Below the pieces are notes generated by a model. That model saw only the letters and a list, made by a program, of their open reading frames with translations, was not told the DNA's origin and searched no databases. Positions 1 to 64,000 of a DNA stretch of 64,000 bases are shown piece by piece. The DNA lies in contig NZ_FMBW01000031.1 in the NCBI RefSeq assembly GCF_900091725.1, forward strand, positions 1 through 64,000, written 5' to 3'. Both the position numbers and the translations under genes were made by a program. Source of the stretch: Streptomyces sp. DvalAA-43 (GTDB taxonomy: Bacteria > Actinomycetota > Actinomycetes > Streptomycetales > Streptomycetaceae). Positions within the stretch are counted from its first letter, which is position 1; the number at the start of each line of letters is the position of its first letter.

Positions 1-10
1 ACGGGCCTTT

Positions 11-676
11 CTAGGCCGGCGCCACCAGGTGGGTGTCATAGGCCAGGATGACCGCCTGCACGCGGTCACGGGATCCGGTCTTGGCGAGGATGCGCGTGAC
101 ATGGGTCTTCACCGTCGATTCGGCGAGGTGGAGCCGTGCGGCGATTTCCGTGTTGGACCAGCCCTGGCCGATGACGGTGAGGATTTCCCGCTCCCTTTCG
201 GTGAGGGAGGCGATGCGGGCGTCCAGAGGGGCGGGGCCGCCGGGAACGGTCGGGAGGTGCTGGACATACGCGTCCAGCAGACGGCGGGTCAGGCTGGGGG
301 CCACCACCGCGTCGCCGCCGGCCACGGCCCTGATTCCGGAAAGGAGCTCCTCCGGCAGCGCGTCCTTGATGAGGAACCCGCTCGCTCCGGCGCGGAGGCC
401 GTCGTATGCGTACCGGTCGAGGTCGAAGGTCGTGACGATGAGGACGCGGGTGCGGGCACCGGTCCTGACGATGCGGCGGGTGGCTTCGATGCCGTCCAGG
501 AGCGGCATGCGGATGTCCATCAGAGCGACGTCCGGGCGATGCTGCTGGACGAGGCCGAGGGCTTCGAGGCCGTTGCCGGCCTCGCCCACGACGGTCATGT
601 CGTCCTGGCTCTCCAGCAGCATGCGGAAGCCGAAGCGTTGCATCGGCTGGTCGTCCGCGATGAGCACGGTCGTCAC
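11..676 (-). CDS. LuxR/NarL-family response regulator
   Basis: This 221-residue protein is a two-component DNA-binding response regulator. An N-terminal receiver domain (about 1-120) carries the acidic pair in LIADDQ and the predicted phosphoacceptor Asp54 in ALMDIRMP, with the conserved Lys in FLIKDA. The C-terminal LuxR-type HTH (about 150-215) contains the SLTEREREILTVIGQG and AESTVKTHV motifs. The GTG start at 674-676 overlaps the stop of the upstream sensor kinase by three bases, so the two are probably translationally coupled. It is the last gene of the operon ABC ATPase, permease, kinase, regulator. The likely job is to regulate the adjacent ABC exporter, which is inferred from context. 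The signal sensed is unknown. Confidence 0.93.
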   Translation of the reverse strand: MTTVLIADDQPMQRFGFRMLLESQDDMTVVGEAGNGLEALGLVQQHRPDVALMDIRMPLLDGIEATRRIVRTGARTRVLIVTTFDLDRYAYDGLRAGASGFLIKDALPEELLSGIRAVAGGDAVVAPSLTRRLLDAYVQHLPTVPGGPAPLDARIASLTEREREILTVIGQGWSNTEIAARLHLAESTVKTHVTRILAKTGSRDRVQAVILAYDTHLVAPA

Positions 677-2016
677 GAGGGTGTGTCCTCCAGAGGGAGT
701 CGGAGTCGTACCTGCCAGCCGCCCACGGGTGCGGATGCCGGCAGCGGGCCCGCTTCGAGCGTGCCGTCGTAGAGGGAGGCCCGCTCGCGCATCCCGGTGA
801 TGCCCTGGCCACCCGCGTCGGGCCCGTGACGGCCGACGGTGCCGGTGCCGGTGTCCGTGACCAGGGCCTCCAGTTCGGTCGCCCGGTACGTCAGGGTGAC
901 CTCCGCGGTCGGCGACGGATCCGTGCCGCCGTGCTTCAGCGTATTCGTCAGAGCCTCCTGCACCACCCGATAGACCGTCAACTGCCGTCCTGCGGTGGGC
1001 GGGGAGGGCGGTGGCGTGCCGTGGACGCGCAGACGTACGGGGAGGCCCGCTGTCCGTACGCCGGTGAGGAGCTCGTCCATGTCGTCCAGGGTGGGCTGCG
1101 GGGCGCGGTGCGCCTCGGCGGGGTGGTCGCGCAGGACGCCGAGCAGACGGCGGAGTTCGGTGAGGGCCTGGCGGCTGGTGGTGCCGATGGCTTCCAGGGC
1201 CTGGGCGGCCCGTTCCGGGCTTCTGGCGGCCGCGTAGGCCCCGCCGTCGGCGAGACCGGTGATGACCGACAGGTTGTGGCCGATGATGTCGTGCATCTCC
1301 CGGGCGATCCGGGTCCGTTCGGCGGCGGCCGCGAGCCGGGCCTGCTGGTCGCGCTCCAGCTCCAGCCGACGGGCCCGGTCGACGAGGGCCTCCGTGTACT
1401 CCTTGCGCGTACGGACCACGATCCCGAGCATCGCCGAGAGCGCGAACGCCCAGACGTGGGGGGCGATCAGCGGGTCCCAGCTGTGCGGGCGGTGTGCCGC
1501 GCCGGCCAGGAGCGGGGCGGCCACCAGGGCGCCCGCCCACGCCAGGGCCCGGCCGGGCAGCCGCAGCGCGATGTTGAAGACGACGATCTGCTGGACGTAG
1601 GCGGCCTGGACGACGGCGCCGGACCAGACGTTCACCAGTGCGACCGGTGCCGTGAACGCCAGCACGGCCAGGGGATGCGTACGCCGCCACAGCAGTGGTA
1701 CGGAGAAGGCCACGCTCATCAGCAGGACCAGCGTCCCGGACACGTCCGGGTCGAGCGCCACGGTGCGCCAGCCGCCCGAGGTGACATCGAGTACGGCGAA
1801 CAGCACCCAGCACGCGGTCAGCAGTCCGTTCCAGAGCAGTGGCCGGCGCAGGTCGAACGCGCGGACGCGGCGGAGCAGGCGTTGGATGGGCCCGGTGATC
1901 GGGGTGGTGCCGCCTTGCGTGCTGCCCTGGGTGTTGTCGGGGGGCGTGCCCGGGGCCCGGTTCATGTCGTCGTCCGTCACGCGTCCATCCTCGTGGCCGG
2001 TCGCCCCCCGGGTCAT
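673..2016 (-). CDS. NarL-type sensor histidine kinase (HisKA_3)
   Basis: This is a membrane sensor kinase of about 447 residues. Several hydrophobic segments lie in residues 55-200, followed by a HisKA_3 dimerisation domain with the phosphoacceptor His in REMHDIIGHNLS (about residue 242). A C-terminal HATPase domain has the N-box VVQEALTNTLKH and the G-box GGQGITGMRERA. The ATG at 2014-2016 overlaps the permease stop in an ATGA arrangement, which favours this start. A GTG at 1980 would shorten the protein by 12 residues. It pairs with the response regulator directly downstream. There is no large extracellular sensor domain, which suggests detection within the membrane or via the partner ABC transporter, as in many antibiotic-responsive systems. 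That is an inference. Confidence 0.9.
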   Translation of the reverse strand: MTRGATGHEDGRVTDDDMNRAPGTPPDNTQGSTQGGTTPITGPIQRLLRRVRAFDLRRPLLWNGLLTACWVLFAVLDVTSGGWRTVALDPDVSGTLVLLMSVAFSVPLLWRRTHPLAVLAFTAPVALVNVWSGAVVQAAYVQQIVVFNIALRLPGRALAWAGALVAAPLLAGAAHRPHSWDPLIAPHVWAFALSAMLGIVVRTRKEYTEALVDRARRLELERDQQARLAAAAERTRIAREMHDIIGHNLSVITGLADGGAYAAARSPERAAQALEAIGTTSRQALTELRRLLGVLRDHPAEAHRAPQPTLDDMDELLTGVRTAGLPVRLRVHGTPPPSPPTAGRQLTVYRVVQEALTNTLKHGGTDPSPTAEVTLTYRATELEALVTDTGTGTVGRHGPDAGGQGITGMRERASLYDGTLEAGPLPASAPVGGWQVRLRLPLEDTPS

Positions 2017-2834
2017 GCGTCGCGTCGGCTGAGCAGCAGGGCGGCCGCGCCCAGGCTCGCCCCGGCCCACAGGCACAGCGCGATCACGGCGCCGCCCACG
2101 GAGGCATCGCCTTCGAGCGGGGTGGCGGAACCGAGGACACCGGCCGCCTGGGTCGGGAAGTACGTGAGGGCGCTCTTCACCGCGCTGTACGGAAACATGG
2201 AGAGGACCTCCGGCAGGATCAGCACGCCGCCGATGTAGGCGCCGATGGCCCCCGGCACCGAGCGGAGCAGGGCGCCGAGCCCGAGCGCGATCAGGCTGAG
2301 CAGGGTGATGCCCGCCGCGTTGCCGACGACCGCGCCGAAGACGCCCGGGTCGCTGAGTGAGGCCGCCTGGTCGGTGTCGTGGAGGAAGAACTGCGCGACG
2401 AGGAAGGTGACCAGGGAGGTGGCGAGCATGGTGACGAAGACCGTGGCGGCGAAGACCGCTGCCTTCGCCCACAGGACCGGGAGCCTTCGGGGGACCGCGG
2501 TGAGCGAGGCGCGGATGAGGCCCGTCGAGTACTCGCCCGCAGTGACCAGGATGCCCAGGACCACGGTGCACAGCGTGCTGAGCATCGAGCCGTAGAGGAC
2601 CAGGACCACGGTGTCGACGTCGGAGTCGCCGCCGTCGCTGGTGTAGGTCGTGCCCATGAACAGGCCGACGGCGAGCATCAGGACGGCCGCCGATCCCAAG
2701 GTGATCCAGGAGGAGCGCAGGGACCGGAGCTTGTGCCACTCAGAGCGTACGACCCGGGCGGGGGTCACCCGGTACGTGTGGGGCTCGTGGGCCGTGTGCG
2801 AACGGTGGTCGGGGTGGGCTGTCGGGGTGGTCAT
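2013..2834 (-). CDS. ABC-2 type transporter permease
   Basis: This 273-residue integral membrane protein begins with a short polar N-terminus and the sequence SEWHKLRSLRSSW, typical of ABC-2 permeases. About six hydrophobic segments follow, at roughly 47-65, 85-110, 130-155, 175-200, 205-225 and 245-265. It should form the membrane channel for the ATPase encoded immediately upstream, with 4-nt ATGA overlaps on both sides. The substrate cannot be read from the sequence. Linkage to a two-component system suggests drug or peptide export or resistance, by analogy with other Firmicutes and actinobacterial systems. Confidence 0.9.
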   Translation of the reverse strand: MTTPTAHPDHRSHTAHEPHTYRVTPARVVRSEWHKLRSLRSSWITLGSAAVLMLAVGLFMGTTYTSDGGDSDVDTVVLVLYGSMLSTLCTVVLGILVTAGEYSTGLIRASLTAVPRRLPVLWAKAAVFAATVFVTMLATSLVTFLVAQFFLHDTDQAASLSDPGVFGAVVGNAAGITLLSLIALGLGALLRSVPGAIGAYIGGVLILPEVLSMFPYSAVKSALTYFPTQAAGVLGSATPLEGDASVGGAVIALCLWAGASLGAAALLLSRRDA

Positions 2835-3775
2835 GCGGGGGCTCCGGTCGGTTCGGGGGCGGTGATCCGGTACTCGACCGACTCCTGGGTCAGGTCCATG
2901 AAGGCCTGCTCCAGGGAGGCGGTCCGCGGGGTGAGTTCGTACAGCGGGATGGCGTGGGTGGCGGCCGTGCGGCCGATGTGCGCCGCGTCCGTGCCGCGGA
3001 TCTCCAGTTCGGCGGGGGAGGCGCCCTGGTCGGCGGTGATGCCGATGTCGATGCCGGGGCCGGTGAGGAGGTCGCGCAGGGCTTCGGCCTGCGGGGTGAC
3101 GACCTTGACCGAGGCGTCACCGGCCGTGGCGACGAACTCGGCGACCGTGGTGTCGGCGAGGAGCCGGCCGCGCCCGATGATGATCAGGTGGTCGGCGGTG
3201 AGGGCCATCTCGCTCATCAGATGCGAGGAGACCAGGACCGTACGGCCTTGCCGGGCAAGGGATCTGAGGAGGTTACGGATCCACCGCACGCCCTCCGGAT
3301 CGAGGCCGTTGACGGGCTCGTCGAGGATGAGCGTCGCCGGGTCGCCGAGGAGCGCGGCGGCGATGCCGAGCCGTTGGCCCATGCCGAGCGAGAAGCCCTT
3401 GACGCGTTTGTGGGCGACCGCGCCCAGCCCCGCCAGGTCGAGTACGTGCTCGACGCGGTCGCGCGGGATGCCGTGGGTATGGGCCAGTGCCATGAGGTGG
3501 TGGAAGGCGGTGCGGCCGGGGTGGACGGAGCGGGCCTCCAGGAGCGCGCCGACCTCGGTGAGCGGCGCGCGGTGGGTGGCGTACGCCCGTCCGCCGATCG
3601 TCGAGCGGCCCCGGGTGGGTGCGTCCAGGCCGAGCAGCATGCGCATCGTCGTCGATTTCCCGGCGCCGTTCGGGCCGAGGAATCCGGTGACGGTGCCGGG
3701 CCGGACCGTGAAGTCGAGGTCCTGGACGACGGTGTTGTCCCCGTATTTCTTGGTGAGTTCGTATGCCCTGATCAT
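2831..3775 (-). CDS. ABC transporter ATP-binding protein
   Basis: This 314-residue ATPase has Walker A GPNGAGKST near residue 40, a signature region FSLGMGQRLGIAAAL (a variant of LSGGQ), Walker B LILDEPVNGLDPEG and the switch His in VLVSSHLMSE. The C-terminal 90 residues resemble the accessory domain of DrrA/BcrA-type exporters. The ATG at 3773-3775 is chosen because MIRAYELTKKYG is the expected N-terminus. The much longer open frame upstream is antisense to the GNAT gene. It is the first gene of the operon and overlaps the permease by 4 nt. The product powers export with the adjacent permease. Confidence 0.92.
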   Translation of the reverse strand: MIRAYELTKKYGDNTVVQDLDFTVRPGTVTGFLGPNGAGKSTTMRMLLGLDAPTRGRSTIGGRAYATHRAPLTEVGALLEARSVHPGRTAFHHLMALAHTHGIPRDRVEHVLDLAGLGAVAHKRVKGFSLGMGQRLGIAAALLGDPATLILDEPVNGLDPEGVRWIRNLLRSLARQGRTVLVSSHLMSEMALTADHLIIIGRGRLLADTTVAEFVATAGDASVKVVTPQAEALRDLLTGPGIDIGITADQGASPAELEIRGTDAAHIGRTAATHAIPLYELTPRTASLEQAFMDLTQESVEYRITAPEPTGAPA

Positions 3776-3916
3776 GCGGTCGACGCTACGGAGCGGGGCC
3801 CGTGGCCGGCGTCGGACCTGGGGCGGGATGTGGCGGTGCGCGTAGTACCGGGGTACGACACAGGGCCGTGCGGAATGTTGTTTGCGCAGGTCGGACGGGC
3901 GGGGCAGGATCGGCGG

Positions 3917-4477
3917 ATGGAACATGTGATGCGGGTCGTGCGCGCCGATGAGTGGCCTCTGGTCAAGGAGTTGCGGCTGGCTGCCCTGCGGGATCCGGCC
4001 GCACCGGTGGCGTTTCTGGAGACGTACGAGCAGGGCGCGGCCTACTCGGACGAGTTCTGGCAGGAACGGGCGCTCGGCGGGTCCGAGGCCGGGGGCGGTG
4101 ATGTGCGGCAGTTCGTCGCCGTCGCGCCGGGCGGGCGGTGGGACGGCGGAATCACCGTGCTGATCGAGCGGCCGGACGCGGAGGTGCGGTTCGGGGAGGC
4201 GGTCGACGTCCACCAGGCGCATGTGGTCGGCGTGTTCGTACGGCCCGGGGCGCGGGGCGCGGGGCTGGCCGAGGCGCTGTTCCGGGCCGGGATGGACTGG
4301 GCGTGGTCGCTGGCGGAGCCGCGGATCGAGCGGGTGCGGCTGTATGTGCACGAGGACAACGCGCGGGCGGCGGCGTTCTACCGGCGGATCGGGTTCGTCG
4401 CGACCGGACGAACGGTGCCGATGCCGGGTGACCCGTCCGCGCGGGAGATCGAGTACGCGGTGGAGCGGGCGGGGTAG
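3917..4477 (+). CDS. GNAT-family N-acetyltransferase
   Basis: This 186-residue protein has a single GNAT fold. The acetyl-CoA binding motif A is HVVGVFVRPGARGAGLAEAL (about residues 100-119), followed by ERVRLYVHEDNARAAAFYRRIGF, the usual motif B. The substrate is unknown. It is divergent from the ABC operon, with about 140 bp between the starts, and convergent with the T4SS-like operon. The start ATG gives MEHVMRVVRADEW, a normal GNAT beginning. The spacer to the next gene (4478-4586) holds a direct repeat of the 15-mer ggcggcgctgtggtg but no clear terminator. Confidence 0.85.
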   Translation: MEHVMRVVRADEWPLVKELRLAALRDPAAPVAFLETYEQGAAYSDEFWQERALGGSEAGGGDVRQFVAVAPGGRWDGGITVLIERPDAEVRFGEAVDVHQAHVVGVFVRPGARGAGLAEALFRAGMDWAWSLAEPRIERVRLYVHEDNARAAAFYRRIGFVATGRTVPMPGDPSAREIEYAVERAG

Positions 4478-4586
4478 GCGGGGCTGCGTCGGGGCGGAGC
4501 GGATGTCGTTTCGCGGCGGCGCTGTGGTGTGGCGGCGCTGTGGTGCCGTGTCGGGGTTTCGCGGGTGCCTTGCGGGCTGTTTCCCG

Positions 4587-6158
4587 TCAGGGTGACGTGG
4601 TGAGTTCCTGGGGCCAGCGGGCGCGGGCCTGCTCCTGGGAACGGAGGAGGGCCAGGGTCGGCAGCCCCATCGCCTCGCCGGTCGCCAGGAGCTCCGGGAG
4701 CCGGGGGAGGGGGGCCACCGCGGCGACATCGTCGAGCACCAGCGTCATTGGTGGGTCGAGCCGACCGTCGGTTGACCGTGCGGCCAAGCGGCGGCCGTGC
4801 TCGACCACGTGTGAGGCGAGGGCCGTGAGCAGGGGCATTGCTCCCGGTCCCGAGCGGGGGTCCTCGATCGGCTCACCCACCACATAGAGGGTGCCCCCCT
4901 CGGCCGCGAAAGATTCCAGTACGAGCGAATCGGCTCGGTTCGGTGTGCACGCGTCACGGATGTGGACCGAGGAGAGCGCGCCGAAGGCCCGTACCGTCAG
5001 CTCCTGGGCCATTTCGCGGCGTTCGGGGTGGGCGGTCAGTGCCGACTCCAGCAGGCCGGCGAGTCCGGAGGCCGCCTTGGGGTGGGTGCGGAGCAGGCGC
5101 ACCGGTTCGTGGGCGCTGCCGCCGAGTGCCCAGCGGTGGACCTGGCGGAAGGGGCGGCCGTCGACGGCGGCGGCATGCAGCCAGCACTGAAGGAGCGTTT
5201 CGGCGGTGTCGGCGGTGGCCGCGTCGATACGGGCCTGCGGCCGGACCGGGGCCAGGAGCGCGGCGGCGCGGGCGGCGGCCGTCTCGGGCTGCTCGCAGCC
5301 TGCGGTGGGGGACCAGTGCAGACGGGCCGGGGTGTCGCAGAGGTGGCCCGGGTCGTAGACGAGCACCGGTCCGAGCTTGGCGCGGGCGTCCTTCGTCTCG
5401 GCCCAGACGGTGGGGTCGGAGGTGACGACGAGCGCGGGGCCGCTGGCCTCCAGGATGGCCTGGACGACGGCGGGGCGGCGCGTCGCGGCCGGTCCGTAGA
5501 CGACGAGGGGGGCGCGGGGGGAAGGGAGCGGGGGGAGGACGGGGGCGGGAGTTTCGCTTCCGGAGCCGGAGCCGGAGCCGGTTTCGATGAGCAGAGTGGT
5601 CTCGGCCGGTGTGTGCTCGACGGGGGCGGCAGGGACTGGGGCTGGGGCGGGGATCGGGGCAGGGGCAGGAACGTGGGGCTGTGCCTGGTGGTGGGGTTCC
5701 TGGTGTTGCCGGGACCGTACGGAGGCGGCCTTGGACCCGTTCTCGGCCCCGTGCCCGTCCCCGGCCCCGTACCGTCGCTCGTCCCGCCGGCGTGCCCGTA
5801 CCGCCCGCCAGCGGACCACCGAGCCCAGTACGAAGATCACCAGCACCCCCAGCACCATCAGTTCGCCGATGAACAGGCCCCAGAAGAGCCCGTACCCGGA
5901 GAGTTCGCCCGCCGGGGTGTTCGGCCAGGCGGCCGGGAGGTCGTGCGGTGCGGTGACGAGCCGGCGTATCGACAGGGGCGTCTCGGCGAGCGTGACCCCC
6001 TCCGGCCAGGCGCCGTGTGCGAACAGTCCGGCCAGACCGGTGGCCGTCCACGCCAGCAGCGTCAGCCCGAGCAGGAAGGCGAGCAGCCCGATCAGCAGGC
6101 CGTCCGGGATGCCTCCGCCTCCGTTGCCGCCGGTACGTTCCTCAGGGCGCCCCGCCAT
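4587..6158 (-). CDS. VirD4/TraG-like coupling protein with degenerate Walker A
   Basis: This 523-residue protein has two predicted N-terminal membrane segments (about 20-45 and 90-115), a Pro/Ala- and Gly/Ser-rich linker (about 160-205) and a RecA-like ATPase-shaped region. The architecture and neighbours match type IV coupling proteins of Streptomyces T4SS-like clusters. The expected P-loop lies at GPAATRRP (222-229) and lacks the GKT/S residues. A Walker B-like segment LVLDDVAAV is retained near 473-481. It may be a structural, non-hydrolysing relative, or a pseudo-enzyme that depends on the VirB4-like ATPase encoded one base upstream. It is the last gene of the minus-strand operon. The family assignment is by overall pattern. 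Confidence 0.65.
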   Translation of the reverse strand: MAGRPEERTGGNGGGGIPDGLLIGLLAFLLGLTLLAWTATGLAGLFAHGAWPEGVTLAETPLSIRRLVTAPHDLPAAWPNTPAGELSGYGLFWGLFIGELMVLGVLVIFVLGSVVRWRAVRARRRDERRYGAGDGHGAENGSKAASVRSRQHQEPHHQAQPHVPAPAPIPAPAPVPAAPVEHTPAETTLLIETGSGSGSGSETPAPVLPPLPSPRAPLVVYGPAATRRPAVVQAILEASGPALVVTSDPTVWAETKDARAKLGPVLVYDPGHLCDTPARLHWSPTAGCEQPETAAARAAALLAPVRPQARIDAATADTAETLLQCWLHAAAVDGRPFRQVHRWALGGSAHEPVRLLRTHPKAASGLAGLLESALTAHPERREMAQELTVRAFGALSSVHIRDACTPNRADSLVLESFAAEGGTLYVVGEPIEDPRSGPGAMPLLTALASHVVEHGRRLAARSTDGRLDPPMTLVLDDVAAVAPLPRLPELLATGEAMGLPTLALLRSQEQARARWPQELTTSP

Positions 6159-6159
6159 G

Positions 6160-7578
6160 TCATGCCACCGTTGACTCGGACGACTCGTTCAGTCGTTGTT
6201 GGTTCTCGATCCGCGCGGCGCGCTGCTCCGCCTCCAGGTCCGCGGCGAGTACGTCCTCGGGGAGGAGCTCGGTGGCGGAGGATTCGGTCATCGCGCGGTC
6301 GGTGAAGACCAGGGGGCGTTCCGCCTCGGTGATCAGGTGCTTGACCACCTGGACGTTGCCGTTGACGTCCCAGACGGCGATGCCGGGGGTGAGGGTCGGG
6401 ATGATCTCGACCGCCCAGCGGGGCAGGCCGAGCACCCGTCCCGTCGCTCTGGCCTCGTCGGCCTTCTGGGCGTAGATCGTGCGGGTCGACGCCATCTTGA
6501 GGATCGCCGCGGCCTCGCGGGCCGCCGCTCCGTCGACGACGTCGCTGAGGTGGTGGACGACGGCCACGAACGACAGTCCGAGGCGGCGTCCGAACTTCAG
6601 CAGGCGCTGGAAGAGCTGGGCGACGAAGGGCGAGTTGATGATGTGCCAGGCCTCTTCGACCAGGAAGATGCGCTTCTTCCGGTCGGGCCTGATCCAGGTG
6701 TGTTCCAGCCAGACGCCGACGATCGCCATCAGGATCGGCATCGCGATCGAGTTCCGGTCGATGTGCGAGAGGTCGAAGACGATCAGCGGGGCGTCGAGGT
6801 CGATGCCGGCGCTGGTCGGTCCGTCGAACATGCCGCGCAGGTCACCGTCGACCAGCCGGTCCAGGACGAGGGCGACGTCCAGGCCCCAGGCCCGTACGTC
6901 GTCTATGTCGACGTTCATCGCCTCGGCGGATTCGGGCTCGGGGTGGCGGAGCTGTTCGACGATGTCGGTCAGGACCGGCTGCCGGTCGGTGATCGTCTCG
7001 TTGACGTAGGCGTGGGCGACCTTCAGCGCGAAGCCGGACCGCTCGTCCAGGCCGTGCCCCATCGCGACCTCGATGATCGTACGGAGCAGGGCGAGCTGGC
7101 CGGTGGTGGTGATCGAGGGGTCGAGGGGGTTGAGCCGGATGCCGCCGTTGAGGGCGGCGGTCGGGTCGAGGCGGATCGGGGTGAGGCCGAGCTCCTGGGC
7201 GATGAGGTTCCACTCGCCGACGCCGTCCTCGCCCTGGGCGTCCAGGACGACGACCTGGCGGTCGCGGAAGCGGAGCTGGCGGAGCACGTACGTCTTCTCC
7301 AGCGCGGACTTGCCGTTGCCGGACTCGCCGAGCACCAGCCAGTGCGGGGCCGGCAGCTGCTGTCCGTACAGCTGGAAGGGGTCGTAGATGTAGCCCTTGC
7401 CGGAGTAGACCTCGCGGCCGATGATCACGCCGGAGTCGCCGAGGCCGGGGGCCGCGGTGGGCAGATAGACGGCCTGGGCCTGTCCCGTCGACGTGCGGAC
7501 GGGCAGCCTGGTCGTCTCCACCTTCCCGAAGAGGAAGGCGGTGAAGGCGTCCGACAGCGCGGACAGCGGATCTCGCAT
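6160..7578 (-). CDS. VirB4/TraC-type secretion ATPase (C-terminal ATPase part)
   Basis: This 472-residue soluble ATPase has Walker A GESGNGKS (84-91) and Walker B RIFLVEEAW (303-311), followed by RRLGLSFVAVVHHLSD, a segment typical of VirB4/HerA-like motors. It lacks the N-terminal VirB4 domain, which may instead reside in the SCO6880-family protein encoded upstream. The start has a good ribosome binding site (gggaggt). The stop is one base from the next start. It is expected to power assembly or substrate movement in a T4SS-like membrane complex. The operon context strongly supports this, while the substrate is unknown. Confidence 0.82.
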   Translation of the reverse strand: MRDPLSALSDAFTAFLFGKVETTRLPVRTSTGQAQAVYLPTAAPGLGDSGVIIGREVYSGKGYIYDPFQLYGQQLPAPHWLVLGESGNGKSALEKTYVLRQLRFRDRQVVVLDAQGEDGVGEWNLIAQELGLTPIRLDPTAALNGGIRLNPLDPSITTTGQLALLRTIIEVAMGHGLDERSGFALKVAHAYVNETITDRQPVLTDIVEQLRHPEPESAEAMNVDIDDVRAWGLDVALVLDRLVDGDLRGMFDGPTSAGIDLDAPLIVFDLSHIDRNSIAMPILMAIVGVWLEHTWIRPDRKKRIFLVEEAWHIINSPFVAQLFQRLLKFGRRLGLSFVAVVHHLSDVVDGAAAREAAAILKMASTRTIYAQKADEARATGRVLGLPRWAVEIIPTLTPGIAVWDVNGNVQVVKHLITEAERPLVFTDRAMTESSATELLPEDVLAADLEAEQRAARIENQQRLNESSESTVA

Positions 7579-7602
7579 GGCGTGACCGACCTCCCTTTCG
7601 GT

Positions 7603-7653
7603 TCTCTCGGTTCTCTCGGTTCTTTTGTTTCTTTTGTTTCTTTGGTTCTTTTG
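7603..7653 (-). repeat. Polypurine short-repeat leader upstream of the VirB4-like gene
   Basis: The 87-bp spacer between the SCO6880-family gene and the VirB4-like gene holds reiterated ggttctctc and cttttgttt units. On the coding strand these become a run of about 50 purine-rich bases (gaacc, gagaa and aaagaaac units) just before the ribosome binding site. It interrupts an otherwise tightly packed operon. It could influence translation initiation or be a slippage-prone repeat. No function is demonstrated. Confidence 0.5.
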
Positions 7654-7665
7654 GCCGCTGTGTCG

Positions 7666-9216
7666 TCAGCGGCGGATGCCGGTGGCGAACGGCAGGGTGT
7701 TCACGAAGGCGCGGTGGTGCTCGCGGTCGCACCACTCCAGCTTGAGGTACGACTTGCCGGCCGAGGCCCGGATCGTCCGCTTGTCACGGGCGAGGGCCTC
7801 CGGCGAGCGCGACGACACGGTGATGTACCCGACCAGGTTCACCCCGGCCGCGCCGCTCGCGAGGTCTTCGCCCCGCTGGTCGAGACGGCCGTGTGCGGCG
7901 ATGTCGCGCGGGTCGACGGTGCGGTTCATCTTGGCCTGACGGCTGGCTTCCGCCTCGTCGTTGGTCTTCTCGGTGAGCATCCGCTCGATGGCGACCTCGG
8001 TGGGTTCGAGGTCCATGCAGACCGCGACCGTACGGATCACATCGGGTGTGTGGACGAGGAGCGGGGCCAGGAAGTTGACGCCGACGGGGGTCATCGGCCA
8101 CTCCTTCACCCAGGCCGTGGAGTGGCACCAGGGAGCGCGGGTGACCGACTCGCGGGTCTTGGCCTGGAGGAACGTCGGCTCGACCGCATCCAGTTCGGCC
8201 GGCCAGGCGTTGCGCTTGGTCATGGCCTGGATGTGGTCGATGGGGTGGTCGGGGTCGTACATCGAGTGCACGAGGGAGGCGAGCCGGCTCTGGCCGAGCG
8301 GCTGGCGGACCCGGATGTCGGCCTCGGCGAGGCGGGCGCAGATGTCGGTGAGCTCGCGGGCCATGACGACGGCGAGGCCCGCGTCCCGGTCGAGCCTGCG
8401 GCCGGCCTGGGGGCGGGCGGCGCGGGCCATGGCGTTGGCCTCGGCGGCCAGTTCGCGGGTGTAGTGCATGCAGGCCACGAGGTAGGCGCGGTGCTGCTCG
8501 CTGGAGGTGGAGACCATGGACTGGAGCTGGTCGTACGAGTCCTGGAGCCAGCCCGGGGACGTCCTGTCGCCGCGCTGCGCGACGTCCTTGGCGTGTGCGT
8601 CGGGGTCGGCGGGCAGGGTGCGGGCCAGCATCTGGATGCGGGTCACGAAGCCGTCGCCGTTGGCGACATGCTTCAGCAGTGTGCCGAACCGGTCGACGAG
8701 CGCTTCCTGGTCCTCGCTGTCGCGCAGGCCGACGCCGGGGCCCTCGATCTCGATCGCGGCGGTGACGGTGCGGCGGTCGGCGTGCAGGAGCACGGCGATC
8801 TCGTCCGGACCGAAGGGGGCGGCGAGCCAGTTGATCCGGCCGATGCCGGGGGGCGGTCCGATCTCGACCTCGCGCCCGTCGGCGCTGACGCCGGCCTCCA
8901 TGGCGGCGGAGCGGTAGGTCGTACCGCGGCGCAGGGAGCGCTTGTAGCTGCGGTTGATCTCGAACCATTTGTAGAAGGTGCGGTGCTTGTACGGGAGGTA
9001 CACGATCGCCAGGGCGAGGAGCGGGAAGCCCACGAGCAGCATGATCCGCGGGCCCAGGTAGGGGACGGCCAGTCCGCTCATCATGCCGAGGAACGCGCCG
9101 ACGATGATCAGGGCGATCTCGCCGGTCTCGCGGTTCTTGCCGACGATCGCGTTCGGCCGGGCCCGGCCGATGAGATACGTACGGCGGGGCGCGATCGTGT
9201 GGGACGGAGTCGTCAA
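7666..9216 (-). CDS. SCO6880-family T4SS-like membrane protein
   Basis: This 516-residue protein begins with the RRTYLIGRARPN signature of the SCO6880 family. It has two adjacent transmembrane helices (about 35-75), a PrgI-like arrangement, followed by a large cytoplasmic region that resembles the N-terminal domain of VirB4-type proteins by position and length. No Walker motif was found. The start is a TTG at 9214-9216 that overlaps the stop of the VirB6-like gene by 4 nt (TTGA), which supports this rare start. Together with the downstream ATPase it may form a two-gene version of VirB4, which is an inference. Family naming relies on my recognition of the N-terminus. Confidence 0.75.
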   Translation of the reverse strand: MTTPSHTIAPRRTYLIGRARPNAIVGKNRETGEIALIIVGAFLGMMSGLAVPYLGPRIMLLVGFPLLALAIVYLPYKHRTFYKWFEINRSYKRSLRRGTTYRSAAMEAGVSADGREVEIGPPPGIGRINWLAAPFGPDEIAVLLHADRRTVTAAIEIEGPGVGLRDSEDQEALVDRFGTLLKHVANGDGFVTRIQMLARTLPADPDAHAKDVAQRGDRTSPGWLQDSYDQLQSMVSTSSEQHRAYLVACMHYTRELAAEANAMARAARPQAGRRLDRDAGLAVVMARELTDICARLAEADIRVRQPLGQSRLASLVHSMYDPDHPIDHIQAMTKRNAWPAELDAVEPTFLQAKTRESVTRAPWCHSTAWVKEWPMTPVGVNFLAPLLVHTPDVIRTVAVCMDLEPTEVAIERMLTEKTNDEAEASRQAKMNRTVDPRDIAAHGRLDQRGEDLASGAAGVNLVGYITVSSRSPEALARDKRTIRASAGKSYLKLEWCDREHHRAFVNTLPFATGIRR

Positions 9217-10586
9217 CGCCCTCCACCTCCCGTGCTGTTGTTACCTGAACTGCCTGATCCGCCACCTCGGTGGGAGCGGCTGCCGTGCGGGGTGCCGGAG
9301 GTCGGTCCCGATCCGCTGCGCGGCGGAGGAGCGGCGGAGGAGCCGGATCCGCGCCCGCCGGAGCCGCGGGAGCTGTGCGCGGCGACACCGCCGCTGATCG
9401 GGTTGGCGGGCCTGCCGCCGCCGCTGTTGCCGCTGTCGCCGCTGTTCTGGCCGCCGCGGCTGCTGTGGGTCTTGATGCCCTGGGAGACCAGAGCGGCGGG
9501 GGAGCTGATCATCGCGGCGGCCTGGGAGCCGTCGGTGGCCTGCTTGCGGTTGGTGCGGGCGCCCTGGATCTCGTCGCCGAAGCCGGGGACGAACCGGTAG
9601 ATCATCGCGGAGGCGAAGATCGCCAGCAGGATGATGGCGAGACCGGAGACGACGGCGGAGAACGCGTTCGGCCCGTCGTTCTGGGAGAGCGCGCCGGCCA
9701 GCCCGAGCACCACGGCGATGACCGGCTTCACCATGATCACCGCGACCATGATGCCCGCCCAGCGCCGGACGTGGCCCCACATGTTCTTGTCGACGAGCCC
9801 CGCGTAGACGATGGTGCCGAGCAGGGCGCCCACGTACAGCAGGGCGGCCCGGATCACGAGCTCCAGCCAGAGGATGCCCGCGGCGAGGATCGAGACGAGC
9901 GAGACGACGATCAGCATGATCGGGCCGCCGCCGATGTCGGAGCCCTTCTTGAGGGCTTCGGCGAACGACCCGAAGAAGACGTCGGTCTGCCCGCCCGAGG
10001 ACGTGGCGATGACCTGGGTGACGCCGTCGGTGGCGGAGACGACCGTGTAGAGGATCAGCGGGGTGAACGCGGAGGCGAGGACCGTCAGCCACAGGAACCC
10101 GATGGCCTCGGAGATCGCGGTGGTCAGCGGGACGCCACGGATCGCCCGCTTGGCCACGGCGAGCAGCCACAGGACGAGCGTCAGGACGGTGGAGGCGGCG
10201 AAGACGATCGCGTACTGCTGGAGGAACTTGGTGTTCGTGAAGTCGACGTTGGCGGTGCTCTTCACGGCCTCGCTGAGCTTGCCGACGATCCAGGCGGCGG
10301 CGTCGGCGCAGCCGCGGGCGAGGGATGAGAGGGGGTCCTGGGTGCTGTCGAGGGTGGAGGTGCCGGTCTTGGAGGTGCCGGCGTCGCCTCTTTCGCAGTA
10401 GTCCTTGGCGAGCCCGACGATGAGGTCGCAGGCATCGTCACTCTTGCTGGGTGACGGGCTGGGTGAAGACGTGGGCGACGGAGAGGGGTCGGCTACGGCG
10501 CGCGAAGCCAGTAGGACCACGGTGGCCGGCAGGCTGCCGAGGACCGCCAGGAGGGCGCGTGTGCTTGGGCGGTGGCTAGCGGGCAT
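9213..10586 (-). CDS. VirB6/TrbL-like polytopic membrane protein with signal peptide
   Basis: This protein has 457 residues. A signal-like N-terminus ends near ASRAVADPS, followed by a Pro/Ser linker, a Cys-containing extracellular stretch and about six to seven transmembrane helices between residues 100 and 330. A long hydrophilic Ser/Gly/Arg-rich tail makes up the last 110 residues. This resembles the VirB6/TrbL channel component of T4SS. The start is the ATG at 10584-10586, preceded by GGAGGT at suitable spacing. An in-frame ATG 15 bases upstream lies before that site and is less likely. The gene overlaps the upstream VirB8-like gene by 11 nt. Confidence 0.75.
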   Translation of the reverse strand: MPASHRPSTRALLAVLGSLPATVVLLASRAVADPSPSPTSSPSPSPSKSDDACDLIVGLAKDYCERGDAGTSKTGTSTLDSTQDPLSSLARGCADAAAWIVGKLSEAVKSTANVDFTNTKFLQQYAIVFAASTVLTLVLWLLAVAKRAIRGVPLTTAISEAIGFLWLTVLASAFTPLILYTVVSATDGVTQVIATSSGGQTDVFFGSFAEALKKGSDIGGGPIMLIVVSLVSILAAGILWLELVIRAALLYVGALLGTIVYAGLVDKNMWGHVRRWAGIMVAVIMVKPVIAVVLGLAGALSQNDGPNAFSAVVSGLAIILLAIFASAMIYRFVPGFGDEIQGARTNRKQATDGSQAAAMISSPAALVSQGIKTHSSRGGQNSGDSGNSGGGRPANPISGGVAAHSSRGSGGRGSGSSAAPPPRSGSGPTSGTPHGSRSHRGGGSGSSGNNSTGGGGR

Positions 10587-11451
10587 AGGTGAAACCTCCA
10601 TATCCCTGTACCGCACCGGCGATCTCGTCCGCTGTCGATGCCCTGTTGTCGCCATTGACGGGTGTGGGGCCTTCCGACTGGCTCGACGACTCGATCCGCC
10701 AGTCACCCCCGACCCATTTGAGCTTCTCCGAGATGGTGAACCATGTCGCGGTGACAGGCTTGGTGGAGCCCTGCCCCGCCATTCCGACAAGCCCCGTGCA
10801 CCAGACTTCGACGGTTGCCGTGTCGCCGCTCCGCTCGACCACCTTCGTGCCGACAGGGATGGTCCGAGAGACGAAGGTCAGGTCACTGGGAGTGGTGCCG
10901 TCCGCGTTGAGACCGACGTTCTTGAGGAAGTCCGGTGAGTAGGCCTTCGTCAGGGCGGCCAGCAGATTGTCCACGACAGCAGGGTCGTGGGTGGACTGAA
11001 TGATGCTCCGCCGAGTGTCCGTGTTGAACATCCCGACCGACCCCAGCGCCACCGCGTAGTTGGACGCCGCGCTCTGCGCCCCCTGCTCGTCATGGGCGAA
11101 GCCCGACGGGATCGATCCGTTCTTCCCCGTCACCGGCTTCGTCCCCGTGGCCGCCGTGGACGACGAATCCGGCTTGCTCCCGCCGCCCCCCGAGCCGCCG
11201 CCGTCGTCGCCGTTCCCGCCGCCTCCGCCCATGTTCGCGAACGCGATAGCCGCGATCAGGAGGACGACCACGCCGACCATCATGACCAGGGAGCGGGACT
11301 TACGGGCGGGCCGGCGGGGCGTGCCGTAGCTGTCGCCGCCCTCGCCGTCGGGGAGGCGGGTACGGGTCTGGCGCGTACCGCCGATGGTGCTGTATCCGTC
11401 GTCCGTACGGCCTGAGTCGTTGCCGTAGCTGTTGTCGTCGCCGAGGCTCAT
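10576..11451 (-). CDS. VirB8/TcpC-like bitopic membrane protein
   Basis: This 291-residue protein has a hydrophilic cytoplasmic N-terminus (1-50), one transmembrane helix (about 54-72, SLVMMVGVVVLLIAAIAF), a Gly/Ser-rich linker, and an extracytoplasmic domain of about 180 residues. Topology, size and operon position fit VirB8/TcpC scaffold proteins of T4SS. No enzymatic motif is visible. It lies between the VirB2-like and VirB6-like genes and overlaps the latter by 11 nt. Confidence 0.68.
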   Translation of the reverse strand: MSLGDDNSYGNDSGRTDDGYSTIGGTRQTRTRLPDGEGGDSYGTPRRPARKSRSLVMMVGVVVLLIAAIAFANMGGGGGNGDDGGGSGGGGSKPDSSSTAATGTKPVTGKNGSIPSGFAHDEQGAQSAASNYAVALGSVGMFNTDTRRSIIQSTHDPAVVDNLLAALTKAYSPDFLKNVGLNADGTTPSDLTFVSRTIPVGTKVVERSGDTATVEVWCTGLVGMAGQGSTKPVTATWFTISEKLKWVGGDWRIESSSQSEGPTPVNGDNRASTADEIAGAVQGYGGFTYAR

Positions 11452-11543
11452 GCCGCGTACGCCCCCTCAACCGTTGCCTGGACCGGGTAGTACGACGGTA
11501 GCCCCGCGGGTTTGCGCGCGGGCGCGGTGTGGTGACTCGACAT
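11448..11543 (-). CDS. Possible 31-residue leader ORF of the T4SS-like operon
   Basis: This short frame begins ATG-TCG-AGT and ends in a TGA that overlaps the ATG of the VirB8-like gene in a 4-nt ATGA arrangement, the same coupling used elsewhere in the operon. The upstream ribosome binding site is weak, with only gagg about 16 bases away. The peptide has no recognisable domain. It could be a small operon component, a translational coupler or chance. Confidence 0.28.
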   Translation of the reverse strand: MSSHHTAPARKPAGLPSYYPVQATVEGAYAA

Positions 11544-11637
11544 CAGGGAGACGCAACCTCTGCCGGTGGGCACGACGGACGGATGGTGTGGGGGTGGGCG
11601 GGGACCGCCCCTGGCGTGGACGTGGAATGACAGCCGG

Positions 11638-11976
11638 TCAGACGGCCATTCCGTAGACGATGGTGAACAGGGTTCCAAGGGATCCGATGATGAACACACC
11701 GGTCAGACCGGCGACGATCAGCCCCTTGCCCTGCTCCGCGCTGAACGTGTCGCGCAGTGCCGTCGCGCCGATGCGCTGCTTCGCCGCACCCCAGACCGCG
11801 ATGCCGAGGCAGAGCAGGATGGCGATGGCCATCACGACCTCGATCATTACGCGGGCCTCGTTGCCCAAGGTCCCGAACGGCCCCCAATTCGGGGCGATTC
11901 CGCCGATGATGGTGGTGATGTCGCCCTTTTCAGCTGCCAGGATCATGTAAGTCACCGCCCCTGTTGGGTAGTTCAT
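11638..11976 (-). CDS. Small two-helix membrane protein, VirB2/TrbC-like
   Basis: This 112-residue protein has two strong transmembrane segments, VMIEVVMAIAILLCLGIAVW and LIVAGLTGVFIIGSLGTLFT, separated by a short charged loop. Size and topology match VirB2/TrbC pilin-type subunits. It lies at the promoter-proximal end of the T4SS-like operon. The start at 11976 gives MNYPTGAVTYM. A longer frame upstream has no coding character. There is no obvious signal peptidase site, so a pilin role is inferred from context. Confidence 0.66.
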   Translation of the reverse strand: MNYPTGAVTYMILAAEKGDITTIIGGIAPNWGPFGTLGNEARVMIEVVMAIAILLCLGIAVWGAAKQRIGATALRDTFSAEQGKGLIVAGLTGVFIIGSLGTLFTIVYGMAV

Positions 11977-12249
11977 TGCCCCTGCCGGACGACACGGGTC
12001 ACTCTCTATCTTCGCTGATGAAACTGCTTTCGTACGACGGCTTGACAGCTCTCTTTGCCCGGATCTCGTACATGTGGCCGGTGTGGCCGCCTTGACCTGC
12101 GGATCGAAATAGTGTGTGACTGAATATGTATGGTTACTCTGTGTATCACGGGGTGTGACCCCGGGCAATGATTGCCATCCCGCCACCCTGGCCGAGAATT
12201 TTGCGCATGCCCTGGTCAGCGTGCCGGACCTGGTCGGAGCAGGGGACGG
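11977..12249. promoter_or_regulatory. Intergenic region upstream of the T4SS-like operon
   Basis: No gene is supported in these 273 bp. The segment around 12100-12160 is unusually AT-rich for this genome (gaaatagtgtgtgactgaatatg). Because the minus-strand T4SS-like operon begins at 11976, its promoter most likely lies here. I could not assign convincing -35/-10 boxes or an operator. Confidence 0.35.
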
Positions 12250-12888
12250 TCAGAGCAGAGGATGGCGGGGAACGGGCGGTCGGGGCGGGGTCGTCCAGGT
12301 GGGCGGTGGCCGGAAATCGCACCAGGTGCCGTCGAAGGGAAACGTTCCGGCCTCGGCGAGCCGGACGACCGAGGCGCCCTCGTTCCGGATCGCGGACGCT
12401 TCGTCAGCCGACCAGTAGACGGGGTGACCGGTCTTCTCGGCGAAGGACTCCTCGTCCTTCCACTTCCAGGTCCGGTCCGGTGCCACATTGATGTCGAGCT
12501 CGTGGTCGGTGATGTCGATGTCGTCACCGCGATGGATCCGGCGCTCCAGATTTACGTACCAACCACGGAACTTCCGTCCACGTCCGAAGAGCCAGAGCAC
12601 CGAGTGCGCGGCGCCGGTCGGCTGGTAGAAGAGCGCGTTGCCCATCGGCCAGCGGTCGGCGACCACCGGGTAGCCGCCGGAGGGGCGGTCGTCCGGGGCG
12701 ATGTCCCGCAGATGTCTCCCGCGCGGAAGCTTCGTACGCCACATGGGCGTGCCGGTCTCCATCCAGACCAGCTGGCCCGCGTCGGTGCGCTCGACGAGGC
12801 GTACGGGCACCGACGCACTCAGGTGGCCGCCGATGAAGAAGTTCCAGCGGAGGATCCTGCCCGGCTCGTCGTCCATGCCGTTGATCAT
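12250..12888 (-). CDS. DUF402 domain-containing protein
   Basis: This protein of about 212 residues has DUF402 features: an RWNFFIGGHL strand, central GNALFYQPTGAAHSVLWLFG, then KFRGWYVNLERRIHRGDDIDITDHELDI with the metal-binding-like Asp/Glu cluster DIDITDHELDI. DUF402 proteins include FomD-like and nucleotide phosphohydrolases, so a metal-dependent phosphohydrolase role is plausible. The start is uncertain: ATG at 12888, ATG at 12876 or GTG at 12912 are all possible. It is divergent from the large orphan gene, with about 200 bp between the two. Confidence 0.75.
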   Translation of the reverse strand: MINGMDDEPGRILRWNFFIGGHLSASVPVRLVERTDAGQLVWMETGTPMWRTKLPRGRHLRDIAPDDRPSGGYPVVADRWPMGNALFYQPTGAAHSVLWLFGRGRKFRGWYVNLERRIHRGDDIDITDHELDINVAPDRTWKWKDEESFAEKTGHPVYWSADEASAIRNEGASVVRLAEAGTFPFDGTWCDFRPPPTWTTPPRPPVPRHPLL

Positions 12889-13087
12889 GCCCGCGGCGCG
12901 GGGGCCGGACACGTGGTCCGATCACGTTGTCGGATCAGCTGATGCGAGGCCGTCGGGCGGCAGCAGTGCGGTAGCAGTGCGCTGTGCGCGGGAACCTGTA
13001 CAAGCTGACGCGGCCCGGACTCCCGGGTTCCTGGTCCCCCGGACCGCGGGACGCCCGTTGTCAGTGCCGACTGCCAGACTCGTACGC

Positions 13088-16000
13088 ATGACCAGCAGCA
13101 CCGGAACTCCCTTTCCGTTCCCGGCCAATCACCACATCTCCGAGACGTATGCCGACTGGGCGCGCGCCCGGGTGCCCGGTGCCGAGGCCGGTGCCCGCGA
13201 TGTGCTGGAGCGGGCGGGCCGTGGCCGGTACAGAGCCTGGGAGAAGCCCGGACGGTTCGTGGACGAGGCGGAGCGTCTGGCCCGGGGCCTGCCCGCCGCC
13301 CATCTGCCGTGGTTCTGGGACACCATCGGGCACTGGATGCTGGAGACGCACCGCCGTTCCGCCGCCCGCGCGTACGCGAACGCGCGCGCCGCGGAGCACG
13401 CCCACGGGCTGCCCGTCGACCCCGGCTGGCGGTGGGCGAACCTCCAGCTGTTCGCCCGGTTCGGCGCGCTTCCCGCCACCGAGCTCGGCGGCGCCCCGGC
13501 CTGGTTGGCCGAGGTGTACGAACCGGGCGACGCGCACCGCGAGTTCGTGCGGCTGCTGGCCCTCTGGGCGGCATCGCCGGGCGAGCTCCCCGCCGATCTG
13601 GCCCGCCGGGTCCGGGACTCCGCACGTACGGCCGGTCTCGGCGCCGAGGAGGAGGCGCGGGTGCTGGGCGAGGTGCTCGCGTCGGCCCGCGGAAAGGCCG
13701 TGCCGGACCGGCTGCTCGACGCGGCGCTCGGCCCGCTCGCCGCTCATCCCCCGGCCGACGACCGGGCCGCCGCCCTGCTCGATCTGTTCCCCGAGTCGAA
13801 GAGCGACGCGGCCGCCTGGCTGCGGCTGCTGATCGGCTGCGGGGCCGCCGATGCCGCCGCGGCTGGCCGGATCACCCCGGAGGGCGGTCTCGGCGAGTGG
13901 CTACGGCGGTACGCCACCCGGTACTCCCACCGCAGGTCCGGTGGCGGGGTGTACCGCCAGGCCATGCCCGCCGAGCTGTTCGACCTGGTGGCCCGGTTCG
14001 CGCCGCTGCTGAAGGAGGACGGCACCCCGGTCCGGCTCCACGAGGACCGCTACCAGTGGCCGCATCTGGACGCCGATCTGCTCGATGTCTGCCTCGCCGA
14101 GGGGATCCCCGTCCACGACCCCGGCCCCACCATCGCCCTGGAGTTCTGGGACAAGGACGCGCGGCGCGACCTCAGGGCCCTCGCCGCCGACCCCGTGTTC
14201 GGCTCCCGGCTCGAAGGCACGGTGCACGCCGGGCTTCGCTCCCGGGGAGGCTCCGCCATCAGTCGCCTCCCGCACAATCCGGGCATCGCGGCCGAGGCGC
14301 ACGGCCGGATCGAGAAGCTGCTCGACAGTCTGCGCGGCGGCGGGCTCGCCGCCGCCGACGAGGCCGTCGAGGAGCTGCACGCCCTCCTCGACCGGCCCAC
14401 CGCCATCGCCCTGGACGGCATCGAGGAGGCTCTCGACGCGCTGGACCTCACCGGCCCGCTGGCCCGCGCCCTGCGCGCCGGTCTGCCCGAGGAGCTGGGT
14501 TGGCCCGCCCTGGAGGAGGCCCTCGCCGAATTCCGGCCGGATGAGACGGTGTACACCACCTGCACCTGGCCGGTGCTCACCGTCTACGGGGAGCGCCGCG
14601 CGTTCGCCGTCGATCACGCGGGCCGGCGCGGCGAGCACACCCTGGAGCTGCCGGACGGCGCCGGTCGCCCCACGGTGCACTGGGTCGGCGGCCAGTTCCT
14701 CGTCGCCTGGACGGGTTCGGGAGACGAGCACGGGATCAGTACGGCGTACTGGTCCGCCACCCCCGCCGACACGTTCGAACCGGAGCAGTCCTACGGGCTG
14801 CGCCCCTACGGCGGCAGCATCCAGGGCGGCCTCGGCTACCAGTTCCAGACCCCGGACGGCAGCGGCCGGTTCGACGGCGAGAACGTCCTGCGTCCCGGCG
14901 ACACCACGGGCATCGGCCACCACGACTACCAGATGTACGACGGCCGGGACTTCTGGAGCACCGAGGTGTTCAGCGAGGACCACGGCAGAGGCTGGGCCCG
15001 TCTGGACCCCGCCACCGGTGCGCCCACCGCCGACCGCACCCTGCCGGGCTTCCATGCGACCGACACGTTCCCGGAGGGCACCAGGCCCTTCCCCGACCAC
15101 CGCATCCTCGCCGAACTGCCGCCCGGCGCCCCGCCGTCCCCGCTCGGCCAGGACGGCCGGCTCACCGGCTGCCGGGTCGGCTACCGCACCCCGTACGCCG
15201 GTCCCTCGCCCCGCGCGTTCGTCCTGGAGTCCGCAGACGGGCGTACCGCGTCCTACCACACCACCGTCTGGGGCCGCCGCCCGTGGGGCATCCTCGCCCT
15301 TCCGGCCGGTGGTGAGGACGCCGTGGTGGTCGGCAGCACCACCGTCCGCTGCCATGCCGCCGAGGACAACTCGCTGCTCTGGCAGGTCCGGGGCTTCGCC
15401 GGAAGCCACCGTCGTGGACCGGTCCGGGCCACCCTCGGCGAGCGAGCGGGCACCGTGCCACCGCCCGCCTTCTGGCACTTCCTCACCCCGCGCGACGCAT
15501 CCTCCTCCCGCGTGCTGCGCACGGTCACCGACGAGGCAGTCCGCGAACTGCTGCGATCCGGCGCCGAGGACGGACTGCCCGGGGTGAGCGATCCCCGGAT
15601 CCGGCAGGGCGTCGCCCATGCCGTCCGCCTCGCCGCGGATGTGCTGCGCCGCCGCCGGGAGCTGTCGCACCGGGTGGCCGTCATGCGCTCCGGACCGGTC
15701 GTCGAGCTGCCCGACCCGGTGCCCGACACCCGGCTCGTCCCGGCCCTGCACGGCCTGCTGGCCCGGCTGCGGGCGTACGAGGAACGGCCGCCGCAGCCGC
15801 ACCCGGCCCTGCTCACCGCGGTCGCCGCCGACGGCCGGTATCTGCGCGACGAGATCGACGACGAGGTGCGGGTGCTGGCCCCGCCCGCCCCTCCGGCCGA
15901 ATGGGCGGTGCTGACCGGCCGGACCGACGCCGTGGCCTGGCGGGCCGCCGTCGCCGCCACCCCGGACGAGCAGCGGCAGGCACTTGCCGCGCTGCTCGAC

Positions 16001-17182
16001 GTGTGGAGCCGTCAGCCGTTCGCGGAAGCGGGCACCACGTGGCGCACCGGCCGTGCCCCCGAGCCCCGGATAGCCGAACTCCGCGCGTCCGGTGCGTCGG
16101 TGGCCTCGGGCCCGGTCCGCAGCGACCTCGTGCCCTTCCTCCACCGGGCCGCCGACCCGGTGCCCGCCGGGGCCGAGGAGTGCGAGACCCGTACCGTCGC
16201 GGGTGACGACACCACGCGGCTGCCCCGCCTGCTCGCCCTGCTCGCCGAACGCGGCCCGCTGCCGGTGCCCGACGAGGCAGTGGACGTGTTCCGGTGGCGT
16301 ACGGGGGTGCCGCGCGCGATCGCCGCCCTGGTCCTCGACGGATTCGCCGGCAGCGACGACTACGCGGCTCACCTGAAGCTGTGCCGCGCCAAGCCGTACA
16401 AGGCCGACCGGGCCACGGTGCACGCGTACGACGAGATGCGGGTGCGTCTCGGCCTCGCCGGCCGCCATGCCGTGCTCGCCGCCGCCGTCCCCGCCGATCC
16501 GGCGGAGCTCTGGGCCCCCGGAGGCATGACCGCCGCCGCGGACCGGATGGCCGCCGCGTGGTCCGAACGAATCGCCGCCACCCCGTACGCCGACGACGGC
16601 AGCCATGCCGCCGCGCTGGCCAAGGACCACGGCCTGCCCGCGCCCTGGGCCACCGCCCTGCTCACCGGACGCCTGGCGGAAGCGCCGCTGGACGCGGAGG
16701 GGATACGGTCCGCCGTCACCGCCCTCACCTGGGCGTTCACCGAGCGACCGGTGGGCGACCCGGCCGCGGAGGGTGCCCGCGCCCTGCTCGACCGGCTCAC
16801 GGACGTCCCCGCCGATGAGCGCACGGCCCTGCGCGCCCTGGCGGACCGCTCGGCGACCACTCCGGTACCACCGGGGCAGTACGAGTCCAACCCGCTCTTC
16901 AGCGCCCCGGCCCTGGTGGACGAGGCGGCGGCATCCTTGGGCGTCAGCCGTGACGCGGCGGCCCTCCATCTCCAGCTGCACGCCTTCGACCGCCCGGCCG
17001 ACCGCACCGTACGCCGCTGGAACACCTGGACCCTCGACCACCACCGCGCCGTCCGCAAGGAACTCACCGCCGCGAAGGCCCCGCGCCCCGTGCCGGCAGC
17101 TCCGACCGCCGCCGTCCCGCCGCCCGCGCACGAACGGTTCGCCCGCGCCTGGGCGGGGGCCGGTTTGCGTTCTCGGCCGTGA
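13088..17182 (+). CDS. Large uncharacterised protein (1364 aa)
   Basis: This long intact frame has strong Streptomyces codon bias and no signal peptide or membrane segment, so it is predicted to be cytoplasmic. The first 550 residues look helical and repetitive (Ala/Leu/Arg-rich). A central part (about 480-830) is rich in Gly, Trp, Tyr and Asp and resembles beta-strand repeats, for example WVGGQFLVAWTGSGDEHG and YRTPYAGPSPRAFVLES. The C-terminal 500 residues are again helical. I recognise no catalytic motif or P-loop and do not assign a function. Similar giant proteins occur in Streptomyces, sometimes near MoxR/vWA genes, but none are present here. It appears monocistronic. Confidence 0.88.
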   Translation: MTSSTGTPFPFPANHHISETYADWARARVPGAEAGARDVLERAGRGRYRAWEKPGRFVDEAERLARGLPAAHLPWFWDTIGHWMLETHRRSAARAYANARAAEHAHGLPVDPGWRWANLQLFARFGALPATELGGAPAWLAEVYEPGDAHREFVRLLALWAASPGELPADLARRVRDSARTAGLGAEEEARVLGEVLASARGKAVPDRLLDAALGPLAAHPPADDRAAALLDLFPESKSDAAAWLRLLIGCGAADAAAAGRITPEGGLGEWLRRYATRYSHRRSGGGVYRQAMPAELFDLVARFAPLLKEDGTPVRLHEDRYQWPHLDADLLDVCLAEGIPVHDPGPTIALEFWDKDARRDLRALAADPVFGSRLEGTVHAGLRSRGGSAISRLPHNPGIAAEAHGRIEKLLDSLRGGGLAAADEAVEELHALLDRPTAIALDGIEEALDALDLTGPLARALRAGLPEELGWPALEEALAEFRPDETVYTTCTWPVLTVYGERRAFAVDHAGRRGEHTLELPDGAGRPTVHWVGGQFLVAWTGSGDEHGISTAYWSATPADTFEPEQSYGLRPYGGSIQGGLGYQFQTPDGSGRFDGENVLRPGDTTGIGHHDYQMYDGRDFWSTEVFSEDHGRGWARLDPATGAPTADRTLPGFHATDTFPEGTRPFPDHRILAELPPGAPPSPLGQDGRLTGCRVGYRTPYAGPSPRAFVLESADGRTASYHTTVWGRRPWGILALPAGGEDAVVVGSTTVRCHAAEDNSLLWQVRGFAGSHRRGPVRATLGERAGTVPPPAFWHFLTPRDASSSRVLRTVTDEAVRELLRSGAEDGLPGVSDPRIRQGVAHAVRLAADVLRRRRELSHRVAVMRSGPVVELPDPVPDTRLVPALHGLLARLRAYEERPPQPHPALLTAVAADGRYLRDEIDDEVRVLAPPAPPAEWAVLTGRTDAVAWRAAVAATPDEQRQALAALLDVWSRQPFAEAGTTWRTGRAPEPRIAELRASGASVASGPVRSDLVPFLHRAADPVPAGAEECETRTVAGDDTTRLPRLLALLAERGPLPVPDEAVDVFRWRTGVPRAIAALVLDGFAGSDDYAAHLKLCRAKPYKADRATVHAYDEMRVRLGLAGRHAVLAAAVPADPAELWAPGGMTAAADRMAAAWSERIAATPYADDGSHAAALAKDHGLPAPWATALLTGRLAEAPLDAEGIRSAVTALTWAFTERPVGDPAAEGARALLDRLTDVPADERTALRALADRSATTPVPPGQYESNPLFSAPALVDEAAASLGVSRDAAALHLQLHAFDRPADRTVRRWNTWTLDHHRAVRKELTAAKAPRPVPAAPTAAVPPPAHERFARAWAGAGLRSRP

Positions 17183-17218
17183 GGGGCCCCGACCGTCGGC
17201 CCGCTCACGACGCATCAG

Positions 17219-17390
17219 TCAGGTCGCTTCGGTCAGGTTCAACTGGAACGTGAACGTCGACCCGGCCTTGTTCCGCTTCGCCCACTTGTGGTTCGTCGAG
17301 GCCGTATTCACCGACAGGCCGGGTGATCGGTGCGCCTGCGCCTGCGTCCGCGTCTGCGCCTGGCCGCTTGCGCCGGACGGGCAGCGCACC
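17219..17390 (-). pseudogene. Possible 3' remnant of a protein-coding gene
   Basis: The minus strand reads SVNTASTNHKWAKRNKAG followed by STFTFQLNLTEAT and a stop. GC at third codon positions is very high in this stretch, as in real genes of this genome. Upstream the frame runs into a low-complexity Gln/Ala/Arg stretch and no start or domain can be defined. It may be the surviving C-terminus of a lost gene. Assignment is tentative. Confidence 0.28.
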
Positions 17391-17476
17391 CGGTTCTGCC
17401 CCTTGTGCCCTTCTGCCTTTGCGATCCCGGCTGTTCTAGGGGCGACGCATCCTGGGGTCCACTTAAAATCATCCCC

Positions 17477-17854
17477 ATGATCGCGGACCTGCAATGCGTG
17501 GTGCTGGACTGTTCGGACCCGGCGGAGCTCGGCGCGTTCTACCAGTCGTTGCTCGGCGGGACCGTCAATCAGCCGGACGAGCGGTGGGCGCTTGGCGATG
17601 GCTGGGCGACACTGCACACGCCGTCCGGTCTCGTCCTCGCCTTCCAGCGGGCAGCGGAGTACCGGCCGCCGCTGTGGCCCGACCCGGCCCGCCCCCAGCA
17701 GTTCCATCTGGATTTCGGTGTTCCGGATCTGGACCGAGCCCAGGCGCAGGTGCTGGCCCAGGGAGCGACGATCCTGGACGGCGGTACCGATGGGCGGAGC
17801 TGGCGTGTCTACGCCGATCCGGCAGGGCATCCGTTCTGCCTGGTCCGTCACTGA
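17477..17854 (+). CDS. VOC-family (glyoxalase-like) protein
   Basis: This 125-residue protein has the two-module VOC pattern: an N-terminal VVLDCSDPAELGAFYQSLLGG, a middle AFQRAAEYRPPLWPDPARP with FHLDFGVPDLDRAQAQ, and a C-terminal YADPAGHPFCLVR ending. The His in FHLDF and the DPAGHPF motif are usual positions of metal or ligand residues. The substrate is unknown, and many Streptomyces VOC proteins are resistance or isomerase-like enzymes. It stands alone between the large orphan gene and a DUF397 module. Confidence 0.85.
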   Translation: MIADLQCVVLDCSDPAELGAFYQSLLGGTVNQPDERWALGDGWATLHTPSGLVLAFQRAAEYRPPLWPDPARPQQFHLDFGVPDLDRAQAQVLAQGATILDGGTDGRSWRVYADPAGHPFCLVRH

Positions 17855-18014
17855 GCGCGGACCGCCGGATGCGGCCGCGCCCAGCGTGACCAGACCCGGG
17901 CCGCCCCCGGATGGGCGGTGCCGCGACAGGCGAGCGTGCCGTCGCGGCCGTATCCGCACGTGCTCGGGGGAAGGCTCCCATGAGCCGCGTCAGTACCCCT
18001 GCGGGGCAGTAGAC

Positions 18015-18266
18015 CTAGCCGGCGGCCGGGGCCTCCCCGTCGAGTCCGGCGAAGTGGTCGAACTCGCCCGCCAGGACGCCCTTGACGAAGGCCTCCCATT
18101 TCGTCCGGGTGGTCGTGACGATGTTGGTGGGGTCGCCGGTCTCGCGGAGGTGGACGAGTTCGTCCGCTCCGAAGGCCACCTCGATCCAGGGGCCGGGCGC
18201 CTCCTCGCCTTCGGGAGCGGCGCGTATCCAGGTCAGGTCGGTGAGGATGCCGGGGGTGTCAGTCAT
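18015..18266 (-). CDS. DUF397 domain protein (second copy of tandem pair)
   Basis: This 83-residue protein has the DUF397 core: LTWIRAAPEGEEAPGPWIEVAF, VHLRETGDP, then TRTKWEAFVKGVLAGEFDHF. It overlaps the preceding DUF397 gene by 8 nt, so it is translationally coupled to it. DUF397 proteins are partners of XRE/DUF5753 regulators in Streptomyces. Some such pairs (Scr1/Scr2 type) have been described as toxin-antitoxin-like or as developmental and antibiotic regulators of the WhiJ/AbaA kind. Which of these applies here is not known. Confidence 0.85.
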   Translation of the reverse strand: MTDTPGILTDLTWIRAAPEGEEAPGPWIEVAFGADELVHLRETGDPTNIVTTTRTKWEAFVKGVLAGEFDHFAGLDGEAPAAG

Positions 18267-18450
18267 GGGTGCGTTCCTTCTTGATGGTGCGGACGAGGGC
18301 GGCCCAGGCGGTGGGGGTGGTGCGGAGTATCGCTGCGGTGGGGTCGCCGGATTCGGTGAGGAGAACGGTGCGCGCGGGTGAGGCGGATATGTGTATGCAC
18401 GCATCTCCTTCCCCGCAGTACGACGACTTCTGCCAGGGGGATGTGGGCAC
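18259..18450 (-). CDS. DUF397 domain protein (first copy of tandem pair)
   Basis: This 63-residue protein begins PTSPWQKSSYCGEGDACIHI, the classic DUF397 start, and continues VLLTESGDPTAAILRTTPTAWAALV. The GTG start at 18448-18450 lies 12 nt after the stop of the XRE gene. It forms an operon with the XRE gene upstream and a second DUF397 gene downstream. Confidence 0.85.
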   Translation of the reverse strand: MPTSPWQKSSYCGEGDACIHISASPARTVLLTESGDPTAAILRTTPTAWAALVRTIKKERTHD

Positions 18451-18462
18451 GGCGTCGCCCTT

Positions 18463-19314
18463 TCACAGTTCCTGTGCGATGCGGCGGATGAAGTTCTGTG
18501 ACTTCTTCGAGGTGAGCGCGACGGATTCCATCCGGTCGAGGAGCCTGCGGTACTTCAGCAGCTGATGCTCGGCGTCCAGCAGAACCGGCCCGTGGGACTG
18601 GTCGAGATGCACTGTGTCCAGTTGAGGAGCCGGGCCGCGCCCGTACGCGACCGATTGTCCGGATCCCGGATAGGCGCCGGCGTCGAACGGGATCACGGAG
18701 ACGGTGATATGTGACTGGCTGCTCATCGACACGATGTGCTCCAGCTGTTTGCGTGCTGCTTCGCGCCCACCGAACTTCATTCGGAGAGCCGCCTCGTGTA
18801 TGACGGCCGAGTATGTGACGGGAGATGCCCGGTAGATGACGTCCTGGCGCTTGATGCGGTGGGAGACGCGGTGCTCGATCTCCGGCGGCGTCAGTTGCGG
18901 TACGACCTGGCCGAACACGGCGCGTGCGTGATCCGGGGTCTGGAGCAGCTCTGGGATGTGACAGGTGTAGGCGGTTCGCAGGGCGACCGCGTGGTGTTCG
19001 AACTCCGCCAGGTCCAGCAGCCCTGCCGGGAGGATGTCCCGGTACTGCTCCCACCAGCCGGATGACCGCTCGATCGCCATGGCGGCCAGCGCATTGACGT
19101 AGGCGTCGTCGGAACAGGCGTAGACGCGCGCCATGGCACGCACTCGTTCGGGGCTCACGCCGAAACGGGCGGATTCCACGTTGCTCAACTGTCCTGAGCT
19201 GGTTCCCACCCGCTTCGCGGCCTCGGTCGCGGTCATCCCCGCCCGCTCCCTGAGCTTGCGGAGCTCAGCTCCAAGGCGACTGCGACGGGCCGTGAGCGCT
19301 GGCCTCGCTGCCAT
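18463..19314 (-). CDS. XRE-family regulator with DUF5753
   Basis: This 283-residue protein has an N-terminal XRE helix-turn-helix (about 15-70, AGMTATEAAKRVGTSSGQLSNVESARFG) and a C-terminal DUF5753 effector-like domain. Hallmarks of the latter are WWEQYRDILP, IPELLQTPDHARAVF and VIHEAALRMKFGG. It is the first gene of the XRE-DUF397-DUF397 operon and divergent from an HATPase gene, the usual layout of WhiJ/AbaA-like modules. It probably binds operators in the shared 209-bp intergenic region, where an inverted repeat is present. Confidence 0.9.
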   Translation of the reverse strand: MAARPALTARRSRLGAELRKLRERAGMTATEAAKRVGTSSGQLSNVESARFGVSPERVRAMARVYACSDDAYVNALAAMAIERSSGWWEQYRDILPAGLLDLAEFEHHAVALRTAYTCHIPELLQTPDHARAVFGQVVPQLTPPEIEHRVSHRIKRQDVIYRASPVTYSAVIHEAALRMKFGGREAARKQLEHIVSMSSQSHITVSVIPFDAGAYPGSGQSVAYGRGPAPQLDTVHLDQSHGPVLLDAEHQLLKYRRLLDRMESVALTSKKSQNFIRRIAQEL

Positions 19315-19385
19315 CGAACTCCTCCTGACCTGGGGCTGGTTGGAATGTCACTCACACGAGGGAATCGACCTGTATTTTCTCGCGA

Positions 19386-19404
19386 TTCGACAAAACTTCT
19401 TTGT
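19386..19404. promoter_or_regulatory. Inverted repeat in XRE/HATPase intergenic region
   Basis: Arms cgacaaa and tttgtcg are separated by acttc, with a flanking ctcgcga/tcgcgag pair around them. The site is the AT-richest part of the spacer between the divergent XRE and HATPase genes. It is a candidate operator for the XRE protein or a promoter-embedded hairpin. A weak TCGACA/TCTAGT pair with 18-nt spacing on the plus strand overlaps it. Confidence 0.4.
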
Positions 19405-19523
19405 CGCGAGTCTAGTCTCGGTCTCAGGCCGCCCGCCCGGAAGTACCCCGCTCGACGGAGCGGCCTCGTCGCCGGGCAACCGGAAATCCGCGACCCAACT
19501 TCCGCCCGTGAACGGAGACTTCC

Positions 19524-19958
19524 ATGGTCGGTTCCACGGTATCCCCGCCCTGGACATACACCCTCCAACTCCCGCAGGATCCCCGCGCACCGGGTGTCGC
19601 CCGCGCCACCCTCCGCAACGTCCTGCGCGTGCACGGCATGCCCGAACTGACCGAGATCGCCGAACTGTTGGCGAGCGAACTGGTCACCAACGCCTACCTG
19701 TACTCCTCGGGGCCGTACTCCCTGCGCCTGCGCGACGCCGGGCGCAGCCGCGTCCGGCTGAGCGTCCGGGACACCGATCCGCACATCCCGGCACCGTTCC
19801 GATGGGGCGCCGGGACTCCGGAGGAACTGGCCGAGCGGGGGCGGGGGTTGTATCTCGTCACGCTGTACGCGGAGTGCTGGGGCGGGTACCCGATGCGGGG
19901 CGGGCTGCCGGGGCGGGGCGGGAAGGTGCTCTGGGTCGAGTGCGCGGCGAAGGCGTAG
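19524..19958 (+). CDS. Anti-sigma-type ATP-binding protein (HATPase_c, RsbW-like)
   Basis: This 144-residue protein is a single HATPase_c domain without a receiver or DHp domain. The N-box is ELLASELVTNAYLYS, and later motifs are LSVRDTDP and ELAERGRGLYLV. Such proteins act as protein kinases or anti-sigma factors in Streptomyces and commonly sit next to XRE/DUF397 genes. It is divergent from the XRE gene at 19314. A degraded gene follows directly downstream. Confidence 0.85.
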   Translation: MVGSTVSPPWTYTLQLPQDPRAPGVARATLRNVLRVHGMPELTEIAELLASELVTNAYLYSSGPYSLRLRDAGRSRVRLSVRDTDPHIPAPFRWGAGTPEELAERGRGLYLVTLYAECWGGYPMRGGLPGRGGKVLWVECAAKA

Positions 19959-19984
19959 AGGAGGGCGAGGACGGCGGGGCCCAT

Positions 19985-20966
19985 GACGGAATGCTGCGGG
20001 CCCGTGGCGCGAAGATCGGTGGCTGGGAGCGGTTCGCTCTCGAATCGCTGGGGGGACGTGCAGTACGCCCTGAAGGGGCAGAGCGAGGGCCTGTACGTCT
20101 CCGCGGAGAAGAACGCCGCCGGGAACGACTACGGGCTCCTGCGGGCCCGTGCCGGTTACGTGGGTTCGTGGGAGCGGTTCACCCTGGTGAAGGCCGGTGC
20201 GGCCGGGATCCCGGAAGGCACCGCCGACGCGGGAAGCGCTGTGCCGCCGCTCGCCGGTTCGGCCGCCGCGACCACGGCGCGGATCACGTCCTGGAACGTC
20301 TGCGGCGACATCAACACGGTGAGCCCGTGCAACGGCGGCAAGCCGATCGGCGAGGACGCCCTTGCCGCGGGCCTCAAGGAGTGTCTGGCCGAGGCCGTGT
20401 CCTACCCGGACGTGATCTTCCTCCAGGAGATCTGCGAGAAGCACGCCAAGACGGTGGAGCTGGCGCTGGAAGAGGGCCCCTACCAGTGGGACGTGCGCTT
20501 CGCGCCGATCAACTACAACGTCGACGGGACCGGGCTGAAGGCGCAGAAGGAGTGCATGGACGCCGACGGGTACGACCGGGGAGCGTACGGCGTGGCCATC
20601 GCGGTTCCCGATGCGTACGCCTGGTATCAGGCGTACGAGCTGCCGTCCCCGGCCACGTACGTGAACAAGGACGGGGTGACCCGCAAGGCCGAGCGGCGTA
20701 CGGCGGTCCGCGCCACCGTTCCGTCCCGGGCGGCCATGTACTGCGCCGCGCACTTCAGTACCGGGGGCAAGGGCTGGGACGACCCCGAGCGCACCTGGCA
20801 GAAGAAGCAGGCGGCGACGGTGTACGACGGCCCCAACACCAAGGACGGCGAGAAGATTGACTACATCTTCAGCCTCTACTCGTTCAGCGCGTGCTCGGTG
20901 ACGGCGTACGTCGGGCTGTCCGACCGCTACTCCATCCACGGGTCGGTGCCGCTGCCCGCCAAGTGA
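19985..20966 (+). pseudogene. Decayed endonuclease/exonuclease/phosphatase gene
   Basis: The 3' frame gives an EEP-type core (ARITSWNVCGDINTV, DVIFLQEICEKHAKTV, DYIFSLYSFSACSV). Upstream similarity to the fascin-like segment (GMLRARGAKIGGWERFALES) is in a different frame and joins the main frame if one G is removed from the G6 run at 20050-20055. The signal peptide is missing. The usual GDLN segment between AAHFSTGGKGWDDPERTW and the DYIF motif is absent, and the final SDHYPI-type catalytic motif reads SDRYSI. These four lesions indicate a pseudogene. An intact 327-residue frame from 19983 exists but would lack export and catalysis. Confidence 0.72.
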
Positions 20967-21002
20967 CCGGGACTTGAGCGGTGGAGTCGCCGTCGATCGG
21001 CG

Positions 21003-21512
21003 TTACGCAGGACTCCGGCCATCCGTTTTCGCAGGTACACGGGCCGCCGTGACTACGCCGGAAAACGAAAGCTCCACCACGATGTGGTCACCGGGTGAAT
21101 ATATCCAGAATTCCGGCGTGAATTCCGCGATGCCGGGCAGGTGGGTGAGGGAGGATTCGACCCCCATCTCCACGCTCGGAACCGCCAGGCTCCCCCAGAA
21201 GAAAATCAGGTTGCCGATTTTTGGGGTGAACTGCTGAATTACGGTGCTCTGCTCGGTGGAATCCGAGTCCATCGAGCAGAGCACCAACTCGTCAGCCACC
21301 GCACTCCACTCGATCGCGCCGTCGGAATTGCGCGGGTAGCGGCCGAGGCTTTCGTGCTCGTACCGGAGATGCTGATCGAGGGTCAGCAACTGTACCCCTG
21401 ACCGTCCGACCCAGGTCAGTCGCCGATTGGTCTGCTTATCCGCGCGAACCAATCGGACCATGGACCGGGGCAGGAGGTCCGGTCTGGTCCCGTACACACC
21501 GTCGAGTGTCAA
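21003..21512 (-). CDS. Probable immunity protein of the Hint toxin
   Basis: This 169-residue soluble protein has no recognised family and is acidic to neutral. Its TTG start (21510-21512) overlaps the toxin stop by 4 nt (TTGA), so it is coupled to toxin translation. The position immediately after a C-terminal toxin module is the standard place for an immunity gene, and the function is inferred from that alone. GC content is lower than in flanking housekeeping genes, consistent with accessory DNA. Confidence 0.65.
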   Translation of the reverse strand: MTLDGVYGTRPDLLPRSMVRLVRADKQTNRRLTWVGRSGVQLLTLDQHLRYEHESLGRYPRNSDGAIEWSAVADELVLCSMDSDSTEQSTVIQQFTPKIGNLIFFWGSLAVPSVEMGVESSLTHLPGIAEFTPEFWIYSPGDHIVVELSFSGVVTAARVPAKTDGRSPA

Positions 21513-23692
21513 GAATTACCGCCGAGGGTTTTCGCGAAATCTTCTTCCGTCCCCTTCCATGGTACGGCCCACTTGCGTGCGGAGTCGCCCTTGCCGATTT
21601 CCACGTTGATGTGGGGCCCCTTCTCGGGGTCGTAGTCCATCCTGAACCTCTTGAATTCGCCGTTCACCCGAGTGGTGAATCCCACTACTTTGCCATAGGT
21701 TGTCGGTGCGGATTCGAGACGGCCGATGTACGGCTGCCGAGTAGCCGGATCGATCTTGCCCAGCAGTTCGAGCGCCTTGTTCCGGGCCTGCTCGAAGCTG
21801 TCGAATCTGTCCAGAACGACTTCCTTGCACGCCCCTCCGGAATTGTGGACCAGGACCGGTGTCCCGCCCGCCAGCACGTAGTACGTGTGGAGACCGCCGA
21901 CGGTGAGGTCGTGCGTGCGCTGCCTGCCCTGCTGGTCGAGGACTCCGGCCACCCGGAGCGAGGCGCCGGTGGGGCTGCGGACCTCGTCGCCGATGCGGAT
22001 GTCCGCCGCGTCGGCCCAGTCCTTGGTGTTGGTGAGCCAGACGGGGTGGTTGTCGGTTGCCGTGAGGGTGGCGGCGCCGTGGCCGGTGGTGAGGGTGAGG
22101 CGGGTGAAGTTCTTGTCGTCGTCTGTGGTGATGGTGTTGGTGACCGGGCGCGCGGCGGTGAGTCCGCTGCCCGGGTCGGTGGCGGTGACCCGGTCTCCGG
22201 TGCGGATGTCTTCGATGGAGCGGTGCGTGCCGTCGGCAAGGAGGACCTGGGTACCGGAGGGGAAGCTGTGGGGCTTCACGCAGTCCCCGACGGTCCGTTC
22301 CCCCTGCACGCCGTCGACCAGTGCCTTGACCTCGACCGCGGCCAAGGCGCTGGCCTCGACGAGGGTGTTGGCGCGGAGCGGGATGCTGTAGTGGACGACT
22401 CGGCCGCCGCTTGCGCGTGACTGGGCCTCGGCCCTGGCCTTGTAGCGCTCGGCCACCGAGGAGTAGACGGAACCGGCGCCGGGGTTGGAGCACCTCAGGG
22501 TGCCGGCGGCGTTGTTGCCGGTGAGGCGGAAGGTGCTGCGCGGGCTGGTGCACTTGCCCGCGGACTGTCCGCCGATGGAGAAGGTGGCGGTCAGGACGGC
22601 GGAGACCTGCCCCTTGCTGACGCGTTCGTCCCGGGCCTTGGAGGTGACCTCGCCGGTGAACTTCTGGGTGACGGAGCAGCCCGACGAGCTGCAGTTCATG
22701 TCGCCCGAGCCGTCGATGGTGAAGTCGATGCCCCGGTCGCCCGCGTTCTTGAGTTGCTTGGTGTGGTCGAGCAGGGTGTCGAACATCGCGTCGACGGCGT
22801 CCCCGAGGACCGGCATGATGTCCATGCCTTCGGGGCTGCCGACCGTGAGCGGCCCGCGGGTCACCTCCGGGATCGTCTCCGGCGCCTCGCCTTCCTTGAG
22901 CCGCTCGGTGAACTCATGGAAGTCGTAGGGCTCCAGGCGGAGGACCTGGTGGGGTTTCTGCCGGGTCACCAGCAGCCGGCCGGCCGAGGTGTCGATGGCG
23001 AGGGCGGGTTTCCCGTGCACGCTGCGGGGTTTCTCGTCCGGGCGCTCCGCCGCGGGCGGGGCCTTCTCCAGGGCGTCGAGGGCCTGGGTGAGGACCTCCG
23101 CCAACTGGGGCGGAGGCAGGGTCCGCCGCAGTGCCTCCTGTACGAGGGAGTCCTTGTCCTCGTGGTCGGCCATCCACTTGCCGGGCTTGCCCGACTCGGC
23201 GCCCGGGGGCGGTGCGGGGTCCTGGGACCACCGCATGAAGGTCTTGCCGTCGACGTTCAACAGGCCCTGCTCAAGCCGCTTCCCGCCGGAGGAGGTGGTG
23301 CCGTACTTGCTGCCGCCCGCGGTGGCCGTGATCCGGTTCTCGGTGACACCGAAGGCGGACGTGTCCTGGTACGTCAGCCCCTGCGCCGCACCGAGCTCCT
23401 CGACCGCCTGCCGGAACGGCTGGAGGTTCCGCTTCGCCACCGCCTTGCCGTCGTCGGACCCGACCGCGCCGGAGACCGTCAGCAGCGTTCCGGCCACCAG
23501 CGCCAGGACCAGGACCCCGACCCCGCCGAAGAGCAGCAGGCGTTGGCGGTCCGTCAGCCGCCGCCACCAGGGGGCCCCGGGGCCGGGCGGCGGCGCCGGC
23601 ATCGGTACCGGCATCGGGGGGTACGCGGGTGGCGGGGGCGGGGTGGGCGGCTCGTCCTGCCGGCGGCCCCGGAAATCGCTCGGTTCGGTCAT
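21509..23692 (-). CDS. Membrane-anchored polymorphic toxin with pretoxin-Hint domain
   Basis: The 727-residue product has, in order, a Pro-rich cytoplasmic tail (15-42), one transmembrane helix (about 51-73) and a large extracytoplasmic region (about 80-470) with Cys residues. A Hint autoprotease domain (about 471-620) has SFPSGTQVLLADG, TATDNHPVWLTN and the terminal LVHN. The variable 107-residue C-terminal module has motifs FRMDYDP and GPHINVEIGKG. The Hint domain probably releases the C-terminal toxin, an enzyme of unknown class. I recognise the module type from other actinobacterial toxins but cannot name its family. The ATG at 23690-23692 with GGAGAC upstream is preferred over an earlier start. 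A coupled immunity gene follows. Confidence 0.82.
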   Translation of the reverse strand: MTEPSDFRGRRQDEPPTPPPPPAYPPMPVPMPAPPPGPGAPWWRRLTDRQRLLLFGGVGVLVLALVAGTLLTVSGAVGSDDGKAVAKRNLQPFRQAVEELGAAQGLTYQDTSAFGVTENRITATAGGSKYGTTSSGGKRLEQGLLNVDGKTFMRWSQDPAPPPGAESGKPGKWMADHEDKDSLVQEALRRTLPPPQLAEVLTQALDALEKAPPAAERPDEKPRSVHGKPALAIDTSAGRLLVTRQKPHQVLRLEPYDFHEFTERLKEGEAPETIPEVTRGPLTVGSPEGMDIMPVLGDAVDAMFDTLLDHTKQLKNAGDRGIDFTIDGSGDMNCSSSGCSVTQKFTGEVTSKARDERVSKGQVSAVLTATFSIGGQSAGKCTSPRSTFRLTGNNAAGTLRCSNPGAGSVYSSVAERYKARAEAQSRASGGRVVHYSIPLRANTLVEASALAAVEVKALVDGVQGERTVGDCVKPHSFPSGTQVLLADGTHRSIEDIRTGDRVTATDPGSGLTAARPVTNTITTDDDKNFTRLTLTTGHGAATLTATDNHPVWLTNTKDWADAADIRIGDEVRSPTGASLRVAGVLDQQGRQRTHDLTVGGLHTYYVLAGGTPVLVHNSGGACKEVVLDRFDSFEQARNKALELLGKIDPATRQPYIGRLESAPTTYGKVVGFTTRVNGEFKRFRMDYDPEKGPHINVEIGKGDSARKWAVPWKGTEEDFAKTLGGNS

Positions 23693-23789
23693 GCCGTCTC
23701 CCTCGACGACTCGATACGCACGGCCCACGGCCATGGCGCCGCTCCTGACACCGGCTCAGTGTGGGGGCCGGGGCCCAGAATTGGAGTGG

Positions 23790-23801
23790 TTTTCTAGAAA
23801 A
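23790..23801. promoter_or_regulatory. Perfect 12-bp palindrome in toxin/TetR spacer
   Basis: The sequence ttttctagaaaa is a perfect palindrome in an AT-rich patch between the divergent toxin and TetR genes. Just downstream, TTCCAG (23805-23810) and TACACT (23828-23833) are spaced by 17 nt, a plausible weak promoter for the TetR gene. The palindrome could be an operator, but TetR sites are usually longer. Confidence 0.3.
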
Positions 23802-23891
23802 AATTCCAGACACCTTGGTCTGTGCCTACACTGACGGCGGAGAGGGCCTCGACGTCCTCCGTGTTCAGATCAGACCGAGGACGTCCGCTCG

Positions 23892-24482
23892 ATGAGCCCG
23901 AAGCAGCAGCGCGGGGAAGCCACCGCCGAGCAGGTCCTGGACTCCGCACTGGGGATCTACGCCGCCTCCGGCGAGGCCGGCCTCACCGTCGGCGCGATCA
24001 CCAGGGCCAGCGGTGTCAGCGCCGGAAGCGTCTACCACCACTTCGGCAGCCTCCAGGGTGTGCACAACGCCCTCGCCCTGCGCTGTCTGGGCAGACTCCT
24101 GGACGAACTCGTCGCGGAACTGCGCCGCACCACGGATGCCCGCTCCGGGGTCCAGGCCCTCGTCCGGACGTATCTGGCCTTTGTGCAGGCCCGCCCGGAC
24201 GAGGCCCGGCTCCTGCATTCCGCCACCGCCGACCACGAGTCCATGGCCCAGGCAGGGCGGATCCGCGACTCCCAGGAAGCACGGCTGACACCCCTCGCAC
24301 TCTGGGTGCGGGGGCGCCGGGAGGCCGGTGAGATCACCTCGCTCCCCGCGCCCGTGATCGAGGCGCTCGTCCTCGGACCGGTCACCGCCGTGGCCCGGAG
24401 GTGGCTGTCCGCCGGGGACGTGGACATGGACGAAGCCGCCCGGACCCTGCCCGATCACATCTGGCGTTCGATCAGTCCCTGA
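23892..24482 (+). CDS. TetR-family transcriptional regulator
   Basis: This 196-residue protein has an N-terminal TetR HTH (about 10-60: LDSALGIYAASGEAGLTVG, then SAGSVYHHFGSLQGV) and a helical ligand-binding domain. It is divergent from the toxin gene and convergent with the DUF4185 gene, so its target is not obvious. It may control the toxin operon, itself, or unlinked genes. Confidence 0.9.
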   Translation: MSPKQQRGEATAEQVLDSALGIYAASGEAGLTVGAITRASGVSAGSVYHHFGSLQGVHNALALRCLGRLLDELVAELRRTTDARSGVQALVRTYLAFVQARPDEARLLHSATADHESMAQAGRIRDSQEARLTPLALWVRGRREAGEITSLPAPVIEALVLGPVTAVARRWLSAGDVDMDEAARTLPDHIWRSISP

Positions 24483-24523
24483 CCGGGTGGCCGGGCCCAT
24501 GGCCGCGACGGGGGCAGCGGGCA

Positions 24524-25747
24524 TCAGGGCTGGATGCCGTCGTACTGGAGGACGCGGTACGGCGTCTTGCCCTGGTTCACCGACTGCCACTGCGAGGCGA
24601 TCAGGGTCAGGGACGTGGCACTCGCGCTGCCGGGATGGATGTATCCGCCGTAGAGGAACGGGAGCTGGGGCCTGCCCCAGTGGTGCGGCGGCAGACCGTC
24701 GCCGACGATCTGGGGCTTGGGGGCGGTCCAGACGGCATCGGGGCGGGACGCGGTGCGGGTGCAGATCGCGTAGTCGTCCACGTCGAAGTAGCTCATGCAG
24801 TACGTGCTGCCGATCCGCTTGACGGAGAACTCCCCGATCCTGTTCCCGGAGAGCATGATCGACGGTGCCGGCGCCGTCGTCCACTGCCAGCGGTTGTCCA
24901 GGAAGGCCCAGTTCTCCTGGGCCCCGAAGTTGCCCGCGCGGAACTCGTCCGGCCGGATGCGGAACAGCTGGATCGCGCCGCCGTCGGCGGTGTTCGAATG
25001 CGTGCCGTTCCAGCGCTTGGAGAAGATGTACAGCCAGCCGTCGGGATCGATGCCCGCGAACGACCACATCCCGTACATGGACTGGTTCGTCCCCTGGGTG
25101 TCGCCCGCCCAGTGGTACGGGTAGTCCTGCCAGGTCACGCCGTAGTCGTCCGAGTACGCGACGCCCGACATCAGCGAGCCGTCGTACCCGGCCGGGATGT
25201 TGTCCCACAGGGCCACCGAGGTGTACTGGATGTACGTGCGGCCGCCGAACTCGATGCAGTCGTTGGGGATGCGGGAGATCTCGAAGCCGTGCCCGTTGTC
25301 CGCCCGGTGCGCGTAGTCGAAGCACTGGCGGGCCGCGCCTCCGGTGGGCAGCGCCCAGGTGAACGAGATCGGGCTCGCGCCGGAGGCGTCGAAGCCCGCC
25401 TGGTTCAGGATCACCGGAGACCCCAGATAGGGATCGGCCTGGGCGATCCCGCCGAACGCGTCGCCGAACACATAACCCCAGGTGTTGTCGTGCTCCCGGT
25501 AGTACGGGATCGCCAGGTCACCGGAGCCGAGACCCTGCGCGCTCGCCGAGTCGCCGGGCTGCTCGCACAGCGGGGCGCCGCTCTGGAGCAGCCGCGCGGC
25601 CGGGCGCCCCGGGGCGGACCGGTCGCGGGCGGCGGCCACGCCGGGGGCGGCGCCCAGCAGTCCGGCACCCAGGGCGAAGCCCATGCCTGCCTTGAGCGCC
25701 GACCGGCGGGTGGCGGCCCGGCGCTCCGGCTGTGAGGGGGTGGACAT
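24524..25747 (-). CDS. Tat-exported DUF4185 protein
   Basis: This 407-residue protein has a twin-arginine signal (RRSALKAG followed by a hydrophobic stretch ending near GVAAARD). The mature part has DUF4185 features: YVFGDAFGG, DPYLGSPVIL, YIQYTSVALWDN, GMWSFAGIDPDGWLYIFS and a C-terminal beta-propeller-like pattern. From family knowledge, some DUF4185 proteins are endo-D-arabinofuranases of family GH183 that cut mycobacterial arabinan. Whether this one is active on arabinan is inferred only. It is the last gene of a five-gene run of exported proteins, 64 bp after the esterase gene. Confidence 0.82.
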   Translation of the reverse strand: MSTPSQPERRAATRRSALKAGMGFALGAGLLGAAPGVAAARDRSAPGRPAARLLQSGAPLCEQPGDSASAQGLGSGDLAIPYYREHDNTWGYVFGDAFGGIAQADPYLGSPVILNQAGFDASGASPISFTWALPTGGAARQCFDYAHRADNGHGFEISRIPNDCIEFGGRTYIQYTSVALWDNIPAGYDGSLMSGVAYSDDYGVTWQDYPYHWAGDTQGTNQSMYGMWSFAGIDPDGWLYIFSKRWNGTHSNTADGGAIQLFRIRPDEFRAGNFGAQENWAFLDNRWQWTTAPAPSIMLSGNRIGEFSVKRIGSTYCMSYFDVDDYAICTRTASRPDAVWTAPKPQIVGDGLPPHHWGRPQLPFLYGGYIHPGSASATSLTLIASQWQSVNQGKTPYRVLQYDGIQP

Positions 25748-25811
25748 GGTCGGATCCTCCGTGTGTCGGGGAGAGCGGGTGCGGCGGCGAGGGGTGGGGT
25801 ACGGCGCCGGG

Positions 25812-26804
25812 TCACGCCTTGCGGAGCCGGGCGATGACTCCGTCGAGGTCGCGCTGGAAGAGATCGGGGCGCACGAAGTGCCCGCCGGGCACCTCGTGCC
25901 ACTCGTGCGGGATGCCCGCCTGGCCGAGCCGGTCCCGGAACTCCCGCTGGCCCGCGAGCACCTGGGTCTCGTTGACCGTGTCGAACCAGTTGACAGGGTC
26001 GGGACTCGTGCCGGCGACCAGGTAGACCCGCTTGTTCCGGTAGCTCTCGATGCGCTCGACGGGGTTGTCGGCGCTGACCCTGGCCTCGTCCCACAGCGGC
26101 GCCCCGTAGACCGTGCCGCCGCCCAGGTCCAGGGCGGCGGAGGAGGCGTTGGCCCAGTGGGCGACCAGACCGAAGTCGCGGCGCAGGCTGGCGGGGCCGG
26201 AGTGGGCGCTCACCGAGGCGAAGTGGCCGTAGTACTTCGCCGCGTACTTCAGCGCGCCGAAGCCGCCCATCGAGAACCCGGCGACCGCGCGGCCGTCGTA
26301 CTCGGCGAAGGTGCGGAAGTTCGCGTCGATCCACGGGACCAGCTGGGCGATGTGGAAGGTCTCCCAGTTCCGGGCGCCGGTGTTGGAGCTGACCGGGTTG
26401 GAGTACCAGCCCGCGTGACCGCCGTCGGGCATCACGACGATCACCGGCTTGCCCGCGGTCCAGTCGCGGATGCCCAGGCGGTCGAAGGTGATGAAGTCCT
26501 GGTCCGTGCCCCCGCCGTGGAACACGTAGAGGACCGGGTAGGTGCGGCCGCTGGTGTGGTAGTCGTCGGGGAGCAGCACGTTGACGCCGGGGTTCCAGCC
26601 GATCGCGTCGGTCTGGAACCGGTAGTACCACATGCGGTGGTCGCTCTCGTTGCGGTCCACGATGTGCAGCCCGAAGCCGTCACCGGCCGCGCTCGCCGCC
26701 GTGGCCGACGCGAGGACGCCGCCCGCGCCGAGCGCCAGTGCGGCGGAGAGGCCGCCTGCGGTCTTCAGGATGTTCCTGCGGGTGGGGTGCTGGTGCGTGC
26801 TCAA
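25812..26804 (-). CDS. Tat-exported esterase of the antigen 85/esterase D type
   Basis: This 330-residue protein has the Tat signal RRNILKTAGG with a cleavage region near TAASAAGD. It shows an alpha/beta-hydrolase fold with oxyanion region VFHGGG and the nucleophile Ser178 in AGFSMGG. Further conserved blocks are VIVVMPDGG and the likely catalytic His in VPGGHFV. The closest relatives are PF00756 esterases, which include antigen 85 mycolyltransferases. The TTG start (26802-26804) is preceded by AGGAGA. It probably hydrolyses acyl esters outside the cell. It sits between the LGFP-bearing NlpC gene and the DUF4185 gene. Confidence 0.88.
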   Translation of the reverse strand: MSTHQHPTRRNILKTAGGLSAALALGAGGVLASATAASAAGDGFGLHIVDRNESDHRMWYYRFQTDAIGWNPGVNVLLPDDYHTSGRTYPVLYVFHGGGTDQDFITFDRLGIRDWTAGKPVIVVMPDGGHAGWYSNPVSSNTGARNWETFHIAQLVPWIDANFRTFAEYDGRAVAGFSMGGFGALKYAAKYYGHFASVSAHSGPASLRRDFGLVAHWANASSAALDLGGGTVYGAPLWDEARVSADNPVERIESYRNKRVYLVAGTSPDPVNWFDTVNETQVLAGQREFRDRLGQAGIPHEWHEVPGGHFVRPDLFQRDLDGVIARLRKA

Positions 26805-26870
26805 CGCGTTCTCCTGGTCGTCGTCAGTGGTGATGAAGCGAGTGGCAGTGGAAGTAGCGGCTGGGGTGGG

Positions 26871-27890
26871 CTAGTTGTCGGTGATCCAGGTGCCGCGGTC
26901 GGCGTTCCAGTGGATGGTGGCCTTCTGGAACTTCTGTGCTTTGCCGCCGCCCGCTTCGTCGGTTTCGTCGGTGAGGGGGTAGCCGAGTGCGGTTTCGTGT
27001 CCGGCGGCGTGGAAGGCGTCGTAGATGGCGCCGTGGACGGTGTGGGCTCCGGTCTGGGGGGACCAGAGGAAGAGGCCGTGTTCGAAGAACTGGTAGCGGC
27101 CCCGGGTTCCGTCGGGTGCTGGTGCGGCGTCGGCTTCGTCGGTGGTGGGGAAGCCCCAGCGGCGTTCGGCGTCGGTGTCCCAGAACTTGGTGAGGATGTC
27201 GCCGTAGATGGCGTGGGCCTCGTCCGGGTGCCAGAGGATGATCCCGTTCTGGAACTGCTGGAAACGTCCGCCGAGCGAGGAGTCGCGTTCCCCCGTGATC
27301 GGCCGGCCCAGCGGTCCGCCCGGCCCGCCCGTGCTGTCGTACTTCGCCGCGATGGTGCCGTACGGAATGAGGTCGTCCAGGTTGTTGTAGCGGCGGGGCG
27401 CGAAGCCCCTGAGCCCGTCGCCCCACACCCGCTCCTCGGCGACGTGCCCGAAGTCGTACTCCTCGCGCACCACCGGCTGGGTGCGGGCCGGGTCCGCCCA
27501 GCGGAGGAAGAGCGCCACATGGTCCGTGCCGCCCGAGTCGCGCAGCAGGGCGTCGCCGGGCTGGAGGTCGCCCGCGGGGATGTCGAAGGTGACGTCCCAC
27601 AGGCCCCAGGTGGTCAGGGACGTACCGAGGTTCCAGGCCATCGACACATAGCCCGAACAGTCCGGCCGGTAGCAGCCGAACTGGTTCTCGTGGCAGCCGC
27701 TCTGGCTGTACGGCACCTGCTCGGCGATCCACGACCACGCGCGGTCCATCGCCTCGCCGCGCCCGATCGGCCCGCCCGGTTCCGAGGCGCTCGCGGCGGG
27801 CGCCGTGGTGAACGTGATCGCGAGGGCCGCCAGGACCAGGGTCACTGCCCCGATCATGCGCCGAAGGCTCAGAAGGATCAGCGGTCTCAT
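26871..27890 (-). CDS. Secreted NlpC/P60-like hydrolase with LGFP repeats
   Basis: This 339-residue protein has a Sec signal peptide (about 1-36, ending ASASEP). An N-terminal cysteine peptidase-like domain has the Cys in RPDCSGYVSMAW and the His in GTDHVALFLRW. About three LGFP-type repeats follow (PLGRPITGE, WGFPTTDE, LGYPLTDE). LGFP repeats are known as cell-wall attachment modules, notably in mycolic-acid-containing actinobacteria. The last 130 or so residues are nearly identical to those of the neighbouring lysozyme-like protein because of a 377-bp DNA duplication. It is predicted to cleave peptidoglycan stem peptides or a related amide. Confidence 0.85.
   Translation of the reverse strand: MRPLILLSLRRMIGAVTLVLAALAITFTTAPAASASEPGGPIGRGEAMDRAWSWIAEQVPYSQSGCHENQFGCYRPDCSGYVSMAWNLGTSLTTWGLWDVTFDIPAGDLQPGDALLRDSGGTDHVALFLRWADPARTQPVVREEYDFGHVAEERVWGDGLRGFAPRRYNNLDDLIPYGTIAAKYDSTGGPGGPLGRPITGERDSSLGGRFQQFQNGIILWHPDEAHAIYGDILTKFWDTDAERRWGFPTTDEADAAPAPDGTRGRYQFFEHGLFLWSPQTGAHTVHGAIYDAFHAAGHETALGYPLTDETDEAGGGKAQKFQKATIHWNADRGTWITDN
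26873..27249 (-). repeat. LGFP-coding duplication, copy A
   Basis: These 377 bp recur at 27918-28294, 1045 bp away in the same orientation. I find one mismatch (26931 c versus 27976 t). The repeat codes the LGFP tail of the NlpC-like protein. Codon use inside the repeat is richer in A-ending codons (gca, cca, gga) than in the flanking domains, which suggests recent gene conversion or acquisition of the tail. Confidence 0.95.
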
Positions 27891-27915
27891 GGCTGTCTCC
27901 CGGTCGGTTGTCCGG

Positions 27916-28941
27916 TCAGTTGTCGGTGATCCAGGTGCCGCGGTCGGCGTTCCAGTGGATGGTGGCCTTCTGGAATTTCTGTGCTTTGCCGCCGCCCGCT
28001 TCGTCGGTTTCGTCGGTGAGGGGGTAGCCGAGTGCGGTTTCGTGTCCGGCGGCGTGGAAGGCGTCGTAGATGGCGCCGTGGACGGTGTGGGCTCCGGTCT
28101 GGGGGGACCAGAGGAAGAGGCCGTGTTCGAAGAACTGGTAGCGGCCCCGGGTTCCGTCGGGTGCTGGTGCGGCGTCGGCTTCGTCGGTGGTGGGGAAGCC
28201 CCAGCGGCGTTCGGCGTCGGTGTCCCAGAACTTGGTGAGGATGTCGCCGTAGATGGCGTGGGCCTCGTCCGGGTGCCAGAGGATGATCCCGTTCCGGAAG
28301 AGCTGGAAACGTCCGCCGAGCGAGGAGTTCTCCTCGGCGCGGAGCGGCGGGCCGAGCGGGCCCCCGGGGCCGCCCAGGTCGGCGTACTTCGTGCCGATCG
28401 TGCCGTACGGCTGGAACGCCTCGGCCATCAGCTCGCGGGCGTAGCCCTCCGCCTGGGGGTAGCGCTCCGGGTACGCGGAGCGCTGGACGGCCTGGGCCAG
28501 CTCGCCCGCGGTGTCCCAGTCGGGCTCTATCTGCTGGGCCACCTCGAAGAACTTGTTCGCCGCGAAGTCGACGTCGAGGCACTGGGCGGGTTCGCACCAG
28601 CCCATCGAGGGCCGCTGCTGGAAGACCCCGAGCGAATCCCGGTCCCCGCACGCCAGGTTGTTCATACGGGACTCGACCCAGCCCGTCTCGAAGCCGGCGA
28701 GCATCACCTTGTCGGACACGCCCCGGCGCTGCCCGACCTCGTACACCTTGCGGGTCACGGCGATGTCCCGGTCCGCCGGGATGTCGCAGAACAGTGTGGC
28801 CGGGGCGGTGTTGGCGAGCGGGCCCGGCACATCGCCCGCGTCCCGGGCGAAGGCCGGGTTGCCGAGGCCGGTCACGGCCACCATGACCAGCAGGACCGCT
28901 GATCTCCGTATCGCGCGTCGTCGTTCGGTCGAGCCACGCAC
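27916..28941 (-). CDS. Secreted lysozyme/SLT-like protein with LGFP repeats
   Basis: This 341-residue protein has a signal peptide (about 1-32, VAVTGLGNPAFARD). A lytic-transglycosylase-like domain has the catalytic Glu in AGFETGWVESRMNN and the SLGVFQQRPSMGW block. The LGFP tail matches that of the next gene. The GTG start at 28939-28941 follows a GAGGAG ribosome binding site. It is predicted to cut glycan strands while the LGFP part binds the wall. The next gene starts only 25 bp after its stop, so they are almost certainly co-transcribed. Confidence 0.85.
   Translation of the reverse strand: MRGSTERRRAIRRSAVLLVMVAVTGLGNPAFARDAGDVPGPLANTAPATLFCDIPADRDIAVTRKVYEVGQRRGVSDKVMLAGFETGWVESRMNNLACGDRDSLGVFQQRPSMGWCEPAQCLDVDFAANKFFEVAQQIEPDWDTAGELAQAVQRSAYPERYPQAEGYARELMAEAFQPYGTIGTKYADLGGPGGPLGPPLRAEENSSLGGRFQLFRNGIILWHPDEAHAIYGDILTKFWDTDAERRWGFPTTDEADAAPAPDGTRGRYQFFEHGLFLWSPQTGAHTVHGAIYDAFHAAGHETALGYPLTDETDEAGGGKAQKFQKATIHWNADRGTWITDN
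27918..28294 (-). repeat. LGFP-coding duplication, copy B
   Basis: This is the second copy of the 377-bp direct repeat (first copy 26873-27249). It codes the LGFP tail of the lysozyme-like protein. Similarity fades abruptly at both borders, and weaker similarity continues for a few dozen bases beyond the catalytic-proximal border. Confidence 0.95.
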
Positions 28942-29008
28942 CTGACTGCTCCTCGGGGGAGTTGGGGGAGTTGGGGGGGAGACGGCAGTGTTCGCGGTGG
29001 TGGCCGCG

Positions 29009-29482
29009 TCAGAACCAGCTCTGGTACGGGGTGTCGTTGCACGGCCAGGTGCGGAAGCCCAGGGAGCTGTCGTCGATGCACCGCAGGGTCGCCTGGTTCT
29101 GGAAGCGGACCGTGCCGTCGCCCCAGACCTTGATCCACCAGCTCTGCTCCGGTCCGGAGCCGCAGGTACCGACGGTGCGGAACCCGTTGTCGCTGTCCTC
29201 GACGCAGCGGTTCGTGTTGACGTTGCGCAGCTGGCGCGTTCCGTCGGCCCAGACCTTCACGTCCCACAGCTGCGGATTGCTTCCGTTGCAGCTCCAGGTG
29301 CGGAAGCCGTCGTCGGTGTCGTCCATGCAACGGCCCGTGGCCTGGTTACGGAAGCTCTGGGTGGCATCAGCGGCCCGCGCGGCGGACGCGGAGCCGTTCT
29401 CGGCGGCCAGGGCGCCGGGCGGCGCGGTCAGGGAGGCGAGGACGAAGACCCCGCCGAGCAGGAGCGAGCGCGTGCCGCGCAT
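29009..29482 (-). CDS. Secreted ricin-type beta-trefoil lectin
   Basis: This 157-residue protein has a signal peptide (about 1-27, cleavage after ALAAEN) and a single RICIN domain with three QxW-like repeats: LWDVKVWADGTRQLRN, SWWIKVWGDG and YQSWF. Paired Cys occur in each (GRCMDDTDD, NRCVEDSDN, LRCIDDSS). It should bind a carbohydrate and has no catalytic domain of its own, which is unusual because such lectin domains are generally attached to enzymes. It is the first gene of the five-gene run of secreted proteins. Confidence 0.87.
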   Translation of the reverse strand: MRGTRSLLLGGVFVLASLTAPPGALAAENGSASAARAADATQSFRNQATGRCMDDTDDGFRTWSCNGSNPQLWDVKVWADGTRQLRNVNTNRCVEDSDNGFRTVGTCGSGPEQSWWIKVWGDGTVRFQNQATLRCIDDSSLGFRTWPCNDTPYQSWF

Positions 29483-29594
29483 GGGCTGTTCCCTCTTCCT
29501 TGCGGTGGCTGTGGTCCGCAAGCCTGCCGCCGGGCCGCCCGGCGGGACATCCGGAACGATCCGGAGTGACAGCCCGCGACGCCGACGCCGACAC

Positions 29595-31049
29595 TCATCG
29601 GACGGGTTCGGGCCGCGGGCAGTCGGGAACCCGGGGGCGGTCCGTCGTGCGCACGGCGGGCAGCCAGGCCGAGGAACGGGAGGAGCCGGCCGGCAGACGG
29701 ACCCGGTACCACTGGGTGGAGCGGGCGTCCGACTCGTCGATGATGGGCACCCCCTTGGGGAGGCGGCACTCGACGGCGAGGACGTCGCCGTGCCACACCC
29801 GTGTCGGTACGACGTTGTCGATGGTGTACGGCACAAGGGGATCGATCGCCAGGCCGAGACTGCACTGCGGGGTCCGGTCCGTACGGTCCCGGCAGGTGTC
29901 GTCGGCGTTGAACACCCGGAGCCTGCCGGGCGGTTCGCCCCTCGCGCCGGACGCGCCGCCGCCGAGGTGCGACCAGACCGTGGCGGCCACCGCGCACACC
30001 GCGACGGTCAGCAGGACGGCGCGGGTCCCCCACCGGCGGCGGACCGGGCGGGGCGGCACCGACCGGGCGTTGATGCGCGCCAGCAGGCTCTCGGCGGTGT
30101 GCGCGGAGCGGTCGGCGTGGGTGGGGGCCAGGCAGTCGGCGGCCAGGGCCCGCCAGAACGGCGGCACCGCACTGTCGAGCCGCAGCGGCGCGCGCCCCTC
30201 GGCGTACTCCTGTACCGCCGCGCCGCGTGACACCGGGGTCGCACCGGGGAACGGCGAGGCGCCGGAGGCGAACACCTCGTGGACCATGATGCCCAGGGCC
30301 CAGATGTCGGCACTGGGCCGGACCTCCACACCGTGCTCGCCCAGCGGGGCCTGCCAGCGCTCGGGCGGGAGGTAGTCCAGGGTGCCCATCGGCGGCGCGT
30401 ACCCGTGGGTGCCGTCGGTGCCGGTCAGTTCGGTGGCGAGCCCGAAGTCCGAGAGCTTCAGCGCACCGTCGGCCATCAGCAGGATGTTCTCCGGCTTGAG
30501 GTCGCCGTGCACCCAGCCGCTGCCGTGCAGATGGGCCAGGCCCTCGCAGATCTCGGCGAACAGCCTGGGAATGTCCGCCTCCGCGGCTCCGGCGTCGAAG
30601 AGGTCCCGCAGACTGCGCGCGGCCCGCTCCATCACCAGCACGATCGCGCCGTCCAGGAACGCCCGGTCCGGATCGCTGACCACGACGGAGTCCAGCAGGC
30701 GGATCAGCCGCGGATGGCCGGCCCGGCGGGCCAGTTCGACCTCGCGACGGGCGGTCTCCGCGACCTTGCGGGCCTGGCGCGGTGCGAGCCCGGCGGTCGG
30801 CAGGAACTTGAGCGCGACCTCTGCCGGGACGGTGGCCGGGCCGGCTAAGCGATCGGCCGAGGCATCGCGCGGGTGGTCGGCCGGGCCGCCGGCCGGGCCG
30901 TCGGTCCTGCCATGGGCCGGGCGGCCCGCGTACACCGTCGCCCAGCCGCCGGACGCGATCGGCTCGACGACCTCCCAGCCGCCGACCCGGTAGCCGCGCG
31001 GGAGCAGTTCCGTACGGTCACTTCCTGAGGTGTCGCTCCTGCCACGCAC
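29595..31049 (-). CDS. Membrane-linked Ser/Thr protein kinase
   Basis: This 484-residue protein has an N-terminal kinase domain with glycine loop IASGGWATVYAG, Lys in VALKFL, catalytic loop WVHGDLKPENILL and DFG in LKLSDFGLA. Activation segment GTLDYLPPERW and DIWALGIMVHEVF follow. A transmembrane helix lies near 350-370 (AVLLTVAVCAVAATVW), with an extracellular C-terminal domain of about 100 residues containing two to three Cys. HGDLKPEN replaces the usual HRDLKPEN, so this is a non-RD kinase. The insertion of Gly/Pro/Asp-rich sequence before the VALKFL Lys is unusual. The FHA-protein gene lies 45 bp upstream, so the pair probably form an operon. Confidence 0.9.
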   Translation of the reverse strand: MRGRSDTSGSDRTELLPRGYRVGGWEVVEPIASGGWATVYAGRPAHGRTDGPAGGPADHPRDASADRLAGPATVPAEVALKFLPTAGLAPRQARKVAETARREVELARRAGHPRLIRLLDSVVVSDPDRAFLDGAIVLVMERAARSLRDLFDAGAAEADIPRLFAEICEGLAHLHGSGWVHGDLKPENILLMADGALKLSDFGLATELTGTDGTHGYAPPMGTLDYLPPERWQAPLGEHGVEVRPSADIWALGIMVHEVFASGASPFPGATPVSRGAAVQEYAEGRAPLRLDSAVPPFWRALAADCLAPTHADRSAHTAESLLARINARSVPPRPVRRRWGTRAVLLTVAVCAVAATVWSHLGGGASGARGEPPGRLRVFNADDTCRDRTDRTPQCSLGLAIDPLVPYTIDNVVPTRVWHGDVLAVECRLPKGVPIIDESDARSTQWYRVRLPAGSSRSSAWLPAVRTTDRPRVPDCPRPEPVR

Positions 31050-31094
31050 CGTCTCCCCCTCCGGTGGGCCCGCCGCACTCCGGGGGCCCGTGTC

Positions 31095-31940
31095 TCAACT
31101 GCTCGTCTCCCGTTCCCGGATGCGTATCGGCGTCCGGGGCGGCAGCAGTGCCAGATGTTCCTCCCGTACGAGGCCGAAGCGCAGCGCGATCCCGACCAGG
31201 GCCTCCCGCTTTCCGTTGCGGCGCGCCCCACCGGAGCCGTGCTCGGCCGGAGTGCTGATCCGCATCTTCTCCTCGGCGAGGTAGTCGATGTGCGAGCTGA
31301 CCGCCCGCGCCGTCAGCCGGCCGCCGCACGCGGCGTGCCACTTGAGCCGCTCGACGATCTGCGGGGTGGTCGGTACGGCGACCGGCGACTCGTCGCGCAG
31401 CCGCGGTTCGCAGAGCGCGACCAGGACCAGGAAGTAGAGGGCCGTCTCGTCCAGCGAGTACGCCGTGACGGTGCGGCTGCCCCACTGGCCCACCATGCCG
31501 TCGGGGTCCAGATAGACGTGGTCGGGGGCGAACACCTGGAAGGCGACGGTGGTGTCGCGGCGGGTGGGCAGCACGACCCGGGAGAACTCGAAGGGGATGG
31601 GGGCGCCGGCCCGCCGGGGCGGGACCCGCAGATACTCACCCGCCCCCTCGGGGTTCTCCACCAGGTAGCTCTGGGTCGCGCTGTGGTTGCTGAGCTGCCA
31701 GTGGTCGTCGGTCACCCGGATCTCGCCGGCCAGCCGGGAGATGGCCTCGTCGTCGAGGCGCAGTTCGACCGGGGTCGTCGCCGAGCCCCGTCCGAAACGC
31801 GCCACCTCTCCCGGGCCGAGCCGCAACGTCACCGGGCCGCCGCACGGCACCCCGTCGGCGTCACCGCTTCTTCGCGTACTCCGCGGCGGACAGACCACGT
31901 TCTGCGGCAGATAGACCACGATCCCGCTCAGTGCCCCCAC
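31095..31940 (-). CDS. FHA domain protein
   Basis: This 281-residue protein has an FHA domain (about 35-100) with the pattern FGRGSATTPVELRLDDEAI, then SRLAGEI, WQLSNHS and YLVEN, including the Gly-Arg and Ser phosphothreonine-binding residues. The C-terminal half looks helical and may hold an HTH-like unit (SSHIDYLAEEKM). It probably binds phosphothreonine on the kinase encoded 45 bp downstream or on its substrates. The GTG start is at 31938-31940. Confidence 0.78.
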   Translation of the reverse strand: MGALSGIVVYLPQNVVCPPRSTRRSGDADGVPCGGPVTLRLGPGEVARFGRGSATTPVELRLDDEAISRLAGEIRVTDDHWQLSNHSATQSYLVENPEGAGEYLRVPPRRAGAPIPFEFSRVVLPTRRDTTVAFQVFAPDHVYLDPDGMVGQWGSRTVTAYSLDETALYFLVLVALCEPRLRDESPVAVPTTPQIVERLKWHAACGGRLTARAVSSHIDYLAEEKMRISTPAEHGSGGARRNGKREALVGIALRFGLVREEHLALLPPRTPIRIRERETSS

Positions 31941-32328
31941 CTCGCCCCCGTGCCGGTGACATTGACATCGGTCGAACGGTACCCATCCCGGACAGTGGTC
32001 CCGGTCCGGATTCTGGTCGTTTTCGGGCCGTCCTCAGGCTGTCCGCCCTGGAGCGGTGCCGTCCGGGGGAGGCGCGAATCGGCGGGGCCCGTGCCGGGCG
32101 CCCAGCTTCGGGTTCTTCCGCGGGGAGACCGGGGCGAGCCGCGCGGACCCACGCGGAACCGGGCGTACGGGAGGGAGTACGCGCCGTGGAGCGCGGTTTC
32201 GCGTACTCCGGTGAACTGGCTCGATCTGGCGCATCCGGCGGAGCGGCGCTCCGGCTTTTTCGGGCCATGCTCACGGGCGCGCGCGGCGCATGCTCACGCG
32301 CGCGCCGCGGTCGGCGGCCACAAGCGAT

Positions 32329-32394
32329 GCCGAGGGCTCGGATCGTATGCGCCGAGGGTCCGGACCACATGCGCCGAGGGCCCGGATCGCATGG
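32329..32394. repeat. Three 22-bp tandem repeats
   Basis: Three imperfect head-to-tail copies begin at 32329, 32351 and 32373. Each starts with gccgaggg and ends in atgc or atgg. The last copy forms the left arm of a 15-bp hairpin. Confidence 0.8.
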
Positions 32395-32408
32395 ATCCGG
32401 GCCCTCGG
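32374..32408 (-). terminator. Strong hairpin downstream of the DUF4232 lipoprotein gene
   Basis: Perfect 15-bp arms ccgagggcccggatc and gatccgggccctcgg are separated by gcatg. It lies about 84 bp after the minus-strand stop at 32492. There is no U-run, as is common for actinomycete terminators. It could equally be an mRNA-stabilising structure. Confidence 0.6.
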
Positions 32409-32491
32409 TGTGGAGTGCTGGGTGCTGGGTGTGCGGCGAAGGGGGAGGGGCGGCGCCCCCCGGAGTTCGCCGTAAGGCCGTGCTCAGCGGT

Positions 32492-33253
32492 TCAGGACTT
32501 GCCCGCCGACTTCATGGAGCTCACCGCGTCGGCGACCGTGCCCCGGTACAGGCCGAGCTTCGGGTCGCGCACCTTGACGTCCGGGCCGAGCTCGAAGTTC
32601 TGGGTGTCCGCGTTGGGCATGTGGTCGCCGTCGGCGAGCACGTTCATCTCGTTGATCCAGGTCAGCCCGTTGCCGCCGCTCGGGTTGAGGTCGATCACCG
32701 CGATGGCGGCGGTCTTCGGCTTGACCGGGTAGGCCGGTGCGCCGCCCAGGCCACCGGGAACCGCCGGCGTGATGTCCCCGCTGTGGTCCGAGGCCTTCGA
32801 GGCGCCCAGGCTGACCCGCGGGAAGTAGCTCAGGCCGCAGGAGTTCGCGCCGGTGTTGTTGACCTCGATCACCTGCTGGGTGGCCGAGCCCTCGCGGGGG
32901 TAGACGCGCACCGACAGGTCGCTGCTCTTGCACGGGTGCTTGTAGGCGTAGCTGTCGCTGGTGTTGCCGCTCGCGGTGCTGCCGCCCTTGGACGTGCTCG
33001 TCTTCGAGGTGCCCGTCTTCGTGGCACCGGTGTTCTGCGCGGTGCTGTCGGCCTTCGAGGTGCCCGTGGCCTTCGTGGCGTCCGAGGACTGGCCGGCGTC
33101 GGTCGACGCGCCGGCCGACGCGGCGTTGTCCGCGCTGCCGGCGGACTTCGTGCCGGTCTCGTCGCCGCCACCGCAGGCGGTGAGTGCCAGAGCGAGGACC
33201 GCGGTGACGGCGCCGAGGGCGGCGGTGTGCTTGCGGGTGCGGATCGTACGCAT
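32492..33253 (-). CDS. DUF4232 lipoprotein
   Basis: This 253-residue protein has a lipoprotein signal with lipobox LTAC (Cys about residue 27). A long Ser/Thr/Lys/Gly linker contains repeated TGTSK units (about 60-95). The DUF4232-type domain follows (SDLSVRVYPREGSATQQVIEVNNTG, GLSYFPRVSL, GGLGGAPAYPVKP). It is exposed on the cell surface. The function of the family is unknown. It is divergent from the pilin-like/DUF1023 fusion gene, with 388 bp between. Confidence 0.87.
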   Translation of the reverse strand: MRTIRTRKHTAALGAVTAVLALALTACGGGDETGTKSAGSADNAASAGASTDAGQSSDATKATGTSKADSTAQNTGATKTGTSKTSTSKGGSTASGNTSDSYAYKHPCKSSDLSVRVYPREGSATQQVIEVNNTGANSCGLSYFPRVSLGASKASDHSGDITPAVPGGLGGAPAYPVKPKTAAIAVIDLNPSGGNGLTWINEMNVLADGDHMPNADTQNFELGPDVKVRDPKLGLYRGTVADAVSSMKSAGKS

Positions 33254-33346
33254 GGAATCTCCCAGGGCGAGGGTGAGAACAAGGCCCGGATCCTGCGGCG
33301 AACCGCTCTCTCTGACCTCTTGACAACCTCAGCATCCTGTGGATCG

Positions 33347-33390
33347 CTCACGTTCCGCTGACGCCTCACTGACGTCCCGCTGACGTCTCC
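33347..33390. repeat. Four 11-bp direct repeats in a divergent promoter region
   Basis: Consecutive 11-mers are ctcacgttccg, ctgacgcctca, ctgacgtcccg and ctgacgtctcc. They lie between the DUF4232 gene (minus, start 33253) and the fusion gene (plus, start 33642). An 11-bp period puts each copy on the same DNA face and is typical of OmpR-family response-regulator sites. A TTGACA hexamer lies at 33320-33325. The rest of 33254-33641 shows nothing else. Confidence 0.6.
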
Positions 33391-33641
33391 GGGACCGGCC
33401 CCGGACCGGGCGCCGCCCCGGTGCGCGGGCGGGCGCGGCGCGTCAGCCGGGTCCGGCGCGGCGCCGCTCCGGGGCCGGGGAGCGGGGGGTGGACGGATGG
33501 CCTGAACTGGCGGGCCGGGCGCGGACATTGAGTCCGGCATTGGGCCCTGGGGCCCATGCCGGGTCCCGTGTTGCTGTGGTCGCATACGGATACCGGGGGG
33601 AACTGTCGCTGTACCCACTCACAAAGCTGGGGAGACTCGCC

Positions 33642-36029
33642 GTGTCGGGCATACGAGAACTAGCGGTACCGGGCGGTGCCGCCTTGAGCACCGCCGAGGT
33701 CCCTCCGGGCAGACAACCTTTGTCGCGCTCCTTGCAGGCGGTGCTGATTCTCGTCCGGCTGCTCTTCGTCCTCACGGTCGTCGGCACCTTCGACGCGCTG
33801 GTCGTGGCCTCGTCCGTCGATGCGCTGGACGGCCGCCTGCTGGGCATGGTGCTGTACGCGGCGCTCCCCGGGATCGCCGGGTTCGTGCTGTCGCTGTACC
33901 TGAGGACCGGCGGCGTCTGGATCCGGCGCGGGCTCCTGGCCGTACACGCCTGGCTCATCCTCGGCGCGCTGGCGACGCTGAACGACGCGGAGAACGGGCG
34001 GGGCGTGACGCAGCTGGTGCTGCCCGTCGTCGTCCTCGCCCTGCTGTCCCGGCCCAGTGCGCGGGCCTGGTTCCGGCTCGCCCCCGAACAGCGCGTCGAG
34101 CACCGGCCGTTCAGCGTCGTCAGGCGGATGGTCAAGTGGCGCCGGGACAACGGTCAGACCGCGATGGAATACCTGGGCATGATCCTCGTGGTCGTCGCCC
34201 TCATCGGCGGGCTCGTGGCCACGGGGATCGGCGGGCAGGTGTCCGGCCAGCTCCGGAACGCCATCTGCCAGCTGACCGGAAGCGCCTGCCCGCCGCCCGG
34301 CGCCATCGCGGGCGGCAGCAGCGGCAATGGGAACGGCAACGGCAACGGGAACGGTCAGGGGAGCGGCGGTGCCAGCTCCGGCGCCGGGTCCGAAGGTGCC
34401 ACCGTGACCGGTGGGACGGGTGCCGACGGGTCGGATGCGACCGGCGGTGCCGGCGGGGCCGGGGGATCTGAAGCCTCAGGCGGTGCCGGTGGTGCCGGTG
34501 GCTCGGACGGATCCGGTGGTGCCGGTGGTGCCGGTGGTGCCGGTGGTGCTGGTGGTTCGGACGGAACCGGTGGTTCTTCTTCAGGAGTCGACGCGGGTAG
34601 ACAATCCCCGACCACGGGTTCCACCCACCGCCCGGACGGCAACTTCTTCACCGGCATCGTGGGCGACGACGGTCTGCTGGGCGACGTCACCGGCGCCATC
34701 GACACGATCGCGCACCCGGTCAACACCGCCAAGGGCGTCGCCGACCAGTACGCCCAGGCCGCCAACAAGGCGGGCGACAAGTGGAACAAGGGCAAGTACG
34801 TGGCCGCCGCCTGGGACCTGACCAAGGGGTCCGGCGGAGGCGGCAGCGCGCTCACCGGACTGCCCGGCTCCGGCGGCCGCGTCGAGTCGGCGGTACGGGA
34901 CGGGGAGCGGCAGTACCTCAACGACCGCATCCCGCGCGGCTCCAGCCCGGCCGGGCGCGAGGCGTGGTGGAAGGGGCTGACCCAGGAGCAGCGGGACCGG
35001 TACCTGGAGCTCTCCCCGGACCAGATCGGCAGCCTGGACGGCATCCCGGTGGCGGACCGGGACACGGCCAACCGCCGGAACCTGCCGGACCTGATCTCGA
35101 AGCTGGAGGGCCAGAACGACAAGGCGTCGAAGGAGAAGCTGGCCGGGCTGCGCGAGATCGACCGGCAGCTGAAGGAGGGCAGCCAGCCCCCGATGTACCT
35201 CATCGGCATCGGCGACGAGGGCAACGGGCGCGCGATCGTCTCCTACGGGAACCCCGACACCTCGAAGAACGTGTCGGCGTACGTACCGGGGCTGAACACC
35301 TCCCTCGACGAGGAATTCGCGAAGAACGACCTCAAGCGCGCCCGTGACACGGCGATCGGCGCCCAGGGCTACGACCCGTCCAGCGCGTCGATCGTCTGGC
35401 TCGGATACGACGCGCCGCAGACGCCGGACGGGCTGTCGAGCCTGGCGGTCGCGGGCACCGGCCGGGCGGAGAAGGGCGGCGTGGCGTACAACGACTTCAT
35501 GAGCGGCATCTCGGCCACCAACCAGAACAAGGACCCGCACATCACGGCCATCGGGCACTCCTACGGCTCGCGCACCGTCGGCGCCGCCGCCAAGCACATC
35601 GGCGGGATCCCCGGGGTGGACGACATCATCCTGGTCGGCAGCCCCGGGGTGGGCGTGGACCGGGCCGTGGACCTCGGCGTCGGTGCCGGGCACGTCTTCG
35701 TCGGCGCCGCCGCCAACGACCCGGTGACCAAGCTCCCGTCCAAGACGCAGGTCGTCGTGGGCGGGATCGGGATGATCCTGGGCGGTCCGGCCGGCGCGTA
35801 CATCGCGGGTGACCTGGCCGACCGGGGCGACGACGATCTCTGGTTCGGCAAGGACCCGGCGAGCAAGGCCTTCGGGGCCACGCGGTTCCCGGTGGACCCG
35901 GGCAAGCCCATGAGCTTCGATTCGCACTCGAACTACTTCAACCCGGTGCGGGACGCCGTGTCCGCCGACAGCATCGCCCTTATCGTGTCGGGACACTCCG
36001 ACCGGCTCAAGATGGAGGAACAGCGATGA
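33642..36029 (+). CDS. Fusion: membrane domain, Flp/Tad pilin-like helix, DUF1023 hydrolase
   Basis: This 795-residue protein has three parts. Residues 30-145 form a four-helix membrane domain. Around 165-190 is RRDNGQTAMEYLGMILVVV, a Flp/Tad pilin-like N-terminus. A Gly/Asn and Gly/Ala/Ser low-complexity linker (about 215-320) follows. The C-terminal half is a DUF1023 alpha/beta hydrolase with the nucleophile Ser in AIGHSYGSRT and the block SIVWLGYDAPQ. It should therefore be exported or surface-anchored. The GTG at 33642 has ggggag upstream. An internal ATG at 34128 could start a pilin-DUF1023 protein alone. It overlaps the next lipoprotein gene by 4 nt. Confidence 0.82.
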   Translation: MSGIRELAVPGGAALSTAEVPPGRQPLSRSLQAVLILVRLLFVLTVVGTFDALVVASSVDALDGRLLGMVLYAALPGIAGFVLSLYLRTGGVWIRRGLLAVHAWLILGALATLNDAENGRGVTQLVLPVVVLALLSRPSARAWFRLAPEQRVEHRPFSVVRRMVKWRRDNGQTAMEYLGMILVVVALIGGLVATGIGGQVSGQLRNAICQLTGSACPPPGAIAGGSSGNGNGNGNGNGQGSGGASSGAGSEGATVTGGTGADGSDATGGAGGAGGSEASGGAGGAGGSDGSGGAGGAGGAGGAGGSDGTGGSSSGVDAGRQSPTTGSTHRPDGNFFTGIVGDDGLLGDVTGAIDTIAHPVNTAKGVADQYAQAANKAGDKWNKGKYVAAAWDLTKGSGGGGSALTGLPGSGGRVESAVRDGERQYLNDRIPRGSSPAGREAWWKGLTQEQRDRYLELSPDQIGSLDGIPVADRDTANRRNLPDLISKLEGQNDKASKEKLAGLREIDRQLKEGSQPPMYLIGIGDEGNGRAIVSYGNPDTSKNVSAYVPGLNTSLDEEFAKNDLKRARDTAIGAQGYDPSSASIVWLGYDAPQTPDGLSSLAVAGTGRAEKGGVAYNDFMSGISATNQNKDPHITAIGHSYGSRTVGAAAKHIGGIPGVDDIILVGSPGVGVDRAVDLGVGAGHVFVGAAANDPVTKLPSKTQVVVGGIGMILGGPAGAYIAGDLADRGDDDLWFGKDPASKAFGATRFPVDPGKPMSFDSHSNYFNPVRDAVSADSIALIVSGHSDRLKMEEQR

Positions 36030-36640
36030 GGCGCAGATTCCAGATCGTCGCGGTCGCTCTGGCTGTCGGCTTCACGTTGTCCGCCTGCGGCAGCGAGAAG
36101 GCACAGTCGGGTGCGGACACGAGCACCCCGGCCGCCGAGAGCGGCACGGGCAGCAAGGACACCAAGGGCACCAAGGGGAACAGCATGGACATGCAGGAGG
36201 CCGCCGACCGGGCCGACGGCATGCTCGACGCCGTACTGAAGGAGATCAACCCCGAGGTCCAGTGGGCCCACGGTCCCACGTCCAAGGGCAGCTGCGATGT
36301 GACGCGCAGGCGCACCGTCATGACCATCGTGTCCGCGGACCGCCGACAGGGCTTCCTGGACCAGGTCGAGAAGTTCTGGCGCGCGAGCGACTACCGCATC
36401 AAGGCGAAGAACAACGATACGGAGTTCCCGGCGGTCTACGCGGTGACGAAGGACGGCTTCGGCATCAGTGTGAGCGTCCGCGCCAAGGGGCAGGCCTTCT
36501 TCGAGGCGGACACCCCCTGCGTGAAGGAGTCGAAGGTCGCCGACTCCGTGTCCAAGCCGAACGGTCCGGCGTACGAGGGCGTCTATCCGCTCCCCAGCCC
36601 CAATGTGCGCTCAGAGTTCTGGTCCGCCGGCGCTTCCTGA
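36026..36640 (+). CDS. Lipoprotein coupled to the DUF1023 protein
   Basis: This 204-residue protein has a lipobox LSAC (Cys about residue 21), a Ser/Thr/Lys linker and a C-terminal globular domain with DVTRRRTVMTIVSADRR and FGISVSVRAKGQ. Its ATG overlaps the upstream stop as ATGA, so the two proteins probably act together at the cell surface, for example with the lipoprotein as inhibitor or chaperone of the hydrolase. I do not recognise a named family. Confidence 0.8.
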   Translation: MRRRFQIVAVALAVGFTLSACGSEKAQSGADTSTPAAESGTGSKDTKGTKGNSMDMQEAADRADGMLDAVLKEINPEVQWAHGPTSKGSCDVTRRRTVMTIVSADRRQGFLDQVEKFWRASDYRIKAKNNDTEFPAVYAVTKDGFGISVSVRAKGQAFFEADTPCVKESKVADSVSKPNGPAYEGVYPLPSPNVRSEFWSAGAS

Positions 36641-36850
36641 CGGTGCATCGGTGATGCGGTGTGGTGCGTCGGTCGGTCGATCCGGCCGGCGCACCGGGTG
36701 CGCCGGGTGCGCCGGGCCGCGTGTCCGGTGCGCCGGGCCGGTGGTCCCGTGCGCCGGAATGGCCGGTCGATGCCCCTCGGTGACCCTGATTACTCGTACA
36801 CACCCTCGAAACCGCCCATGAACACGTCCCCGATGGGGGATGGTTGAGGG

Positions 36851-37858
36851 GTGCGGAAATTCTGGGTGATCGGTGGCATCGGTGTCGGCATGGCCATGTG
36901 CTTCGTGGCGTTGCTCGTCGTCGGTACGTACTCCGCCGCCGCCGGGCTCGCCGGTCCCGGCGGCGGTGCCGTGGCGCTGGCCAAGGGGGCCGTGCCCGCG
37001 AAGTTCCAGTCGCTGGTGCAGAAGTGGGGCAACCTCTGTCCCGCCATCAACCCGGCCCTGCTGGCCGCCCAGCTGTACCAGGAGAGCGGGTGGAACCCCC
37101 GGGCCCAGAGCCCCGCCGCCGCGCAGGGCATCGCCCAGTTCATCCCGGGCACCTGGGCCACCCACGGCATCGACGGGGACAACGACGGCGACCGGGACGT
37201 ATGGGACCCGGCCGACGCGATCCCCTCCGCCGCCTCGTACGACTGCGAACTGGCCGGGTACGTGAAGAAGGTGCCGGGGGATCAGACGGACAACATGCTG
37301 GCCGCGTACAACGCCGGCGCGTACCGGGTGATCCGGTCCGGCGGGGTGCCGGCCATCTCGGAGACGCAGAACTACGTCACCATCATCCGCTCCCTGGAGA
37401 AGAGCTTCGCCAGGCCCGTCGGCCGCGTCGCCCCCTCGGAGCAGGCGGCCGGGGCGATCTACTTCGCCCAGAAGAAGCTCGGTACGCCGTACCTCTGGGG
37501 CGGGAACGGCACGCCCGAGCAGAACGGGCGGTTCGACTGCTCGGGGCTGACCCAGGCCGCGTACCGGACCGTGGACATCGAGCTGCCCCGGGTGGCGAAC
37601 GATCAGTACAACGCCGGGCCGCACCCCTCCCGGGACGAGCTGCTCCCGGGCGACCTGGTGTTCTTCTCGAACGACCTGGGCAACTCACGGGCCATCCATC
37701 ACGTGGGGATCTACGTCGGCGGCGGCTACATGATCAACGCTCCGTACACCGGGGCCGTGATCCGGTTCGACAAGATCGACGCGCCCGACTACTTCGGCGC
37801 GACGCGCGTGACCAAGGACGGGGCCGCGGCCCTTCCGACGGCCCGGCCGGCGGCATGA
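36851..37858 (+). CDS. Bifunctional SLT lytic transglycosylase/NlpC-P60 hydrolase
   Basis: This 335-residue exported protein has an N-terminal membrane or signal segment (5-30). A soluble lytic transglycosylase domain has the catalytic Glu in AQLYQESGWNPRAQSP, then QGIAQFIPGTW and LAAYNAG. The C-terminal NlpC/P60 domain has Cys in FDCSGLTQAAY and His in RAIHHVGIYVGGG. It resembles hydrolases found with conjugation or T4SS apparatus, though here it stands apart from the T4SS-like operon. The GTG start is at 36851. The upstream spacer 36641-36850 contains gtgcgccgg reiterations and no gene. Confidence 0.9.
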   Translation: MRKFWVIGGIGVGMAMCFVALLVVGTYSAAAGLAGPGGGAVALAKGAVPAKFQSLVQKWGNLCPAINPALLAAQLYQESGWNPRAQSPAAAQGIAQFIPGTWATHGIDGDNDGDRDVWDPADAIPSAASYDCELAGYVKKVPGDQTDNMLAAYNAGAYRVIRSGGVPAISETQNYVTIIRSLEKSFARPVGRVAPSEQAAGAIYFAQKKLGTPYLWGGNGTPEQNGRFDCSGLTQAAYRTVDIELPRVANDQYNAGPHPSRDELLPGDLVFFSNDLGNSRAIHHVGIYVGGGYMINAPYTGAVIRFDKIDAPDYFGATRVTKDGAAALPTARPAA

Positions 37859-38078
37859 CGCGGTGGCGGCGGTGGCCGGAACTCTCCGTGAAGCCTGGGC
37901 CCTGAGCTGCGACGACGAGTCTCTCTTCGATAACGTCATGGTGATCATTCGGTGGAGAGTGGAACGCGGGCACGGGCGACGTCGTTCCCTGGGTGGACCG
38001 GAACCACGGCGCATCGAGCATGCGGCGGCTGTCCGAAAGGCCCTCGCGGGCGGAGCAGCCGCACGGCACCGATCCACG

Positions 38079-38108
38079 CAGTACGGATCAGCGCAGTACG
38101 GATCAGCG
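38079..38108 (+). repeat. Two 15-bp tandem repeats in PAP2 leader
   Basis: The unit cagtacggatcagcg occurs twice in direct succession, with a partial third copy. It lies about 85 bp before the PAP2 start. No function is evident. Confidence 0.7.
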
Positions 38109-38193
38109 CAATGATCGAACCGACACGGGGGTTCGTCACAGCGGTGCACATGGGCGTGCCCGCGGCAGCAGACAAGGCAAGGGGCCGCAGCAG

Positions 38194-38925
38194 ATGGCTG
38201 GACTCGCACTGGATGGGTCGAACCCCGACGTCAGCCTGCTCTACGACATCAACGGACTCGCGAAGTCCGCTCCCACCTGGTTCGACCGGGTCATGGAGTT
38301 CGTCGGTGAGTACGGAATCATGCTCGGCATGGTCCTGGTGGTCCTGTGGTGCTGGTGGAGCGTGCGCCGCCGCGGCACGGTCGACGACTCGGTGACGGCG
38401 GTCTCCGGAATCGTCTGGGCCCCGCTCGCCGCCGGGATCGCGCTCCTGATCAACATCCCGATCCGCGGATTCGTGCACCGGCCCCGCCCGTTCCGGGACC
38501 ACCAGGGCCTGGACGTCCTGGTGTCGGGGAAGACCGACTTCTCCTTCGTGAGCGACCACGCCACGATGGCGATGGCACTGGCCGTCGGGATCTTCGTGGC
38601 CAACCGGAAGTTCGGCATCGCCGCGATCGCGCTCGCCCTCCTGGAGGGCTTCTGCCGGATCTACATGGGCGTCCACTACCCGACCGATGTCATCGGCGGA
38701 TTCGCGCTCGGCACGGCGGTCGCCCTGCTGCTCGCCCCGCTGGCGATGATGCTGCTGACCCCGCTGGCGGCGGCCGTCTCGCGGTCGGAGCGGTTCGGGT
38801 GGCTCGTACGGTCGCGTCGGCCGGAGCCGGTGCCCGCGGCCGGTGGCCGGGCCGGGGCGTTCGGCATCCCCGAGCCGCGGCCGGGCACGGGCGGCGGCGA
38901 CGGCGAGAAGGACCTCGCCGCATAG
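38194..38925 (+). CDS. PAP2-family phosphatase
   Basis: This 243-residue membrane protein has about five transmembrane helices and the three PAP2 motifs: RGFVHRPRPF, FVSDHATMAMA (usually PSGH) and YMGVHYPTDVIGG. It is likely to dephosphorylate a lipid such as undecaprenyl diphosphate or phosphatidate. The ATG at 38194 gives MAGLALDGSNPDV. Upstream frame extension has low-complexity Arg/Thr sequence and is less likely. It is convergent with the FAD oxidoreductase, only 19 bp apart. Confidence 0.87.
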   Translation: MAGLALDGSNPDVSLLYDINGLAKSAPTWFDRVMEFVGEYGIMLGMVLVVLWCWWSVRRRGTVDDSVTAVSGIVWAPLAAGIALLINIPIRGFVHRPRPFRDHQGLDVLVSGKTDFSFVSDHATMAMALAVGIFVANRKFGIAAIALALLEGFCRIYMGVHYPTDVIGGFALGTAVALLLAPLAMMLLTPLAAAVSRSERFGWLVRSRRPEPVPAAGGRAGAFGIPEPRPGTGGGDGEKDLAA

Positions 38926-38944
38926 GCCTGTCCGGCGGCAGCCC

Positions 38945-40576
38945 TCAGAGCCCCTGCGGGAAGGCGAAGAGGCGGTCGGGGTCGTACTGCTTCTTCAGGG
39001 CGGTGAGGCGCTCGGCCGCCGAGCCGTAGTAGGCCCGGCGCCAGTCGGTCAGCGCCGGGTCGGTGTAGTTCTGGTAGGCCGCTCCGGACGCGTGGCGGCG
39101 CATCGCCGCATGAGTGTTTTTCAGCCAGTCCTGCTGGGCGCCGCCCGCCGTGCCGGGGTTCCAGGAAGCGATGTACTGGCTGAGCACCCGCGAGCCGCGG
39201 TGGACGAAGGCCGTCGCCTGCGGGGAGACCCGGTTGATCGCCCCGCCGAGCGCGGTGAGCGCGACGGAGCCGGACCCGCCGCCCCGCGTCACCGGAATCC
39301 GGGTGAACGCCTCGGTCCGGTCGAGCAGCGCCTGTATGCCCGCCGGGGACAGGGAGCGGTCGTAGAAGTCGGACGCGGCGGCGTACGTCTCGCGCCGGAG
39401 CGTGCCCTGGGTGGTGCGGCCGGGCGTCGTCCCCGGCAGATGGCACTGCGCGTCGGTGATGCCCGAGCAGCCCGCGTACCCGAGCATCGAATCCTGGTAG
39501 CTGCGGCGGCGCAGCGAGACGGAGGAGGCCGGGGCGCCGATCCGGTCGGCGAGGCGGTCCACGGCGTTCTGCAGGTCGCCGTAGGTGCCCAGGCTGAACG
39601 CGGCGACCGAGACGGTCGGGGCGACGCCTCCCGGGCCGGCGTCGAGATGCGCCGAGGACCAGATCTCGTCGGGCTGGGACGGGCCCCACTCCTGCCAGGC
39701 CGAGACGACGGACCGGGCGCGCGACCACGGCCACGACAGGTACGCGGTGACCGTCCGCGGGACCGGGCGGGTCCGGAACGTCAGCTCGGTGACCACGCCG
39801 AAGTTGCCGTTGCCCGCGCCGCGCAGCGCCCAGAAGAGGTCCGGGTGGTGCCCTGCGTCCACGGTGAGGGTCTTGCCGTCGGCCGTGACGATGGTCGCCG
39901 CGGTCAGGCTGTCGCAGGTCAGGCCGTATGCGCGGGAGGCGACGCCGTGGCCGCCGCCGAGGGTGAGGCCGGAGATGCCGACGGTGGGGCAGGAGCCCCC
40001 GGGGATCGTCAGACCACTGCGGGCGAGGCCCTGGTAGACGTCGATGAGCCGGGCGCCCGCGCCGATCGTGCCGTCCGGGCCGACCCGGGAGAGGGACGAG
40101 ACGTCCAGGACGAGGCGCCCGTCGCCGCTCGACCAGCCCGCGTAGGAGTGGCCGCCGCTGCGGATGGAGACGGGGGTGCCCGTGCGGCGGGCGAAGGAGA
40201 GGCACTCGCGGACGTCCGCCTCGTGCCGTACGTAGGCGACGGCCGCGGGCTTCAGGTCGTCGAAGCGGGTGTTGTAGAGCTGACGGGCGGTCGGATAGGA
40301 GGCGTCCTGGGGCCGTATGAGGCTGCCGTCGAGGTTCCCGGCCAGGGCGGACCAGTCCGCGGCCCCGGCGGAGGAGGGCTTCGGCGGGGCTGATGTGGCG
40401 GGTGAGGCGGGTGTGCTGCCCGTGCCGTCCGTGCCGCCCGGGGTGCCGGACGCGCCGGGGGACGCGCCGTCGGAGGTGGATGTGCCGCTGCAGGCGGTGG
40501 TGGTGGCGCCGGTGAGCACCACCGCGGCGCCCGCGGTGAGCAGGGTGCGCCGGGCCGGCGGGCGTGGCTGGTTCAT
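38945..40576 (-). CDS. Tat-exported FAD-linked oxidoreductase, bicovalent FAD type
   Basis: This 543-residue enzyme has the Tat signal RRTLLTAGAAVVL followed by a lipobox-like TTAC, so it is probably a Tat-exported lipoprotein. The PCMH FAD domain contains RSGGHSYAGW and GGSCPTVGISGLTLGGG. The His and Cys in these blocks are the residues that link FAD covalently in berberine-bridge-type bicovalent oxidases. The BBE C-terminus ends YYGSAAERLTALKKQYDPD. Substrates of this class include oligosaccharides and alkaloid-like compounds. The specificity here is unknown. Confidence 0.9.
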   Translation of the reverse strand: MNQPRPPARRTLLTAGAAVVLTGATTTACSGTSTSDGASPGASGTPGGTDGTGSTPASPATSAPPKPSSAGAADWSALAGNLDGSLIRPQDASYPTARQLYNTRFDDLKPAAVAYVRHEADVRECLSFARRTGTPVSIRSGGHSYAGWSSGDGRLVLDVSSLSRVGPDGTIGAGARLIDVYQGLARSGLTIPGGSCPTVGISGLTLGGGHGVASRAYGLTCDSLTAATIVTADGKTLTVDAGHHPDLFWALRGAGNGNFGVVTELTFRTRPVPRTVTAYLSWPWSRARSVVSAWQEWGPSQPDEIWSSAHLDAGPGGVAPTVSVAAFSLGTYGDLQNAVDRLADRIGAPASSVSLRRRSYQDSMLGYAGCSGITDAQCHLPGTTPGRTTQGTLRRETYAAASDFYDRSLSPAGIQALLDRTEAFTRIPVTRGGGSGSVALTALGGAINRVSPQATAFVHRGSRVLSQYIASWNPGTAGGAQQDWLKNTHAAMRRHASGAAYQNYTDPALTDWRRAYYGSAAERLTALKKQYDPDRLFAFPQGL

Positions 40577-40691
40577 CGGATCTCCGAGTCTTGGCGCTGA
40601 CGGGCCGGACGGTGGGGGGCGGAGGCCGGACGGTGGTGGGGAGGGCGGAGGCCGGGCACGGGGGGATCACCCGGTCGGGTCGGGGGAGATG

Positions 40692-40883
40692 TCAGGGGGC
40701 CGCCGCGCGGTGCTCCGCGGCGTCGGTGCGGGCCCGGTCTCTGGAGCGGCGGGCCGGTCCGGACCAGCCGCAGCCGCAGCGTGCGGTGCAGAAGGAGCCG
40801 CGTTCCACGGTCGTGGGCTGGTGCCCGGTGGACGCGGCGTCGGGGGCGGTCGGCGGGACCTCGTCGGTGGGTCGCTCATGCAC
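40692..40883 (-). CDS. Small conserved cysteine-containing protein
   Basis: This 63-residue ORF has VERGSFCTARCGCGWSGP followed by ARRSRDRARTDAAEH, a pattern I recognise from small Streptomyces hypotheticals. The CxxxCxC cluster and the late His suggest metal binding. The GTG start at 40883 lacks a convincing ribosome binding site. It overlaps shadows on the other strand, so confidence is moderate. Confidence 0.5.
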   Translation of the reverse strand: MHERPTDEVPPTAPDAASTGHQPTTVERGSFCTARCGCGWSGPARRSRDRARTDAAEHRAAAP

Positions 40884-41016
40884 CCGTCCACGGTACTGGG
40901 CACGGCCACCCGGCGGTGCGGCGGACGGGGGCGGCGTGACGGGGGACACGGGGCGTCGTTATGCGGAACGGATGGGCCTCTCGGGCAGGCGTTACGGCGT
41001 TGGGGGTTGGCAGGCG

Positions 41017-41925
41017 ATGGTGGTGCGGCAGCACAGGTCCGGAAGCGGGGTGCGCGCTGTCTGCGCCCTCGCCGTGGTGGGCGTGATGGCGACGGCCGCC
41101 GGATGCTCGGGCGGTGGTGGCGGTGGCAGTGCCGTGGCCGACGGGCAGGGCGGGGCCGAGGCCCTCGACACGGTCCACCGCGCGGCCGCGGTGCTCGCGG
41201 GGACGGCGAGCGGGACCGGGACGACGGCCGTGGCCGGGGTCGGCCCCGCGACCGGGGCCACCGCCGGGACCGCCGAGGTGCGTACGGCGATGGAGACGGC
41301 GGCGGGCGGCACGCGGGTGACCATCAGGGGCCGGGGCTCGTACGACTTCCGCAGCGGCAGGGGCCGGCTCACGGTCGTACTGCCCAAGGACGCCGCCGGT
41401 GAGGACGAGCACCGTCCCATCACCGAACTGCTGGCCCCGGGCGCGCTCTACATGAGGAACCGGGGCGCCGGGGTGCCCGCAGACAAATGGGTCAGGGTCG
41501 ACACGACGACGCTGGCGGACGGCAACCTCGTCACCGGCGGGGTGACCGATCCGATGGCCGCCGCCGAGCTGCTGCGCGGGGCGCGTCGGGTGACGTACGT
41601 GGGGAGGACCGTGCTCGCCGGGATCCCGGTGCGGCACTACCGGGGGACGGCGGAGATCGGGCTCGCCGCGCGCGGGGCCGGGCCCGGCTCGCGCGGGGCG
41701 CTGGCCGCGGCGGCGAAAGGGTTCCGCACGGACACGGTGCCGTTCGACGCGTACCTCGACGACCAGGGGCGGCTGCGCAAGGTGCGCCACCGGTTCAGCT
41801 TCGCCAACGAGGGGCCGCCGGTGGAGGTGGTGTCGACCACCCTGCTGTTCGGGTTCGGGGCGCCGGTCTCCGTACGGCTGCCGGACGGCCGGGACATCTA
41901 CACGGGGCGGATCCGGCAGCGGTAG
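41017..41925 (+). CDS. LppX/LprG-like lipoprotein
   Basis: This protein of about 302 residues has a lipobox MATAAGC with the Cys near residue 30, then a Gly/Ala/Thr-rich linker. A beta-rich domain follows (DFRSGRGRLTVVLP, GALYMRNRG, GIPVRHYRGTAEIG, VPFDAYLDDQGRLRKVRHRF). This resembles LppX/LprG-type lipid-binding lipoproteins of actinobacteria. An in-frame ATG at 40972 is an alternative start. It stands alone between the oxidoreductase and the CsoR region. Confidence 0.82.
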   Translation: MVVRQHRSGSGVRAVCALAVVGVMATAAGCSGGGGGGSAVADGQGGAEALDTVHRAAAVLAGTASGTGTTAVAGVGPATGATAGTAEVRTAMETAAGGTRVTIRGRGSYDFRSGRGRLTVVLPKDAAGEDEHRPITELLAPGALYMRNRGAGVPADKWVRVDTTTLADGNLVTGGVTDPMAAAELLRGARRVTYVGRTVLAGIPVRHYRGTAEIGLAARGAGPGSRGALAAAAKGFRTDTVPFDAYLDDQGRLRKVRHRFSFANEGPPVEVVSTTLLFGFGAPVSVRLPDGRDIYTGRIRQR

Positions 41926-42053
41926 CCGAGGGCGGACAGGTGCGGATGCGGGCGGTGGGATAGGCATGCCGGCCGTGACGAAATGGTCCGTCCGTGCCAT
42001 GCGCGGCGTGTGGTCCGCTCCCTACGCTAGGAAGCCGGCGACGGCAGTGAGAG

Positions 42054-42245
42054 GTGAGTGACGTGGTGACGCTCAGCGTGCGGACCGTATCCGACCATGT
42101 GGCCCTCGCCGAGATCGAGCTCTGCGGTGAGCTGATGATCGCCGCGTCGGCCGCGATCGGGGAACGGCTCAGCGCGGACCGTATCGACGAGGTGCTCGAC
42201 GTCCGGGAGACCACCGTCCCCCGGCAGGGCGACCACCGGGGGTGA
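42054..42245 (+). CDS. Small hypothetical protein
   Basis: This 63-residue frame starts at a GTG preceded by gagagg and reads SDVVTLSVRTVSDHVALAEI with an Ala-rich helical tail. It is compact and acidic, with no known domain. Its position between a lipoprotein and the convergent CsoR gene gives no functional hint. Confidence 0.5.
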   Translation: MSDVVTLSVRTVSDHVALAEIELCGELMIAASAAIGERLSADRIDEVLDVRETTVPRQGDHRG

Positions 42246-42275
42246 GCGCGGCCCCGCGCCCGAGGACCCCCGCCA

Positions 42276-42626
42276 TCAGGTGCGGAGCAGCCGGGCGATC
42301 GCCTTCGTCGCTTCCTCGACCTTGGCGTCGATCTCCTCGCCGCCCTTGACCGCCGCGTCCGCGACGCAGTGCCGCAGGTGCTCCTCCAGGAGCTGGAGGG
42401 CGAAGGACTGGAGCGCCTTCGTGGATGCCGAGACCTGGGTCAGTATGTCGATGCAGTAGACGTCCTCGTCGACCATGCGCTGGAGGCCGCGGATCTGGCC
42501 CTCGATCCGGCGCAGCCGCTTGAGGTGCTCGGCCTTCTGGTGGTGATAACCGTGTATGCCACGGTCATGGTCGGTGACGGTGGATTCCGTCTCCGTGGTC
42601 GTCCCGGCCGTCTCGGTGGTGGTCAT
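42276..42626 (-). CDS. csoR: CsoR-like metal-sensitive repressor
   Basis: This 116-residue protein has the CsoR/RcnR helical core: LKRLRRIEGQIRGLQRMVDEDV. Metal-binding residues are Cys in VYCIDIL, then His and Cys in EEHLRHCV, the Cu(I)-type Cys-His-Cys set. An N-terminal Thr/Glu extension of about 25 residues is extra. The ATG start is preceded by gggagg. An inverted-repeat operator lies about 35 bp upstream of its start, so autorepression is likely. No copper ATPase or chaperone is encoded beside it in this window, so other targets must lie elsewhere. Confidence 0.88.
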   Translation of the reverse strand: MTTTETAGTTTETESTVTDHDRGIHGYHHQKAEHLKRLRRIEGQIRGLQRMVDEDVYCIDILTQVSASTKALQSFALQLLEEHLRHCVADAAVKGGEEIDAKVEEATKAIARLLRT

Positions 42627-42660
42627 TACTGCCTCCCGTTTTCCCTTTACCCTGCCGTTT

Positions 42661-42681
42661 ATATACCCCTGGTGGGTATAT
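42661..42681. promoter_or_regulatory. CsoR-type operator
   Basis: Arms atataccc and gggtatat are separated by ctggt, giving a G/C-tract-with-TA-ends palindrome as known for CsoR sites. It is 35 bp upstream of the csoR-like start and is most likely the autoregulatory site. Confidence 0.7.
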
Positions 42682-42826
42682 CCTAACGAATTCAGCTGAA
42701 ACGTGACCGGGGGCCCGTGCTGATCACAGTGCCTGATGCGCGACACTGAAGAACGCCGGTTAGCCGTGGCCGGATGATGCGCCTAGCATCAGCCTGACCG
42801 AATCCAAAGCACCCCGAGGACCCCAC

Positions 42827-43447
42827 GTGCGCTTTCGTCTGACCCCCAGGGAGACGAGCTTCTACGACATGTTCTCCGCATCCGCGGACAACATCGTCAC
42901 GGGCTCGAAACTCCTGATGGAACTGCTCGGGGCGGACTCTGCCTCCCGAGTCGAGATCGCGGAGCGCATGCGGGCAGCGGAGCACGCGGGGGACGATGCC
43001 ACCCACGCGATCTTCCACCAGCTGAACTCCTCTTTCATTACGCCGTTCGACCGCGAGGACATTTACAACCTCGCGTCGTCGCTCGACGACATCATGGACT
43101 TCATGGAGGAGGCCGTCGACCTGGTCGTCCTGTATCAGGTCGAGGAACTCCCCAACGGCATTGCCCAGCAGATCGAGGTGCTGGCCCGTGCGGCCGAACT
43201 GACCGCCGAGGCGATGCCCGGTCTGCGGACGATGGACAATCTCACCGAGTACTGGATCGAGGTCAACCGCCTGGAGAACCAGGCCGACCAGATCCACCGC
43301 AAACTGCTCGCTCATCTCTTCAACGGCAAGTACGACGCCATAGAGGTGCTGAAGCTCAAGCAGATCGTGGACGTGCTGGAAGAGGCGGCCGACGCGTTCG
43401 AGCACGTCGCCAACACGGTGGAGACCATCGCGGTCAAGGAGTCCTGA
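42827..43447 (+). CDS. DUF47 phosphate-transport accessory protein
   Basis: This 206-residue helical protein of the PhoU-like DUF47 family has the blocks FYDMFSASADNIV, DREDIYNLASSLDDIMDFME and VEELPNGIAQQI. It is encoded 5 bp before pit, the usual arrangement, and is thought to modulate the Pit transporter. The GTG start is at 42827. Confidence 0.92.
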   Translation: MRFRLTPRETSFYDMFSASADNIVTGSKLLMELLGADSASRVEIAERMRAAEHAGDDATHAIFHQLNSSFITPFDREDIYNLASSLDDIMDFMEEAVDLVVLYQVEELPNGIAQQIEVLARAAELTAEAMPGLRTMDNLTEYWIEVNRLENQADQIHRKLLAHLFNGKYDAIEVLKLKQIVDVLEEAADAFEHVANTVETIAVKES

Positions 43448-43452
43448 ACCAC

Positions 43453-44451
43453 GTGGACACCTTTGCGCTGATCGTGACCATCGGGGTCGCGCTCGGCTTC
43501 ACGTATACGAACGGCTTCCACGACTCGGCGAACGCCATCGCCACGTCCGTCTCCACCCGTGCGCTCACCCCGCGCGCCGCGCTGGCGATGGCCGCGGTGA
43601 TGAACCTGGCCGGGGCGTTCCTGGGCAGCGGTGTCGCCAAGACCGTCAGCGAGGGCCTGATCGCGACGCCCGAGGGGCACAAGGGGATGGGAATCCTCTT
43701 CGCCGCGCTCGTCGGCGCGATCATCTGGAACCTCGTCACCTGGTACTTCGGGCTGCCGTCCTCGTCCTCGCACGCCCTGTTCGGCGGCATGGTCGGCGCG
43801 GCGCTGGCCGGCGGGACGATGGTGCACTGGGACGGGGTGCTCGACAAGGTCGTCATCCCGATGTTCGTCTCCCCGGTCATCGGTCTGGTCGTCGGCTATC
43901 TGGTGATGGTCGCGATCATGTGGATGTTCCGGAAGTCCAACCCGCACAAGGCCAAGCGCGGCTTCCGGATCGCCCAGACGGTCTCGGCCGCGGGCATGGC
44001 GCTCGGTCACGGTCTGCAGGACGCGCAGAAGACCATGGGCATCGTGGTGATGGCGCTGGTCATCGCCGATGTCGAGAGCCCGAGCGACCCGATCCCGGTC
44101 TGGGTGAAGCTGGTCTGCGCGCTGATGCTCTCGCTGGGTACGTACGCGGGCGGCTGGCGCATCATGCGGACGCTCGGCCGGAAGATCATCGAGCTGGACC
44201 CGCCGCAGGGGTTCGCCGCGGAGACGACCGGTGCGTCGATCATGTTCGGCTCGGCGTTCCTGTTCCACGCGCCGATCTCCACGACGCACGTGATCACCTC
44301 CGCCATCATGGGTGTGGGCGCCACGAAGCGGGTGAACGCCGTGCGCTGGGGTGTCGCCAAGAACATCATCCTGGGCTGGTTCATCACGATGCCGGCCGCG
44401 GCACTGGTCGCCGCCGCGAGCTACGGAGTCGTGGTCCTGCTCTTCGGCTGA
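43453..44451 (+). CDS. pit: Low-affinity inorganic phosphate transporter Pit
   Basis: This 332-residue membrane protein has the PiT signature GFTYTNGFHDSANAIATSVST and the second conserved block HGLQDAQKTMGIVVMA. About ten transmembrane helices are predicted. It takes up metal-phosphate by a proton-coupled mechanism. It corresponds by order to the S. coelicolor pitH1 locus, which I recall as SCO4138. It is convergent with pstB across a 123-bp gap containing a strong hairpin. Confidence 0.93.
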   Translation: MDTFALIVTIGVALGFTYTNGFHDSANAIATSVSTRALTPRAALAMAAVMNLAGAFLGSGVAKTVSEGLIATPEGHKGMGILFAALVGAIIWNLVTWYFGLPSSSSHALFGGMVGAALAGGTMVHWDGVLDKVVIPMFVSPVIGLVVGYLVMVAIMWMFRKSNPHKAKRGFRIAQTVSAAGMALGHGLQDAQKTMGIVVMALVIADVESPSDPIPVWVKLVCALMLSLGTYAGGWRIMRTLGRKIIELDPPQGFAAETTGASIMFGSAFLFHAPISTTHVITSAIMGVGATKRVNAVRWGVAKNIILGWFITMPAAALVAAASYGVVVLLFG

Positions 44452-44482
44452 CCGCCGGCCGTGATCACGGCGGTACGGAAAC

Positions 44483-44524
44483 GGGGCCGCCCCCACTCCC
44501 TCTGCGGGGAGCGGGGGCGGCCCC
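44483..44524. terminator. Bidirectional terminator between pit and pstB
   Basis: The 18-nt arms pair with a single mismatch: 44483-44500 (ggggccgcccccactccc) and 44507-44524, with loop tctgcg. It sits between converging genes and probably ends both transcripts. Confidence 0.8.
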
Positions 44525-44574
44525 TTCGCCTTGTGGTGGCACCGCCATGCAGCACCTCAAGGCCGTCTGGGGTT

Positions 44575-45351
44575 CTATCCGAAGCGTCCCGAGATGTAGT
44601 CCTCGGTGGCCTGGACGGACGGGTTGGAGAAGATGCGTTCCGTCTCGTCGATCTCGATGAGCTTGCCGGGCTTGCCGACCGCCGCGAGGTTGAAGAACGC
44701 CGTGCGGTCGGAGACCCGGGCCGCCTGCTGCATGTTGTGCGTCACGATGACGATCGTGAAGCGCTCCTTCAGCTCGCCGATCAGGTCCTCGATGGCGAGG
44801 GTGGAGATCGGGTCCAGGGCGGAGCACGGCTCGTCCATCAGCAGGACGTCCGGCTCGACCGCGATCGCGCGGGCGATGCACAGGCGCTGCTGCTGACCGC
44901 CGGAGAGACCGGAGCCGGGCTTGTTCAGCCGGTCCTTGACCTCGTTCCAGAGGTTGGCGCCGCGCAGGGACTTCTCGACGATGTCGGGCAGCTGGCTCTT
45001 CTTGTACGAGCCGTTCAGCTTGAGGCCCGCGGCGACGTTGTCGAAGATCGACATGGTCGGGAACGGGTTCGGGCGCTGGAAGACCATGCCGACCGTGCGG
45101 CGCACGGTGACCGGGTCGACGTTGGCCCCGTACAGGTTCTCGTCGTCCAGCAGCACCTTGCCCTCGACGCGGCCACCGGGGGTGACCTCGTGCATGCGGT
45201 TCAGGGTGCGCAGGAAGGTGGACTTTCCGCAGCCGGACGGGCCGATGAAGGCGGTCACGGAGCGGGGCTCCACGGTCATCGAGATGTCCTCGATGGCGAG
45301 GTGGGAGCCGTAGTAGGCGGACAGGCCGCTGACGTCGATGCGCTTGGCCAT
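44575..45351 (-). CDS. pstB: Phosphate ABC transporter ATPase PstB
   Basis: This 258-residue ATPase has Walker [10 protein letters not shown] (followed by FLRTLNRM), signature [15 protein letters not shown], Walker [14 protein letters not shown] and switch His [12 protein letters not shown]. The ATG at 45349-45351 gives [15 protein letters not shown], the usual N-terminus. A GTG 9 nt upstream is possible. It is the last gene of pstS-pstC-pstA-pstB, 28 bp after pstA. Confidence 0.95.
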
Positions 45352-45379
45352 CTGAATCACTGCTTCTTTCGTGCCGCGG

Positions 45380-46465
45380 TCAGCGGCCGGTCTTCGGGGC
45401 CTTCCAGCGGGCGATGCCGCGGGCCACCAGGTTGAGGATCATGACGAAGGCGATCAGGACCAGCGCTGCGGCCCAGGCACGGTCGTACGACTGGTCGGTG
45501 CCGACCTTGTACTGCTCCCAGATGTAGAAGGGGAGCGAGGACTGTGCACCCTGGAACGGGTTGGCGTTGATCAGCTGGCTGCCGAAGACCAGCAGCATGA
45601 TCGGCGCGGTCTCACCGGCGATACGGGCGATCGCGAGCATCACACCGGTGGTGATGCCGCCGATCGCGGTCGGCAGGACCACCTTCAGGATGGTGCGCCA
45701 CTTCGGGACGCCGAGGGCGAGCGATGCCTCGCGGAGCTCGTTCGGGACGAGCTTGAGCATCTCCTCGGTGGAGCGGACCACGACCGGGATCATCAGGATC
45801 GTGAGCGCCAGGGCACCCATCAGACCGGACGGCTGGGTCTTGGTCATCAGCATGATCGACAGGATGAAGAGACCGGCGACGATGGACGGGATACCCGTCA
45901 TGACGTCGACGAAGAAGGTCACGGCCTTGGCCAGGGCGCCCTTGCCGTACTCCACCAGGTAGACGGCGGTCAGCATGCCGATCGGGGCGGAGATCAGGGT
46001 GGCGATGCCGACCTGCTCCAGCGTGCCGATCAGTGCGTGGTAGACCCCGCCGGTCGGCTCGGAGCCGAGCACGCCGGCCATCGAGTGGGTCAGGAAGTAC
46101 CCGTCCAGGCGCTCCGCGCCGTGGCTGACCGTCGTCCACAGCAGTGAGGCGAGCGGCACCACGGCCAGCAGGAAGCAGACCCAGACGACGCTGGTGGCGA
46201 GCCGGTCCTTGGCCTGGCGGCGGTTCTCGACGACCGAGGTCGCGATGTACGAGATGACGAGGAAGAGGAGGGCGGAGACCAGCCCCCACTGGGTGCGGCT
46301 CTGCCAGCCCGCCGCGATGCCGGTGCCCACGCCCAGGGCGATCGCGACGGCCGCGAAGGCGAGAGGGGCCCAGCGGGGGAGTGCCCGGCTGCTCAGGCTG
46401 CTCGGGCGCGCGGACGCCGTCGCGGCGGGGCGCTCCTGTATGCCGGTGTTGGCTGCCTGGCTCAT
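45380..46465 (-). CDS. pstA: Phosphate ABC transporter permease PstA
   Basis: This 361-residue permease has about six to seven transmembrane helices and the binding-protein-dependent EAA-loop ([20 protein letters not shown]). Its ATG overlaps the pstC stop by 4 nt. It forms the channel with PstC. The N-terminus has a Thr/Ala/Arg-rich extension of about 35 residues. Confidence 0.94.
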
Positions 46466-47457
46466 GCGTTGGCCCCCGAGTATTCCTTGCGGCGGGCGAT
46501 GATCAGCCGGGCCGCGCCGTTGACCAGCAGGGTGAGGACGAAGAGCACGAGGCCCGAGGCGATCAGGGCGTCACGCCCGTACTCGTTGGCCTCGTCGAAC
46601 TTCGCGGCGATGTTCTGGGCGAAGGTGCCGCCGCCCGCGTTGAGCAGGTGCCCGGAGATGACGAAGCTCGGCGACAGGACCGTGGCGACGGCCATCGTCT
46701 CGCCGAGCGCGCGGCCCAGGCCCAGCATCGAGGCGGAGATCACGCCGGAGCGGCCGAAGGGGAGCACCGAGAGGCGGATGACCTCCCAGCGGGTGGCGCC
46801 CAGGGCGAGGGCGGCTTCCTCGTTCATCCTCGGGACCTGGAGGAAGACTTCGCGGCTGACACTGGTCACGATCGGCAGGATCATGATCGCGAGCAGGATG
46901 CCGACGGTGAAGAGCGAGCGGGCGACGCCGACCTCGGTCTTCTCGAAGATGTACGTCCAGCCGAAGAACTGGTCGAGCCAGAGGTTCGGGCCTTCGAGGT
47001 ACGGGACCAGGACGAGGGCGCCCCAGATGCCGTACACGATGCTCGGCACTGCGGCGAGCAGATCGACGACGTACGCGAGGGGCGCGGCCAGCTTGCGCGG
47101 CGCGTAGTGCGAGATGAACAGGGCGATGCCGACAGCGACCGGGACGGCGATGGCCATCGCGATGATCGAGCTGACGACCGTGCCGAAGAGGAGGACCGCG
47201 ATGCCGAAGACCGGCGGGTCGCCCGCCGGGTTCCAGTCGAAGGTGGTGAAGAAGTTGCCTTCGTCCTTGGAGACGGCGAGGGCGGCGCGGTAGGTCAGGA
47301 ACACGGCGATCGACGCCATGATCACGAGCAGCAGAATGCCCGAGCCCCTGGAGAGGCCCAGGAAGACCTTGTCGCCCACGCGCCCGGACGTGGTCCCGGC
47401 GCGCTGGCGCGCCACCGGCGCGGCCGGCGGCGTTTCTATCGGTGTGGTGGAAGCCAT
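46462..47457 (-). CDS. pstC: Phosphate ABC transporter permease PstC
   Basis: This 331-residue permease has about six helices and the EAA-loop MNEEAALALGATRWEVIRL. The ATG at 47455-47457 (MASTTPIETPP) is chosen over longer frames upstream that run into the pstS-pstC hairpin. It overlaps pstA by 4 nt. Confidence 0.93.
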   Translation of the reverse strand: MASTTPIETPPAAPVARQRAGTTSGRVGDKVFLGLSRGSGILLLVIMASIAVFLTYRAALAVSKDEGNFFTTFDWNPAGDPPVFGIAVLLFGTVVSSIIAMAIAVPVAVGIALFISHYAPRKLAAPLAYVVDLLAAVPSIVYGIWGALVLVPYLEGPNLWLDQFFGWTYIFEKTEVGVARSLFTVGILLAIMILPIVTSVSREVFLQVPRMNEEAALALGATRWEVIRLSVLPFGRSGVISASMLGLGRALGETMAVATVLSPSFVISGHLLNAGGGTFAQNIAAKFDEANEYGRDALIASGLVLFVLTLLVNGAARLIIARRKEYSGANA

Positions 47458-47522
47458 GGTCTTTCCGGTCTGTGTGGGGGAGCGGTCTGGCTCCCCTGGC
47501 GGCGGTGCACCGGATGGAGGGT

Positions 47523-47561
47523 GGCGGACCGGTCCGGAGGGGTGCACCGGACCGGTCCGCC
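47523..47561 (-). terminator. Stable hairpin between pstS and pstC
   Basis: Perfect 15-bp arms ggcggaccggtccgg and ccggaccggtccgcc flank a 9-nt loop. It lies 53 bp after the pstS stop and before pstC. It probably acts as a partial terminator or mRNA stabiliser so that the binding protein is made in excess over the permeases. Next to it (47563-47598) is a run of gttgctggtg-like units. Confidence 0.75.
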
Positions 47562-47613
47562 GGATGTTGCTGGTGTTGCTGAAGGTGTTGCTGGTGGGGC
47601 TTGCGCGTCCGGG

Positions 47614-48750
47614 TTACGAGAGGGAGGCGATGGTCTCGCGGACCTTGGCGTTGATCTCGGCCGGGATCGGCGCGTAGCCGGCCTCGGTGAGGAGCTTCTG
47701 GCCCTCGTCACCGGCGGTGTAGTTCAGGAAGGACTTGACCGTGGAGAGGGTCTCGGCCTTGTTGCCCTTGTCGCAGACGACCTCGTACGTCACCAGGACG
47801 ATCGGGTAGGCGCCCTCGGCCTTGGTCGTGTAGTCGAGGTCCAGCGCCAGGTCCTTGCCGGTGCCCTTGATCTTGGCGGCGGCGATGGCCTTGGAGGCGT
47901 TCTCCGAGGTGGCCTTGACCGGGGCGGCGCCACCGGTGTTGATGTCGACGGTGGAGATCGACTGCGAGGTGGCGTAGCTGAGCTCGAAGTAACCGATCGC
48001 GCCGTCGACCTGCTTCACCTGGGCGGCGACACCGGAGGAGCCGGACGCGGCCTGGCCACCGGGGGCCGGCCACTTCTTCTCGGCCTCGTACTTCCAGTCG
48101 CTCGGGGCGGCCGCGCCGAGGTACTTGCCGAGGTTCTGCGTGGTGCCGGAGTCCTCGGAGCGGTGGAAGGGCTGGATGGCCTTGTCCGGGAGCTTCGCGC
48201 CGGTGTTGAGCTTGGCGATCGCCTGGTCGTTCCACTTCTTGATCTTGCCGTCGAAGATCTTGGCGAGCGTGGGGGCGTCCAGCGTGAGGCTGTCGACACC
48301 CTCCAGGTGGAAGCCGATCGCGATCGGGCCGCCGACCATCGGGAGGTTGATGCCCTGGCCGCCCTTGCAGATCTTCTTCGAGTCGGCGACCTCTTCGGGC
48401 TTCAGCGCCGAGTCGGAACCGGCGAAGCCGACCGTGCCCTGGTTGAAGGCGACGATGCCCTCACCGGAGGAGGACGACTTGTAGTTGATCTCGACGCCCT
48501 TGCAGCCGGCCATGTAGTTCTTGGCCCAGAGGTCCATGGCGTTCTTCTGCGCGCTGGAGCCGGAGGCGGGCAGCTGACCCTTGGCGTCGTCGCACTTGAT
48601 GTTCGACGCGGCGGTCGTCTTCCCGCCGTTGCCACCGGTGGAGCCGCTGGTGTTGTCGTCCGAACCGCACGCCGTGAGGACCAGGGCGCCGGAGACGGCG
48701 AGGGCACCGAGCGCGGTGGCACGAAGCCGGTTCTTGCGCTGAAGCTTCAC
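47614..48750 (-). CDS. pstS: Phosphate-binding lipoprotein PstS
   Basis: This 378-residue protein has a lipoprotein signal with lipobox LTAC (Cys about residue 28) and then a Ser/Gly/Thr linker. The PstS fold follows (SGSSAQKNAMDLWAKNYMAG, GSDSALKPEE, HRSEDSGTTQNLGKYL). It captures phosphate and delivers it to PstC/PstA. The GTG start is at 48748-48750. A PHO box lies about 137 bp upstream, so expression should depend on PhoP under phosphate limitation. Confidence 0.95.
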   Translation of the reverse strand: MKLQRKNRLRATALGALAVSGALVLTACGSDDNTSGSTGGNGGKTTAASNIKCDDAKGQLPASGSSAQKNAMDLWAKNYMAGCKGVEINYKSSSSGEGIVAFNQGTVGFAGSDSALKPEEVADSKKICKGGQGINLPMVGGPIAIGFHLEGVDSLTLDAPTLAKIFDGKIKKWNDQAIAKLNTGAKLPDKAIQPFHRSEDSGTTQNLGKYLGAAAPSDWKYEAEKKWPAPGGQAASGSSGVAAQVKQVDGAIGYFELSYATSQSISTVDINTGGAAPVKATSENASKAIAAAKIKGTGKDLALDLDYTTKAEGAYPIVLVTYEVVCDKGNKAETLSTVKSFLNYTAGDEGQKLLTEAGYAPIPAEINAKVRETIASLS

Positions 48751-48886
48751 TTTTCGGGTGTTCCTTCCAGGAGCCGCCGAGGTCTTCTTCGTTCTACGAC
48801 GGCGTGCGATGTGATGGGTGCTCCGGCGTTTCGCCGTGCACCGTGTACTGCCGAAGTTAGGCAGATCAGGTGAAGCGGCCTACGGG

Positions 48887-48908
48887 AGGGAGTGAACGGA
48901 AGGTGAAC
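48887..48908 (-). promoter_or_regulatory. PHO box upstream of pstS
   Basis: On the minus strand two adjacent 11-nt units read gttcaccttcc and gttcactccct, matching the known PhoP direct-repeat unit (GTTCACC plus 4). A third, weaker unit, cttcacctgat, lies in the same 11-nt phase at 48865-48875, one unit further toward pstS. This is a strong prediction of direct PhoP activation. Confidence 0.85.
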
Positions 48909-48938
48909 CGTGCGGGGCGGCGCGGTTCTTTCGCTCGC

Positions 48939-49385
48939 TCAGGTGTTCGACAGTAGGGCGAGTGCGGCGTCCAGGAGCTCCCGGTCGCGGTCCTGGGTGA
49001 GGCGGGTACGGGCCTCCGCCGGGGCGAGCCAGCTCACCCGGTCGACCTCGGCGTTGGGCACGAAGGTGCCGCCGGTCGCCTCGGCCGTCCAGTAGGCGAC
49101 CTCCTTGGGGCGGCCGTTCGCGCGGTAGCGGACCGTGGGGAGCGGGGCGCCCGGGGCGCAGTGGTGGCCGGTCTCCTCCAGGACCTCGCGCCGGGCGGCG
49201 TCCAGCGGCGGCTCGCCGCGCTTCAGCTTGCCCTTGGGGTACGACCAGTCGTCGTACCGGGGCCGGTGGACCAGACAGAACTCCAGCCCGCCGGACGGCG
49301 GGCGGCGCCACAGCACGCACCCCGCGGCGAGCACCGGCCCGGTCACGGCGCGCTTGGCGCCACGGGCGCCCACCGTTCCGCTCAT
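48939..49385 (-). CDS. NUDIX hydrolase (MutT-like)
   Basis: This 148-residue protein has the Nudix box GKLKRGEPPLDAARREVLEE followed by TG, and PKGKLKRG. It hydrolyses a nucleoside diphosphate derivative or possibly diadenosine or polyphosphate-type substrates. It overlaps the CHAD gene by 4 nt and follows ppk, which suggests a link to polyphosphate or nucleotide turnover. Confidence 0.9.
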   Translation of the reverse strand: MSGTVGARGAKRAVTGPVLAAGCVLWRRPPSGGLEFCLVHRPRYDDWSYPKGKLKRGEPPLDAARREVLEETGHHCAPGAPLPTVRYRANGRPKEVAYWTAEATGGTFVPNAEVDRVSWLAPAEARTRLTQDRDRELLDAALALLSNT

Positions 49386-50380
49386 GGCGCGCTCACGGCC
49401 GCGGTGGCGTACGGCCAGCTCGCCCGGAACACGCCGCGGGCCGCCTCCACCTCGTGGCGCTGGTCGGCGTGGAGCACCCCCAGCGCGTACGCGGTCGCGG
49501 GCGCGATGCGGGGCGTACGGGCCGCCGACGCCGCCGCGGCGGCCGCCTCCGAGGCGTCCCGGTGCAGATCGAGCGCGCGCCCCGGCGCGGCCAGGACCGG
49601 ATCGGAGTCGCCGCGCACCACCTCATGGGCGTACCGGTGCAGCCGCAGCAGCAGTCGGGTCCGGTGCCAGGGCGCGTCCTGCGCCTCGTTGTACGGCTCG
49701 GCCGCCCGGCCGGACGGGAGCGCCGCCACCGCGCCGAGCAGGTGCTGTTCGGCCCGGTCGGAGGGCCCGTGCAGCATCTCCTCGGCCGGGGCCGCGGCGG
49801 CCCCGGCGAGCGGGACCTCCGAGGCCAGCAGCGCGACGGCGTCGGCCACCGCGTGGAAGCGGGAGGAGCCGAGCGCCTGGAGCGCCGCGGAGTGGGCGCG
49901 GGTCCGGGCGAGGGTGAGCTGCCGTTCGAGGAGGGCTCCGGCGCGGGCCGCGCCGACGCCGAGGACGGCGCGCTCCTTGTCGGCGGTGCTCCCGGAGCCG
50001 GACCCGTCGCGGGCGGTGGGCAGCGAGGTGCCGGACAGGGTGTGCAGCGCTTCGAGGAGCCGGTTCAGCCGGGTCGCGTAGGCGTGTTCCCGGGCCAGGG
50101 TGCCCGAGAGCCAGGCCAGTTCGGTGCGGAGCTGCTCGGCCCAGGCGGCGTCCAGCGCCGCCCGGAAGGTGTGCAGCGTGCCGCCGATCCGGCGCGCGGA
50201 GCGGCGCAGCGCGGCGGCGGCCTCCTCGGCCCCGTGGCTCCCGGCGTCCGTGGGGGCGCTGTTCTCGCGGTGCAGGCGCAGGCTGCGGAGGAATTCGGCG
50301 GCCTGTTCCTGAAGGTAGGGCGCGAGGACCGCGCCCGCCGTAAGGTCCGCCTGCGTCGTCTGCTGGTCATGGCGTCGCAC
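49382..50380 (-). CDS. CHAD domain protein
   Basis: This helical protein of about 332 residues has conserved His/Arg/Lys sites of CHAD domains: [32 protein letters not shown] and [18 protein letters not shown] proteins bind polyphosphate. The GTG at 50378-50380 is preferred because cggagg lies just upstream. A TTG at 50401 is possible. It overlaps the ppk 3' end by 14 nt, so all three genes ppk-CHAD-NUDIX are linked. Confidence 0.85.
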
Positions 50381-52616
50381 GCCGGCGCCTCCGGGCGTCA
50401 ATGAGCATTTCCTGTACGTGCCGCAGCGGCTGACCGTCCGCGTCCGTGGCGTGTCGGGTCCAGTTCCCGTCGGGACCGAGGTGCCAGGAGGAGGTGGTGT
50501 CGGCCATGCCGGTCTCCAGGAGACGGCTGAGCGCGGCGCGGTGGGCGGGATCGGTGACCCGGACCAGTGCTTCGATCCGGCGGTCGAGATTGCGGTGCAT
50601 CATGTCGGCGCTGCCGAACCACACCTCGGGTTCTCCGCCGTTGCCGAAGGCGAAGACCCGGGAGTGTTCGAGGAAGCGGCCCAGGATCGAGCGGACCCGG
50701 ATGTTCTCGGAGAGGCCGGGGACGCCGGGGCGGATCGCGCAGATGCCGCGTACCCAGATGTCCACCGGCACGCCCGCCGCCGCGGCCCGGTAGCAGGCGT
50801 CGATGATCGCCTCGTCGACCATCGAGTTGACCTTGATGCGGACGTAGGCGGTCCGGCCGGCCCGGTGGTGGGTGATCTCCTTGTTGATCCGGGCGATCAG
50901 CCCGTCCCGCAGGGATTTCGGGGCGACCAGGAGACGGCGGTAGGTCTCGCGGCGGGAGTAGCCGGAGAGCCGGTTGAAGAGGTCGGAGAGGTCCGCGCCG
51001 ACCTGCGGGTCCGCGGTCAGCAGGCCGAGGTCCTCGTAGAGCCTGGCCGTCTTGGGGTGGTAGTTGCCGGTGCCGACGTGGGAGTAGCGGCGCAGGGTGT
51101 CGCCCTCCTGCCGGACGACCAGCGAGAGCTTGCAGTGGGTCTTGAGGCCGACGAGGCCGTAGACGACGTGGCAGCCCGCCTCCTCCAGCTTCCGTGCCCA
51201 CTTGATGTTGGCCTGCTCGTCGAAGCGGGCCTTGATCTCCACGAGCACCAGGACCTGCTTGCCGGACTCGGCGGCGTCGATGAGGGCGTCCACTATCGGT
51301 GAGTCGCCCGAGGTCCGGTACAGGGTCTGCTTGATGGCCAGGACGTCGGGGTCGCCGGCGGCCTGTTCCAGGAAGGCCTGTACGGAGGTGGAGAACGAGT
51401 CGTACGGGTGGTGCAGGAGTACGTCGCGTTCGCGCAGCGCGGCGAAGATGTCGGGCGCGGAGGCGGATTCGACCTCGGCGAGATCGCGGTGGGTGCCGGC
51501 GATGAACTTGGGGAACTTCAGCTCGGGCCGGTCCAGCGACGCTACGCCGAAGAGCCCGGTGAGGTCGAGCGGTCCGGGCAGCGGGTAGACCTCGGCGTCG
51601 GACACCTTCAGCTCGCGCACCAGCAGGTCGAGCACGTACGGGTCGATGGACTCCTCGACCTCCAGGCGGACCGGCGGGCCGAAGCGGCGCCGCATGAGCT
51701 CCTTCTCCAGGGCCTTGAGGAGGTTCTCGGCATCGTCCTCCTCGACCTCCAGGTCCTCGTTCCTGGTGACCCGGAACATGTGGTGGGCGAGGACCTCCAT
51801 GCCCGGGAAGAGCTCTTCGAGGTGGGCGGCGATGACGTCCTCTATGGGCACGTACCGCTGCGGCGACGCCTCCAGGAAGCGGGTCAGCAGCGGCGGCACC
51901 TTGACCCGGGCGAAGTGGCGGTGGCCGCTGACCGGGTTGCGCACGACGACGGCGAGGTTGAGCGAGAGCCCCGAGATGTACGGGAAGGGGTGTGCCGGGT
52001 CGACGGCGAGGGGGGTCAGGACGGGGAAGACGCGCTGCCGGAAGAAGGTGAACAGCCGGGCCTGTTCCTTCTCGGTCAGCTCGGGCCAGCGGATCAGCTG
52101 GATGCCCTCGTCCGAGAGCGCGGGAGCCACGTCCTGCTGGTAGCAGGCGGCGTGCCGGGCCATGAGTTCGCGCGAGCGGGTCCAGATCAGGTCCAGGACC
52201 TCGCGGGGCTGGAGTCCGGAGGCGGACCGGGTGGCGACTCCGGTGGCGATACGGCGCTTGAGTCCGGCCACCCGGACCATGAAGAACTCGTCCAGGTTCG
52301 AGGCGAAGATGGCGAGGAAATTAGCCCGTTCGAGGAGGGGGGTCGCGGGGTCCTCGGCCAGTTCGAGCACTCGTTCGTTGAACGCGAGCCAACTGCGTTC
52401 ACGGTCCAGGAAGCGGCCCTGGGGCAGTTCGTCGCCGTCGACATCGGGCTCGTACGCGTCCACGTCGGCGTCGATGTCGGGATCCAGGTCGGCCGCGGTC
52501 GACAGGGCGGCGCCGTTGGACGCGGCGACGGCGTGCGGCCGGTGGGCGGCGAGCGAGCCGACCGACGGCTGCACGGCGGACTGGACCGGTACCTCGGAGC
52601 TGGGCTGCTGGCTCAT
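50367..52616 (-). CDS. ppk: Polyphosphate kinase Ppk1
   Basis: The 749-residue enzyme covers the full PPK1 architecture: N-domain ([20 protein letters not shown]), head domain ([20 protein letters not shown]), and C1/C2 domains with [20 protein letters not shown], whose His is the phosphorylated residue. It makes polyphosphate from ATP, and in Streptomyces works mostly as a nucleoside-diphosphate-kinase-like regulator of energy. An N-terminal acidic extension of about 60 residues is extra. The ATG at 52614-52616 gives [11 protein letters not shown]. Confidence 0.95.
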
Positions 52617-52840
52617 GGCCCTATTCTTCCGCGCGGACGGCTCCGGGGGCGCGTCGGCGGGTGCGGAGATCGCGGGGAACGCGCGGTTGACGTCGTTCGT
52701 GCGGGCTCCGCCGGGATTTCTCCCGTTGCGGGGGGTCGGCACAGCTGGCTGCATTGTCAGAGGGTCGCAAGCGCGTCTGAATGGCTGGTAACGGCGACAT
52801 GACGTGCAGGAAGCGGTGTGCCGTGCGCGGATTGGTCATA

Positions 52841-52881
52841 CGAACCGATTCCGGGCCCGGGGAGGGCCCGGAACCGGTTCG
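52841..52881 (-). terminator. Terminator after GntR-ABC operon
   Basis: Arms of 18 nt (cgaaccgattccgggccc and its partner at 52864-52881) pair with one mismatch and a 5-nt loop. It begins 5 bp past the permease stop. The remaining spacer 52617-52840 contains the ppk promoter region, in which I could not find a clear PHO box. Confidence 0.8.
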
Positions 52882-52885
52882 GACG

Positions 52886-53851
52886 TCAGCCGTGCCGGCG
52901 GCGCAGCACCCGGAAGGCGAGCGCGACGGCGAGGGCGGCCAGGACGAGCAGGATGCCGGTCTCGACGAGCTGGAGGGGCCAGAAGTGCGAGGCGGGGTGG
53001 TAGTCGGCGAATCCGGTGGCTTCTTTGAGCCCGCGCATGCAGGCGGCGGTGTCCCCCGCGCCCCCGAAGCAGTCCTTCGGGTAGATCGCCTTGCCGGAGG
53101 CGGTGAGCATCCCCGAGTCGACCAGCCAGGCATCGCCCCCGGGCCGGTCGCCCCCGAGGAACCGGGCCGTCGGCCAGAGGTCCTCGCGCACCCGGTTCAG
53201 GACCATCACCAGCGGGACGTACGCGAGCACGGTCACGGCCATCGCCGCGACCGCGCGCCGCAGCAGCAGTCCTATGAGCGCTCCGAGGGCCAGCATGCAC
53301 AGGGCGTAGCCCACGGGGGCCGAGCCCATCGCGCCGTAGATCTCGCGCTCGTACCAGTCGCCCCTCGGGTAGTACGTGCCCTTCGCCCGCGACCAGGCCC
53401 AGGCGGAGAAGGCGGACAGCACGGAGACCCCGGCCAGGGTGAGCACGGCGGGTACGGCGAGCCTGGCGGCGAGCCAGCGCGCGGGCGACACCGACTGGGA
53501 CCAGGAGGTGATGTACGTACCGTTCTCCAGCTCCCGGCCGATCAGCGGCCCGGCGACGAACATGCCGACGCAGGCGGGCAGGATCATCATCGCCAGGCCG
53601 GCGTAATCGACGGCCTGGCTGAACCGCAGTTCGGTGTCGAGGAAGGCGCGGACGGTGTCGCCGCAGCCCCGGACCGTGTTCTCGACCGAGCAGCCGCTGC
53701 CCGCGAACGTGCCGGAGGCGGACGACGCCCACAGCCAGGCGGCGACGACGGCGGCGACACCCACGAGCGCGAGGGCTCCGGCGCTCCACAGGGCGCGGCG
53801 GTGCTGGTATATGACGACCCGCTCCGGGCCGCGCAGGGCGATCGCGCTCAT
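52886..53851 (-). CDS. ABC-2 type permease of the GntR-regulated operon
   Basis: This 321-residue membrane protein has about six transmembrane helices. A large loop contains conserved Cys pairs (SGSGCSVENTVRGCGDTV; DCFGGAGDTAACMRG). The intracellular GRELENGTYITSWSQSVSPARW is typical of the YtrC/ABC-2 type. The ATG overlaps the ATPase stop by 4 nt. It exports or protects against an unknown compound together with the ATPase. Confidence 0.87.
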   Translation of the reverse strand: MSAIALRGPERVVIYQHRRALWSAGALALVGVAAVVAAWLWASSASGTFAGSGCSVENTVRGCGDTVRAFLDTELRFSQAVDYAGLAMMILPACVGMFVAGPLIGRELENGTYITSWSQSVSPARWLAARLAVPAVLTLAGVSVLSAFSAWAWSRAKGTYYPRGDWYEREIYGAMGSAPVGYALCMLALGALIGLLLRRAVAAMAVTVLAYVPLVMVLNRVREDLWPTARFLGGDRPGGDAWLVDSGMLTASGKAIYPKDCFGGAGDTAACMRGLKEATGFADYHPASHFWPLQLVETGILLVLAALAVALAFRVLRRRHG

Positions 53852-54747
53852 ACCGCCGCCACCTCCTTGCCGCCCTCGGCGGCCGTCGCGCTCGGCGTCA
53901 GCAGCGCCGGGGCCTCCGGCGACCGCAGATGCGCCAGCAGCAGTTCTTCCAGCGAAGGCTCGGCGGCCTCCCACACAGCGGTGTCCACGGGTCCCTGCCT
54001 CCGTACGAGTGCGGTCTGAAGCCGTCCCGCGGTGCGGGACTCGACGACGGTGTGCGGTGCGGTGTCCCGTACCGGGCCGGTGAGCAGGGCGTGGGCGGCG
54101 AGGATGTCCTCCGCCTCGCCGCCGAGGCGGACCCGGCCCCCGTCGACGAGCAGGAGGTAGTCGCAGGCGCCCTCCAGCTCGGTGAGGATGTGCGAGGACA
54201 TCACGATGGTGGTGGCGTGCTCGGCGGCCTCCGCCATCAGGGAGCCCATCAGCTGGTGGCGGGCGAGCGGGTCGAGATCGGCCATCGGCTCGTCCAGCAG
54301 GAGCAGTTCGGGCCGCTTGCCCAGCGCGAGGGCCAGGGCGAGCCGGGTGCGCTGGCCGCCGGAGAGGTCACGGACCCGGGCGTCGCGCGGGAGCTCCCCG
54401 GCGATGCGTTCGGCGGTGTCCTGGTCCCAGGTGGCGGGATTCAGCTCGGCGCCCGCCCAGAGCGTCGCGGCCACCGTCAACTGCGGGTACAGCGGCTTGT
54501 CCTGGGCCACGAAGGCCATCCGGCTACGGGCCTGGCCGGGGGTCGTGCCCAGCACCCGTACCGCCCCCTCCGAGGGGCGCAGGAAGCCGGCCGCGAGGGC
54601 GAGCAGGGTGGACTTGCCCGCGCCGTTGGGCCCGACGAGGGCGCAGACCCGCCCGGCGGGCAGCCGGAAGGAGCAGTCGCGCAGCGCCCAGCCCCTGTTC
54701 CGGTACTTCATGCCGAGGCCGGTGGCCTCGATCGCAGCGCCTGTCAT
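53848..54747 (-). CDS. ABC transporter ATPase of the GntR-regulated operon
   Basis: This 299-residue ATPase has Walker A GPNGAGKST, the signature LSGGQRTRLALALALG, Walker B LLLLDEPMADLDPLARHQ and switch His VMSSHILTELE. It overlaps gntR by 4 nt upstream and the permease by 4 nt downstream. Layout resembles the YtrA-YtrB family, which responds to cell-wall antibiotics in other bacteria. That is an analogy only. Confidence 0.92.
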   Translation of the reverse strand: MTGAAIEATGLGMKYRNRGWALRDCSFRLPAGRVCALVGPNGAGKSTLLALAAGFLRPSEGAVRVLGTTPGQARSRMAFVAQDKPLYPQLTVAATLWAGAELNPATWDQDTAERIAGELPRDARVRDLSGGQRTRLALALALGKRPELLLLDEPMADLDPLARHQLMGSLMAEAAEHATTIVMSSHILTELEGACDYLLLVDGGRVRLGGEAEDILAAHALLTGPVRDTAPHTVVESRTAGRLQTALVRRQGPVDTAVWEAAEPSLEELLLAHLRSPEAPALLTPSATAAEGGKEVAAV

Positions 54748-55154
54748 CCGGCCCGATCCCCCTCGAAAGTCCTGTCCAGTACGGCGGTGAAGAGCGCGCT
54801 CACGTCGTCCTTCTCCAGCCCGGCCGCGCGGGCCCGGCGGGTCCACTCGGCGAGTTCGGCGCGCAGCGGTGCGTCGTCGGCGGCCGCCGCGCCGCCGAGG
54901 GCCCGGGTGACGAAGGTGCCGAGCCCGCGCCGGGCCTCGACGAGGCCCTCGCGCTCCAGCTCCCGGTAGGCCTTGAGCACGGTGTTCGGGTTGATGGCGG
55001 TGGCCTCGACGACCTCGCGTGCGGTGGGCAGCCGGTCACCGGGCCCCAGCAGGCCGAGGCGGAGCGCCTGCTTGGTCTGCTGGACGATCTGGAGGTACGT
55101 GGCGACGCCGCTGCGCCGGTCGATGCGGTACTCGACCGCTGCGGACTCTGCCAT
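54744..55154 (-). CDS. GntR/YtrA-family regulator
   Basis: This 136-residue protein has an N-terminal winged HTH (YLQIVQQTKQALRLGLLG, then LPTAREVVEATAINPNTVLK) and a short C-terminal helical tail, as in the YtrA subfamily. It is the first gene of the operon and starts after aaagggg. An inverted repeat 9 bp upstream of its start overlaps the likely promoter, so it should repress itself and the ABC genes. Confidence 0.9.
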   Translation of the reverse strand: MAESAAVEYRIDRRSGVATYLQIVQQTKQALRLGLLGPGDRLPTAREVVEATAINPNTVLKAYRELEREGLVEARRGLGTFVTRALGGAAAADDAPLRAELAEWTRRARAAGLEKDDVSALFTAVLDRTFEGDRAG

Positions 55155-55162
55155 GTTCACCC

Positions 55163-55186
55163 CTTTCACTAATTGAGTAGTGAAAG
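55163..55186. promoter_or_regulatory. GntR/YtrA operator
   Basis: Perfect 9-bp arms ctttcacta and tagtgaaag are separated by attgag, immediately in front of the gntR start. The spacing and AT content match known YtrA-type operators. It is the probable binding site of the GntR protein. Confidence 0.75.
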
Positions 55187-55200
55187 AGTGGCGCAAAGAA

Positions 55201-55226
55201 GGGGCGGCGTCAAGCGACGCCGCCCC
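55201..55226 (-). terminator. Terminator after mshD
   Basis: Arms ggggcggcgtc and gacgccgcccc flank aagc. On the minus strand the stem is followed by ttcttt. It lies 35 bp after the mshD stop and isolates it from the gntR operon. Confidence 0.85.
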
Positions 55227-55260
55227 CGGGGGAGTTGATCCGGTGCCGGTCCGTCCGGGC

Positions 55261-56184
55261 TCAGGACTCCGTGCGGTACATCAGGTCCACCTCGTGCGTC
55301 ACGAAGCCCATCCGCTCGTAGACGGCCAGGGCCGCCTTGTTGTCCGCGTCCACGTAGAGCATCGCGGTCGGCAGCGCCTCGGCGGCCAGATGGCGCAGCC
55401 CGATCGCGGTGAGCGCCTTGCCGAGGCCGCCGCCCTGCGCGTCGGGCCGGATGCCGACCACGTACACCTCACCGAGCTGCTCCTCGGCGTGCACCTTCGT
55501 CCAGTGGAAGCCGATCAGCTCGCCGTCGCGCTCGGCCAGGAAGAACCCCTTCGGGTCGAACCACGGCTCCGCCTTGCGGTCGTCCAGGTCGCGCTGGGTC
55601 AGCGAGCCCTGCTCCGGGTGATGGGCGAAGGCGGCGCGGTTGACCGCGAGCCAGGCGTCGTCGTCCTCGCCGGGCACGAAGGTGCGGACGGTGACGCCGG
55701 GCGGAAGCACCGGCTCCGCGATGTCCGGCGGGGTCAACGGGCGGCGCAGCTGGCGCAGTTCGCGGAAGAGCGAGAGCCCGAGGACCTGCGCGAGATGCCG
55801 CGCCGCGGACTTCCCGCCGTGCGCCCACACCCGCAGCCGCTTCCCGGTCGTGGCGAGCAGCGCCGCGCCCAGCGCCCGCCCGTGGCCCTGCCCGCGGTAC
55901 GCGGGGTGGACGACCAGCTCGGCGGCCGGGGCCTCCACGGGGTCGGTGTCCTCCAGCTGGGCGTACCCGACCAGGACCGGCCCGCTGGTCAGCAGCAGAT
56001 GCCGCACCCCCTCGCGCCGGCCGCCCCGCAGCTGCAACCGCCCCTGCTCGGACACGGCCTGCCGGCCGTCGGACCGGGCCGCCTCGGCGAGCAGTTCGGA
56101 TACGGCTTCCGCCTGCTCGGGGGAGAGCACGTCGAGCGTCCGGATCTCGCGTCCGGGTGCGGGGAGGGGTGCGTCAGTCGTCAT
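55261..56184 (-). CDS. mshD: Mycothiol synthase MshD
   Basis: This 307-residue protein has two GNAT domains. The N-terminal copy has VVHPAYRGQGHGRALGAALL. The C-terminal catalytic copy has YVVGIRPDAQGGGLGKALT, then YVDADNKAALAVYERMGF. The FHWTKVH segment binds acetyl-CoA or the substrate. It catalyses the last step of mycothiol synthesis, acetylating Cys-GlcN-Ins. The start ATG at 56182-56184 is normal. Confidence 0.93.
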   Translation of the reverse strand: MTTDAPLPAPGREIRTLDVLSPEQAEAVSELLAEAARSDGRQAVSEQGRLQLRGGRREGVRHLLLTSGPVLVGYAQLEDTDPVEAPAAELVVHPAYRGQGHGRALGAALLATTGKRLRVWAHGGKSAARHLAQVLGLSLFRELRQLRRPLTPPDIAEPVLPPGVTVRTFVPGEDDDAWLAVNRAAFAHHPEQGSLTQRDLDDRKAEPWFDPKGFFLAERDGELIGFHWTKVHAEEQLGEVYVVGIRPDAQGGGLGKALTAIGLRHLAAEALPTAMLYVDADNKAALAVYERMGFVTHEVDLMYRTES

Positions 56185-56221
56185 GCCTACGAGCGTACGG
56201 GGGTGGGGTGGGCGCCGGGGT

Positions 56222-56305
56222 GGTGCGCGGGGCTTCGGTTCTCGGTCCGTGGTGCGGGGGTCGGTTCTCAGCCCGCGGTGCGCGGGGCTTCGGCTCTCAG
56301 TCCGT
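56222..56305. repeat. Imperfect 26-29 bp tandem repeats
   Basis: Three copies beginning ggtgcg and containing tcggttctc or tcggctctc run from 56222, 56251 and 56277. The array fills the space between mshD and the broken DUF1016 gene, and the last copy overlaps the latter's stop. Confidence 0.7.
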
Positions 56306-56501
56306 GGTCTGCGGCGTGTTCAGTACGCCGTCGGCGATCCGGGAGAGGTCCTCGGCGCTGGGCAGCAGCTCGCGCACCCGGTCGGGCAGACCGGCGTAGG
56401 TGCTGACGGCCAGCGGCTGATTGTGGCCGCGCAACGCGTACTCGACCATCGACCGGTCGCGGCTCTCGGCGATGAGAATGCCGATGGTGGGCCCGTCGGA
56501 C
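56297..56501 (-). pseudogene. DUF1016 (YhcG-type PDDEXK nuclease) gene, C-terminal fragment
   Basis: The minus strand reads SDGPTIGILIAESRDRSMVE, then YALRGHNQPLAVSTYAGL and a C-terminal helix, the typical end of DUF1016 nuclease proteins. It stops abruptly where an IS200-like sequence begins (about 56502). The rest of the domain lies beyond the insert at 56957-57125. The middle of the gene, including the ELK part of the nuclease motif, has been lost. Confidence 0.75.
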
Positions 56502-56956
56502 ATGCGTGCCGTCTGCCAGGACTTCGAGTGCGAGCTCGTGGAGTTCAACGGCGAGGACAACCACGTCCACCTCCTCGTGAACTTCCCGCCCAGGGTCACG
56601 GTGACCAAGCTGGTCAACTCCCTCAGGGGCGTCTCCCCGCGGCGTCTGCGCCAGGAGTTCGACGACCTGACCCGGCACTACTGGAGGACCAGCAAGCTCT
56701 GGTCCGGCCTCTACTTCGCCGGCAGCGTCGGCGGCGCACCCCTGAGCGTGGTGAGGCAATACACCGAGCAACAGAACTGGCCACGGTGACCGGCACGCTC
56801 CGGCACCGCCGGAAGGTCACCGGGCGCTCCGCGCCCGGCCCTGAAAGAAGCAGCACCACCCTGCTCCGCAGGGCGAGAACCCGTGCCACACCGTGGCACA
56901 GCGAAAGATTCGCTTCACCACCGGCCCGAAGGCCGATGCACCGCGAATGAATCCCG
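56502..56956 (+). mobile_element. IS200/IS605-type element remnant with truncated tnpA
   Basis: The frame 56502-56789 codes 95 residues of a TnpA Y1 transposase: FNGEDNHVHLLVNFP (HUH motif), TVTKLVNSLRGVSPRRLRQ and the catalytic Tyr in SVVRQYTEQQ. About 40 N-terminal residues and the left end are missing. The right end (56790-56956) has hairpins gtgccac-acc-gtggcac (56883-56899) and cggcc-cgaa-ggccg (56922-56935), typical of IS200/IS605 ends. It lies inside a DUF1016 gene. It is probably immobile. Confidence 0.78.
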
Positions 56957-57125
56957 GTAGCAGTGCAGCTTGCAGTGGTAGAAGAGCAGGTCGATGCGGT
57001 ATTCACTGTCGCCCACGACCACGGGGTACTGCCGCCCCACGAAGGCGAAGCCGACCCCCGGCTCGGTGAGGAACCTGATGAGGTGGGCCACGAGGGCGTC
57101 CTCCAGGTCCCGCTCCGTGTGCCGC
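56957..57125 (-). pseudogene. DUF1016 (YhcG-type PDDEXK nuclease) gene, central fragment
   Basis: The minus strand reads RDLEDALVAHLIRFLTEPGV, then FAFVGRQYPVVVG and YRIDLLFYHCKLHCY. This is the start of the PDDEXK core, with the Asp of the motif in RIDLLFYH. After LHCY it runs into the IS right end. The N-terminal DUF1016_N part is also absent, so the gene was lost at both sides. Confidence 0.75.
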
Positions 57126-57301
57126 CCGCATATGTGAGCCATACGAGTGACATCTGACCGTTTGGGGCCATACCCACCGCATGGCAACCAGTTCGTAACC
57201 CGGGAAACCTGTCGCGCTACGCGCGTTGACCCTAGGCTGCGCACGAAGTCTCCAGACTCGTCATCACTTTCGAACCTCCCGCTGAACTCACAAGGGGACC
57301 G

Positions 57302-59149
57302 ATGTCAGCGACACCGCAGAAGAACCGTGTGCCCCGGCGGGTGCTCGCCGCCGCGGCCGGGCTCGCCACCGTGGGCGCGCTCGTCGCCGCGATGCCGGCC
57401 GGCGCCCAGGAGCGCCACGACCATGGCCACGGCCACGGCCACGGCCACCACAAGCCGGGCCGTACCGTCGACGTACAGCTGCTGTCCTTCAACGACCTGC
57501 ACGGGAACCTGGAGCCGCCGGCCGGCTCGGCGGGCACGGTCAACGAGACGCAGGCCGACGGCACGGTCAAGGCGATCCCGGCCGGTGGCATCGAGTACCT
57601 CGCCTCCTCGCTGCGCACCGCGCGCAAGGGGCACCCGTACTCGATCACCGCGGCCGGCGGCGACATGGTGGGCGCGAGCCCGCTGCTGTCGGGTCTCTTC
57701 CACGACGAGCCGACCATCGAGGCGCTCAACAAGATCGACCTCGACGTGACGAGCGTCGGCAACCACGAGTTCGACGAGGGCGCCACCGAGCTGGCCCGCC
57801 TCCAGAACGGCGGCTGCCACCCGGTCGAGGGGTGCTACGAGAAGAAGAAGTTCAAGGGCGCCGACTTCCCCTACCTCGCCGCCAACGTGACGAACGAGAA
57901 GACCGGCAAGCCGATCCTCAAGCCGTACACGGTCTGGAAGAAGAACGGCGTCAAGATCGGCTTCATCGGGGTGACCCTGGAGGGCACGCCGAACATCGTC
58001 ACGGCCAACGGCGTCAAGGGCCTGAAGTTCCACGACGAGATCGAGACGATCAACAAGTACGCCAAGGAGCTGGACCGCCAGGGCGTCAAGTCCATCGTCG
58101 CGCTGATCCACGAGGGCGGCGCCCCGGCCTCCACCTCGTACAACTACGACTGCGACAGCTCCGGCGCCGGTGACGGCATCTCCGGGCCGATCACGGACAT
58201 CGCCAAGGGCATCACCCCCAAGGTCGACGCCCTGGTCACGGGCCACACCCACCAGGCGTACGTGTGCACGATCCCGGACCCGGCGGGCAACCCGCGCATG
58301 GTCACCTCGGCGTCCTCCTTCGGCAAGCTCTACACCGACACGACGCTCACGTACGACCGCCGCACCAAGGACATCGTCCGTACGTCGGTGAAGTCGGCCG
58401 GTGCCAAGAACCCGAAGTCGGCGAACCACATCGTCAGCCGGGACCAGCCCAAGGCCAACGACATGACGGCCCTGATCGCCCGCTGGAACACCCTCGCGGC
58501 ACCCATCTCGAACAGGCCGCAGGGCTACATCACCGCGGACATCAACGGCCGCGGCTCCACGGCCCCCGAGAAGCCGCTCGGCGACCTGATCGCCGACGCC
58601 CAGCTGGAGGGCCTGGCCCCGGCGGACAAGGGCGGGGCGGTCGTCGCCTTCATGAACCCGGGAGGCATCCGCGCGGACCTGGTCCACAAGGCGTCCGGCA
58701 GCGAGGGCGACGGGGTGGTGACGTACGGGGAGTCCTTCACCGTGCAGCCCTTCACCAACATGATGAACGTCGTCGACCTGACCGGTGCCCAGCTGGTGGA
58801 GGCGCTCCAGCAGCAGGTCAGCGGCTCCAACGAGGCCAGCCCGAAGATCCTCCAGATCTCCAAGGGCCTCACCTACACCCTGGACATGACGAAGAAGGGC
58901 GCGGCCCGCGTGGTCACCGACACCATCAAGCTCAACGGTGAGGCGATCGACCCGGCCAAGTCCTACCGCGTCGCGATGAACGAGTTCCTCGCGGGCGGCG
59001 GCGACGGCTTCGCGGCCCTCGGCCAGGGCACGAACAAGCTGGTCGGCCCGTCCGACCTGGACGTCTTCAACGCCTACCTGGCGGCCCACTCCTCGGCCGC
59101 CGCGCCGCTGGCCCCGCCGACGGCGGACCGGATCACGGTCATCCAGTAG
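57302..59149 (+). CDS. Secreted bifunctional metallophosphatase/5'-nucleotidase
   Basis: This 615-residue protein has a signal peptide (about 1-37, ending PAGAQE) followed by a His-rich stretch (HDHGHGHGHGHH). The metallophosphatase domain has LSFNDLHGNLEP, GGDMVGASPLLSG, SVGNHEFDEG and VTGHTHQAY. The C-terminal 5'-nucleotidase domain has GDLIADAQLEG, VAFMNPGGIRADL and FLAGGGDGFAAL. It releases phosphate from extracellular nucleotides. The His-rich segment may bind metal. Its position next to the phosphate region suggests PhoP control, but I found no clear PHO box in 57126-57301. Confidence 0.93.
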   Translation: MSATPQKNRVPRRVLAAAAGLATVGALVAAMPAGAQERHDHGHGHGHGHHKPGRTVDVQLLSFNDLHGNLEPPAGSAGTVNETQADGTVKAIPAGGIEYLASSLRTARKGHPYSITAAGGDMVGASPLLSGLFHDEPTIEALNKIDLDVTSVGNHEFDEGATELARLQNGGCHPVEGCYEKKKFKGADFPYLAANVTNEKTGKPILKPYTVWKKNGVKIGFIGVTLEGTPNIVTANGVKGLKFHDEIETINKYAKELDRQGVKSIVALIHEGGAPASTSYNYDCDSSGAGDGISGPITDIAKGITPKVDALVTGHTHQAYVCTIPDPAGNPRMVTSASSFGKLYTDTTLTYDRRTKDIVRTSVKSAGAKNPKSANHIVSRDQPKANDMTALIARWNTLAAPISNRPQGYITADINGRGSTAPEKPLGDLIADAQLEGLAPADKGGAVVAFMNPGGIRADLVHKASGSEGDGVVTYGESFTVQPFTNMMNVVDLTGAQLVEALQQQVSGSNEASPKILQISKGLTYTLDMTKKGAARVVTDTIKLNGEAIDPAKSYRVAMNEFLAGGGDGFAALGQGTNKLVGPSDLDVFNAYLAAHSSAAAPLAPPTADRITVIQ

Positions 59150-59189
59150 TGACTCCGTACATGCGGTGACTCCCGTACGCGGGTGAGCG

Positions 59190-59217
59190 GGGCGGTGGGC
59201 CGGCGGGCCCACCGCCC
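59190..59217. terminator. Bidirectional terminator
   Basis: Arms gggcggtgggcc and ggcccaccgccc flank ggcg. It lies between the convergent nucleotidase and HATPase genes. Confidence 0.85.
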
Positions 59218-59238
59218 TTCTGCGTTTCCGCGTCCGGT

Positions 59239-59697
59239 TCAGGGCGCCGACCCGTTCCGGGCGAGGGTGAACCAGACCGCCTTCCGGTACGGGAGGCAGC
59301 CGCCCAGCACGGTCATCCCCCAGGCGAACGCCAGCCGCTCCACGAGCAACAGCCCACGCCCGCCCTCCTGTTCGCGCACCTCGCGGAAGGCCGGCGGCTC
59401 GGGCAGGGCCCAGTGGTCGTCGTCCGCGACGGAGACGGTGACCAGCTTGCGCTGGACGGTCACGCGGACCCGGATCAGGGACGTACGCGTGTGGCGGTGG
59501 GCGTTGGTGACCACCTCCGTGACGCACAGCCGCGCGTCGTCGACCAGCCCGCAGTGTCTGCTGACGGTCAGCAGCGACGCGATGAAGTCACGCGAGAGCT
59601 TCGCGGCGCCCGCCGTGTTCGGCAGGGCGAGCCGGTAGATCTCGCCGCCCTGCGGGTCCGGTGGCGTGGAGTATGCGGTGGCGTGGACGTGGGTCAT
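59239..59697 (-). CDS. Anti-sigma-type ATP-binding protein (HATPase_c)
   Basis: This 152-residue single HATPase_c domain has N-box RLCVTEVVTNAHRHT, VSVADDDHW and the glycine block EQEGGRGLLLVERLAFAWG. The start ATG at 59695-59697 has gggagaa upstream. It is divergent from an XRE/DUF5753 gene and is the second module of this kind in the window. Confidence 0.86.
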   Translation of the reverse strand: MTHVHATAYSTPPDPQGGEIYRLALPNTAGAAKLSRDFIASLLTVSRHCGLVDDARLCVTEVVTNAHRHTRTSLIRVRVTVQRKLVTVSVADDDHWALPEPPAFREVREQEGGRGLLLVERLAFAWGMTVLGGCLPYRKAVWFTLARNGSAP

Positions 59698-59942
59698 GTC
59701 GTTCTCCCAACGCGGTGCGGTGCGAACGGGTGCGTCGCTCGTCGCCCGTGGCGATGGCCGTACGCGGGCACGGGTCAATGTGCTTGTGTACGGCTGCACT
59801 TCGGGCTCCCTGGCGTGCGGCGCGGTGGTGTGGCGACCATAGCCGACGCGCCTCACGCGTTGGACGCGTTTGTGTAATGTCGTGAACGATATGCGGCTCG
59901 ATGGGTAACGGGGCCACACTGACCCGGGGAGAGGAGTATGTG

Positions 59943-60794
59943 ATGCCATCAAGGAAGGCGCCCACGGTGCGCCAGCGTCGACTGGGTGCCGAGATGCGCA
60001 AGATGCGGGAGCGCACGGGGCTTTCGCTCACCGAAGCGGCGGCGATGCTCGGCACGGACCGCACTACGGTGAGCAACATCGAGTCCGGGCGGTTCGGCGT
60101 CAGCACGGAGCGGGTTCGCGCGTGGGCCACGCACTACGGATGTTCCGACGCGGCCTACATCGATGCACTCGCGGAGATGGCGCGGGAGCGCATAAACGGT
60201 TGGTGGGAGGACTATCGGGGCGAGTTCACCAGTGACCCTCTCGACCTGGCCGAGTTGGAGCACCACGCCGTCGGTCTACGGTCGGTCGAGATCATGCACA
60301 TTCCCGGGCTGCTCCAGACCGAGGACTACGCGCGGGCTGTGTTCACGGAGACGGTCCCGCCGCCCAGCCCGACGCGTCAACGGCGCCTGCTTTCCCACAG
60401 GCTGAAGCGCCGGGACGTACTCGATCGGGTGGATCAGCCCCGTTGTGTGTTCCTGATCCACGAGGCTGCGCTGCGGATGACTTACGGCGGCTCCGCCGTC
60501 GCGCGCAGCCAACTCGGCCACTTGTTGGAGCAGTCGGACCGGGACAATGTCATCATCCGTGCGATCCCGTTCGCGGCTGGCGGTTTTCCGCACGCCAGCA
60601 GTTCGGCACACTACCTCTACGGTCCCGTGTCGCAGCTCGACACTGTGCAGACGGACACCGCGACCGGTTCGAGGTTCTTGGACGCTGAAACAAGCCTCGA
60701 AAACTGGCGGGTTGCGCTGGACCGAACCGAAGAGCGTTCGCTCGACCCGGAGAAGACGCGGGACTTCATTCGTACCATCGCACTACAAGTATGA
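59943..60794 (+). CDS. XRE-family regulator with DUF5753 (second module)
   Basis: This 283-residue protein has the HTH TGLSLTEAAAMLGTDRTTVS, then NIESGRFG. The DUF5753 domain has WWEDYRGEF, IPGLLQTEDYARAVF, FLIHEAALRMTYGG and FPHASSSAHYLYGP. The ATG at 59943 is preceded by ggagaggag. It is closely similar in layout to the regulator at 18463-19314 but differs throughout, so it is a paralogue rather than a recent copy. Confidence 0.9.
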   Translation: MPSRKAPTVRQRRLGAEMRKMRERTGLSLTEAAAMLGTDRTTVSNIESGRFGVSTERVRAWATHYGCSDAAYIDALAEMARERINGWWEDYRGEFTSDPLDLAELEHHAVGLRSVEIMHIPGLLQTEDYARAVFTETVPPPSPTRQRRLLSHRLKRRDVLDRVDQPRCVFLIHEAALRMTYGGSAVARSQLGHLLEQSDRDNVIIRAIPFAAGGFPHASSSAHYLYGPVSQLDTVQTDTATGSRFLDAETSLENWRVALDRTEERSLDPEKTRDFIRTIALQV

Positions 60795-60798
60795 AGGC

Positions 60799-61002
60799 GT
60801 GAGAACAATAGAAATCCAGTGGCGAAAGTCGTCGAAGTCATCGAATGCCGAGGGCAACAACTGCCTTGAGCTGGCCGAGTACGGCGGCGAGATCTTGATG
60901 CGCGAGAGTGACAACCCGGGCGTGGTCATCCGTACGACCCGTGCCAAGCTCCGTGCCTTCCTCGGTGGTGCGAAGGAAGGCGAGTTCGACGATCTGGCCT
61001 GA
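60799..61002 (+). CDS. DUF397 domain protein (second module)
   Basis: This 67-residue protein has the DUF397 core IQWRKSSKSSNAEGNNCLELAE, read in two parts as IQWRKSSKSSNA and EGNNCLELAE, then MRESDNPGVVIRTTRAKLRA. The GTG start at 60799 lies 4 bp after the XRE stop. A terminator follows at 61022. It is the usual partner of the XRE protein. Confidence 0.86.
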   Translation: MRTIEIQWRKSSKSSNAEGNNCLELAEYGGEILMRESDNPGVVIRTTRAKLRAFLGGAKEGEFDDLA

Positions 61003-61021
61003 TCTCTAGTGCTTTCGCTTC

Positions 61022-61058
61022 GGGCGGTTCCCATCGGCGCAGATGGGGGCCGCCCTTT
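61022..61058 (+). terminator. Terminator after DUF397 gene
   Basis: Arms gggcggttcccatc and gatgggggccgccc pair over 14 bp with two G-U pairs and are followed by ttt, with loop ggcgca. Confidence 0.88.
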
Positions 61059-61221
61059 GCGTATCCGGGTGGCTTGGACTAGTCGGTCGGGCTGCACTCG
61101 TCGACTACCTTCGCCTCACTCGTTAGACGTCAAACGCTTGAAACGGGCTCGCTTAAAACGCTAGCTTCGGGTTGCGCCTCCAGTCGGTTCGGCTCTGCGG
61201 TGAGTCATGCCTGGAGTGCCC

Positions 61222-61308
61222 AACTCCGTTCGATTCTGCGCCAGTTGAACGGAGTTCCGAAGGACCTCCCCGCGCCTGCCGCTCGTCACGCCGGCCGCAG
61301 GCGCGGGG
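61222..61308 (+). promoter_or_regulatory. Two adjacent hairpins in the leader of the 61339 gene
   Basis: Hairpin 1 has arms aactccgttc and gaacggagtt (61222-61256, 15-nt loop). Hairpin 2 has arms ccccgcgcctgc and gcaggcgcgggg (61268-61308, 17-nt loop). They sit in the 336-bp gap before the gene at 61339, where no CDS is visible. They may regulate that gene's expression at RNA level or be remnants of a mobile boundary. Confidence 0.45.
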
Positions 61309-61338
61309 TGGTTCCGATGCGGCGCCAGGAGGAATTCC

Positions 61339-61698
61339 GTGCGCGAGCAACAGCCCGAACCCTCCGCGACGCGCGTGTTCTGGTGCGAGCGGGTCACCTA
61401 CCGCACGATGGAGGCGGACGAGATCGCCGAGGTGTCCCGGCACATGGCCCTCGACCCCGCCGAGGCCATCCGCTTCATCCGGCTGGACGTGCGCGCGCTG
61501 GCCGCCGAACTGCCGACCATGGAGCGGCATCGGGCGCTGAGCTGGGTCGACGGCGGCGGATGCGTCGGTGCCATCGGCGCGCTCCATCGCGGCGAACCCT
61601 GCGGCTTGTCGCTGAGCCACCGCGACGCCTGGATCGAGTGGGCTGTGCGCCCTGGCTTCTATTTTTCAGCGGTTGGCGAGGACCTGCCGCCGGAATAG
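61339..61698 (+). CDS. Hypothetical protein with strong ribosome binding site
   Basis: This 119-residue soluble protein begins at GTG after aggaggaattcc. It has VFWCERVTYRTMEADEIAEVS, read as VFWCERVTYRT and MEADEIAEVSRHM, and RALSWVDGGGCVGAIGALHRG. I recognise no family. The tail (YFSAVGEDLPPE) lacks the expected GC3 pattern, so the 3' end may have been altered. It is followed by the convergent DUF6879 gene. Confidence 0.6.
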   Translation: MREQQPEPSATRVFWCERVTYRTMEADEIAEVSRHMALDPAEAIRFIRLDVRALAAELPTMERHRALSWVDGGGCVGAIGALHRGEPCGLSLSHRDAWIEWAVRPGFYFSAVGEDLPPE

Positions 61699-61752
61699 TC
61701 GCCCACGCCCAATGCCTGCCGCTGCTTCTGTGCCTGGTTGTTCACTGCTCGG

Positions 61753-62274
61753 TCAGGGCTTGTACTCGGAATGCTGGATGGCAGAGTTCCAGAGCAGATC
61801 CCGTACTCGGACACATTCGGCGACCGTCTCGGGATCGTCGATCACCTCGGAGCCGAGGACCCGCCCGCCGCTGTCGAAGTGCGCCACGGCCAGGAGCTTG
61901 TCATCGAAGAGCCACCAGTCCTCCCCGCCCAGAGGGAAAGACAGCCCCTCGGGGAGCTTGTGCCGCGGGAGCCATCGGATCTGCTCTCCGGCTCCCTCGT
62001 TCAATGGAGTGTTCTCGTGCTCCCAGCGGATGTACGGAGTGTGCGGCTCGGTTACTACGCGGACGCGCCGAACGGTCTTGCCCCCCTGGGTGAGCCGCCG
62101 AATCATCGACAACCACGAATCCATAAAGGCGTTGTCGGTTGCTCCCCCGAGCCACTTCTCGTACGGGCCCTCCTCCAGGGGAACTGAGTATTCGTCCCTC
62201 AGTTCCAGATGGAAGGCATCGTGTGCGGCGTCCTCAATGAGCCGGTTGCGCTCGGCGCTGGAGATCAGCTCCAC
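61753..62274 (-). CDS. DUF6879 family protein
   Basis: This 173-residue protein has the DUF6879 pattern: SAERNRLIEDAAHDAFHLEL, RVRVVTEPHTPYIRWEHE and RWLPRHKLP. GC content is lower than the surrounding genome. DUF6879 genes usually occur next to small XRE/DUF5753-type genes in actinomycetes. The GTG start at 62272-62274 overlaps the upstream small gene by 41 nt. Confidence 0.8.
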   Translation of the reverse strand: MELISSAERNRLIEDAAHDAFHLELRDEYSVPLEEGPYEKWLGGATDNAFMDSWLSMIRRLTQGGKTVRRVRVVTEPHTPYIRWEHENTPLNEGAGEQIRWLPRHKLPEGLSFPLGGEDWWLFDDKLLAVAHFDSGGRVLGSEVIDDPETVAECVRVRDLLWNSAIQHSEYKP

Positions 62275-62506
62275 GCGGTTCCTCCAGTAGCGCTGTGATC
62301 GCGGCCTTGGAGACCTCGACCACGGTCTCGTAGCCCGGAATCGACATCTGGGACAGGGCCTCGGGATCAGTCACCTCCCGACCCTGCACAACGTACGTGC
62401 CGCCCGGCGTGAGGACCACGAGCGGGTCCTTAAGACGCCTGAACTCGCCAGACAAGATCCCCGACAGAATCAAGCTCAGACGGTGGCATCCTGCTGTTCC
62501 AGCCAT
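62234..62506 (-). CDS. Small conserved partner of DUF6879
   Basis: This 90-residue frame has a recognisable core FRRLKDPLVVLTPGGTYVVQ followed by GREVTDPEALSQMSIPGY. The N-terminal 25 residues overlap the epoxide hydrolase gene and may not be real, so the start is uncertain and a TTG around 62450-62470 is also possible. The expected XRE gene is missing, so the module may be cut down. The hydrolase gene insertion may have removed it. Confidence 0.6.
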   Translation of the reverse strand: MAGTAGCHRLSLILSGILSGEFRRLKDPLVVLTPGGTYVVQGREVTDPEALSQMSIPGYETVVEVSKAAITALLEEPRGADLQRRAQPAH

Positions 62507-63426
62507 TTTGAAATCACTTGGTTTGTTTCCTCGGGCATTTCCTCCTGAATCCAGTGACCGCAGTCCAGGCCGACCACTTCCACATTGGGCACGAACTCTG
62601 TCAGGGTCTCGGACCTCGGGACCGCCAAGTCCCGGTCGCCGTAGATCATGAGGGCGGGCTGCTGGATGATCGGGTCCACGTCCGCCAGCAGGTGCCAGTT
62701 ACGGTCGAGATTCCGGTACCAGTTGATGCCGCCCGTGAATCCCGACGCTTCGAACCCGGAGATGTAGACGGCCAGGTCGCTGTCGCTCATGACAGGCTCA
62801 CCGAGCGGTGCTTCCGCCAGGGCGAGGTTGATAAACGCCATGCCTGGCTCAGGGGGCGCCGGGAGTACGTTCTTCCGGTAGAGGTTGCGGATGAACTGGC
62901 TTGTGTTCGCATCGAACACGGCGTCCGCAACGCCCGGCTGTCGATTGAAGTGGACGAAGTAGAAGTCGCCGCCGAGGAACTGTTCCATGACCTCGATCCA
63001 CGGCGTTTCACCGCGCACCTGGTAAGGCAAGGACAGGTTGATCACCTTGTTCACACGGTTGGGGTGCAGCAGGGCCAGCGACCAGACGACGAACCCACCC
63101 CAGTCATGGCCGACGAAGGTGGCCTCGTCGTATCCGTAGTGGTCAAGGAGCGCGACGAGGTCGCCCGACAGGTGCTCGATGTCGTAGTCCGTCACTTCGG
63201 CCGGGCAGGATGAGTTACCGAAACCCCGCTGGTTCGGTGCGATGACGTGGTAGCCGGCTTCTACGAGGACGGGCATCAGGTGACGCCAGGAGTACGCGTG
63301 CTCAGGCCAGCCGTGGCAGAGCACGATGGGCTTTCCCTTGTTTTCTCGTCCTGCTTCGAAGACTTCGAGTTCCACGCCGTTGACCGGAATAATAATGGGC
63401 TCGGGGAAATCGGTAGAATTTGCCAT
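62476..63426 (-). CDS. Epoxide hydrolase-like alpha/beta hydrolase
   Basis: This 316-residue enzyme has the HGWPEHAYSWR oxyanion motif, the nucleophile Asp in FVGHDWGGFV, the lid Tyr residues, the acid Asp in YGDRDLAVP and the catalytic His in DCGHWIQEE. Such enzymes open epoxides to diols. The start ATG at 63424-63426 follows aggaaac. The codon use (more A/T) and lower GC suggest horizontal origin. Confidence 0.88.
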   Translation of the reverse strand: MANSTDFPEPIIIPVNGVELEVFEAGRENKGKPIVLCHGWPEHAYSWRHLMPVLVEAGYHVIAPNQRGFGNSSCPAEVTDYDIEHLSGDLVALLDHYGYDEATFVGHDWGGFVVWSLALLHPNRVNKVINLSLPYQVRGETPWIEVMEQFLGGDFYFVHFNRQPGVADAVFDANTSQFIRNLYRKNVLPAPPEPGMAFINLALAEAPLGEPVMSDSDLAVYISGFEASGFTGGINWYRNLDRNWHLLADVDPIIQQPALMIYGDRDLAVPRSETLTEFVPNVEVVGLDCGHWIQEEMPEETNQVISKWLEQQDATV

Positions 63427-63545
63427 CGTGTTTCCTTATTGCTTTCAGGGTGATTGGGATTAGGCGAAGTTCCCGAAGATGGTTCGGGTTGTCGAATCGC
63501 GAACTCTTCGCGCAGCGGGGGACCTGCATGGAATGAAAGTCTGAC

Positions 63546-63572
63546 ACTGAGATCACTGAGATCACTGAGACG
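63546..63572. repeat. Three 9-bp tandem repeats
   Basis: Units actgagatc, actgagatc and actgagacg are adjacent in the 249-bp spacer between the epoxide hydrolase and the YdeI-like gene. A near palindrome, cgaaacggttacgcttcg, follows at 63579-63596. It is a possible operator region for the hydrolase gene. Confidence 0.5.
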
Positions 63573-63675
63573 CGACACGAAACGGTTACGCTTCGCGACA
63601 TCGCCTTTCCTGAGGCTCCCTATAAGCCTCCGCGGGCCTTGATGCCCTTGATCTGAGCGTTGACCGAGCGGTCGA

Positions 63676-64000
63676 TCATGACGGCCGCTCAGACCTTGCC
63701 ATCGACGCCACTATCCGCTCCAAGCGGGCCAGCCGCGTCTTCTCGGTACGGGCGGTGACCAGACCGAGGTACAGCGCGAACTGGTCGGACTTGCGGAGCG
63801 TGTCGTAGAACGCCCGCGCTGCCGGGTTCGCATCGAGGGCTTCGATGAGATCCGGTGGTGCGGTGGCGTTCTTCGGCGAGGCATATGCCCTCGCCCAGCG
63901 GCCGTCTGCCCGCGCCGCCTCGGCCTCGGCAAGGCCGCGGGGGCGCATCCGGCCCGCCGCGATCAGCGCCTCGGCCTTGTCGACGTTCACCTGCGACCAG
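63676..64000 (-). CDS. YdeI/OmpD-associated family protein, partial
   Basis: The C-terminal part of a YdeI-like protein: WSQVNVDKAEALIAAGRMRP, then ALDANPAARAFYDTLRKSDQ and TRLARLERIVASMA. The frame stays open past the window end, so the N-terminus is outside. Members of this family are small proteins implicated in cationic peptide resistance. That role is not shown here. Confidence 0.78.
   Translation of the reverse strand, partial: WSQVNVDKAEALIAAGRMRPRGLAEAEAARADGRWARAYASPKNATAPPDLIEALDANPAARAFYDTLRKSDQFALYLGLVTARTEKTRLARLERIVASMARSERPS

Follow-up and report, generated by a model that had tools for sequence, protein, structure and literature searches.

It has been suggested that LGFP repeats form a wall-binding domain peculiar to Corynebacteriales (PMC8223927), the LGFP domains of the mycoloyltransferase MytA are reported to interact with peptidoglycan-arabinogalactan (PMC11299179), and LGFP is described as rare in mycobacteriophage lysins (PMC3314691), as far as the accessible text of these three sources goes. 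LGFP- and DUF4185-bearing lysins occur in phages of mycolata, and GH183 endo-D-arabinanases related to DUF4185 proteins are represented by EndoMA1 of Microbacterium and AraH2 of M. tuberculosis. Here we analyse a 64-kb window, by which we mean the whole stretch of 64,000 nucleotides considered, from Streptomyces sp. DvalAA-43. On balance, we lean towards the reading that this window holds a recurring modular cassette whose products would take apart the arabinogalactan-peptidoglycan wall of mycolic-acid bacteria; its carriers are Streptomyces and relatives, and the Emb arabinosyltransferase family was not found in their genomes. Attack on mycolata is the best-supported use of these genes, with scavenging as its main rival.

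Results

A preliminary description of the window had proposed a secreted five-gene operon resembling a wall-attack kit. Gene calls confirmed five consecutive minus-strand genes with intergenic gaps of 67, 25, 66 and 64 bp: a ricin-type beta-trefoil lectin, the first gene of the cassette (29009..29482); a predicted muramidase with a GH184-like N-terminal domain and three LGFP repeats (27916..28941, GTG start), referred to below as the core gene; a predicted NlpC/P60 peptidase with three LGFP repeats (26871..27890); a PF00756 esterase (25812..26804, TTG start; Pfam Esterase, 1.3e-55); and a DUF4185 protein, a predicted GH183 endo-D-arabinanase (24524..25747; DUF4185, 7.9e-58). As had been claimed, all five products are predicted to be exported, signals being discernible by eye in each, and the esterase matches a TAT model just under the cut-off in a Pfam scan. 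Strand and spacing agree with a single operon; a search turned up no promoter-like site, while the lone terminator-like site is at chance level, so that what backs co-transcription is spacing and strand.

Upstream of the cassette lie, on the same strand, a Ser/Thr protein kinase (29595..31049; Pkinase, 8.4e-33), whose C-terminal domain is presumably outer, and then an FHA-like gene (31095..31940; PF16697, 0.0031, under the cut-off). A Pfam scan of 19 window genes, among them every picked gene between 19983 and 41925, named no phage gene, and PADLOC returned kinase matches and nothing else. Across the 9.3 Mb genome, the cassette holds the sole LGFP and DUF4185 genes found (E 0.001). Elsewhere in the window are a DUF4232 protein upstream of the kinase/FHA-like pair (32492-33253, minus strand), an arrangement with a counterpart in the upstream DUF4232 gene of locus L079; a polymorphic-toxin-like pretoxin HINT protein, encoded by the second gene downstream of the cassette (21509-23734, minus strand; PF07591, 3.5e-15); and a wall hydrolase that combines SLT and NlpC/P60 domains in a single protein without LGFP (36851-37858, plus strand) and adjoins a PAP2 phosphatase gene.

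The identity of the lectin was upheld (RicinB_lectin_2, 3.2e-12). A Pfam match to CDtoxinA, over the cut-off, was taken as reflecting the common beta-trefoil fold only, and an Rv1419-type lectin was rejected (E 0.016, far under the cut-off). PF08310 (LGFP) exceeds its cut-off in two genes, with three stretches apiece. One of these, previously called lysozyme/SLT-LGFP, retains that description for its LGFP stretches (5.5e-38) and its lysozyme-like domain, but this N-terminal domain has no Pfam match; when a profile of it was made with eight relatives, the PDB entries matched were GH184 muramidases (1.3e-13). Glu90 of the lysozyme-like domain, a possible counterpart of the GH184 catalytic Glu41, is kept in 80/80 relatives. 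GH184 muramidases come from fungi, and some have an SH3-like binding domain (PMC10394673, in its accessible text); the cassette gene carries LGFP instead. For the other LGFP gene, described as NlpC/P60-LGFP, the LGFP part held (2.5e-39) and the NlpC/P60 match fell under the cut-off (0.0058; 17 bits against 23); Cys78 and His124 of this NlpC/P60-like domain are kept in 13/13 matched copies.

The suggested kinship of the DUF4185 protein with D-arabinanases is supported by GH183-type catalytic residues and by its predicted fold. PF13810 scores 196.5 bits on this protein against a curated cut-off of 39.5. D77, D96 and E306 are the counterparts of EndoMA1 D33, D51 and E243 (the nucleophile, the acid/base Asp and the third acid), and are kept in 42, 43 and 43, respectively, of 43 close rows comprising the window protein and 42 of 115 relatives, whereas EndoMA1 R198 has no clear counterpart in the window protein. 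Modelling predicts a five-bladed propeller of the EndoMA1 kind. The named mycolata among the 115 relatives are Nocardia, at 53-58%. Taken with the model, these residues lead us to predict endo-cleavage of D-arabinan. The same predicted GH183 chemistry (PMC10509167, accessible text) and equally suitable secreted enzymes would serve a scavenging kit, in which the walls of already dead soil mycolata are digested for food, much as in the D-arabinan utilisation locus of Microbacterium arabinogalactanolyticum. That locus, however, links GH172, GH116 and a sugar transporter, and neither these two families nor a sugar ABC transporter is present among the 19 Pfam-scanned window genes (19983 to 41925); GH172 was also not found in the genome as a whole, in a search that matched no control genome either. 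We consider scavenging rather unlikely.

On the label of antigen-85-type esterase, structure and sequence point different ways. The C. glutamicum mycoloyltransferase MytA ranks first against the predicted fold, but feruloyl esterases rank first in the sequence search. The esterase was found in 45/276 Streptomyces genomes, 38 of which have no LGFP core gene, and it is therefore not private to the cassette. Two Mycolicibacterium esterases (P0228 and P0234) are 80-83% identical to the window esterase and are fused behind LysM repeats. Mycolicibacterium is a mycolic-acid genus, and these esterases suggest wall targeting and perhaps a recent transfer. Separately, at five loci (L179, L113, L114, L115 and L120) cassette-type DUF4185 has another, unlike esterase (38-39% identical) on the opposite strand, 0.4-3.3 kb away.

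Linkage of the five families, as the preliminary description implied, proved to be conserved across Streptomyces and named genomes, with each partner at 7-18 of 33 LGFP loci as opposed to 0-1 of 47 controls. The idea of a fixed five-gene set had to be given up, as composition varies between loci. In a first sample of 121 Streptomyces genomes, 33 stretches with full-length DUF4185 or LGFP were searched with the five proteins, and all five genes in the same order were present in one genome. The partial sets were lectin-lysozyme/LGFP-NlpC/LGFP-esterase, lysozyme/LGFP-NlpC/LGFP-esterase, lectin-lysozyme/LGFP-esterase, lysozyme/LGFP-esterase and DUF4185-lysozyme/LGFP. When named genomes were searched with the lysozyme-like domain, 382 loci came up, and the 80 best of them, a selection biased to close relatives, were compared; LGFP follows the lysozyme-like domain in one open frame in 33 of these (33/33 checked). 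Within 4.5 kb on either strand, the lectin was found at 7/33 LGFP loci and 0/47 loci without LGFP, NlpC at 12/33 and 1/47, the esterase at 18/33 and 0/47, and DUF4185 at 16/33 and 0/47; the FHA-like gene was found at 19/33 and 0/47, and 4/33 lysozyme-LGFP loci have no partner at all. The labels of these loci include Streptomyces, Kitasatospora, Streptosporangium, Salinispora, Actinokineospora, Solihabitans, Nakamurella and one Nocardia sp. NRRL S-836; the named loci nearest to the window are Streptomyces.

Among 276 Streptomyces genomes, the core gene (at least 74% identity) is present in nine and cassette-type DUF4185 in six, and four genomes have both (P 8e-6, kinship ignored). NlpC-LGFP is found in five of the nine core-gene genomes and the esterase in seven, and two of the six genomes with cassette-type DUF4185 have it without adjoining LGFP genes, one of them ending 1.6 kb off at a contig end. 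The locus set and this genus sample overlap and are not independent (L098=G075, L107=G224, L108=G078, L111=G219, L112=G035, L116=G060 and L123=G046). Neither family alone marks the cassette: 19/121 genomes have LGFP, just six of them via the cassette, and DUF4185 at large occurs in 46/121 genomes, mostly as partial or distant matches. An apparent loss of LGFP in G075 was discounted, the N runs inside its LGFP modules being probably assembly gaps; the DUF4185, LGFP and kinase genes of L180 (G224)/L107 contain frame breaks, perhaps from a low-quality assembly. The kinase, a possible sensor, adjoins 7/9 cassettes. The kinase/FHA-like pair is not private to the cassette, as the kinase tail is found in 58/276 genomes and also beside a set of FG-GAP proteins.

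This FG-GAP set emerged from nine genomes in which, by hand comparison, the esterase and the kinase tail are no more than 10 kb apart and there is no LGFP core gene. In all five of the loci fetched (L182-L186), the kinase stands beside the set, and an M23/FG-GAP peptidase and a GH43/FG-GAP protein lie between the esterase and the FHA-like gene. L182 has an additional lysozyme-like SLT_3 protein with FG-GAP, one FG-GAP frame of L184 matches the NlpC domain at 37%, and a ricin lectin at 68% is present in L184 and L186. The lysozyme-like domain is followed by a related propeller in one frame at 4/47 loci without LGFP; of three related propellers scanned by Pfam, two were FG-GAP and the third DUF346. 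Because FG-GAP proteins replace LGFP proteins at the kinase-esterase locus, the binding module seems exchangeable and the enzyme kind constant. The cassette thus appears to be one variant of a locus whose contents can be exchanged; in other genomes the same kinase neighbourhood has M23, GH43 and lysozyme-like enzymes with FG-GAP modules. No description of the FG-GAP set was found in the literature searched. L112 (= L083) has both kinds, LGFP and FG-GAP, side by side; at L083 a parallel wall-enzyme set with FG-GAP repeats occupies 4785-8411, and the FG-GAP part of its GH43 protein matches Photorhabdus PLL-type lectins (5e-55). At L102-L104, a divergent M23/FG-GAP gene adjoins the LGFP cassette.

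These alternations might also be taken to mean that the genes form a general anti-Gram-positive set, with LGFP and FG-GAP recognising various wall sugars and DUF4185 acting on another furanose polymer. The core gene occurs without DUF4185 in 17/33 loci and the FG-GAP set has GH43 where the cassette has DUF4185, both of which would fit such a set, but the intact GH183 residues and the hosts of phages that carry LGFP and DUF4185 (see below) make it distinctly improbable.

Emb makes wall arabinan. A search with PF04602, in which a C. glutamicum control was matched, found no Emb in the DvalAA-43 genome, and the same held, again with the control matched, for 32/32 carrier genomes searched, including the one labelled Nocardia sp. 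NRRL S-836. With Emb not found, the carriers have no known arabinan substrate, which argues against remodelling or autolysis of the producer's own wall during Streptomyces development, with LGFP binding that wall. The neighbouring kinase, the presence of LGFP in other Streptomyces proteins and the wide spread of the esterase in Streptomyces would suit such a role, but the core gene is present in only 9/276 Streptomyces genomes, and we regard self-wall remodelling as improbable. Streptomyces proteins of 1,668-1,686 aa at L074, L075 and L086 have LGFP and FG-GAP repeats together.

LGFP had been described as characteristic of mycolic-acid bacteria. Its distribution in phages is indeed biased to mycolata, but besides the Streptomyces proteins it is also matched in Methanosarcina acetivorans. 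LGFP relatives were found in 46 of 50,697 phage records, all of them named Gordonia, Rhodococcus or Mycobacterium phages, with only one Mycobacterium phage at the search sensitivity used; the 40 listed all lie within lysin or amidase genes. DUF4185 relatives were found in 28 of the 50,697 records, from Gordonia, Rhodococcus and Mycobacterium phages plus one unnamed faecal phage. The lysozyme-like domain is present in 517 phage records, 127 of them from Streptomyces phages, so the absence of LGFP and DUF4185 from Streptomyces phages is not due to a shortage of sampling.

The LGFP modules of the two hydrolases are themselves nearly identical. A direct-repeat search placed a 300-nt repeat in the LGFP tracts of the lysozyme-like gene (27918..28217, minus strand) and the NlpC gene (26873..27172, minus strand), shown as 100% with one 39-nt stretch at 97%, which amounts to about one base difference. 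Of 12 further loci that have the two LGFP genes, L098 was excluded for its N runs and L107 for its frame breaks, which left 10 for comparison. Within a genome, DNA identity between the second halves of the paired modules is 98-100% at 6/10 of these loci and 77, 89, 90 and 94% at the remaining four; the window stands at 99.6%. The best between-genome values are 81-95% for the six high loci and 84% for the window, and identity within the genome exceeds the best between-genome value in 11/11 loci, window included. This pattern is best read as repeated gene conversion keeping the paired modules alike, and it may be a passive effect of closeness. If modules are kept alike in this way, gene conversion would hold both hydrolases to one target ligand.

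Discussion

The wall-attack reading of the preliminary description is supported by linkage, GH183 residues and fold, the failure to find Emb and the phage bias, and is weakened by a five-gene set that is not fixed, by the esterase, which is nearer to feruloyl esterases in sequence, is shared with the FG-GAP set and has LysM-fused near relatives in a mycolic-acid genus, by the finding of LGFP in other Streptomyces proteins and in Methanosarcina, and by the NlpC/P60 match under its cut-off. By analogy with characterised relatives, the LGFP repeats would anchor both peptidoglycan hydrolases to the peptidoglycan-arabinogalactan of the target, and the lectin would aid adhesion. Like other GH183 enzymes, the DUF4185 protein would cleave D-arabinan chains and in this way loosen the mycolyl layer; underneath, peptidoglycan strands and peptides would be attacked by the muramidase-like and NlpC/P60 domains, and the esterase would take off acyl groups of unspecified kind.

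More tentatively, and with somewhat less conviction than doubt, we suggest that an exchangeable wall-attack locus sits by a sensor kinase, each version of which would spread one wall-recognition module over several hydrolases and add a matching glycosidase: LGFP with D-arabinanase for mycolata, and FG-GAP with GH43 for other walls. Gene conversion would keep the LGFP modules alike, and the locus would be a chromosomal lysis system, not a phage one, with a swappable target range and with one version specific to mycolata.

If these proposals are true, the cassette would be a means of bacterial antagonism directed against the kind of wall behind the difficulty of treating mycobacteria, and a natural enzyme set for opening the mycolata wall, whose target range may change via a swap of the binding module. 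The interplay between Streptomyces and mycolic-acid bacteria (PMC4636228, accessible text) would become testable at gene level. In the literature covered, which left subscription journals mostly outside its scope, nothing was found coupling DUF4185 or D-arabinanase with Streptomyces antagonism.

In MytA (PS1), LGFP and mycoloyltransferase are on one protein; in the cassette, esterase and LGFP belong to different proteins, LGFP being joined instead to wall hydrolases. Mycolata phage lysins bear LGFP or DUF4185 as the cassette does, which differs from them in its predicted export signals and in having no phage gene among the 19 scanned neighbours. The FG-GAP set (L182-L186) shares with the cassette the esterase, the kinase pair, peptidoglycan hydrolases and a propeller-type glycosidase, but has M23 and GH43 with FG-GAP and neither LGFP nor DUF4185. 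EndoMA1 and AraH2 share the predicted fold, the D/D/E set and PF13810 with the window DUF4185 protein, in which no second domain is seen and which is only 24% identical to EndoMA1 over the aligned part. Finally, the window DUF4185 gene stands among peptidoglycan hydrolases and not with GH172, GH116 and a transporter.
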